From contig JAITVK010000025.1 in assembly GCA_031285845.1 (NCBI GenBank), positions 1-37,208 on the forward strand: a stretch of 37,208 nucleotides of DNA, written 5' to 3'. This document shows positions 1 through 37,208 of this stretch, piece after piece. The notes under the pieces are model-generated. The model had not been told where the DNA came from. It ran no database searches and saw only the letters and a program-made list of their open reading frames with translations. The number at the start of each line of letters is the position of its first letter. Within the stretch, counting starts at the first letter, position 1. This stretch comes from Propionibacteriaceae bacterium. GTDB lineage: Bacteria; Actinomycetota; Actinomycetes; Propionibacteriales; Propionibacteriaceae. The translations under genes were made by a program, and so were the position numbers.

Positions 1-3000
1 TCGACCGTCGCACCAGGCTCACCACGACCCGTCACCGTCGGCGTCGAATCATTCGTCACCGAACCCGGCGCAGGAGACGAAATCACCGGAACAGAAGGCG
101 CCGTCGTATCCACCACAAAACCGGTCGGAGTCGATGCGGGGCTCTTGTTGCCCGCTGGATCGGACTGGGTGGCGCTCACGGTGTGAGGACCCTCGGCCAG
201 TGGTGTGGTCGGAGTCAACGACCAGGTGCCATCAGGGCGAACCGTGGCTTTGCCAATCGGAGTGCCGTCGACCGAGACTTCCACAGTGTTGCCCGGCTCG
301 CCAGTGCCCGTGATCTCAGGCGTCGAGTCATTCGTCACCGCTCCCGGGGCGGGACCCGTCACGGTCGGAGCGCCCGGAGCCTTGGAATCGACCGTGAAAT
401 CGTTGTTGGCCTCGGGTGAGGTGTTTCCGGCCGGATCGGTCGCCGTGGCGACCACTTCTTGGGGGCCTTCGGGCAGCGGCGTGGTCGGAGTCAACGACCA
501 GGTGCCGTCAGGCTGAACGACCGTCTTACCGATCGGTTCGTCGCCCAGATCGCGGCGATCGCGCACGGTGATCTCGTCACCGGGAGTGCCTGTGCCTTTG
601 ATATCCGGGGTCGAATCAGTCGTGGTCGACTCGTCCGGTGGAGTGGTGATCACCGGCGCGGTGGGGACCGTCGTGTCGACGGTGAATGTGCTGGTCGTCG
701 GACTCGACGTGTTGCCCGTCGGGTCGGTCTGGGTCGCCCTGAGCGCGTGCGGGCCCTCACCCAACGGGGTCGACGGGGTGTACGACCAGTTGCCGTTGGG
801 GTCGACCAGAACCTCGACTGGGGTCCCGTCGTCGATGCTGAGCTGAACCTTGGCGCCGGGCTCGCCGACTCCGGTGATCACCGGAGTCGTGTTCTTGGTG
901 CTCGACCCGTTGGCCGGGGCGGTGATCACCGGCGGAAGAGCAGTCGTGTCGACCGTCACCTGCGCCGAGTCGGTCGGTCCTTCCGGAGTGCCCGCAGGAG
1001 TGGTCTGCGTGGCGACCAGCACATGCGGACCGTCGGCCAGCGGAGTGCTCACCTGGCAGGTCCAGGTGCCGTCGGCTTGGACTGTCGCGGTGCACACCGG
1101 CTGGCCACCGTCGCTGATCGTGACCGTGTCGCCGGGATGACCGGTGCCCGAGATGGTTGGCGTCGGTTGGCCGATCGTCGTGCCGTTGATCGGGGTCGTG
1201 ATGACCACTGGCGTTGGGGCTGCTTGATCGACGATGAAGTTGTTCGTCGTGTCGGGACTCTTGTTACCCGCCGGATCGACCTGATTGGCGGTGACAGTGT
1301 GAGCGCCAGGGTTCAGCGGTGCGGTGTCAGGAACCTGATATTCCCAGTTCCCGTTGGTGTCGACCGTGGCGGTTCCGACTTCGGTTCCGTCGATGCTGAC
1401 ATGCACGGTCGCCCCCGGCTCACCCGTGCCAGAGACCAGCGGCGTGGTGTCGTTGGTGCTGGACCCGTCAACCGGGGCAGAGATCACCGGTGCAGCCGGA
1501 GGGGTGTTGTCGACGTTGTGTCGATTAGGCCCGACGACCGCTTTGCCCATGTCGAGTTTCATGCCTGCTCCGCCGAGGAACGTCATGCGGGCGGCGACCT
1601 CAGTGAATGTCCCTTGGCCATCGACGTTCTCCTCTTGAACGTTCATAGTCAGGTTCATCACCTGTCCGAACAGTGCCAGCGCGGGGGACAACACGGCGCC
1701 CATGCCGGAGAAGAGCGTGCCGATGGTGGCGCCGGCGGTCGCGATCGCGCCAGAGATGACAGGTTGGACGACTGTCGACAGGCCGGTTTGAACCAGCGAG
1801 ATCGCCGGATTGATGACGGCCGCGCCCAGTGACGCCAGACCAGATCCGCTCACCTGGAGAGTTTGCGCACCGGAGATGAAGTCTTGCAGGCTGCCGTCGT
1901 ACGACACGCCGACTGTGCCGGAGACACAGCCGAGGAAGGGCAACTGGGGAACCGGGCAGCCACCGCCGGAGACAGTCAGCCGCACACTGCTGAGCGCGTT
2001 CTGCACGATGGTGTTGATCTGGTTTTGGAACCCGCTCATGATCGTGTTGATCTGATTGCCGACTGCCGTGGCGAACTGTGACGAGAAGACCTCGGTGTTC
2101 GGCGGCAGGTTGTTCAGCGCCAGCAGCGTGTTCATATCGATGGTGATCGTGCCCTTGCTGATGTTGACTGTGACACCGCCGGAGGACATGTCCTGGTTGA
2201 GGACGGAGTCGACCGCCTGACGCAGGTCGACACTCAGGTTTGCGCTGAGGTTCACGCTTCCGCCGAGCACGTTCAACCCGGTGCTCAACGTGCTGGTGAT
2301 GGTGGAGATGATGGTGCCGGCGATCCCGTTGATGGCGTCAGACACCGTCCCGATAGCTGTGTTCAGCGTCGACACGGCCGGTTCGAAGATCGGTGAGGTC
2401 AACGTCATCGTGGCATCCCCGATCGCATAACCGCGACAGTGGGTCGGATCAGACAGGTTGGCGCAACTGGTCGACAGGTTGGTCCCGTTGGCCAGTTGAG
2501 CCCCATCGAGAGCTGCCACGCCGGTGACCGCTCCCAGGTGGAGGTTGGCGGTCGACAGCAGCGGAGTCGCTGGCAGAATCTTCATCAAGTCGAACGTGGC
2601 GTCTGCTGGGAAGCCCGAGGTTCCGGACACGTCCACGACTCCGTCTGAACTGACCGCGCCAGAGGCGGCTTTGGCGATTCCGTCGGGCCCTGCGTAGGCG
2701 TACTGGTTCGCCAGCCCGCCTTTGACAAGATCGGTGAAAGGAAGCGAGATCCCCGACAGGTTGATGTTGACCAGTCCGAGCGCTCCGGTGGCGTCCAGAT
2801 CGCCAGTGTTGACCACCGCTGGTTGCGCCGGGCTCTGTTCGACATAGTCAGCCTTCACCCCCGCCAAGCCCGCCACCGCGGACGTGTCCACCCCCCCGAG
2901 GATGGTGCCGCTGATGAATTGGGCGCTGGAATGCGCCTGGTCGCCAGTGGCCGCCTGGGTGATCGGCGCACCCGCGACCACGAAGGACAGCATAGTCAGT

Positions 3001-3047
3001 GTCGCCACCGACAACGCCAACCATCGGGTTGGATTGGTCTTACTCAT
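1..3047 (-). CDS. Secreted choice-of-anchor G-like protein with Ig-like repeats (5' part; C-terminus outside window)
   Basis: About 1015 codons are visible, running off the left edge. The ATG at 3047 follows an AGAGGAAAG ribosome site. The N-terminus (MSKTNPTRW then a long hydrophobic stretch to residue ~32, GAPITQA) is a secretion signal. Residues ~35-510 resemble the N-terminal region of 'choice-of-anchor G' actinobacterial surface proteins: SAQFISGTILGG near the start, then DATGALGLVNINLSG, a NQYAYA segment and later many small polar/hydrophobic repeats. From residue ~512 onward there are five complete Ig-like repeats and the start of a sixth, about 90-95 aa each, with the pattern APVIT.P.dGs.TNDSTP.I.GTGEPG.tV...G...W...P..PL.eGpHtv.AtqtDPAGN.SP...fvVDtt (Big_6-type). 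No catalytic motif is seen. The role is probably cell-surface adhesion or display. The anchor type cannot be judged because the 3' end is missing. The same repeat type recurs at the C-terminal end of the giant gene at 20754-31256. Confidence 0.75.
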   Translation of the reverse strand, partial: MSKTNPTRWLALSVATLTMLSFVVAGAPITQAATGDQAHSSAQFISGTILGGVDTSAVAGLAGVKADYVEQSPAQPAVVNTGDLDATGALGLVNINLSGISLPFTDLVKGGLANQYAYAGPDGIAKAASGAVSSDGVVDVSGTSGFPADATFDLMKILPATPLLSTANLHLGAVTGVAALDGAQLANGTNLSTSCANLSDPTHCRGYAIGDATMTLTSPIFEPAVSTLNTAIGTVSDAINGIAGTIISTITSTLSTGLNVLGGSVNLSANLSVDLRQAVDSVLNQDMSSGGVTVNISKGTITIDMNTLLALNNLPPNTEVFSSQFATAVGNQINTIMSGFQNQINTIVQNALSSVRLTVSGGGCPVPQLPFLGCVSGTVGVSYDGSLQDFISGAQTLQVSGSGLASLGAAVINPAISLVQTGLSTVVQPVISGAIATAGATIGTLFSGMGAVLSPALALFGQVMNLTMNVQEENVDGQGTFTEVAARMTFLGGAGMKLDMGKAVVGPNRHNVDNTPPAAPVISAPVDGSSTNDTTPLVSGTGEPGATVHVSIDGTEVGTATVDTNGNWEYQVPDTAPLNPGAHTVTANQVDPAGNKSPDTTNNFIVDQAAPTPVVITTPINGTTIGQPTPTISGTGHPGDTVTISDGGQPVCTATVQADGTWTCQVSTPLADGPHVLVATQTTPAGTPEGPTDSAQVTVDTTALPPVITAPANGSSTKNTTPVITGVGEPGAKVQLSIDDGTPVEVLVDPNGNWSYTPSTPLGEGPHALRATQTDPTGNTSSPTTSTFTVDTTVPTAPVITTPPDESTTTDSTPDIKGTGTPGDEITVRDRRDLGDEPIGKTVVQPDGTWSLTPTTPLPEGPQEVVATATDPAGNTSPEANNDFTVDSKAPGAPTVTGPAPGAVTNDSTPEITGTGEPGNTVEVSVDGTPIGKATVRPDGTWSLTPTTPLAEGPHTVSATQSDPAGNKSPASTPTGFVVDTTAPSVPVISSPAPGSVTNDSTPTVTGRGEPGATV

Positions 3048-3398
3048 GGATTCTTTCCTCTTGAGATGGGTGCTGGGCGGTGATCCCGCCAGCGGGTTTG
3101 CTCGATCACAGTGTCAGGTCGAATCCGAGACCCGCCCGGTCGACGACCCGGGGTCGTTCGAGAGGGTTGGTTGATGTCATGGGCACGCTTCATGGAGTCC
3201 GCCCGACGATGCCACCGTGGGTCGAATCAACCTGGCGTGGGGGTGAAACGTGCCAAGGCACGGCGTGGCCATGCCCTCGCTTCATGTCAGACTCGATGTC
3301 GAGACACTGTCGATCCTTAGTCCCTATCCCTGGTCCCTAAGGCTGCCTCCACCATAAACCGCTATCGAATCTATGTCAATAGCGTAAAGATAGCTAAA
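3048..3398 (-). promoter_or_regulatory. Long untranslated leader and promoter region of the Ig-repeat protein
   Basis: No convincing gene lies in this 351-nt gap. Read on the minus strand it begins with an A/T-rich block (3355-3398) holding a good promoter (3351-3379), followed by about 295 nt of leader before the ATG at 3047. The leader has several self-complementary stretches: CCTTAG (3315-3320) pairs with CTAAGG (3337-3342), and GC-rich palindromic sequence lies around 3140-3160. No known riboswitch consensus was recognised. Confidence 0.5.
3351..3379 (-). promoter_or_regulatory. Sigma70-type promoter of the Ig-repeat protein gene
   Basis: On the minus strand a perfect TTGACA -35 box (3374-3379) is followed by exactly 17 nt and a TATGGT -10 box (3351-3356; matches TAnnnT). 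Transcription would begin near 3344. Box quality and spacing make this the clearest promoter in the window. Confidence 0.65.
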
Positions 3399-4661
3399 TC
3401 ATTGCCTCGATCGGCGCTTCGCCTCGTACCGTCCCAAGTATTCTGTTCGAAAGGCCTCGAAGTCGCCGTCGACGATCGACGACCGGATCCGCTCGACCAG
3501 TCGCACGTGAAACCGCTCATTATGTATGGTCATCAGCGTGTAGAGCAGCAGTTCTTTGGAGCGCGCCAAGTGGTGAAGGTACGCCCTCGTGTGATGGGTG
3601 CAGGTGTAGCAATCGCAGTCAGCCTCCAGCGGGGTGAAACTGCGCTTGGACGGCAAGGTGTCGACGTTGTACCACCCGTCGTCAGTGTAGGCCCGCCCAT
3701 TGCGCGCTGTGCGCGACGGGTTGACACAGTCGAACGTGTCGACCCCGGCCTCGATGGCACAGAACAAGTCCTCCGGCTCTGAGATACCGAGCAGATGACG
3801 GGGTTTGTCCACCGGAAGTTCTTCGTTGATCCAGCCACAAATCGTGCCCAAATTCTGCTTCTCCAACGCCCCGCCCAAACCGAAGCCGTCGAACATCTGA
3901 CCGTCCACCTCGGCCGTGGCCAGATCATGGGCGGCCTTGCGGCGCAGATCCTCGTACTGCGCGCCTTGGACGACTCCGAACAGTGCTTGGTACGGCTTGG
4001 TGGCGCGCTCAGCGGTCAATCGGCGATGTTCGGCCAGGCAACGCAACGCCCAGGCGTACGTCCGCTCCAACGAGCGCTCCTGGTAGGGGCGAGTGTTCAT
4101 CAGCGTGGTGCATTCGTCGAAGGCGAACATGATATCCGCGCCGAGCTGATGCTGAATCCCCATCGACACCTCAGGCGTGAAACGATGTTTCGACCCGTCG
4201 CGGTAGGACCGGAAGTTCACCCCGTCGTCGTCAACCAAAGCCAAGCGATCCTTGCCTGGGGCGATGACGTCGTCGTCGGCCAACCCGGTGACATCCATCG
4301 CCAAGACTTTCTTGAATCCCGCCCCTTGGCTGAGGACCTGGAATCCGCCGGAGTCGGTGAACGTCGGGCCCTGCCACCCCATGAAGGCCGCCACACCGCC
4401 CGCCTCATCGACCAAATCAGCGCCAGGCTGCAGATACAGATGGTAAGCGTTGGCCAGAACCGCTTGCGCGCCGAGGGCGGCGATGTCTCGGGGCAGCAGC
4501 GCCTTGACGGTCGCCTGAGTGCCGACGACGATGAAAGCCGGGGTGAGAATCGGACCATGTGGGGTGTGAATCACCCCACAGCGCCCTAGACGCCCAGGAA
4601 TCGACTGCTCGGGCTGAAACCCGAAGCCGGTCGCAGGAGCGCAAGTGGTGGGTGTGGTCAT
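3399..4661 (-). CDS. tgt: tRNA-guanine/queuine transglycosylase
   Basis: This enzyme exchanges guanine-34 of GUN-anticodon tRNAs for a queuosine precursor base, in the cytoplasm. The 420-aa protein shows the family landmarks: TPAFIVVGTQATVKAL near the N-terminus, AYHLYLQPG, the catalytic-region FTDSGGFQVLS, FDECTT, ALFGVVQGAQYEDLR, FDGFGLGGALE, and a C-terminal zinc site (DCDCYTCTHHTRAYLHHL, i.e. CxCxxC...H). The start is placed at the ATG at 4661 rather than 4670, because GAAAGG (4671-4676) is 9 nt from the former and abuts the latter. It is the last gene of the hrcA-dnaJ-rsmE-tgt run, 13 nt after rsmE. No other queuosine gene is in view, so the precursor is either salvaged or made elsewhere in the genome. 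Confidence 0.93.
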   Translation of the reverse strand: MTTPTTCAPATGFGFQPEQSIPGRLGRCGVIHTPHGPILTPAFIVVGTQATVKALLPRDIAALGAQAVLANAYHLYLQPGADLVDEAGGVAAFMGWQGPTFTDSGGFQVLSQGAGFKKVLAMDVTGLADDDVIAPGKDRLALVDDDGVNFRSYRDGSKHRFTPEVSMGIQHQLGADIMFAFDECTTLMNTRPYQERSLERTYAWALRCLAEHRRLTAERATKPYQALFGVVQGAQYEDLRRKAAHDLATAEVDGQMFDGFGLGGALEKQNLGTICGWINEELPVDKPRHLLGISEPEDLFCAIEAGVDTFDCVNPSRTARNGRAYTDDGWYNVDTLPSKRSFTPLEADCDCYTCTHHTRAYLHHLARSKELLLYTLMTIHNERFHVRLVERIRSSIVDGDFEAFRTEYLGRYEAKRRSRQ

Positions 4662-4670
4662 CCGTGTCAT

Positions 4671-4676
4671 CCTTTC
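4671..4676 (-). promoter_or_regulatory. Ribosome binding site deciding the tgt start
   Basis: GAAAGG on the minus strand lies 9 nt before the ATG at 4661 and directly against the ATG at 4670. Only the downstream ATG is at a workable distance. Confidence 0.55.
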
Positions 4677-5421
4677 ACCGATGCTGTTGGGCGGCCCACA
4701 GCGTGCGCGCCTGGGTCACGGCCACCGCACCGGCGGTCGACGTCCGCAACACGGTTGGCCCGAGGCCCACCACCTGAGCGCCGCTGGCTTGGAAGACATC
4801 GAGCTCATGATCGGTCAGCCCGCCTTCGGGCCCGATCACGATCAGGCAGGACTCGACGTCACCCAGAGAACAGTCAGTCAAAGCCACGGTCGCTTTCTCG
4901 TGCATCACCAACGCCAGCGTCGAGGCTTGGATGAGGTCGGCGATCTCGGCTGTGGTCGCCAACTCGGCGATGGTGGGAAAACTGAGACGTCTGGCTTGCT
5001 TGGAAGCTTCTCGGGCGACCACTGACCATTTGCGTCGCCCCGCCTCGGCCTTGTCGGACGACCATTTCACGATCGAACGATTCGCTTGCCACGGAACGAT
5101 GGCGTCGACGCCGACCTCGGTCATCAGGTCGATCGCCTGATCGGCCCGATCATTCTTCGGCAGCGCTTGGACCACAGTGATGGCTGGGCGCCGCAAAGCC
5201 TCGGTCACCACCTCAGTGACCTCGACCTCGACCTTGGAAGCGGTGACACTGGCCACCTCGCCGATCACACCCTGACCCAAACCGTTGGTCACCGTGACAG
5301 CCTCACCGATCCTCAGGCGACGTACGACGCCGGCGTGGTGAGCTTCCGACCCGGTGATGGCGACCGTCGCCCCGAGACCGACGTCGAGCGCAAGCTCGGC
5401 CACGAAGAAGCCGTCACTCAC
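4675..5421 (-). CDS. rsmE: 16S rRNA (uracil-1498-N3)-methyltransferase
   Basis: RsmE is a SPOUT-class, SAM-dependent enzyme that methylates N3 of U1498 in 16S rRNA. The 248-aa protein has the expected parts: an N-terminal PUA-like region ([23 protein letters not shown]), the central [31 protein letters not shown] stretch, [15 protein letters not shown]-like sequence, and the C-terminal SAM-binding knot ([16 protein letters not shown], then [17 protein letters not shown]). The GTG start overlaps the dnaJ stop by 4 nt (GTGA), which implies translational coupling; no strong ribosome site of its own is seen. Placement directly after dnaJ is common in actinobacteria and many Firmicutes. Confidence 0.93.
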
Positions 5422-6572
5422 GAGAACGCGTCCTTCAACCGTCCGAAGAAACCCTTGGACGAGGTGGGGCGGATCGGCCCATCTTCGCCACGGGCAGCGG
5501 CCAACTGGTTGAGCAACTCGCGCTGGGTCTCATCCAAACCGGTCGGGGTCACCACCATGACAGTGACGGCCAGATCGCCACGTCCGCGTCCACGCAGTTT
5601 CGGCACCCCCATGCCCCGGGTCACCATGCGCGCCCCAGTCTGGGTTCCAGCCGGGATGGTGACCGTGACGGTCTGATTCTCCGGATCACAATCCTCACGC
5701 TCGGAGTCGAGGGTCATGACTTGCAGCTCGGCGCCGAGCGCGGCTGCGGTCATCGGCACCTCCAACGTGGTCTCCAGATCGTCCCCGCGGCGGGCGAAGA
5801 CCTCATGATCTTGGACACTAAGTTCGATATAGAGGTCACCGGCCGGGCCGCCGCCAGTGCCGACATCGCCTTGAGACTCCAACCGAATCCGGTTGCCCGT
5901 GGTGACACCGGCGGGAACTTTCACCGTCACCGTACGCTTGACTCGAACTCGACCTTCCGAGTAGCAGTCCGGGCAAGGGTGTTCGATGATCGTGCCGTAG
6001 CCGCGGCATTGCGGGCAAGGCGAGGCCGTACGGATGTCACCAATGAAGGAACGCTGCACCTGGGTGACTTCGCCTCGACCCTGGCAGGTTCGACAGGTGA
6101 CCGGCTTGGTTCCGTCGGCCGCGCCCGATCCACCGCAGGTGGAACACACGACCATCGAGTCGATCGTCAAATCTTCGGTGACGCCGAAGGCCGCCTCGAC
6201 TAGTTTCAACGACACCCGCTCCAGTCGGTCTTGGCCACGGGCGACCCGCGAGCGCGGGCCGCGCGACCCGCCCATGCCCGAGCCGAACATCGCGTCGACG
6301 ATGGTGGTGAAATCGAAACCCCCGCCGAAGCCGTTGAAACCGGGCATCCCGGATTGAGACATCGGGTCGCCGCCGCGATCATACAAGCTGCGCTTCTGCT
6401 GGTCGGACAAGACTTCGTAGGCTTCACCGATCTGCTTGAACTTTTCAGCCGCGCCCTCCTCCGTCGCCACGTCGGGATGGTATTTCATCGCCAACTTGCG
6501 ATAGGCCTTTTTGATCTCTTCCTCGGAAGCGTCGCGGGGCACGCCAAGCACAGCATAATAGTCAGTTGTCAT
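5418..6572 (-). CDS. dnaJ: Chaperone protein DnaJ (class I Hsp40)
   Basis: This is the co-chaperone that stimulates the DnaK ATPase and delivers unfolded substrates. The 384-aa protein has a J domain (residues ~1-70: [24 protein letters not shown] with the HPD motif in KYHPDVA), a short Gly/Phe linker ([10 protein letters not shown]), a four-repeat zinc region ([33 protein letters not shown]) and the C-terminal substrate-binding domain ([12 protein letters not shown]). The fourth zinc repeat deviates slightly (CPDCYSEG instead of CxxCxGxG), which is common in this family. It starts 1 nt after hrcA ends and overlaps rsmE by 4 nt. The hrcA linkage marks it as the second DnaJ of actinobacteria (DnaJ2-type), distinct from the one in the dnaK operon. 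Confidence 0.96.
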
Positions 6573-6573
6573 T

Positions 6574-7581
6574 TCATCTTTCAGCCAGGATACGACTCAC
6601 ATAACGAGCCACTGCTCTCACCGAGGCCATGGTCGCGGGGTAGTCCATCCGGGTCGGACCGACCACTCCCAGTCCGGCGCCGGTGGTGTCGACGCCATAA
6701 CTGCTGGCGACCACCGAAGCGGACGCCAGGTTGACGTGATGATTCTCTTGCCCGATGCGCACGGTCACGTCACTGGTCGCCTCGCCCAACAGTTTGAGCA
6801 GGACGACCTGTTCCTCCAAGGCGTCCAGAATCGGAGCCAGCGAGGTCTTGAACTCATCGGAGAACTGGGTCAGGTTGTTGATCCCAGCCACCACAACTTT
6901 GGTCGACCGCTCAGCGGCCAGGATGTCCAGTAGCGCGGCGACCACTGTGGAGGCCAACCCGCGAACTTCTGGCATGAGACAGCTGGTGAAGTCTTGCAAC
7001 ATCTCCGCCGCCCGTCGAGGCCCCATACCAGCCAACGCCTCGTTGAGTCGCTCCCGAACCAGCCCGACCGTGTTCTCGTCGGCCACACCGAGATCGATGG
7101 TGCGTTGAGACACTTTGCCCGACGAGTTGACCAAAATCAGCAGGACTCGAGTGTCATGCAGCGGCACGATGTCGATGCGGCGTACGACCGCTGAGGTCAT
7201 CGTCGGATATTGCATGATCGCCACTTGTGAGGTCACTTGAGCCAACAGACGGACCGTACGGCTGACGATGTCGTCAATGTCGACCACCCCTGACAGGAAG
7301 GCAGCGATGGCTTTCTTCTCGCCGATGCTGAGCGGCTTCATCATCCCCAGCCGATCGACGAACAAGCGATAGCCCTTGTCGGTCGGGATCCGCCCCGCCG
7401 ACGTGTGAGGGTGAGTGATGTAGCCTTCCTCTTCCAAGGCCGCCATGTCATTGCGCACCGTGGCCGAACTCACATCAAGGTTGTGACGTTCCACGATGGC
7501 GCGTGAACCGACCGGCTCCCGCGAGAAAACGTAGTCGGTGACGATGGCTCGTAAAACGGCCAGCTTTCTGTCATCGAGCAT
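6574..7581 (-). CDS. hrcA: Heat-inducible transcription repressor HrcA
   Basis: HrcA binds CIRCE operators and represses class I heat-shock genes; GroEL normally keeps it active. The 335-aa protein has an N-terminal winged helix ([71 protein letters not shown]..., residues 1-70) and the GAF-like C-terminal domain ([21 protein letters not shown]; a [16 protein letters not shown] signature near the end). The start is taken at the ATG at 7581 because AGGAGG (7587-7592) sits 5 nt upstream; the GTG at 7587 overlaps that site. The perfect CIRCE 32 nt upstream indicates autoregulation of the whole operon. Confidence 0.96.
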
Positions 7582-7586
7582 CCCCA

Positions 7587-7592
7587 CCTCCT
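7587..7592 (-). promoter_or_regulatory. Ribosome binding site deciding the hrcA start
   Basis: AGGAGG on the minus strand with 5-nt spacing to the ATG at 7581. The alternative in-frame GTG at 7587 lies within the site itself and is therefore rejected as a start. Confidence 0.7.
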
Positions 7593-7612
7593 CTCCAGAG
7601 CATACCCGGGCA

Positions 7613-7643
7613 GACTAGCACTCCCCCCGCCCGAGTGCTAGTC
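7613..7643. promoter_or_regulatory. CIRCE operator (HrcA binding site)
   Basis: The perfect inverted repeat GACTAGCACTC (7613-7623), 9-nt spacer, GAGTGCTAGTC (7633-7643) matches the CIRCE consensus TTAGCACTC-N9-GAGTGCTAA, with arms extended to 11 bp. It lies immediately upstream of hrcA, so HrcA is expected to repress hrcA-dnaJ-rsmE-tgt from here. Confidence 0.95.
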
Positions 7644-7663
7644 TACAGGGACGAGGGGCGAGA

Positions 7664-7735
7664 GCAGTAGTCAAGCTCGCTCGACTACTGCCGAGGCCGA
7701 GGAACCTGTTGCAGGGGCGAAGCCCCGAACACAGG
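7664..7735. repeat. Two hairpins in the divergent hrcA / MBL-hydrolase intergenic region
   Basis: GCAGTAGTC (7664-7672) is perfectly complementary to GACTACTGC (7683-7691) around a 10-nt loop. A second hairpin has the core GGGGC-GAA-GCCCC (7714-7726), enclosed by CCTGT (7705-7709) and ACAGG (7731-7735). No gene ends here, so a terminator role is not obvious. They could be operators or a structured leader of the plus-strand hydrolase. Confidence 0.4.
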
Positions 7736-7834
7736 GACGTGAGCGACCTCTGACGCAATCCGTGCCGTCTCGTCGCGCACCCCCGACCGTTTTCAGACTC
7801 GTCACACCCGGGGTGGAACCGTTACGCTGGCCAG

Positions 7835-8701
7835 ATGGAGTTCACCCAGGTTCGCCCCCACCTTTTCACTGCTCATCTCGAGGCCGCCCACGCGTCGGCC
7901 TGCCTGGTCGTCGGTCGTACGAGCGCACTGTTGGTGGACACTGGTTCGTCGAACCAAGTCGGCGCTCAGATCCGTGACGCGATTGGGGCGGTGAGCGCGG
8001 TCCCGCTGACCACAGTCGTGGCGTCGCACGCCCATTGGGATCACGCGCTCGGACTGGGAGCGTTCGCCGACATCGCAGACACCATCGGCGCGGAGCACTT
8101 CGACGAGGATCTACTGGGAGTTGAGAACGCCACCTGGGCCAAGACTCATCGGGTGAATCTGAAGAAGGCGGCTCGCCCGAATCACCACGTGTCGCTGATC
8201 GCGGTGCGGGATCTGGGCGGGATCACCGTCGAGATCGCCCATTTCGGCCAGGCGCACACCCGGTCGGACCTGGTCGTGGCGGTGCCAGAGTCGCAAGCCT
8301 TGATCGTCGGTGATCTGGTCGAAGACGGAACTCCCCAATTTGACGAGTCGACCAGTCTGGATGGTTGGGTACGCGCCCTGGATTCGCTCCACTCGCTGCT
8401 GCGCGACGACACGGTCGTCATCCCCGGTCACGGCCCAGCGCTGCACGCCGGCCACGTCGCCCATTTCCGTACCGGCTTGGCTGCGATCTGGGACCAAGCC
8501 GAGTGGGCCTACCACCGCGAGATTCACCAAGCCGAGGTCTACGACTACGACCAACTCCAGTGGCCCTGGGATCGCGCCACCGTCGAGCGAGGGATCGCCA
8601 TCGCCTACGCCGAGTTGGACGCGCGCCCCCACCTCCACGCCACCTCAGGCCAGATCGGCCCGAGCTTCAATGGCACGGGACTGCCGATCAGCCCAGTGTG
8701 A
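7835..8701 (+). CDS. MBL-fold metallo-hydrolase
   Basis: A 288-aa metallo-beta-lactamase-superfamily hydrolase. Metal-binding motifs are visible: the VVASHAHWDHALG segment (HxHxDH) near residue 70, AHFGQAHTRSDLVVAV (third His) near residue 130, the metal-bridging Asp in ALIVGDLVED, and VVIPGHGP (C-terminal His) near residue 198. The substrate cannot be told; glyoxalase-II-like and quorum-quenching-type hydrolases share this pattern. It is transcribed divergently from hrcA. The ATG at 7835 has only a weak ribosome site (GGGTGGAAC). A 251-nt gap separates it from the defence cassette. Confidence 0.85.
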   Translation: MEFTQVRPHLFTAHLEAAHASACLVVGRTSALLVDTGSSNQVGAQIRDAIGAVSAVPLTTVVASHAHWDHALGLGAFADIADTIGAEHFDEDLLGVENATWAKTHRVNLKKAARPNHHVSLIAVRDLGGITVEIAHFGQAHTRSDLVVAVPESQALIVGDLVEDGTPQFDESTSLDGWVRALDSLHSLLRDDTVVIPGHGPALHAGHVAHFRTGLAAIWDQAEWAYHREIHQAEVYDYDQLQWPWDRATVERGIAIAYAELDARPHLHATSGQIGPSFNGTGLPISPV

Positions 8702-8882
8702 AGCTGAGTTGGGCTCGCCGCGTTCGGGTCGGGGTGGGCCGTCCCGGGTCGAGCACGGCGCGAAAAGCTTGGTACGAACGGAGCCGCGGGCCGAACTCTC
8801 CCAACGCTAGCGTCCACAGCCATGGGCCCGCCAAGTCATGGATTTCACCCACATCTCCTCAGAACGAAAAGCAAGTGTCCTA

Positions 8883-8912
8883 TTCCCAGAAGAGTGGCAT
8901 CAGTGTTAGAGT
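8883..8912 (+). promoter_or_regulatory. Candidate promoter of the RADAR-like cassette
   Basis: TTCCCA (8883-8888) and TAGAGT (8907-8912, TAnnnT form) are separated by 18 nt and precede the ATG at 8953 by 40 nt. The -35 match is only 4/6. The rest of the 8702-8952 gap shows nothing recognisable. Confidence 0.25.
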
Positions 8913-8952
8913 GGCGCGAGATCATCATTGACCACGGAAGGTTGTCTGATCT

Positions 8953-9432
8953 ATGCCTGAATTGACCACCTCATGGCTGAGAAGCCTGGGATACGACATG
9001 CTGAACCAAGCTCAGCTGCTTGCCGTACTCAAAGAGGCGTACGAAGCGCTCCAGTTAGAAGTTGGCGGTCGCCTCACTCGAGCAATGACCGAGACGGAAA
9101 TGGAGACCTGGGACAGTTTTGACCGGCTCCCCGCGGCGATCGCCGACGAACGCCGATATGAGTGGTTGCAGAAGCACCGCCCTTATCACAGAAATATCGT
9201 AGCCACGGTGCACGCGGAACTCGAATTGAGACTTCGCGAAATTCGTCGGGAGTTTGATGATCTCCAAGACACGTGGAGTCCCACCGTGACGGAGATCACT
9301 ACCCCGGCCGAAGACACCAGGGTAACTCCGACATCTTCAAATGGCGGTAGCAGCAATCCAAGCGATGAGTCGCTGCCCACCGCACAGCCTAGCAACCCAC
9401 CAAGGCCACCATCCCCGCATAGAGAAAGCTGA
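8953..9432 (+). CDS. Small DUF5663-like protein, first gene of the RADAR-like operon
   Basis: A 159-aa protein of unknown function. Residues ~1-105 look all-helical: LRSLGYDMLNQAQLLAVLKEAYEALQLEVGGRL, then TETEMETWDSF, a WLQKHRPYHRNIV segment and a charged helix ending REIRREFDDL. The plan resembles the DUF5663 family by eye (LG..L...Q...L......LE..VG..L......e.e.W....D......WL....P.Y..IV). Residues ~106-159 are a Thr/Ser/Pro-rich, probably disordered tail. There is no signal peptide or membrane helix, so it is not a copy of the membrane RdrC/RdrD accessories described with RADAR. GGAAGG (8936-8941) precedes the ATG. The 3-nt gap to the ATPase implies co-translation and a role in the same system. 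Confidence 0.7.
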   Translation: MPELTTSWLRSLGYDMLNQAQLLAVLKEAYEALQLEVGGRLTRAMTETEMETWDSFDRLPAAIADERRYEWLQKHRPYHRNIVATVHAELELRLREIRREFDDLQDTWSPTVTEITTPAEDTRVTPTSSNGGSSNPSDESLPTAQPSNPPRPPSPHRES

Positions 9433-9435
9433 CTG

Positions 9436-11871
9436 ATGATTCCCGTTCAGATACTCGACACCGCGGCCAAAGAAGTCATTGAGCGTGTGCATCATCTTGC
9501 GGATGATGTCGACAGAGATTTCCTAGACGAGATCAGCCGCGACGACTGCGCGACCGCCCGCGCTCTTGACATTGCGCTGAAGCGAATCGTCGAACCCGCG
9601 CACCACGTGAGTCTCCACGGCGCGCGTGGCTCGGGAAAATCATCCGTCCTGAAAACAGTCCTTGAGACCCTCGCTCAAGATGAGCACGGCCGCTTCGTTG
9701 TCCTCCCACCTGTATCACCGGAGTTGTTGAATCGAGACACAAACCTCATCGATGTGCTGCTCGCTGCGCTCGACTACTCAATCCCGCGAATACTGCCAGA
9801 ACACGCCACTCCTCTCCAAGCAGCCGGACTTCACGAGGCGGTGGCTAACGCTAGGCGTAGCTCAGCCCTCAACCAGATCACCTCGACCGGGCGGCGCACT
9901 GGCGCTGCGACCGCAGTTGACCTCGAACGAATGATTGAAGCCTCAGCCGGGGGAACCGAACGCCTGTGGTTGACAATCCAAGTCCTCATCGCGCAAGTGG
10001 TGAACACGAAATCCACCTACCGAGCAGTCATCGTCTCAGTCGATGACTTTGACCTTGCCCCAGTGGAAAACGAACAGGTGATCCTCACAACGCTGCGCAC
10101 ATTCTCCTCGCTTCAGGGCGTCATTGTCATCACCACCGCCGATCCGGCCGATCTCATCGAGAATGCCCCTCCCGCGATGACGCAGGCAGGAGACAAAGAA
10201 GCTTCAGGCATTCAGAGAGCGAGCCGCGACTACTTGGCCCTGCAGCACCAATACGAGAAAGACCGCAATGCCCGGCTGAAGACCTTGCCCCTAGGCCAAC
10301 TTGTCAAGCTTCCACCAGTGCCATGGTCAGACCGACGGCTCGTGGCGCCTTTTCACAAAGGTCAAGAGTCCACCATTGGACAGAGCATGAGCAGACTGGA
10401 CGCGCTCATGTCCAAAGCGTGTGGCTTGACTATCCTTGAGAGAAACCTCCTCGTGAATGATCCCATCGCAGAGAGGCTTCGTCTGAAGGTGCGCGGTCTC
10501 GACCCACTTCCCTCGAACCTCAGACTATTGAGCTATTTATCTGAAAGCCTTGCGGTTCTTTCCGCCACTCTTCCCAACTTCCCAACTGAACTGGGCATAC
10601 AAGCAATATCTCAATCTCTGTTCCAGACCATTCAGCAACCCTTCGGTGCGAGCAAGCCACCGCAGCTCGACTGGGTCGCCGACTATGAGAACGAAGAGAA
10701 CACCTCTATTGTGTCTTTCGATTTCAGCGGGATACGGTCAAGCATCAAGAGTGGGAGGTGGACCAGCGACGATGCCCGCTCCTCGACCGTGACAGTCGAA
10801 CTCCGACCGATCGATGAAATGTTGTCGAGATGGAATGTTGGTGAGACTACGAGTCGTCAAGATCCATTGTCGAATCCCGGAGATTATGGGATCGCATTGG
10901 CCATCCAGGGGATCCTCCTAGACGCAACGTCGGGTTCACTCGAGTCCGGTGACACTCCGCACACATTCGGACTTGGGCAAAGCGACTTCGCTTGGTGCCA
11001 GTCCATCTCTATCAATAAGACAGAAACTGACGATCGATTCCTTTCACTCCCGCTATGCTCCAATCTCCGAACCACTATGCGGTCACTGGCTGGATGGAAC
11101 GCCATTACTGAAAGACACGACCGCGAGCACCTGAGGATCGATCAGCTCATGGCTTTGACTATCCACGCTGCGATCGACATTTTCTTCAAAGACACGTGGT
11201 TCGTGGCAGCGGAGGCCGAGACCGACTACGAAAAGGCCATGGAGGACCTCAGCGCAGCAGTCTCAGACTGTCTCGCCCGTTTCTCGAGAGAAGGATCACG
11301 AAAGGCAGGAGACCGCGAGCACCTCGTGGACTGGTACTGCTATTGGGTCCCCTCGCACTGGCATGAGTCCTTCTTCAGTCCGCTCCAGATCACAGCCTTC
11401 ATCCACACGATAAAAGACACGATGGGCGTTACTTCATTCACCCACAAGAGCCTCTCACGCTTCAACTATGTGAAAAGCGCGGTCGAACGTATTCGAGACA
11501 CGATCCGCACGTCGGGAACAGGGGCGGCGATCGAAGAAAACCAATGGTGCGGCGGCTACCGAACTCTGGTCGAAGTGGCCGAAGTCGTGCTCAATCCCGA
11601 GCAGATGGATACTTTCCGAGAACTGATCACCGCCTATGACCGCCACGCCACACGGCGATCCCTCGGAAGTCACGCCACGAGCGGCTCCACATCCAACCGC
11701 GAACCGGACAACGGCCCAGAAGACTGGCAACCACCACGGTCGCCTTCGGAGCTTAGGGAAGGCTTCACAGGAGAAACCAACCCGCCCCCCGATGAAGCAG
11801 AGTTTCCACGGCTCGCCCAAGCGCTCACTGACTTCACCGTCCAGCAGCTTCGTCGGTGGCCCACAGCCTAA
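9436..11871 (+). CDS. rdrA: RdrA-like P-loop ATPase of RADAR
   Basis: An 811-aa cytosolic ATPase. Walker A is GARGSGKS (residues 62-69). Walker B is AVIVSVDDFDL, with the acidic pair at residues 203-204. A sensor-like strand GVIVITTADP follows at about residue 225. The remaining ~580 residues are a long helical C-terminal region, and residues ~735-785 are Pro/Ser/Asn-rich and probably disordered. In RADAR, RdrA assembles into ring-like complexes and works with RdrB deaminase. That function is inferred here from pairing with a deaminase-like gene and matching size, not from a residue-level alignment. The start at 9436 is 3 nt after the small gene, with AGAGAAAG as ribosome site. The stop precedes the rdrB-like ATG by 14 nt. 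Confidence 0.75.
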   Translation: MIPVQILDTAAKEVIERVHHLADDVDRDFLDEISRDDCATARALDIALKRIVEPAHHVSLHGARGSGKSSVLKTVLETLAQDEHGRFVVLPPVSPELLNRDTNLIDVLLAALDYSIPRILPEHATPLQAAGLHEAVANARRSSALNQITSTGRRTGAATAVDLERMIEASAGGTERLWLTIQVLIAQVVNTKSTYRAVIVSVDDFDLAPVENEQVILTTLRTFSSLQGVIVITTADPADLIENAPPAMTQAGDKEASGIQRASRDYLALQHQYEKDRNARLKTLPLGQLVKLPPVPWSDRRLVAPFHKGQESTIGQSMSRLDALMSKACGLTILERNLLVNDPIAERLRLKVRGLDPLPSNLRLLSYLSESLAVLSATLPNFPTELGIQAISQSLFQTIQQPFGASKPPQLDWVADYENEENTSIVSFDFSGIRSSIKSGRWTSDDARSSTVTVELRPIDEMLSRWNVGETTSRQDPLSNPGDYGIALAIQGILLDATSGSLESGDTPHTFGLGQSDFAWCQSISINKTETDDRFLSLPLCSNLRTTMRSLAGWNAITERHDREHLRIDQLMALTIHAAIDIFFKDTWFVAAEAETDYEKAMEDLSAAVSDCLARFSREGSRKAGDREHLVDWYCYWVPSHWHESFFSPLQITAFIHTIKDTMGVTSFTHKSLSRFNYVKSAVERIRDTIRTSGTGAAIEENQWCGGYRTLVEVAEVVLNPEQMDTFRELITAYDRHATRRSLGSHATSGSTSNREPDNGPEDWQPPRSPSELREGFTGETNPPPDEAEFPRLAQALTDFTVQQLRRWPTA

Positions 11872-11876
11872 GGGAG
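11871..11876 (+). promoter_or_regulatory. Ribosome binding site deciding the rdrB-like start
   Basis: AGGGAG, overlapping the last base of the rdrA stop codon, lies 9 nt upstream of the ATG at 11886. This supports 11886 over the earlier in-frame start at 11856 that lies inside rdrA. Confidence 0.6.
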
Positions 11877-11885
11877 TCATGCAAC

Positions 11886-14063
11886 ATGCTTGATGGTGTC
11901 GGCGCCTTCATTCTGTCCGAGATCTTTGATCCTCGGTATCTTGGCGATGAGAAAACCGTTGTGGACCGCGCGCTGGACTGGAACGGCGACAAGGAATCGG
12001 CGACCAGCGCATGGGCTCTTCGCGTGGCCGAGTCGCGACTCATGACTGGCGATGCCGCGAAGGAATCGGTCCGCGATCTTTTAACCCGCAAAAGCTACTG
12101 GAACAGACGAGAAGGATTCGACCCTCTTGAGTATCTCGGCAGACACCGATTCGACGCGACAGATTTGGAGTCCGGTCGCAGTTCGCTAATCGTTGATCTC
12201 TGCGGTCAGTACCAGCCTCGTAAGGAAGCTGAACCAGCCGAGGTCGTCCCAGTCACGGACTCTCATGTGCATGCTGGCCTGGCGTTCAGCCGCAGAGAGC
12301 TCGCACGAACTCTGACAACTCCAACCAAGTTCGCTTACTCCCCCGGTAACCTGCAGTCTGGCAAAGTGACCGTTCTGGCAGCTTCCCTCCGGTTCTCGAT
12401 ATGGGTTCTCAATGCCTGGCACACCGAGCATATGAGCGGTCGCAAAACCAGCCCCGCTCCGTGCGCGACAAGCTGGCTCAAGGTCATCAACGGTTCATTT
12501 TGGAGCCGCATCAGGAAGCTACTGGACACCCCTTGGGAAGTTCAACACTGGCACGAAGACGGCTCCCCAGCAAATCTGCTTTACCAAGAACTCCAAGAGC
12601 TGGACACTGATAAGTGGAACAGTCTCACGCCAACCGACCTTCCGCCGATTCCTGATCTCCTGGCGTCACTCAGTGGGGACGGCCTATTCCAAGCGATGGA
12701 CGATGCCAGACGACACTTCACCGTGAACACCATTCGCGCGATGATGACTCTGTTTAGCCCCATAACATCGGTTGTTGGCGAGGGTTTTGCGGCTTTTCAA
12801 GAACGCACGCTCGCCGCGGGGCGCCTTCGTTCTGTCTTGTTTCCAAAACACGACCCGTCGGAGCATCGGCAACTCTCCGAACGCACTCGCCAAGCGAATT
12901 CCATCTCCGCCGCCTTAACCTCCTACCCCAGCCCATTTGAGTGCGTCGGACTTGAACTTCGACGAGAGATCGATGCTCATTCCACTGTGAGCGAAGCCGC
13001 CATTGATGTTCTGGAGTCTGTGAGCAAGGGATGGCTGACTATCGAACAAGTCCTCAAAATGAACCCAGGCCTGAAATCGTTCGCCAGCCCAGTCTCATTC
13101 CAGCGCCCACGCCCCGCTTGGTGGAGTGAGGATCTATCCTGGAGCACACGCAGAGACTCCCCGTGGGCGATTGAACGCTTCGGATTGCGAGGATCCGACT
13201 TGCGTCACGCGCAGGCCTGGCAGGCTTTGAGCTATACCAGCATCACAGCCAAAGGCCTGCTCACAGCGCGCGACGCATTCAATCGAAAGGCCACAGAACT
13301 GTTACCGCAGTCGGCATCTGCGCTCACCTTCGATGTTGTCGTGAAGTCGGTCGATGTCTCCGGGACAGAATTGCGCCACCCCACCTGGATGTACGTCTCC
13401 GCTATTCGGTGGATCCGCGCCCAGGGCGCGGATTTGACTTACACCGCGCACGCCGGCGAGAGCTTCGAACGCGGGTTCAGTGGCTTAAGAACCATTGGCG
13501 AGCTCTATCTCGGGGACGATTCAACCTCCAGCCATCCACCGAGTCGAATCGGGCACGCTCTCGCCCTGCACGCCGAGTCGCGATATCGTATAGCAGCTCA
13601 GCACCGCCACCAGCGATACACCAGCAGCCCGCACCGTTTCACAGAGATGCTCTTCGATCTATGCTACCTTTTTTACTTATGCATGAATGACTCTCACTTC
13701 GAGCCGTCGCGGTCGGGTGTCGACTCATTGATCCAGGAACTCGTCAAACCCTCTAAGATCCCATCACACATCTGGGCTGATGCATTCATACTCCTACACA
13801 CCCCCGATGTCACCCGCCAGGTCACCGACGGATTTAGACTGGGCTCACACGACACAGTGCGGCTCCTTCCACCTCACGGTCTTCCCGGGTCTTCCACTGC
13901 GACCCCAGCTCTCGGCGGGCTCTCGCCCTACGATCTGGCGTGCGACGGAAAACTCCTCCTCGCACCCCGCCCGAAAGAACAAGATGCCTACAATGCTGCG
14001 GTAATTTGTCTTGGGGGCTATTACAGGAATACCCCAGCATCCGTCGCCAGGGTTCGGCGCTGA
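11886..14063 (+). CDS. rdrB: RdrB-like adenosine deaminase, N-terminal part (frame ends early)
   Basis: 725 aa. It carries the first three metal/catalytic signatures of the adenosine deaminase family: DSHVHAG with H127/H129 (zinc-binding HxH), YTAHAGESF with H522 and E525 (HAGE, the general acid/base motif), and RIGHAL with H557 (RIGH, transition-state histidine). The ~390 residues between HxH and HAGE exceed ordinary adenosine deaminases, as expected for the enlarged RdrB fold. The frame stops at TGA 14061-14063, before the CPxSN and SxDDP motifs. Those occur in the +1 frame immediately after (next entry). In a working RADAR system this protein deaminates adenosine or ATP-derived substrates during phage infection. 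As it stands this chain lacks the zinc-binding Asp. Confidence 0.72.
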   Translation: MLDGVGAFILSEIFDPRYLGDEKTVVDRALDWNGDKESATSAWALRVAESRLMTGDAAKESVRDLLTRKSYWNRREGFDPLEYLGRHRFDATDLESGRSSLIVDLCGQYQPRKEAEPAEVVPVTDSHVHAGLAFSRRELARTLTTPTKFAYSPGNLQSGKVTVLAASLRFSIWVLNAWHTEHMSGRKTSPAPCATSWLKVINGSFWSRIRKLLDTPWEVQHWHEDGSPANLLYQELQELDTDKWNSLTPTDLPPIPDLLASLSGDGLFQAMDDARRHFTVNTIRAMMTLFSPITSVVGEGFAAFQERTLAAGRLRSVLFPKHDPSEHRQLSERTRQANSISAALTSYPSPFECVGLELRREIDAHSTVSEAAIDVLESVSKGWLTIEQVLKMNPGLKSFASPVSFQRPRPAWWSEDLSWSTRRDSPWAIERFGLRGSDLRHAQAWQALSYTSITAKGLLTARDAFNRKATELLPQSASALTFDVVVKSVDVSGTELRHPTWMYVSAIRWIRAQGADLTYTAHAGESFERGFSGLRTIGELYLGDDSTSSHPPSRIGHALALHAESRYRIAAQHRHQRYTSSPHRFTEMLFDLCYLFYLCMNDSHFEPSRSGVDSLIQELVKPSKIPSHIWADAFILLHTPDVTRQVTDGFRLGSHDTVRLLPPHGLPGSSTATPALGGLSPYDLACDGKLLLAPRPKEQDAYNAAVICLGGYYRNTPASVARVRR

Positions 14064-14079
14064 CACATCCGGGGTCCCG

Positions 14080-14535
14080 ATGACTCACATTCCCCGCGAC
14101 CTTGAGGACAGGATCGCGTCATGCCTCGCACATCACGAAAAGAGGGTTGCGCGACTCCTACTCCAGAAGATCAAGCGCACGGAAACGGTCCTTGAGATGT
14201 GCCCCGTGTCAAACCTGACCATCGCTGGTCTCTCCGACTTCTCCAGACACCCCTTCTGGCCCCTGACAAAAGATCCCGAAGTTCACGTGTCGATTAGCTC
14301 TGACAACCCACTGATATTCGGCGGCTTCTCGCACAACGACATCGATTCGCTCCGTTCATCATGGAATCACCATAATAAAGCCGTTCGTAAGCGCATTGAC
14401 CGTTGCTGGCACTGCCTTCCAAGCAACTCGCCTATCACCGCCGCCATGGCCAGACAGGTGTCTGCAATCGCTAAAGAATCGATTGCCATGCTAACTGATG
14501 CCACAATCAACCATGAACTAGGTCTCTCGTATTAG
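14080..14535 (+). pseudogene. rdrB: C-terminal part of the RdrB-like deaminase in the +1 frame
   Basis: 151 aa from the ATG at 14080; the frame is open back to 14005. It holds the deaminase C-terminal signatures missing from the preceding gene: TVLEMCPVSNLTI (E.CPxSN), HPFWPL and HVSISSDNPLIFGG (the SxDDP loop). The first Asp (codon 14302) is the expected zinc ligand; the second, normally Asp, is Asn (codon 14305). The ATG has only a weak CCGGGG upstream. Skipping one base between 14005 and 14063 would fuse it to the upstream frame and give about 880 aa. Listed as pseudogene because a frameshift is the simplest reading; sequencing error, programmed frameshifting or a genuine split enzyme remain possible. 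Confidence 0.65.
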
Positions 14536-14683
14536 CCACAAACCACGTGTGTGAACAACGGCCCGAATCCCGCGCTCAACCGACAACATGCTGCGACAGC
14601 CCACCTCCAAGATTCATGTACTGAGACCAACGCGTTGTCACTGACTTCTGCTTGCCCCCTTTTGACCCTCGACGCACGACTGG

Positions 14684-14744
14684 CCAGATCAGTCCTGACC
14701 GCCGCCAACGCCGGGTCAGCCTCTCTCCCTGAGACCTGATCTGG
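14684..14744. terminator. Possible bidirectional terminator between the RADAR-like locus and the P-type ATPase
   Basis: CCAGATCA (14684-14691) pairs perfectly with TGATCTGG (14737-14744). An inner stem CTGACC (14695-14700) with GGTCAG (14714-14719) lies within it. The position between convergent genes fits a terminator, but no T-run follows on either strand. Confidence 0.35.
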
Positions 14745-14760
14745 GTCACAACGACTGACC

Positions 14761-17274
14761 TCACCGTCGTACCATCTGCTCGTCATGGACCCGGACGGGT
14801 TTGACGAAACTGCGGGCCCGGCGCACCCGGTGGGCGATCTCAACCACCACTGCGCCGCAACCGCCGATCAACAAGGCCAGTGGCCACTCAGCGCTCGGCA
14901 GGTTGAGTTGGAAGAAGGTCTGCGGAAGTGGCAGGAGGAAGGCGCCGACTGCCAAGACGACCAGTGTGACGATTAGCGTGATCTTCCACCAGTTCAAGGG
15001 GCGCGCCAAGACGCCCAACAGCCAGAAGAAGACGACGAACAGGACGACCAGACCCAAGGTGCTGCGCTCGGTCTGAGCTCCTTGACCGATGATGAACGCG
15101 ACGAAGGTTGCCACCCCGGCGGCGACACCGGCCGGAATCGACAGCGACAGCACTCGCGTCAAGAACCCAGGGACGTACTTGCGTTTGTTCGGTCCGAGCG
15201 CCAAAATCGCGGCAGGAATCCCGATCGTCAGCATCGACAACAGCGTCATGTGCCTCGGCAGGAACGGGAACGCGACCCCGAGGATCGCCGTGCAGGCCAA
15301 CAGGCACGTGGCCATGACGTTTTTGGTCACGAACAGGGAAGCCACCCGTTCGACGTTGCCGATCAGGCGGCGACCCTCCGCCAACACTTTCGGCATATGC
15401 GCGAACGACGAATCCAGTAAGACGATTTGCGCGACCGCTTTGGTCGCTTGAGCGCCGTTGCCCATCGCGATGCCGATGTCGGCGTCTTTCAACGCCAGAA
15501 CGTCGTTGACCCCATCGCCGGTCATCGCGACAGTGTGCCCGCGCGATTTCAGCGCATTTACGATCAGGCGTTTCTTCTCAGGAGTGACCCGACCGAACAC
15601 GGTGATCCCTTCCACCAACTCGGCCAGTTCCTCGACTGTGTCAGGCAGAGTACGAGCGTCGACCACCGCGCCAGGGATGTCACGCCCGGGCATGGGGTGG
15701 GACTGATCGACCCCGGACATGTCGCTGGGACGAACATCGACCGCCGACTGAGGATCAGTCACGTTGAGACCGACACGACGGGCCACCGCCGCCACCGTGA
15801 CCGGGTTGTCACCGGAGATCACTTTGACCATCACGTCCTGGCTGGCGAAGTACGCCAAGGTCTCGGCCGCGTCGGAGCGAATCGCTTCAGTCAGTCGGAC
15901 CAGCGCGACCGGTGTGATCTGGCCCCACTGTTCCATGTCATCCACTTTCGCCAACACGATGACCCTGACACCGGCGGCCGCCAACGGTTCGACCACCCCC
16001 AGCAGGTCAGCGTCGGAGCCGGCAACCACCTCAGGGGCCCCCATCACCCAGGCTTGACCGTCATCCAATTCGACCGCTGAGAATTTGCGCGCCGATGAGA
16101 ACGGCACCCTGGCTGTCGCCTGCGCCACCGATTCAGGCACGCGAGCCGCGATCGCTTGAGCCGTCGCATTAGGAGCCGGATCGTGAGCGAAGACCCCCAG
16201 CGCCGCCATCGCGGCCGCCTCGTCAGCCCCAGGCAGGACATCGACGCGGTCGAAGACAATCTCGCCTTGAGTCAAGGTTCCCGTTTTATCCAAACAGATG
16301 ATGTCGACACGGGCCAGACCTTCGACGGCAGGCAACTCCTGAATCAGCGCCTGCTGGCGGGTCAGTTGGAGCGCGGCCAACAGAAAAGCCAACGTCGTCA
16401 ACAGGACGAGACCTTCCGGAACCAGCGCCACCAGCCCGCCGCTCGACCGCAGAACGATCGTGCGCCACTCGGCTTTCACACCATCCCATGATCGATCCGA
16501 CAAGCCACGATACTGGGCGATCAACGCCACAGGGAACATGACCACCACGACCCAGGTGATCCATTTGAGAAGACGATTGGTCGACGCCTGGACTTCGGAG
16601 TACGCCCGCGTGAACACCTTGGCCTCATGCGCCAGGCGCTGAGCGGTCGACGCCTGACCGACCACGGCCGCCCGAAAACGTCCTGTGCCGGCGACCACCA
16701 CCGTACCCGAATAGGCCGACTGGCCGACCTGTTTGTCGACCGCGTCAGACTCCCCCGTCAGATTCGACTCGTCGATCTCCAGATTGTCGGCCACCAACAC
16801 TGGACCATCGGCAGGAATCTGATCCCCCGGTTTCAGACACACCAAATCGCCTTCGACGATCTGGGCGACGTCGATCACCTGCTGTTCACCGTCACGAGTC
16901 ACCGTGGCCGTCGGCGCATGCAACACCGCCAACGAGTCGAGCTTGTGCTTGGCGTACCACTCCTGCCCGATCCCCAACACCGAGTTGAGGACCAGCGCGA
17001 TCCCGAACAAACCATCGATGTACGACCCGGTGAGGATCACCAAGACGAACAACGCTCCCAACAGCGCGTTGAACCGCGTGAAAACGTTGTCCTTGATGAT
17101 CTGTCCCAACGAACGCGATGTCACCTGCGCGACAGTGTTGGCTTTGCCAAGCGCGAGAAGCTCAGCCACTTCGTCGCCGGTCAAACCTTGGGTCAGGTAC
17201 TGCTCAGACACCGAAGCCAACGGCGCTGAGATGGGCGACGCTGACGCCGATGGAGGAAGAACCGACGAATTCAT
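14761..17274 (-). CDS. ctpE: CtpE-like P-type cation-transporting ATPase
   Basis: An 837-aa integral membrane pump. It shows the actuator-loop TGES motif (ESNLTGESDA, near residue 172), the TM4 motif VPEGL (GLVALVPEGLVLL, near 285), the phosphorylation site DKTGTLT (near 328) and the hinge TGDGVNDVLALKDADIGIAMG (near 584), and a C-terminal set of membrane helices from about 640 to the end. The PEGL intramembrane motif, the QELPAVEGLARVD segment before the phosphorylation site and overall length resemble mycobacterial CtpE, reported as a Ca2+ transporter. Heavy-metal CPx and Kdp types are excluded by this motif. The ion is inferred, not shown. The ATG at 17274 lacks a strong ribosome site. It is convergent with the defence cassette and separated by 96 nt from the oleate hydratase stop. 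Confidence 0.8.
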   Translation of the reverse strand: MNSSVLPPSASASPISAPLASVSEQYLTQGLTGDEVAELLALGKANTVAQVTSRSLGQIIKDNVFTRFNALLGALFVLVILTGSYIDGLFGIALVLNSVLGIGQEWYAKHKLDSLAVLHAPTATVTRDGEQQVIDVAQIVEGDLVCLKPGDQIPADGPVLVADNLEIDESNLTGESDAVDKQVGQSAYSGTVVVAGTGRFRAAVVGQASTAQRLAHEAKVFTRAYSEVQASTNRLLKWITWVVVVMFPVALIAQYRGLSDRSWDGVKAEWRTIVLRSSGGLVALVPEGLVLLTTLAFLLAALQLTRQQALIQELPAVEGLARVDIICLDKTGTLTQGEIVFDRVDVLPGADEAAAMAALGVFAHDPAPNATAQAIAARVPESVAQATARVPFSSARKFSAVELDDGQAWVMGAPEVVAGSDADLLGVVEPLAAAGVRVIVLAKVDDMEQWGQITPVALVRLTEAIRSDAAETLAYFASQDVMVKVISGDNPVTVAAVARRVGLNVTDPQSAVDVRPSDMSGVDQSHPMPGRDIPGAVVDARTLPDTVEELAELVEGITVFGRVTPEKKRLIVNALKSRGHTVAMTGDGVNDVLALKDADIGIAMGNGAQATKAVAQIVLLDSSFAHMPKVLAEGRRLIGNVERVASLFVTKNVMATCLLACTAILGVAFPFLPRHMTLLSMLTIGIPAAILALGPNKRKYVPGFLTRVLSLSIPAGVAAGVATFVAFIIGQGAQTERSTLGLVVLFVVFFWLLGVLARPLNWWKITLIVTLVVLAVGAFLLPLPQTFFQLNLPSAEWPLALLIGGCGAVVVEIAHRVRRARSFVKPVRVHDEQMVRR

Positions 17275-17370
17275 GTCATCATCATACGAGAGGATTCGGC
17301 GTGCCTGATGCCGATTCGTCCCTGGCTCGTCCCGGAACTGTCCCCCCGCAAGGTGTGCAGACGCTTCCGC

Positions 17371-19083
17371 TCATCGCAGCATCGTCACAGCGGCGCGCGC
17401 CAACACGCGCGGGTCACGCTCATAATGATGCAGTTTGGTCAGCTTCGACGAGGGGATGTCGAGAAAGTGATAGACCGCGATCTGGGCCGCCCGAATCGAA
17501 TACTGTTCGGTGAACACCATGTCGAACGGCATCTCCACGAATTGGCTGATGAACGCGAGATTCTTCGAGTTGGGTGGGACCACGTCGGGGCGATCACCCA
17601 GACTACGACGAGCGAACAGCGCGCTGGCGTACGGCATATGCGCTGGCACGACGTTGACGATGCTGTCCCAAATCTGTTCCGTCTTCGTCTCGATCGTCAC
17701 CGGACGAGTGTCGACCCGCGCGAGTTGACCCAGCGTCTCCTCCAACATCTCGCGCCCCGTCATCTCGATGAACGGTTTGTCGACGAAGTCGCCGTGGCGG
17801 CGCGGGTAGAGCGAATATCCCCAAAACACGGTCTCGTTTGGGCGCTGGGCGGCGAAGTGGGGCTGATGATGAACCACCAAGGAAATCAGCGGGGTGGATT
17901 CGACGAAAGTGTTGAGGGCATTGCCCGGCTGCTGACGGGTGATGGCCGCGATCTCGTTGAGCAGGATGTGGTCGCTGGTGGTGACCGTGAAACTGGTCCA
18001 CTCCGATTGCGACCGATCACCGAAAAAGGCATCAGGATGCCCCAGACCGAAGAAATGCTGCGTCGCCTGGGCCCACAGCGCCGCCGACGGCGCGTAATCC
18101 AGGTTCTCCCCCGCAGGATGCTCCAGGTCGCCCAATGTGGCGCTGTCCGTGATCGACCCATTGGTGCAGAACACCAGATCCTTCTCACCGACATCGACTC
18201 GTCCGGTGGTCTTGCGCTTGCCCGCCGAGGTGGACTCCCACACCAGGCCAGTCACACGAATCTCATCGCGCATCGGATCGTCTTCCGCGAACACCAGCTC
18301 GGTGACCCGACGATGATCGATCAACGTGACGCCTTTGTCCGCCAACCACGTCCGCATCGGTACGATGATCGATTCGTACTGGTTGTAAGGCGTGCGGGTG
18401 ACCCCTTCCAGCGTGTTGATCCGGGCGAACTCCAGAATCATGCGATTCATGTAGCGCCGCAACTCCATCGCCGAGTTGTTCCTCAAGAAAGCGAACGTCG
18501 TCTGCCACATGTGCCAGAAGTTCGTCTCGAAAATGTGTGGACTGGCGGCGAACCATTGCTCGATCGTGACATCGTTGAGCTCGGACTCACGGGACTCTGG
18601 CAGCATCATCAGCCTCGTCAACGCGATTCGATCGCTCATCGTGAACTGCATGTGTCGCCAATCATCGCCGTCGCCGCGAGTCCTCGGGCCATGAGAATCC
18701 AACAGCCGACCAACGTCATGAGTCGGGTGAGCATGATCGAAATCCAGAATCTCCCTCGTGACCGATTTGCCCGGGCTGTTCAGCGACGGAATAGTGTCAA
18801 GGACGTCCCACAGATTCTCGTACGTCTCCTCATTCAGCATCCGACCGCCGCGGGCGAGGTATCCCCGATCATTCGCCAACCGGCTGTTGCCCCATTCGGT
18901 CTCGTACTGCGACACTTGGGCTCCGTCGTTGGCTCCATGGGTGTCCAGCCCCATGATGGTGATCTGTGATCCTTGCCAGTGGCCGTCGCGAATCAAATAG
19001 ACAGCGGCGGCGAGATTGCCGATCCCCGCCCCGATCATGTACGCGGCCGCTGAGTCCTGCGGTTGAGTGTGTGTCTGGGCCAT
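17371..19083 (-). CDS. ohyA: Oleate hydratase (MCRA family, FAD-dependent)
   Basis: Adds water to the cis-9 double bond of oleic and related unsaturated fatty acids, giving 10-hydroxy acids; often linked to fatty-acid detoxification. The 570-aa protein has an N-terminal FAD-binding GAGIGNLAAAVYLIRDG (residues 18-34), the family hallmark GLDTHGANDG, YLARGGRMLNEETYENLWDVL, WHMWQTTFAF and MNRMILEFARINTLEGVTRTPYNQYESI. The last third carries GYSLYPRRHGDFVDKP and a VEMPFDMVFTEQYSIR-like region. The start is put at the ATG at 19083, with GGAGG (19089-19093) 5 nt away; an earlier in-frame ATG at 19167 would add 28 unlikely residues. Apparently monocistronic. Confidence 0.94.
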   Translation of the reverse strand: MAQTHTQPQDSAAAYMIGAGIGNLAAAVYLIRDGHWQGSQITIMGLDTHGANDGAQVSQYETEWGNSRLANDRGYLARGGRMLNEETYENLWDVLDTIPSLNSPGKSVTREILDFDHAHPTHDVGRLLDSHGPRTRGDGDDWRHMQFTMSDRIALTRLMMLPESRESELNDVTIEQWFAASPHIFETNFWHMWQTTFAFLRNNSAMELRRYMNRMILEFARINTLEGVTRTPYNQYESIIVPMRTWLADKGVTLIDHRRVTELVFAEDDPMRDEIRVTGLVWESTSAGKRKTTGRVDVGEKDLVFCTNGSITDSATLGDLEHPAGENLDYAPSAALWAQATQHFFGLGHPDAFFGDRSQSEWTSFTVTTSDHILLNEIAAITRQQPGNALNTFVESTPLISLVVHHQPHFAAQRPNETVFWGYSLYPRRHGDFVDKPFIEMTGREMLEETLGQLARVDTRPVTIETKTEQIWDSIVNVVPAHMPYASALFARRSLGDRPDVVPPNSKNLAFISQFVEMPFDMVFTEQYSIRAAQIAVYHFLDIPSSKLTKLHHYERDPRVLARAAVTMLR

Positions 19084-19088
19084 GTGAT

Positions 19089-19093
19089 CCTCC
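19089..19093 (-). promoter_or_regulatory. Ribosome binding site deciding the oleate hydratase start
   Basis: GGAGG on the minus strand with 5-nt spacing to the ATG at 19083. The upstream in-frame ATG at 19167 has no comparable site. Confidence 0.7.
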
Positions 19094-19331
19094 AATCGAT
19101 CATCGGAGTCGTTCGGCTCCGTACGCCAGGAGACCCACGGCTCGCCGATCATCGTCGAATAAACCATGCAGTCGCCTAGCGAGGTCGATTCTACTCACCT
19201 GTAGCGCTATGAGATCACTGCTTCGCTGGCTTGTCGCGACACCAATCTGAGGGCTCGCAGGGTTCATCGTCGTTGTGGGTCTCAGTCCCCGGATCTCGGC
19301 GTGAGCAGCAGCGCACTGAGCCCACAGGGCA

Positions 19332-19376
19332 CGCGAACCGCGGTCATTCGGAACCAGGCTCCGCGAACCGCGGTCA
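19332..19376. repeat. 15-bp direct repeat containing a palindromic core, between pyrB and ohyA
   Basis: CGCGAACCGCGGTCA occurs at 19332-19346 and again at 19362-19376, exactly 30 bp apart; its core ACCGCGGT is a palindrome. The 348-nt gap 19084-19431 otherwise holds a 6-bp stem (CCGCAG/CTGCGG) just after the pyrB stop that may help terminate pyrB. No gene is seen in the gap. The repeat may be an operator pair for ohyA or part of the pyrB terminator region. Confidence 0.45.
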
Positions 19377-19431
19377 CCCAAGGCCAGATCACGGCCGCAG
19401 GATCCATCAACGGTTGCCGCTGCGGACCAGG

Positions 19432-20463
19432 TTATGACCGCAGCGTCGCCTTCCACGGACGCTGCTTGGTCGTCAGACGCACCGCCTCGACAGTGACCCC
19501 CAGCGCGGTGAGGAAGATCGCCATCCGGATATTCAGACCGTTGTCAGTCTGATGGAAAATCGCCAGCCCGGACAACTCGTCGACGTCGCTGGACAGATCA
19601 TACGAGTCTGGGCGCGAGTCGCGTGGTAGTGGATGCATGATGATGGCGTCCTCATTGCTCGCCTGGGTCAGGATCGCGCGGTTGAGCAGATCGCCGCGGG
19701 CCGCCGATTGGGCCAACTCAGCGGTCATCCGCTCACGCTGCACCCGCGTGGCGTAGATCGCGTCCGCGCCGCGCACAGCCTCTACGACGTTTGGGGCCAC
19801 CTGCAGCCGATGACCGCGCTGCTGGGCGTACTGCTCCACATCAAGGGGCAACTCGAGCCCGGTCGGAGCGAAGACTGTGAAGGTGATCGACTCGTAGAGA
19901 CTCATCAGCTTGATCAACGAGTGGACCGTACGACCGAATTTCAAATCACCTAGGATCGCGATGTGGCAACGGTCGACAGTCTTGCCACGCTGATGAAGCT
20001 CCTTCTGCAAGGTGTAGACGTCCAAGAGTGCCTGAGACGGATGCTCACCGGCTCCATCGCCGGCGTTCACCACCGGAACCGTCGAATGACGAGCGAACTC
20101 GGCGACCGAACCCGCCTCCGGATGACGCACGACCAGCACGTCGGAGTAGCCCGACACGACCCGCGCTGTGTCTGCGATGGATTCCCCTTTGGCCATCGAG
20201 GAGAACGTGAACCCCGTGGTTGTCGTCACCTCACCACCCAGACGCAGGAAAGCCGACTCGAAGCTCAGGCGAGTGCGTGTGCTCGGTTCGAAGAACAGCG
20301 ACCCCAACATCGCACCGTCGAGGACTGTGCACACGCCCTGCCGTTTAGCAATCAGGTCGACCGCGTCCGCGACCTCGAATATCGTCCCAAGGTTGCTTCG
20401 ATCGAATTGAGAAACCGACAAAAGATGACGCCCTTGCTCGAACAGGGGCAGTACGTGGGTCAT
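19432..20463 (-). CDS. pyrB: Aspartate carbamoyltransferase catalytic subunit
   Basis: Joins carbamoyl phosphate and aspartate to N-carbamoyl-aspartate, the committed step of pyrimidine synthesis, in the cytoplasm. The 343-aa protein shows the carbamoyl-phosphate site FFEPSTRTRLSFES (STRTR at 61-65), VVRHPEAGSV, GDGAGEHPSQALLDVYTL (HPSQ at 141-144; the ATCase form, unlike the HPCQ of ornithine transcarbamylases) and MHPLPRDSRPD near residue 280. It is about 30 residues longer than the usual ~310. GAAGGAG precedes the ATG. No regulatory subunit or other pyr gene is adjacent, so this copy stands alone. A degenerate 93-codon frame with hexapeptide repeats overlaps its start codon by ATGA; that frame is not accepted as a gene. 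Confidence 0.9.
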   Translation of the reverse strand: MTHVLPLFEQGRHLLSVSQFDRSNLGTIFEVADAVDLIAKRQGVCTVLDGAMLGSLFFEPSTRTRLSFESAFLRLGGEVTTTTGFTFSSMAKGESIADTARVVSGYSDVLVVRHPEAGSVAEFARHSTVPVVNAGDGAGEHPSQALLDVYTLQKELHQRGKTVDRCHIAILGDLKFGRTVHSLIKLMSLYESITFTVFAPTGLELPLDVEQYAQQRGHRLQVAPNVVEAVRGADAIYATRVQRERMTAELAQSAARGDLLNRAILTQASNEDAIIMHPLPRDSRPDSYDLSSDVDELSGLAIFHQTDNGLNIRMAIFLTALGVTVEAVRLTTKQRPWKATLRS

Positions 20464-20600
20464 AAGGCTCCTTCTCCGCAGGCCACCTTACTGGGATTGG
20501 GTTGAAGTCGAAGAATCGAGGTCAGCGGGTGGACTGTCATGCTCGACGAAGGTCCTAATGTTCCACGTCGCGTGCCTGGGACGGGTCGGCCACCCGAGAC

Positions 20601-20654
20601 AGTCTGTTCACCTGACCCCGCTTGTTCACCTGGGGCGGTCTGTTCACCTGGGAC
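20601..20654. repeat. 18-bp tandem repeat (three copies plus a degenerate fourth) upstream of pyrB
   Basis: GTTCACCTG recurs at 20606, 20624 and 20642, exactly 18 bp apart, within units resembling GGTCTGTTCACCTGGGAC; a decayed fourth unit follows to about 20672. It lies in the 290-nt gap (20464-20753) between the giant surface gene and pyrB. The gap holds no other recognisable gene or terminator. Confidence 0.7.
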
Positions 20655-20753
20655 GGTCTGGTCGATCCGAAGCGCCGGGCCCGAAACGGGGCAATGGGGC
20701 CGCCATCCGAAGATGACGACCCCACCGACTGCCTCATTCACCAGGAGGCTTGA

Positions 20754-23700
20754 TCAGGAGCGAGCTCCCGAACCTTTGCGCCGAGTGGCGCCAACCCACA
20801 CACCCAGCGTGGCGACCATCAGGCCGGCGACCAGCGCCCGCAGGTTCAACGCGCCCGAATTGGCGATCTCGCCACCGGTTTGAACCTTGACGGTCTCCAC
20901 CACGGTGAACTTCATCGACACTGAACCGGACTTCTCACCCGTCAGGGTCGCAGTGTGCTCCCCGAGCTCGAAGTTTTCCGGCACCGTGTAGGTGAAGGTG
21001 ACTTTACCGGTCGCGTCCGCGTTGCGGCAGCCCGGATCGAACACCGCCGAATCCAGCGTCAGGCAAACCCGCTCACCAGGGTTGAAGTTGGTGCCCGTCA
21101 CAACCTGCGTGTCACCACGCTTCGGGTTTGCCGGCTTCACATCGATCGCCAAACCGACGATCACGACCGTGGTCGGCTTCGAGGCGTTGCCCGCCTTGTC
21201 GACCGCCACAACCTCGACCTTGGTTCCCGGCTCGACCGGAGTGGTCGGAGTGCAGGTGAACCGGCCGTTGGTGTCGGCGGTCACGTTCTCGCAGCCAGGA
21301 ATCGTCTTGCCAGTCTCGTCGGTGATCTTCACCTGCGAGCCGGGCTCAGCCGAGCCACCGATCTCGGAACCATTGGACGGGTTCGCGATCGGAGACTCCG
21401 GCGCGGTGACGTCCAACCAACCCTCGGTCGGGCCGGAGGTGTTGCCAGCGTCATCAGTCGCCGTCGCGATGATCTTGGTGTCCTTGGTCACCGTGTCCGG
21501 CGTCAGGCAGGACCAGTTTCCATCCTTGTCCGCCTTGACCTCGCACAGCTGGGTCCCATCGGGCAGAGTCACCTTAACCGTGGAACCAGGCTCAGCCTTG
21601 CCACCGATCTCGTCGCGGTTGGCGACATCGATCGTCGGGGGCTCAGGAGCCGTCACGTCCAGGTCACCGGTGGTCGGCTTCGACACGTTCTTCGCCGGAT
21701 CAGTCGCCACAGCAATGATCTCACCGTCAATCGCATCGTCCGGAGTCGGCTTCACCGTCCAGCGACCATCCGGTCCCACCGGAACAGTCACCTGCTTGTT
21801 CCCATCCTTGGTCGGATAGGTCACCGTCACTGTCGTGCCCTCATCCAGATCACCAGGCACGCTGCCCGAGATCTCGGAATCGTTGGCGTTGTCGATGATC
21901 GGCGCGTCCGGAGCGGTAGTGTCCACCGTCACCTTGACCGGAGCCGACGGCTCCGACTCGTCACCATCGGGATCGGTCTGAGTGGCGGTCAGCGTGTGCT
22001 CGCCGTCCTCCAGGCTGGCCTCGCAGGTCCACGTGCCGTCAGGCTTGACAGTCGTCGTGCAGACTTCCTTGCCGTCCTTGTCGACCACGGTGATGTCGTT
22101 GCCGGACTCACCGGTTCCTGTGACCGGCACAGGACGGTTGTTCGTCAAAGACCCATCCTTCGGACCAGTGATCACTGGAGCGTCCGGCGTGGTGTCGGGA
22201 GCGGTGACGGACTTGAAGTGGAGGTCCACCGGCGACGACAGTCGTGCGACGGCGTCAGCGTTGTTCAAATCAGAGCCGGGCTGCGGGATGAACACGATCT
22301 CCTGACCAGCTGCGTACACCTTGGCGGTGAACGTCTCATCCGCGCCAGTGGCCGTGCGGTACTCGATGTCGGAGACACCCTCAGACACCGGCTTGATCGC
22401 ACCGATCTCCAACGCAGCGTCAGTCGAATCGGTGGTGATCACACGGGTCGTCGGGTTGCCCTGGTAGTCGAACACCCGGGCCTGAGCGACGTCGGCCTGC
22501 TCACCATCGGAGAGTTGGTCATCGACCGTCACCTCGACCTGCGTACGGCGATCGTTGGGAACCGGAGGATTCGGAGTCTCCTGGCAGTCCTCATCGATCC
22601 GCGGCACGCAGCCAGCGGTGAACGCCACGGTCTGCGGTGAATCCGACACCTCGACGGTGGCGTCATCAGCCGTCTTGACCAGGCCATGGACGTCGACCGA
22701 CTCGGCCTCGGGGTCAGTGAACTGAACCGAGCACGTCCCATCGGCGCCCGTGACACAGCTGGCCGTACCGGTCGCGGCCACAGTCGCGGTTTCCGCGCTA
22801 TCGCCGAGGAAGGTGGCCGAGTCAACCAAGTAGGTGCCGGTCTCCTTGTCCAAGGTGAAGGACGCGGTGACATCCGGAACCAGGTTGCCGTTGGCGTCAC
22901 GCGCCGTCAGCGTCGCCGTCACCGGCTGATCGATCGTCTTTGTCGTGGCGTCCACGGCGAGCGAGGACTGGCCAGGATCGACCGGACCTGCACGGAAGTG
23001 CAGCTTCACCGGGGACCCTTCGGGAGTCACCGAGGCCGCGCCGATCGCGATGGTCGCGGTGTGCTCACCAGCCTTCTTCGACGAGTACCAGATAGTGGTC
23101 TCGCCGTTGTCATCGGTCGGCCGGACGCCCGTCTGAGCGACCAACGTGTCGTCACCAGGGGTAGTCACCACGTTCTGGCCAGGCACTGCGTTGTCGTACT
23201 TGTCACGAGCGGTCACCTTGACCACGTCGTGGGCGACACCGTCGGCCATCTCGTTGTCAGTCACAACCTCAGCCAGCGAGCAGGGGCCACACACCACATC
23301 AGGAGTCCAAATGGCTCCCTTCGCCTCGCCGATCGGGCCGTTGGACAACGTCGCTGTGAACGCGAAGGTGCCAGCGGCCGTCGAGGTCACCGTGACCGAG
23401 CACACACCAGACGCGTCCGTGACGCAACTCTGATCAGTCGCGCCCCAAGCCGTGGTGTCTTTGTCCACACCGAAGCTGACCACAGCGCCATACACCGGCT
23501 TGTCTTGAGTGTCACGAATCGTGGCAGTCAAGGTGAAAGCGGAGGCATTCGTCGTGCCAACGACCAGCGGAGTGGTCGGAGTGATCGTCCACTGCGAGTG
23601 GGCCGGATCGCCGACGTTGCCGAAGAGCAACTTCGCCGGAGAACCGGTCGGAGTGACCGTCTGGTTGATCCGAACGTCCGCCAGCTTCTCACCAGCAGTC

Positions 23701-26700
23701 GTCGAGGTGTACCAGATGGTGGTCTTGCCGTCGGCGCCAGTGGCCGCGACATCGCTCTGAATCATCAGCGCGTCCGCCTTGCCCTCGACACCAGTCGACG
23801 TCACAGTCGCACCCGGCACCGGGTTGCCGAAGCGGTCCCGAGCCGTCACCGTGGCGATGTCCTGATCCTCACCGTCGAAGCGAGCACCGTTACGCGTGAC
23901 CTCGACCGTGCTCATCGCGCCGTCAACCGGACCGACCAAGAACTCAGCGGTCACCGGGTCGGACACCGCGCCACCGACACGACCGTCGATCGGGTACTCC
24001 CCGACCTTCTCGGAGGTGATCGTGATCACGCACACACCGCTGGCGTTGGTCTGGCACGTCGCCTCAGCGCCATCCACAGCCCCGACCATGGTGACATCAT
24101 CGGGCAGCGTGAAGCTGACCGTGGCATCAGGCAACAGGTTGCCCGTGGCATCCTTCACCGTGGCCGTCACCTCGTAGTTCTCGCCCACCTCTTGTCCAGA
24201 GGCCGGGTTCAAGGCCAAGGTGACCTCCCCGACCGGACCATGGGTGAAGCGCAACTCCGCCGGTGAATACTTCGGAGTCAGTCCGTCCACCGTGACATCG
24301 GCCATGTACGAGCCAGCCTTGGTCGAGGTGGCGTTGAAGTTCACCAACCCGTCCTGGTTCGTCGTGGCAGTCGTCACCGGCATGGTCACATCGGCAGGAG
24401 CATTGACGATGGCCTTGGCATCCGGAACACCGTTGCCGTAGCGGTCGTAGGCGAAGACGTTGAGCACGTCCTTGTCCACGCCGTTGTCCTGAGCATCGTT
24501 CGGATCAACCGTCACCTTGGTGAGGTTGCTCTTGCTCTCGTCCTCCGGAGTACGCGGATCATCGATCGGGGTGCAGTTCTCGGTGCAGACCTTGTCGGGC
24601 ACGAAGGTCACCGTCTGAGGACTGGCTTTCGCCGCGACACCGTTGCCACCCAGATCAGTGGCCACGCCCTTGATCGGCACAGTGGCGTGCACGTCGTAGT
24701 CGCCAACCAGCTTGCTGGAGACATGGATCGAGCAGGTTCCGTCAGCGCCGGTCTGGCAGGTGTCATCATCCACCAGAGCGACCTCGGGCTCGCTGGTGTA
24801 GAAGGACACAGTGACCTTCTCCAGCGGGTTGCCCGTCGCGTCGACGATCTTCGCCGTCGCGGTGAAGGACGAACCCACCACCTGGTCTTCCTTGGGCTCG
24901 ATCGTCAGTTCGGAACGCTCAGCAGAAATGTCACCCACCGAGAAGCGGATGGCGTTCAGCCCGTCCTTGGTCGCGATCGGAACCTCGACATCTTCGGTCA
25001 TCTCACCGGAACGAACCTTCGCGTTCGCTGTGAAGGTTCCCGCCTTGGCAGAACTCCAGCCCATCGCCACCTTGCCGTCAGCGTTGGTGCCATCAGTGGT
25101 CACAGTCTGCGGGGTCAAACGCCCAGCCAAATCACCGGTGCTGGCGTCGGTCACAGTGAAGACCGCGCCCTCAACGGCGTTGCCGTAATGATCGTAGGCC
25201 GAGCCTTGAGCCTCGTCCTTGGACTGGCCGTCAGCGGGCTGATCATTCTTGGTCATGACGATGCTGGTGCGGTGCGTTTGACTCTCGTCCTCGTCGGTGT
25301 CCGGGTTGTCCTCCGGATCGCACTTGGAGACGCAGACCTCACCGGCGGTGAAGACCACCGTCGGAGCGTCCTTGATCTGGACGTCGGTGACGACCGCGTG
25401 CAGCGTGAACGACCCAGCGAATTTCGAGGTCGTCTTGAAGACGTAGTCTCCGCCAGTCGGCGCAGTCTGAGCGAAATCGGCGTCAGCCAGATCCGGAATA
25501 GCCGAAGCGGCGTCGCCAGACAGGACGAAGTCGCCCCGCGTGAGACCCGTGACCGGGTTGTCGAAGGCGTCGCGCACGCTGACAGTGACATCAACCGGGG
25601 AGCCAGCCACCTGGCGAGCCGGATCAACCGTCAAGTGGGTCTTGTCCGGATCCACCGGGCCAGCCACGTAATGCAGCTTGAGCGGAGACTCGGCCACCAC
25701 TTGGCCGTTGTACGTGGCGTTGGCCACATGCTCGGTCGCAACGGTCGAGGTCACGTTGAGAATGCCCTTGCCGTCCGCTCCGGTCACGATGGTCGCCGTA
25801 CCCAGATTCAGGTCAGAATCCTCGGTGGTGATGACGAACTCGATCCCCTCAAGCGGCTTGTTCTGATCGTCGAAAGCCGTAGCTTCCAGAACGTCAGGAT
25901 CCGTGCCGTTGGCCACGGCGCCGTCCTTGATCACCTTCACACCAGACGGCGTGGGGCAATCAGAGCCGAAGCACGGGCCAGGGTTGTTGAACGTAATCTC
26001 CAAGTCGCCAGGCTTGATCTTCGTCGCGATGTCTTGGTAGGTGACATTCGTGGCGTAGGTTCCAGGTGTGGTCGAGGTGTAGGTCACTGAGTACTTGCCT
26101 TGACCGTCGCTGACCACGTCCGGCGAAGTCGTCACGCCATCGGCCGCCGTGAAGTGGAAGTCGGCCGGCTTCAGGTTCGTCAAAACGTTGCCGAAGCAGT
26201 CGGTCGCGTTGACTGTGCCAGTCCACGACGCCTTGCCATCGGCCAAGGCCTGGGTCGCGGCCGGGTCACCGGTCACGCTCACCGCATAGGTGGCGGCGTC
26301 CGGATCCTGCGGATCCAGGCACAGGGCTCCACCCTTGAACGGAATCGGCAGGTTCTCGCCCACCTGCCGACCCTGATACGCGACCGAAGCCGTCGGCGTG
26401 GCGGAAGCCTTCGTCGAGGAGTAGGTCACGGTGTAGGTGCCGTCGTTGTGGTTGATCACCGGGCTGGACACTGTCACATCGGCCGAGCTGGCCGCGAAAG
26501 CGATGTCAGCCAGGTCGAGGTTCTTCAGCAGGTTGCCGCCAGTGTCTTTCGCCGTCAGCGTGCCCGTGTAGCTGGTCTGGCCATCGGCCACGATCCAGTT
26601 CGTCTGATCAGTCAGATCCGTGATCGTCGGGGTCACCTGGAACAGCGAGTTCTCCCACGAGAAACCCGTGGCGGTGAACTCGACCGACTTCGGCGAACCT

Positions 26701-29700
26701 GGCAGAGCGCCCAGATCGATCCTGGCCGAAACCTCGACCACCTCAGCGGTCATGTCCGTGATCTCAACGATAGCCTTGCCACCAGCGCCGGTGTTCACCG
26801 GGACTGTGACAGCCAGCGGCTGATCGGTCGAGCTCATGACCGCGTCACCGCTAGGGCTGGTCAGCCCGAAGGTGACAGGGGTGGCCGTCGTCACCGGGTT
26901 GGCGTACTCGTCAGCCAGGTAGGCTGTCGCGACCGCCTTCTCACCGATCGGCAAAGACGCCGGAGCGACAGACAAGTTGGAGCAGACCCGACCACTGTTG
27001 GTCGCATCCTCGCAGGTGAAGGAGACCACGCCAGCGGCGAACGGGATCGGCTTGTCCGAACCCACCTGCTGACCGTCCCAAGCCGCCGAAGCGGTCGCGT
27101 CGGACAGCGCCACCTTGGACGTGAACTTCACGGTGTAAGTGCCGTCGCCGTTGTCGACCACATCAGTGACGTCGACGTACTGGCTCGAGGCCTCCATGGC
27201 GATCTTGGTCAGATCCTGGCCGGGCAACGGGTTCTTCTTCTCGTCACGCAAGGTCAGCGTGCCGGTGTAGAACTGGTCGCCATCAGGGGCGCCCACCTTG
27301 ACCCAGGTGTCAGATTTGTTCGGGTCGGCAACCGGGGAAACCTCGAAGGAGGAATCCTTCACGCTGACTGTGCCTGGGGTGAACACCACCTCTGCCGGCG
27401 AGCCGTCGGCGATGTTGGTGGAGCCCAAGGCAGCCGACACGTTCACCGTCTCAGCCGTGTCGTCGGTGACGTAGACGATCGCATTGCTGTCGGCGTCGGT
27501 CACGACCGAAGCGGACTGGCCACTGGCGCTGACGCCAGCCGGACCGTTGTTGAACTTGCCAGACATGTCCACCGTGAAGGAGACGGTCGTGCCGGCTCCC
27601 ACCGCGTTGCAGTATTTGTCTGTGATGTAGGCAGTGGCCGTGGAGTTGCCACCGACAGCCACGGGCGAAGTCGCGCGCAGGTTGGTCGGGGTCTTGTCAC
27701 CACAGCTGTCCTTCGGCGGGTTCGGATCACCCTTGCCCGGCTTGAAGGTCACAGTCTTCGGCGACTGCTGAACATCAGTCAGCGCGCCTTGATCGTTCGG
27801 AATCTGAGCATGGATGACGAAGTCGCCCGCCTCGATGCTTTCAATGGTGATGGAACACGTGCCCTCAGCAGAGGTTGTGCAGGTCAGATCGGGTTCGACG
27901 AAGGTGCGAGCCGGGTCGATTGCCTTCACCGAACCGTCAGGATTGACCTGCTCGACCGTGTAGGTGACGGTTTGGTTCGGGCTCAGGTTGTCGTTGGAGT
28001 CGCGCACCTCAGTGGTGGCGGTGTACGTCCGGTTGGCTTCGTCATCCACGGTCAGCGGACCGGCTGGAGCGACCGTCAAGGTCGAATGGGCCGGATCGCC
28101 ATCGTTCGCGGTGAACTCGACGTCAGCCGGTGACCCGGAAACCTGGACGGCGGACCCGTTCTTGGTCACGGAAGCGGACAGCTCCTTCGGATACTTGGCG
28201 GCCACCGTCGAGGTGATCTGGATCGAGCAGACGCCATCAGCGTCGGTGGTGCAGGTCGAAACCCCGCCCACGAAGTTGATTTGGTCAGAGACCTTCGAGA
28301 AGCTCACCGTACGGCCAGCCAGCGGCGTACCCTCGGCGTCGACGATCGTGACAGTGGCGTTCATGTTCGTGCCAGCCGACTGCGGCGTGTCGACGACCAA
28401 AGTCGACTTCGTCTCATCGACGGCACGGTCGTAGCGAACCTCGATCGTGAGATCATCGCCCATCTGTGGGGTGAAGGTGAGGCCCATCCCATCGGCTGAC
28501 AGCTGACCGCCACGCGCCGATGTCAGGTCGTCACCAGTCTTCGTGTCTTTCACAGTGATGGCGCCGACTGACCATGACGCGTTTGGAACGGTGGCCGTGA
28601 CCGTCTTCGCCTGGTTGGCACTGACCGCTTTGCCCACGCCGTACGCCACGGCCGGAGCTGGGTTGGCGTTGAGCGTCTGGCCGTCGACGGTCACCGTCAC
28701 CGAACCACCGGAAGTGGTGGCGGCTGGGCGGTAGACCGCGTCGCCGGCGGTGAAGGTATAGTCCTCGATCTCACCAGGGGTCGACCAGTTGCCCGTCGAG
28801 GACCCCGGAGCGGCCTGATACTCATTGGTCGCGTTGGTCGGCAACATGGTCGCGACCAGCGAGCCCTGGGTGCGCAGCTGGACAGTCGGGGTGCCAGACA
28901 CCGCGCCTGTCGTCTGTAGTTGAAGCGTGCCGGTGGCGCGAGCGCCGCTGGTTCCCGCCGTCGTGGTCGGAGCCCACTTGACCGCTGAGTTCGACGCCGT
29001 CCATGAGGTGGCGCCAATTCCCGGGGTCCACCCGGTCACCGTCGCCGCGCTGGCTGACGCGCCGCTCAAGTTCGCGGCCAACTGATACTGACCGGTGGCA
29101 GCCAAGGCGTCACCTTGCAACGGAATGTCGCCGCCGTACGCCGCGATGAAGACACCGTCATCGGTGGCGTTGTGCGCCGCGTTGTCGGTGGCAGGACCGT
29201 CGTAGGTTCCCAAGGTGTCGCCCATCCACAGTGTGGCCGGCTGGCCCTGAAGGTGGATCGGAGCGCCCTCGGCCAGGCTGGCCGGGCCAGCGCCCGCGTC
29301 GCCATATGACGCACGAGTGGTGATACCGAAATTGACGATCGCCAACTCGGAGTCGCCGTTCATCTGAACTGAGGCGTACACCGGCCAGGTCGCCGGGTCA
29401 CTGTGCTCGTTGATCGCCCCGATGGCCGGATCGACGTACGGAGAAGCCTTGGCGCCGGCGCACGCGCCCGAACCGGAGGTGATGTCGCCGTCGACACAGT
29501 GAATTGTGACATCATTCAAGGTACCCTCGACACCGCCCCAGGTCTGGACGGCATTGGCGCCGTTGATCTGCGGCTGAGTCAGACGCACACTGTACTTTCC
29601 GTTGCCGGACACGATCAAACGATAGGAACCGTCTTGTGCGGTCACCTGAGTGCCGACCAACTCGTCAGCCTCGTCGTAGACCGCGATTCGGACGCCGGCG

Positions 29701-31256
29701 GCACCAGGCTCCCCAGCGGAGATGACGCCATCGGCGTTCACGTCGTTGTAAACCGTGCCACCGACGACGGTCAGCATCTGAGCTGAAGCGTTGTCACGGT
29801 AGATGCGGCCGAGAAGAGTGGACATGTCATAGTTGGCGCCGTGGAGGCTGTCAGAGGCCGGTTGGTTCGCTGTCGAAGCCGAGATCGCGATGTCACCAGA
29901 CAACGGATCCAGACGCAGCATACGCGAAGCGGTGGTCGACACCGAAGCCCCGGCGGCAGCCGGGTACGTGGCGGATGTGACGTCGATATAGCCACCCGCC
30001 AGGAATTTGCCGTTATGGATGCCGGTGCCCACACTCCAGATAGCCGACTGAGGATCATAAATCGTCGGATCAGACTTGGTGAGCTTGGTCACCACGTTGT
30101 AGACCCAGGGCGCAGCGCTTGAGCCGTTCAGGAACATTCCATCAGGACCGCGCGCTGGCGCGATCCTGACGATGGCGGCCGCGCCGTTATCCGTGGTGAG
30201 AATCGGTTTCGCTGAGTAGATGTAGATGTTGCCTTGCGCGTCCAACGCGAAGTCGGCCGCCGTCTCCACACTGACGCCGTCACCGAAGTCAGGGGTTGGC
30301 GTGCCGTAGGTGCACCCGGACTCGTATCCAGTGACACAGGTCGTCCCATTCGTGATCGCGAACAGGCGCACCCGCTCAAGGGAGAAACCAGCGCCGCGCG
30401 TGTCCGCCGGCTGGACCGGGCCAGACGAGGAGAACTTGCCCGTGACCGGGTCCCAGATCGTGAACTGGACCACGTGAGTGGAGTTCGGCGCGGTGGAACT
30501 GGCCGGCTGATTGTCCAAGCTGGAGTAATCCGACTGGATGTAGATCAAGCCGGTCAGCTGATCACCCTCGCCGCCAGTGGCGTAACCGTAGCCAGTCGGA
30601 GCCGGCGGGTAGGTCGGAGCCATCGACGGAGCCGGCATACAACCGACCTGGATCTTCGAGTCGCCGTTCGTGACGCGCACCACCGAGATCCATTCGTTGG
30701 CCGGACGACCGGTGACCGCGTTGCAGTCGAGGATCGAAGTGTTCACCAGATCGGCGCCGTCGTGAGACCAGAAGTACATCGACAGTTCGTTCCCCGAGTC
30801 GACTCCCCCGATCGGCGCGATCGCCTGGGTCGAGAACTGTCTGAAATCTATGAACGCTGCCGGTCCAGGAGCCGTACGGCGGAATTGCATCACCGGACGG
30901 GTCTGGAACTGGGTCGCGTCGGCGTTGAAGTCGTAGGACTCACCGAGCATCGTCACCGTGTTGCCGACAGCCGCGCCGGGCTCGCCGGTCGACCAGTCGG
31001 ACGTCCAATACACAGAATCCTTGTTCAGCGACTGGAGCCAATCGGCCTCCAGGCCGGGGACAGTGGTCCATCCCGGATTCCAGCCGGTCGACGCCAACCC
31101 CGGCGTCGCGGCTTCAGCTTGGGGAGCCTGCAGGCTCTGTCCCAAGAAGATTCCCCCAATTGTCAAAGCGAAGGCGGACAACGAAGCGACTGGCTTCATC
31201 CATTTGCGCCTGGCTCTGAGATTTGTGTCATGAAAAACGCCTGAACTACTAGGCAT
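20754..31256 (-). CDS. Giant sortase-anchored surface protein with SdrB-like, GEVEDY and invasin/Ig modules
   Basis: About 3,500 aa. The start is taken at the ATG at 31256 (GGGGG 5 nt upstream); a GTG at 31268 and an ATG at 31199 are alternatives. The N-terminus is a signal peptide (basic RARRKWMK, hydrophobic ASLSAFALTIGGIFLG, cleavage near AEAA). Residues ~50-490 form a unique domain. An SdrB-like domain is near 500 (GTVYNDVNADGVISAGEPG), and a GEIEDYTF motif near 830 marks the end of a GEVEDY-type domain. Residues ~950-3020 hold about 18 Ig/invasin modules of ~115 aa, many with a CxTxADGxC cysteine pair. Four Big_6-like Ig repeats (~3025-3370) and one IPT-like segment follow. The C-terminus (IANSGALNLRALVAGLMVATLGVW then RRKGSGARS) is a sorting-type tail with an LAxTG-like variant. 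Likely an adhesin or stalk. No sortase is in the window. Confidence 0.88.
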   Translation of the reverse strand: MPSSSGVFHDTNLRARRKWMKPVASLSAFALTIGGIFLGQSLQAPQAEAATPGLASTGWNPGWTTVPGLEADWLQSLNKDSVYWTSDWSTGEPGAAVGNTVTMLGESYDFNADATQFQTRPVMQFRRTAPGPAAFIDFRQFSTQAIAPIGGVDSGNELSMYFWSHDGADLVNTSILDCNAVTGRPANEWISVVRVTNGDSKIQVGCMPAPSMAPTYPPAPTGYGYATGGEGDQLTGLIYIQSDYSSLDNQPASSTAPNSTHVVQFTIWDPVTGKFSSSGPVQPADTRGAGFSLERVRLFAITNGTTCVTGYESGCTYGTPTPDFGDGVSVETAADFALDAQGNIYIYSAKPILTTDNGAAAIVRIAPARGPDGMFLNGSSAAPWVYNVVTKLTKSDPTIYDPQSAIWSVGTGIHNGKFLAGGYIDVTSATYPAAAGASVSTTASRMLRLDPLSGDIAISASTANQPASDSLHGANYDMSTLLGRIYRDNASAQMLTVVGGTVYNDVNADGVISAGEPGAAGVRIAVYDEADELVGTQVTAQDGSYRLIVSGNGKYSVRLTQPQINGANAVQTWGGVEGTLNDVTIHCVDGDITSGSGACAGAKASPYVDPAIGAINEHSDPATWPVYASVQMNGDSELAIVNFGITTRASYGDAGAGPASLAEGAPIHLQGQPATLWMGDTLGTYDGPATDNAAHNATDDGVFIAAYGGDIPLQGDALAATGQYQLAANLSGASASAATVTGWTPGIGATSWTASNSAVKWAPTTTAGTSGARATGTLQLQTTGAVSGTPTVQLRTQGSLVATMLPTNATNEYQAAPGSSTGNWSTPGEIEDYTFTAGDAVYRPAATTSGGSVTVTVDGQTLNANPAPAVAYGVGKAVSANQAKTVTATVPNASWSVGAITVKDTKTGDDLTSARGGQLSADGMGLTFTPQMGDDLTIEVRYDRAVDETKSTLVVDTPQSAGTNMNATVTIVDAEGTPLAGRTVSFSKVSDQINFVGGVSTCTTDADGVCSIQITSTVAAKYPKELSASVTKNGSAVQVSGSPADVEFTANDGDPAHSTLTVAPAGPLTVDDEANRTYTATTEVRDSNDNLSPNQTVTYTVEQVNPDGSVKAIDPARTFVEPDLTCTTSAEGTCSITIESIEAGDFVIHAQIPNDQGALTDVQQSPKTVTFKPGKGDPNPPKDSCGDKTPTNLRATSPVAVGGNSTATAYITDKYCNAVGAGTTVSFTVDMSGKFNNGPAGVSASGQSASVVTDADSNAIVYVTDDTAETVNVSAALGSTNIADGSPAEVVFTPGTVSVKDSSFEVSPVADPNKSDTWVKVGAPDGDQFYTGTLTLRDEKKNPLPGQDLTKIAMEASSQYVDVTDVVDNGDGTYTVKFTSKVALSDATASAAWDGQQVGSDKPIPFAAGVVSFTCEDATNSGRVCSNLSVAPASLPIGEKAVATAYLADEYANPVTTATPVTFGLTSPSGDAVMSSTDQPLAVTVPVNTGAGGKAIVEITDMTAEVVEVSARIDLGALPGSPKSVEFTATGFSWENSLFQVTPTITDLTDQTNWIVADGQTSYTGTLTAKDTGGNLLKNLDLADIAFAASSADVTVSSPVINHNDGTYTVTYSSTKASATPTASVAYQGRQVGENLPIPFKGGALCLDPQDPDAATYAVSVTGDPAATQALADGKASWTGTVNATDCFGNVLTNLKPADFHFTAADGVTTSPDVVSDGQGKYSVTYTSTTPGTYATNVTYQDIATKIKPGDLEITFNNPGPCFGSDCPTPSGVKVIKDGAVANGTDPDVLEATAFDDQNKPLEGIEFVITTEDSDLNLGTATIVTGADGKGILNVTSTVATEHVANATYNGQVVAESPLKLHYVAGPVDPDKTHLTVDPARQVAGSPVDVTVSVRDAFDNPVTGLTRGDFVLSGDAASAIPDLADADFAQTAPTGGDYVFKTTSKFAGSFTLHAVVTDVQIKDAPTVVFTAGEVCVSKCDPEDNPDTDEDESQTHRTSIVMTKNDQPADGQSKDEAQGSAYDHYGNAVEGAVFTVTDASTGDLAGRLTPQTVTTDGTNADGKVAMGWSSAKAGTFTANAKVRSGEMTEDVEVPIATKDGLNAIRFSVGDISAERSELTIEPKEDQVVGSSFTATAKIVDATGNPLEKVTVSFYTSEPEVALVDDDTCQTGADGTCSIHVSSKLVGDYDVHATVPIKGVATDLGGNGVAAKASPQTVTFVPDKVCTENCTPIDDPRTPEDESKSNLTKVTVDPNDAQDNGVDKDVLNVFAYDRYGNGVPDAKAIVNAPADVTMPVTTATTNQDGLVNFNATSTKAGSYMADVTVDGLTPKYSPAELRFTHGPVGEVTLALNPASGQEVGENYEVTATVKDATGNLLPDATVSFTLPDDVTMVGAVDGAEATCQTNASGVCVITITSEKVGEYPIDGRVGGAVSDPVTAEFLVGPVDGAMSTVEVTRNGARFDGEDQDIATVTARDRFGNPVPGATVTSTGVEGKADALMIQSDVAATGADGKTTIWYTSTTAGEKLADVRINQTVTPTGSPAKLLFGNVGDPAHSQWTITPTTPLVVGTTNASAFTLTATIRDTQDKPVYGAVVSFGVDKDTTAWGATDQSCVTDASGVCSVTVTSTAAGTFAFTATLSNGPIGEAKGAIWTPDVVCGPCSLAEVVTDNEMADGVAHDVVKVTARDKYDNAVPGQNVVTTPGDDTLVAQTGVRPTDDNGETTIWYSSKKAGEHTATIAIGAASVTPEGSPVKLHFRAGPVDPGQSSLAVDATTKTIDQPVTATLTARDANGNLVPDVTASFTLDKETGTYLVDSATFLGDSAETATVAATGTASCVTGADGTCSVQFTDPEAESVDVHGLVKTADDATVEVSDSPQTVAFTAGCVPRIDEDCQETPNPPVPNDRRTQVEVTVDDQLSDGEQADVAQARVFDYQGNPTTRVITTDSTDAALEIGAIKPVSEGVSDIEYRTATGADETFTAKVYAAGQEIVFIPQPGSDLNNADAVARLSSPVDLHFKSVTAPDTTPDAPVITGPKDGSLTNNRPVPVTGTGESGNDITVVDKDGKEVCTTTVKPDGTWTCEASLEDGEHTLTATQTDPDGDESEPSAPVKVTVDTTAPDAPIIDNANDSEISGSVPGDLDEGTTVTVTYPTKDGNKQVTVPVGPDGRWTVKPTPDDAIDGEIIAVATDPAKNVSKPTTGDLDVTAPEPPTIDVANRDEIGGKAEPGSTVKVTLPDGTQLCEVKADKDGNWSCLTPDTVTKDTKIIATATDDAGNTSGPTEGWLDVTAPESPIANPSNGSEIGGSAEPGSQVKITDETGKTIPGCENVTADTNGRFTCTPTTPVEPGTKVEVVAVDKAGNASKPTTVVIVGLAIDVKPANPKRGDTQVVTGTNFNPGERVCLTLDSAVFDPGCRNADATGKVTFTYTVPENFELGEHTATLTGEKSGSVSMKFTVVETVKVQTGGEIANSGALNLRALVAGLMVATLGVWVGATRRKGSGARS

Positions 31257-31593
31257 CAATACCCCCACATAACTCGTTCACTAGTTTCACGACATCCGGT
31301 TCACTAGGCCGTCATCGTGAAACCGCGGTAGTGTCACCGCGTCACGGCTTATCCTGTCATGCCTGAGCGCACAGTGCAATAGCAACGACACTAGTTTGAC
31401 ATGCCCGTTAAAGCACTGAGAAATGCCTCAAATCTAGGGGGGACGTAGTCGAGTGCGCATGACAATCAGCAATCTATATGCTCATCCGAGCCGAGCTCAT
31501 GCACCAATGTGCATGAGCCAATGATTATGGTGCACATACGACAGGAGAAACGCATGATGCCGGATTCCGGAGGAAATAGACGAAGACGCATGG
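31257..31593. promoter_or_regulatory. Intergenic region upstream of the giant gene with repeated CACTAGTTT motifs and a 10-bp hairpin
   Basis: No gene is seen. CACTAGTTT(C/G)AC occurs at 31279-31290 and 31389-31400, and a related TTCACTAGG at 31300-31308. CGCGGT/ACCGCG forms a small hairpin near 31330-31350. GCTCATGCAC (31495-31504) and GTGCATGAGC (31509-31518) form a perfect 10-bp inverted repeat around a 4-nt loop. These may be operators for the giant gene; no clean -35/-10 pair was found. Confidence 0.4.
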
Positions 31594-31643
31594 CAATGGT
31601 CCTCGCGGCGCACGCCAGAGGACGTGCGCCGCGAGGACCATTG
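31594..31643 (-). terminator. Strong terminator hairpin after araA
   Basis: A perfect 21-bp stem (31594-31614 with 31623-31643) around an 8-nt loop, starting 11 nt after the araA stop. No T-run follows, as is common for actinobacterial terminators. It is symmetrical and could act on both strands. Confidence 0.8.
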
Positions 31644-31654
31644 AAACGACGTGG

Positions 31655-33148
31655 TCAGATGCCGCGAGCCAAGCGATAGTAGGCCGCGTTCCACCGCAAC
31701 CGATCTTCGAAACCGTCGCGAGTCGTCGTGGCGTCGATGAGCGCGAACTCGGTCGCGACCATCCGGGCGAACTCGCGCCAATGCTGCGGACGAAGCGCGG
31801 TCGACATCACGGTGTGATGGGCCGCTCCAGCCGCCAGCCAGCAGGCCGCTGACGTGTACAGATCAGGAGCGGGTCGCCACACCGCTGAACCAACTGGAAG
31901 CTTCGGCATCGGTTCGTCAGGCGCGACCAACTGGACCGTGTTCGCGGTCAGACGGAAACGATCGCGCATGTCCGACAAGGCCGCCACAATCCCGGCCCCT
32001 GGGTCAGCAGTGAAGACGAAACGAACCGGATCCTCACGATCACCGATGCCCAACGGGTGGATCTCCACCGACGGAGTGGCGGTCGTCAACGATGGGCAGA
32101 CCTCCAACATGTGAGCGCCCAGAATCTTTTCCGCGCCCGGGCTCAGATGGTAGGTGTAGTCCTCCATCAGCGAGGCTCCGCCGGGCAGCCCAGCTCCCAT
32201 CACTTTGGCCACTCGCACCAACGCCGCCGTCTTCCAGTCGCCCTCGGCCCCAAAGCCGTACCCGTCCATCGTCAAGCGTTGGACCGACATCCCCGGCAAC
32301 TGTCTCAGTCCGCCCAAATCCTCGAAATTCGTGGTGAACGCCATGGCGTCGTGAGCCTGAAGGAACCCACGCAGCGCGATCTCCAACTGGGCTGAATACA
32401 CCAGCGCTGAATGTCGCTCACCGCCACGTCGCAGCTCTGGCGCCACCCGATACAACTCCTCGTACTGCTGCGCCAACTGCTCAGCCTGCGCTGGGTCGAC
32501 CCCAGCGACCGCGTCGACCAGATCATTGACAGCGTAGGTGTTGACACTGATGCCGAAGACATGCTCCGCCTCAGTCTTGTCACCCTCTGTGACGGCCACG
32601 TTGCGCATGTTGTCGCCGAACCGCACCAGATTCATCGATCGAGCGGCTCGTACGCCCGCAGCGGCACGCATCCACACGTCGATCTGATCGGTGACCTGGG
32701 GATTCGAGACATGTCCAACCACGGTCGTCCGAGCGATCCCGAGCCTCGACTCGATGTAGCCGAATTCACGGTCACCATGGGCCGCCTGATTCAGATTCAT
32801 GAAATCCATGTCGATGGTCGACCACGGCAACTCGACGTTGGCCTGCGTGTGCAGATGCAACAATGGCTTGGCCAAGGCGTCCAAGCCGGCGATCCACATC
32901 TTCGCCGGAGAGAAGGTGTGCATCCACGCGATGACACCGATGCAATCGTCGTCGCTGTTCGCCTCCAGCATGGCACGACGAATGGCATCCTTGCTCGTCA
33001 ACACCGGCTTCCAAACGACCTCGACAGCCAGCGAGGCCTCATTGAGACGATCGACGACTTGGCGGGAATTGTCAGCCACTTGAGCGAGGGTCTGCTCGCC
33101 GTACAAATGCTGTGAGCCGGTGAGAAACCACACCGTGGACTTGAACAT
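31655..33148 (-). CDS. araA: L-arabinose isomerase
   Basis: Converts L-arabinose to L-ribulose in the cytoplasm; requires Mn2+ or a similar metal. The 497-aa length matches the ~500-aa family. The opening [15 protein letters not shown] is diagnostic. Metal-ligand positions are visible: Glu in GFGAEGDWK, Glu in [10 protein letters not shown], His in [10 protein letters not shown] and His in [10 protein letters not shown]. Also seen are [12 protein letters not shown] and [22 protein letters not shown] site precedes the ATG at 33148. It is the last gene of the arabinose set, followed by a strong hairpin. Confidence 0.97.
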
Positions 33149-33168
33149 GAGGAACCTTTCTACGATGA

Positions 33169-33198
33169 CGTGACCGTGGCGGATCTGCCACGATCACG
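33169..33198 (-). repeat. Intercistronic hairpin between araD and araA
   Basis: CGTGACCGTGGC (33169-33180) pairs with GCCACGATCACG (33187-33198), 11 of 12 positions, around a 6-nt loop, within the 73-nt araD-araA gap. It ends about 20 nt before the araA start. It may be an mRNA processing or stability element that sets the relative output of the two genes. Confidence 0.5.
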
Positions 33199-33221
33199 GT
33201 TGACCCAGTGGGCCGATGGCT

Positions 33222-33914
33222 TCATGAAGCGACCGGAGCCGACGACGCCTGCCCGTAGGCGTGGGTGTAGCGATCATACAAACGGTCGACGTCGTCTTGC
33301 GGGATCGCGACCGGCAGCCCCAACTGACGGGCGACATGGACGGTTTTGGCGACCTCCTCGCACATGGCCGCTGCTTTGACGGCGGCTCGGGCGTCCTTGC
33401 CGATCGTGAAGACCCCGTGGTTGGCCATGAGCACCGCCGGCGAACGTGAACCGGACAGAGTCTCGACGATGCCGCGACCGATCGAGTCGTCACCGATCAA
33501 CGCGAACGGCCCCACCGGGATCGGCCCGCCGAACTCATCGGCCATCATGGTCAACACGCACGGGATCGGCTCTCGGCGAGCCGCCCAAGCCGTGGCGTAG
33601 GTCGAATGAGTGTGCACCACCCCTCCAACCTCAGGCATATGGCGATAGACATAGGCGTGGGCGAACGTGTCAGAACTGGGAGCACGATCGCCTTGAACCA
33701 GACGCCCATCCAGATCCGTCACCACCATGGCGCTCGCGGTCAGCTCGTCGTACGACACTCCGGATGGCTTGATCACCAGCAGGTCGGCCCCGGGCACCCT
33801 GGCCGACACGTTTCCCGCCGTCCACACGACCAGACCCCAACGCGGCAGTTCAGCATGCAAAGCCGCGACCTGCGCGCGCATCGTCTCAATCGCCTCACCA
33901 ACCTGTGCTTTCAT
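33222..33914 (-). CDS. araD: L-ribulose-5-phosphate 4-epimerase
   Basis: Class II aldolase-fold epimerase linking L-ribulose-5-phosphate to D-xylulose-5-phosphate. The 230-aa protein has TAGNVSARV (phosphate-binding region), IKPSGVSYDEL, APSSDTFAHAYVY, the zinc-binding VVHTHSTYATAWA (HxH) and LMANHGVFTIG (third His). The ATG at 33914 is preceded by AAGGAG at 6 nt and gives a normal family length; a start 63 nt further upstream at 33977 has no such support. Transcribed between araB and araA. Confidence 0.94.
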   Translation of the reverse strand: MKAQVGEAIETMRAQVAALHAELPRWGLVVWTAGNVSARVPGADLLVIKPSGVSYDELTASAMVVTDLDGRLVQGDRAPSSDTFAHAYVYRHMPEVGGVVHTHSTYATAWAARREPIPCVLTMMADEFGGPIPVGPFALIGDDSIGRGIVETLSGSRSPAVLMANHGVFTIGKDARAAVKAAAMCEEVAKTVHVARQLGLPVAIPQDDVDRLYDRYTHAYGQASSAPVAS

Positions 33915-33920
33915 CGAATT

Positions 33921-33926
33921 CTCCTT
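33921..33926 (-). promoter_or_regulatory. Ribosome binding site deciding the araD start
   Basis: AAGGAG on the minus strand, 6 nt upstream of the ATG at 33914. Confidence 0.7.
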
Positions 33927-34016
33927 CATAGTCAAGGGAGGTTGGTCTCCTCCATCGTTCGAGCTGATGGTCTTCATCGTACGACCAAGGCCTCGCGCGG
34001 CGACCCAGCGAGCGAC

Positions 34017-35576
34017 CTACATCGCCGCCACCGCCGCCCGTTCGATCCCCAACCCGGCTTCGAACCGGTCGAGGAAGACTTGAAAACCCTGTACGTCCCT
34101 GGGATCGGCAGGCACAGCCACCACCGGCGCTTGGGCGAACACCTCAACGTCCAGGTAGTGGCTCAGCCTCGACGGCTCTGCCCGAGCGGCGAAATCCGCC
34201 AACACTGCCATCCCCCAGGCCCCACCCTCAGATGCGGTCTCGCCGACACCGACAGCCGTGTCGAGCGCGGCCGCGAGCGCCTTCTGCGCCACGCCTTTGG
34301 TCGCGAAGATCCCGCCATGGGCGAACATCGAGTCCACCTCGACCTTCTCTTCACGCAAGATCCTCATCCCCAAAGCCAGCGTGCCGAAGGCGGACATCAG
34401 CAACGTGCGCCACAAGGCAGTCAGGTCAGCCGTCGAGTCGGGGGCACGAACCACCAGCGGGCGGCCCTGCTCCAAGCCGGTGATCGGTTCTCCGGCCAGG
34501 TAGTTGTAGGCCAGCCAGCCCCCGCCATCTTTCGGCCCTTCCGACGCGGCGGCGAACAGTGCGGCGTAAATGGCGTCATTGTCGAGGTCGACTCCGATCT
34601 GGCGAGCGAATTGGGCGAACAGGGTCGCCCAGGCCTCGATCTCGGAGGCGCCGTTGTTACAGTGGACCATCGCCACCGCATCCCCGGCCGGGGTGGTCAC
34701 CAGGTCGATCTCAGGATGACGCCGGGCCAGTGGACGCTCCAACACCACCATCGCGAAGATCGAGGTGCCCACGCTGACATTGCCAGTCCTGGGGGCGACC
34801 GAGTTCGTCGCCACCATGCCCGTCCCAGCGTCGCCTTCAGGCGGAGCCATCAGCGCGCCAGTGGCCAAGACGCCACTGGGATCCAGCAGCGCCGCCCCTT
34901 CGGCGGTCAAAGTTCCGCCGGACTGACCAGCGACCAGGACGGTCGGCAAAATGTCCTCCAGCCGCCACGACAGGCCGCGCTGTTGGATCATCGCCTGAAC
35001 GGTCGCCAGTCGTGCTTGATCCCAGTCGCGGGTCTGCGAGTCGATCGGGAACATCCCCGACGCGTCGCCGATCCCCAGCACCTTGCGTCCAGTCAAACGC
35101 CAGTGGACGTACCCAGCCAAGGTCGTCAGGTACGCCACCTCACCCACATGAGGTTCCTCGTCGAGAATGGCTTGCCACAGGTGTGCGATCGACCAGCGTT
35201 GCGGGATGGCGAAATCCAACGCCTCGCTCAGGGCGTCGGCGGCGACCCCAGTGGTCGTGTCGCGCCAGGTCCGAAAGGGCGTCAGCAACTGGTCATCAGC
35301 TCCGAAAGCCAGATAGCCGTGCATCATGGCTGACACCCCGATGGCTCTCAACTGCGTGATCGGCGCGCCCAAGGCCGCCTGGGCTTTCGCGTTCAGCGCG
35401 GCGTACGCCTGCCGCACCCCGAACCACACCTCATCCAGCGAGTACGTCCAATGACCATCCACCAGGCGATTCGCCCAGGCGTGCGAGCCCGTGGCCACCA
35501 CTGCGCCAGTCTGGTCGATCAGAACGGCTTTGATACGAGTCGAACCGAGTTCGATTCCCACACAACACTGCGTCAT
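34017..35576 (-). CDS. araB: FGGY-family carbohydrate kinase, probable L-ribulokinase
   Basis: A 519-aa sugar kinase of the FGGY family. The N-terminal nucleotide-binding start is CVGIELGSTRIKAVLID; ISVSAMMHGYLAF-like sequence and TPFRTWRDTTTG follow (substrate side), then the hinge GDASGMFPID, NVSVGTSIFAMVVLE, and the C-terminal nucleotide domain with FAHGGIFATKGVAQKALA. The sequence is not of the classical E. coli AraB type and by eye is closer to xylulokinase-like members. The ribulokinase role is inferred from its place directly upstream of araD and araA. It follows the permease gene after a 130-nt gap containing a 10-bp hairpin. Confidence 0.75.
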   Translation of the reverse strand: MTQCCVGIELGSTRIKAVLIDQTGAVVATGSHAWANRLVDGHWTYSLDEVWFGVRQAYAALNAKAQAALGAPITQLRAIGVSAMMHGYLAFGADDQLLTPFRTWRDTTTGVAADALSEALDFAIPQRWSIAHLWQAILDEEPHVGEVAYLTTLAGYVHWRLTGRKVLGIGDASGMFPIDSQTRDWDQARLATVQAMIQQRGLSWRLEDILPTVLVAGQSGGTLTAEGAALLDPSGVLATGALMAPPEGDAGTGMVATNSVAPRTGNVSVGTSIFAMVVLERPLARRHPEIDLVTTPAGDAVAMVHCNNGASEIEAWATLFAQFARQIGVDLDNDAIYAALFAAASEGPKDGGGWLAYNYLAGEPITGLEQGRPLVVRAPDSTADLTALWRTLLMSAFGTLALGMRILREEKVEVDSMFAHGGIFATKGVAQKALAAALDTAVGVGETASEGGAWGMAVLADFAARAEPSRLSHYLDVEVFAQAPVVAVPADPRDVQGFQVFLDRFEAGLGIERAAVAAM

Positions 35577-35651
35577 CTCAAGCTCCTTCGCGGTCAGACA
35601 CCAGCTTGTCGATCATGTTAGCGTTCACACCATGTGGCGTCAACGCCTTTC

Positions 35652-35699
35652 CGCCACGGCGATCGTACGAGCTGATCAGCCGTTCACACCGCCGTGGCG
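35652..35699 (-). terminator. Hairpin after the sugar permease gene
   Basis: CGCCACGGCG (35652-35661) and CGCCGTGGCG (35690-35699) are perfect 10-bp complements around a 28-nt loop, 7 nt after the permease stop. It may attenuate read-through from transport genes into araB-araD-araA, or mark mRNA processing. Confidence 0.45.
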
Positions 35700-35706
35700 A
35701 CCCAGG

Positions 35707-36918
35707 TCACGCGATCGCCGACGAGCGGCGACGGTTCCACAAATCGAAGGCCACGGCGATCGTCAGAATCAGGCCCTTGACCACCGGCTGCACGCCTTGG
35801 GAAACCCCCATCAACTGCATGCCGTTGGAGATGACCGCCATGATCAAACCACCGATCACAGCCCCGGAGATCCGGCCGATGCCACCGGTGGTGGAAGCCC
35901 CGCCGATGAAGCACGCGGCGATGGCGTCCAGTTCGAAACCATTGCCGGCAGCCGGTTGAGCGCCGTTCATCCGCGAGGAGAACACCACGCCGGCCACAGC
36001 GGCGAGGAAGCCCATGTTGACGAAAGTCCAGAACGTCACCCACTTGACCTTGACACCCGACAGTTGGGCGGCGGCCAAGTTCCCACCGATCGCATAGATG
36101 TGGCGACCAAAACCAGTACGCCCCATGATCATCCCGTAGACCATGATGAACACGGCCAACACGATCAGGATGAACGGCAAGCCGCGGCTATGGGCGATCT
36201 GCCAGGCGAAAGCCATCGCCAAGACCGCGATGACGACCAGTTTAGCGATGAACACCGGCAGGGGCGCGACCTGCTGTTGATACCTGATCTGACCACGACG
36301 GGCCCGCCACTGTGAATAGGCGAAGCCGACGACGGCGATTCCGAACACCACCAGTGTGAACACGTCATACCCGTTGCCGCCCAACAACCCATTGATGAAG
36401 CCATTAGCGATGTCGTAATACGTTCCGTTGAATGGAGACAAGGACTTATAGTCGAGGATGAGCTGAGCCAGGCCGCGGAAGATCAACATGCCACCCAAGG
36501 AGACGATGAAGCCTGGGATGCCCACAATCGCCACCCAGAAGCCCTGCCACAGGCCGACCAGGATGCCCACAGCCAGCGCCGCCAGCACTCCGACCCACCA
36601 GGGAGCTCCACCACGCAGCACCACGACGGCCGACACCGCCCCCGACAAGGCGATGACTGAACCGACGGACAGGTCGATCTGGGCCAACACGATGACCATC
36701 AGCATCCCCAGCGCGAGGATCAGCACGTACGCGTACTGCAAGACCAGGTTGGTCAGATTGGCGGGTGACAAGAACATCGGTTGCAGAATGGCGAACACGA
36801 TCACCACAACGACGAAAGCCAGCAGGATGCCATTCTTGCGGGCGGAGTCGAGCAGGTACTTGCCCAACGCGGGCGACGATGATGTCGGCAAGGTGTCCAG
36901 GTCTGATGACATGCTCAT
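35707..36918 (-). CDS. mmsB: Monosaccharide ABC transporter permease (MmsB/GguB-like)
   Basis: A 403-aa inner-membrane permease of the RbsC/XylH/MglC family. After a hydrophilic N-terminus (~28 aa) come alternating hydrophobic segments. Signatures: [42 protein letters not shown] in the first half, [43 protein letters not shown], and [37 protein letters not shown] near the end. Its longer middle section (residues ~150-270) matches the multiple-sugar (xylose/arabinose/galactose) branch. It overlaps the ATPase stop by 4 nt (ATGA). The adjacent ara genes suggest L-arabinose as substrate. Confidence 0.88.
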
Positions 36919-37208
36919 TTGACGGCTTCCTTCTCCTTGGTCATGAGTTCCATGAGGTTTTCTTGAGTGGCCTCGGCGGTGGCGACCTGACCGGTCATCG
37001 CGCCGAAGCTGAGAGTGTAGATACGGTCGGAGATGCCCATGATCTCGGGCAACTCCGACGAGATGACGATCACCGCGCGACCGGCGGCGACCATCTGGTT
37101 GATCAGGGTGTAGATCTCGTATTTCGCGCCGACGTCGATCCCCCGGGTCGGCTCATCCAAAATCAGAATCTCCGGCTCGGTGTAAAGCCACTTGCCCAAC
37201 ACCACCTT
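36915..37208 (-). CDS. mmsA: Sugar ABC transporter ATP-binding protein, C-terminal fragment (MmsA/GguA-like)
   Basis: Only the last 97 codons are in the window; the gene continues beyond the right edge. The visible part starts just after the ABC signature region ([13 protein letters not shown]), then shows Walker B and D-loop ([20 protein letters not shown]) and [16 protein letters not shown], where the usual switch His is replaced as in the C-terminal domain of RbsA/MglA-type duplicated ATPases. It powers the permease encoded next, whose start codon overlaps its stop. Confidence 0.9.

Follow-up and report, generated by a model that had tools for sequence, protein, structure and literature searches.

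Three plus-strand genes at positions 8953-14535 of the window, which is the whole stretch of 37,208 nucleotides that was analysed, encode in this order a small protein of the DUF5663 family, an ATPase with a P-loop and a protein of the adenosine-deaminase type. The question raised by this locus is whether it belongs to RADAR, a defence of bacteria against phages in which an RdrA ATPase is paired with an RdrB deaminase, and what a soluble protein could do in front of such a pair. The initial annotation had proposed a variant of RADAR whose accessory protein is soluble, and the analysis below supports this proposal. Indeed, we put at about 85% the probability that the locus was acquired by horizontal transfer and belongs to a divergent subtype of RADAR, with a small soluble DUF5663 protein in first position and coupled to RdrA.

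Organization of the locus

The features of the locus and of its flanks are as follows.

7835..8701, plus strand: metallo-beta-lactamase-fold host gene, upstream flank, outside the system; present in 17/19 same-genus genomes (own included)
8953..9432, plus strand: small soluble protein of the DUF5663 family (159 aa), encoded at the start of the operon; PF18908, E 3.8e-7, 31 bits for a Pfam cut-off of 23.7; homologues likewise encoded first in L038, L039 and L129
9436..11871, plus strand: RdrA-type AAA+ ATPase, 811 aa; RdrA profile 70.5 bits; RdrA chains at fold-search ranks 1-20
11856..14063, plus strand: RdrB-type deaminase, N-terminal and central part, 735 aa from a GTG (alternative start, ATG at 11886); HxH, HAGE and RIGHALAL; RdrB profile positions 446-582
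14011..14535, plus strand, another frame: RdrB-type deaminase, C-terminal part; CPVSN and SSDNP; RdrB profile positions 697-786; A_deaminase, E 3.3e-8
14761..17274, minus strand: P-type ATPase host gene, downstream flank, outside the system; adjoins the metallo-beta-lactamase gene in the same-genus genome G174 (L153)

The first gene had been described as DUF5663-like, and its match above the Pfam cut-off bears this out. The rdrA-type gene (9436-11871) and the rdrB-type gene (11856-14535) are adjacent on the same strand. Three loci of other genomes (L038, L039 of Micromonospora alfalfae, and L129, hereafter the sister loci) repeat this gene trio in the same arrangement, each with its deaminase in one frame, and this recurrence indicates that the gene order and content exceed chance. 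Rfam and tRNA searches of the window gave no match, and promoter and terminator patterns were at chance level only.

The ATPase is of the RdrA type

The 811-residue ATPase carries its Walker A motif at residues 62-69 and the pair Asp203-Asp204, exactly as first annotated. G62..K68, D203-D204 and the sensor-2 arginine R363 were invariant or nearly so across 32 aligned rows, and we infer the sensor-1 residue. The spacing between Walker A and Walker B is 135 residues, compared with 139 in E. coli RdrA. Against an RdrA profile made from 49 RdrAs, with the DUF5663 group excluded, the ATPase scored 70.5 bits and the sister ATPases 88-93 bits; the best of the controls, 33 non-RADAR ATPase loci (KAP/AAA_16), reached 30.4 bits. 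ATPases of the KAP/PifA type share with the window protein a P-loop and a Walker B region; the non-RADAR KAP controls did not exceed 30.4 bits on this profile.

When the predicted ATPase was searched against the PDB, ranks 1-20 were all RdrA chains. Classical RADAR rows were present in the input alignment of this model and in that of the deaminase model described below, and both models are therefore pulled toward RADAR. In the crown region, the ATPase model (classical RdrA rows included) has three helices (104-119, 126-154 and 160-189, between strands 87-89 and 197-202) instead of the four expected in RdrA, and further helices lie within 237-283, between strands 229-235 and 289-291, in the region of the post-sensor-1 insertion. 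The model is poor beyond residue 380 (mean pLDDT 55.4, mostly below 50 there); the C-terminal lobe is predicted to be helical at this low pLDDT, and residues 501-760 matched the three sister ATPases with 44.5 bits.

The deaminase is of the RdrB type

All the motifs named in the initial annotation, HxH (137/139), HAGE (532-535), RIGH (564-567), CPVSN and SSDNP, were found, but not in one open reading frame: the first three lie in 11856-14063, the last two in 14011-14535, and the two frames overlap at 14011-14063. This break, which the initial annotation did not stress, is taken up below. H137, H139, H532, E535 and H567 all fall in invariant alignment columns, and H137, H139, H532, H567 and E535 align with H152, H154, H498, H530 and E501 of E. 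coli RdrB.

On the RdrB profile, the N-terminal and central piece scored about 53-54 bits (53.2 over positions 446-582; 54.1) and the C-terminal piece about 41 bits (40.9 over positions 697-786; 41.3). The sister deaminases totalled 113-130 bits and the best ordinary deaminase 65.1 bits, and by total score either window piece alone did no better than many ordinary deaminases. The middle region was more discriminating: over profile positions 440-590 the window scored 53.2 bits, against 26.4 for the best of 43 ordinary deaminases, seven of which also reached at least 10 bits there (10-26). A PDB search with the model of the sister deaminase from L039, built from an alignment containing classical RADAR rows, returned RdrB chains at ranks 1-8 (TM about 0.5; some 760 columns aligned, counting gaps), with the first Cad1 chain at rank 42. 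This match is also what bears on the three inserts that RdrB carries in its ADA core.

An ordinary adenosine deaminase has about 340 residues, and its HxH and HAGE motifs are less than 200 residues apart. The window deaminase, in contrast, amounts to about 890 residues over two frames, with an HxH-to-HAGE spacing of 393. An ordinary adenosine deaminase lying beside an unrelated ATPase would agree with Pfam, which reports only the generic AAA_16, KAP and A_deaminase on the window proteins. We rejected this reading, which is extremely improbable given the length of the deaminase, an RdrB score in the middle region that is double the best value for an ordinary deaminase, the specificity of the RdrA profile (70.5 versus at most 30.4 bits) and a tandem order conserved in all four loci.

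Public models miss the locus

The profile check suggested with the initial annotation gave a divided answer. The wider profiles with controls, the trees and the folds are supportive, whereas the public models are far below their cut-offs: with NCBIfam, RdrA reached 23.7 for a cut-off of 600, and RdrB 19.8 and 17.4 for a cut-off of 800; with PADLOC, RdrA (E 0.012) and RdrB (E 0.004) were also far below cut-off. The locus is therefore missed by standard tools. For the ATPase, PADLOC gave preference to PifA (E 9.9e-6) and mad8; for the C-terminal piece of the deaminase, it favoured CARF-ADA. Such a cut-off is a curated threshold and not a biological trait; none of 396 genomes passed the NCBIfam RADAR threshold, though one locus of that set (L022) groups with other RADARs.

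The CARF-ADA match brings in Cad1, the CARF-adenosine deaminase of type III CRISPR, which shares the ADA fold and is reported to deaminate ATP in defence. Unlike Cad1, the window proteins have no CARF domain according to Pfam, NCBIfam and PADLOC, and the PADLOC CARF_ADA match spans only the ADA end.

The small gene is inherited with one RADAR branch

The small protein has a top 19-residue Kyte-Doolittle mean of 0.61 and thus no membrane segment. Its gene stands in first position in 4/4 members of the group (the window and the sister loci) and in 0/58 other RdrB-type loci; the distribution was the same when the search was repeated with a four-row profile. Leave-one-out E-values for the four small proteins were 4.3e-17, 1.5e-14, 9e-13 and 5.5e-5, and the L129 protein narrowly missed the Pfam DUF5663 cut-off (22.3 versus 23.7). 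The small gene, absent from all other RADAR loci examined, is the new element here. Six of the 58 loci (L058, L065, L082, L084, L085 and L086) end at a contig edge near or inside rdrA or rdrB, and the absence is weak for them; the 58 are also not fully independent, since L035-L037 are near-copies and L045 and L086 lie on one contig. A second DUF5663 copy lies elsewhere in the source genome, and the family is thus wider than RADAR. The possibility that DUF5663 is a common actinobacterial gene was rejected: one of 296 genomes was positive, namely the source genome with its two copies.

The four loci formed one group with SH-aLRT support of 99 in the deaminase tree (62 rows reduced to 55 by removing the near-copies L036 and L037 and the split or cut L062, L065, L072, L082 and L085) and of 94 in the ATPase tree (53 rows reduced to 51 by removing L079 and L084). 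The grouping was kept in two deaminase trees from which group mates were omitted (support 97 and 99). The small gene is co-inherited with this branch.

Because the branches are very long (3.2 and 2.3 changes per column for the window), it is uncertain whether the group falls within classical RADAR or next to it. A separate ATPase-deaminase defence system, sister to RADAR and not within it, would explain why midpoint rooting of the deaminase tree separates these four loci from all 51 remaining rows, why public RADAR models miss them, and why the window is only 20-25 percent identical to its nearest rows. RADARs are, however, equally divergent from one another, with identities of 22-25 percent in the ATPase domain and lower values in the rest. 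In the ATPase tree, again rooted only at the midpoint, L061 clusters with the group (support 95), and 12 other RADARs come next (91). The agreement with RADAR extends to the active sites and to the order of the genes. We regard a separate sister system as unlikely, and the four loci look like a fourth subtype of RADAR, one that has a soluble DUF5663 protein as partner.

With stand-alone rdrAB (E. coli, C. rodentium, S. suis) the window shares the RdrA-RdrB tandem, the AAA+ motifs, the zinc-histidine site, the long deaminase and rarity; it differs by the soluble DUF5663 first gene, by an identity of about 20 percent and by scores far under the public-model cut-offs. The accessories described for other RADARs are Csx27 (rdrABC) or a SLATT-domain small membrane protein (rdrABCD) (PMC7699616, PMC11676413). 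Those systems likewise combine RdrAB with small accessory genes; compared with them, the window accessory is soluble, of a different family and upstream of rdrA. No Csx27 or SLATT accessory was found at the locus, where the accessory is a DUF5663 protein without hydrophobic segment and the flanking genes belong to the host.

A search of the order with the ATPase was positive in 2/391 genomes, one being the source genome and the other match an ABC-transporter gene (L002, judged from its ORFs), and a search of the phylum with the deaminase was positive in 1/396, again the source genome. Tblastn gave no match for the ATPase in plasmids and phages, for the deaminase in plasmids, or for the small protein in phages. 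Single-protein scans of viral contigs and genome contigs gave no match, and the A3 scan (with poor patterns) and the A4 and A9 scans of viral contigs no relative.

Insertion beside host genes

The operon was said to be richer in A/T at third codon positions, and this was confirmed: third-position GC is 0.61-0.64, whereas the values for 12 further genes of the window lie at 0.75-0.82, and the operon is AT-rich in all four loci. In the same-genus genome G174 the cassette is absent from this site; the match to the P-type ATPase starts 62 nt past that to the metallo-beta-lactamase, with nothing between them, which establishes an insertion beside host genes. The metallo-beta-lactamase-fold gene adjoins hrcA in 6/9 retrieved stretches. 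As for the minus-strand host surroundings first described, they hold downstream of the operon and upstream beyond 7835-8701, but the immediate upstream neighbour is on the plus strand. No flanking repeats resembling an insertion scar were seen by eye.

The broken deaminase frame

The product ending at the first stop lacks the C-terminal motifs CPVSN and SSDNP. In the second frame the later Asp is kept and the next one is replaced by Asn; the sister loci and two classical sequences have Asp there, and the position is nearly invariant in 38 rows. The window copy may thus be dead or misassembled. That the source genome carries a dying or dead copy, with a real frame break and an inactive deaminase, has close to an even chance. 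The two frames and the Asn argue for it, as does the splitting of RdrB over two ORFs in three other RADAR loci (L062, L072 and L082), and overexpressed RdrB is toxic (PMC9994260). On the other side, neither the small gene nor the ATPase is damaged, homology and a third-position GC of 0.64 persist beyond the first stop, and small errors occur in draft assemblies.

A frame change that is in use, either as a programmed shift or through two separately made pieces that assemble, would fit the in-frame ATG at 14080, 16 nt past the first stop, and the homology of both overlapping frames to parts of one protein. The deaminase is nevertheless split in none of the three sister loci, and a programmed frameshift is for this reason not our first choice; the other RADAR splits lie at different profile positions, and inspection by eye revealed no classical shift site. 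We hold such a use of the break to be very improbable. Since the deaminase is broken across two frames, the system may not work in the source genome; activity of the window copy would require that the break be bypassed or stem from a mistake in the assembly.

Proposed role of the DUF5663 protein

By analogy with known RADAR, we infer how the proteins would assemble, which nucleotide chemistry they would perform, how they would defend against phage and what the small protein might do. The AAA+ protein would form a ring, a heptamer in known RADAR, whose C-terminal lobe senses a phage cue; this ring would dock on an RdrB shell, there a dodecamer, which would deaminate ATP and dATP into ITP and dITP. 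Phage growth would then be halted by the poisoned pool of nucleotides, at the cost of the cell. Our best guess is that the DUF5663 protein is a regulatory subunit of RdrA (a brake, an adaptor or a cue-binding partner) that replaces the accessories of other RADARs.

The activator of RADAR is stated to be unclear (PMC9994260). More tentatively, the DUF5663 protein might be the dedicated missing control element of the fourth subtype, keeping the ATPase ring inactive or recognising the phage cue, although we would not bet on it. If true, this would answer what turns RADAR on and provide a first function for DUF5663. A whole RADAR branch is missed by current public models. As a small soluble protein that is coupled to rdrA and co-inherited with that branch, the DUF5663 protein offers a concrete candidate for the regulator, testable because the operons of the three sister loci are single-frame.

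Organization of the locus

The locus consists of a small gene, an ATPase gene and a deaminase lying in two frames:

8953-9432, plus strand: small DUF5663 gene; 159 aa; DUF5663 match of 31 bits (cut-off 23.7)
9436-11871, plus strand: ATPase gene; 811 aa; matches AAA_16 and KAP
11856-14063, plus strand: deaminase, first ORF; 735 aa; HxH, HAGE and RIGHALAL
14011-14535, plus strand: deaminase, second ORF; 174 aa; A_deaminase match; CPVSN and SSDNP

These features agree with the DUF5663-like small protein and the 811-aa P-loop ATPase of the initial annotation, as does its description of an operon richer in A/T at third codon positions (third-position GC of 0.61–0.64, compared with 0.75–0.82 in 12 other measured genes). 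The deaminase motifs that it listed (HxH, HAGE, RIGH, CPxSN and SxD(N)P) were also present, but the gene it treated as single occupies two frames. The four His and the Glu of the active site are retained, and the second residue of the later Asp pair is replaced by Asn. The two pieces match separate parts of one RdrB profile (positions 446–582 and 697–786), and the deaminase is in a single frame in all three sister loci (L038, L039 and L129), which carry the same genes in the same order. The two ORFs are one deaminase gene, broken by either an assembly error or decay. RdrB is also split over two ORFs in the RADAR loci L062 (5693-8169), L072 (5254-8011) and L082 (3294-5928), and three of the four splits, the window's included, fall at profile positions ~567–697 (insert 3).

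Assignment to the RADAR family

The RdrA/RdrB assignment was not recovered with public models, all scores being far under the cut-offs. PADLOC gave E values of 0.012 (RdrA) and 0.004 (RdrB), ranked below PifA, mad8 and CARF-ADA; NCBIfam gave 23.7 bits for RdrA (cut-off 600), and 19.8 and 17.4 bits for the RdrB pieces (cut-off 800). These models would not call the locus. The ATPase domains of known RADAR proteins are only 22–25 percent identical to one another, and part of RdrB only 24–28 percent (excerpts of PMC9994260), so that weak matches are no refutation.

The reference RADARs came from one same-phylum genome (L022) and six plasmids. With a profile of 49 RdrAs from outside the group, the window ATPase scored 70.5 bits and its sisters 88–93, versus at best 30.4 bits among 33 non-RADAR AAA_16 and KAP loci of six genomes. 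With a profile of 50 RdrBs, the window pieces scored 54.1 and 41.3 bits and the sisters 113–130; since ordinary deaminases reach up to 65.1 bits, neither piece taken singly sets the window apart from ordinary enzymes by its total score. The position of the match on the profile does: over positions 440–590 the window scored 53.2 bits and the sisters' spanning matches 62–126, compared with 7 of 43 ordinary deaminases reaching 10 bits (best 26.4). The strongest match of the latter was the last part, ~696–785, in the four examined by domain.

The predicted ATPase fold is mostly good at residues 1–240 (with a dip at 151–170) and poor past 380 (mean pLDDT 55.4). In this model, helices lie between strand two and Walker B, and another helical insert follows sensor 1, a layout much like that described for RdrA, except that the crown helices number three here and four in RdrA. 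Against the PDB, RdrA chains took ranks 1–20 (best E 5.1e-10), followed by ORC (1.2e-5). The predicted deaminase fold of L039, from Micromonospora alfalfae (pLDDT 70.1, pTM 0.77), retrieved RdrB chains at ranks 1–8 (best 7.3e-12, ~760 columns; 8hr7 chains being counted as RdrB on their length), then adenosine deaminases (3.6e-7). Because classical RADAR rows were in both fold alignments, these models do not bear on the family assignment independently.

In trees with long branches, read as unrooted, the four DUF5663 loci lay on one side of a branch for both the deaminase (55 rows, SH-aLRT 99) and the ATPase (51 rows, SH-aLRT 94). Omitting L038 and L039, or L129, from the deaminase tree did not detach the window from the remaining group (97 and 99).

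Distribution of the small gene

The motif alignment A4, with the window as first row, was scanned across genome contigs and yielded 376 candidate stretches and 49 loci. The best two, L038 and L039, carry the same small gene (DUF5663 E values of 4.9e-14 and 1.8e-13), the ATPase and a single-frame deaminase (752 and 740 aa). Family searches around their genomes (200 and 199 genomes), in which only its deaminase matched, detected the fourth member, L129 (genome G1021); the small gene that immediately precedes its ATPase gene was recognized afterwards (E 2.6e-5; 22.3 bits against PF18908, slightly below the cut-off). Nearly all other matches were limited to the last profile part and resemble ordinary deaminases. 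One match, L130 (genome G938), is a RADAR on a different branch, without the small gene.

An RdrB-type gene is present in 61 loci besides the window, and 3 of these have the small gene. All four group members carry it, versus none of the 58 loci outside, six of which are truncated within the operon or close to it. Shorter ORFs were then searched with a four-row profile in 60 loci, the window and a single contig of the window's genome; the sole addition was a second copy in that genome (G000:C18:1874-2008; L160 1589-2242, minus strand). The ORF containing this copy starts with what resembles an incomplete duplicate of the histidine-kinase gene located at L160 5879-7057.

The known RADAR subtypes are rdrAB, Csx27-associated rdrABC and SLATT-associated rdrABCD (parts of PMC7699616 and PMC11676413), and the portion of PMC12948488 consulted names RdrA and RdrB only. 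The term DUF5663 was absent from the searched literature, a body with subscription papers and preprints mostly outside its coverage, and no DUF5663-type variant appeared in titles and abstract starts of RADAR papers (rdrB, SLATT, deaminase).

According to excerpts of PMC9994260, RdrA heptamers dock onto an RdrB dodecamer, RdrB produces ITP and dITP and is toxic on its own when overexpressed, and phage sensing may be a task of the C-terminal lobe of RdrA. The DUF5663 gene is first in the operon; it ends 3 nt ahead of the ATPase start in the window and overlaps it by 4 nt in L039 and L129. We found no hydrophobic segment in its product. Considering solely position and co-inheritance, we suggest that this protein may regulate RdrA.

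Genomic setting

The cassette is rare. It was most likely gained, judging from its surroundings, because in the same-genus genome G174 (L153) the matches of the flanking metallo-beta-lactamase and P-type ATPase genes are 62 nt apart, four other same-genus stretches hold different genes between them, and each of the four loci shows a higher A/T content in the operon than around it. Restriction/methylase-like ORFs, seen by eye, lie beside the metallo-beta-lactamase gene in two same-genus genomes (L152 1519-2634; L154 2558-8176), and this place may thus represent a variable site for defence genes. Elsewhere in the window, a single 3504-residue ORF (20754-31268, minus strand) has, by eye, a secretion-like start.

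Other RADAR loci

L038 (JASDDH010000007.1) is labelled Planococcus, probably wrongly, because its flank GC is 0.68 and the nearest system is in Micromonospora. A single Myxococcota contig, JAKLJY010000125.1 (L045 and L086), carries two different RADAR deaminases ~16 kb apart. L035–L037 are RADAR genes on IMG/VR contigs with phage-like genes adjacent, L035 being near a Pantoea plasmid copy in the deaminase tree. Directly downstream of a Rhizobium RADAR lies an annotated adenylosuccinate synthetase (L031 8106-9707), which could return IMP to AMP.
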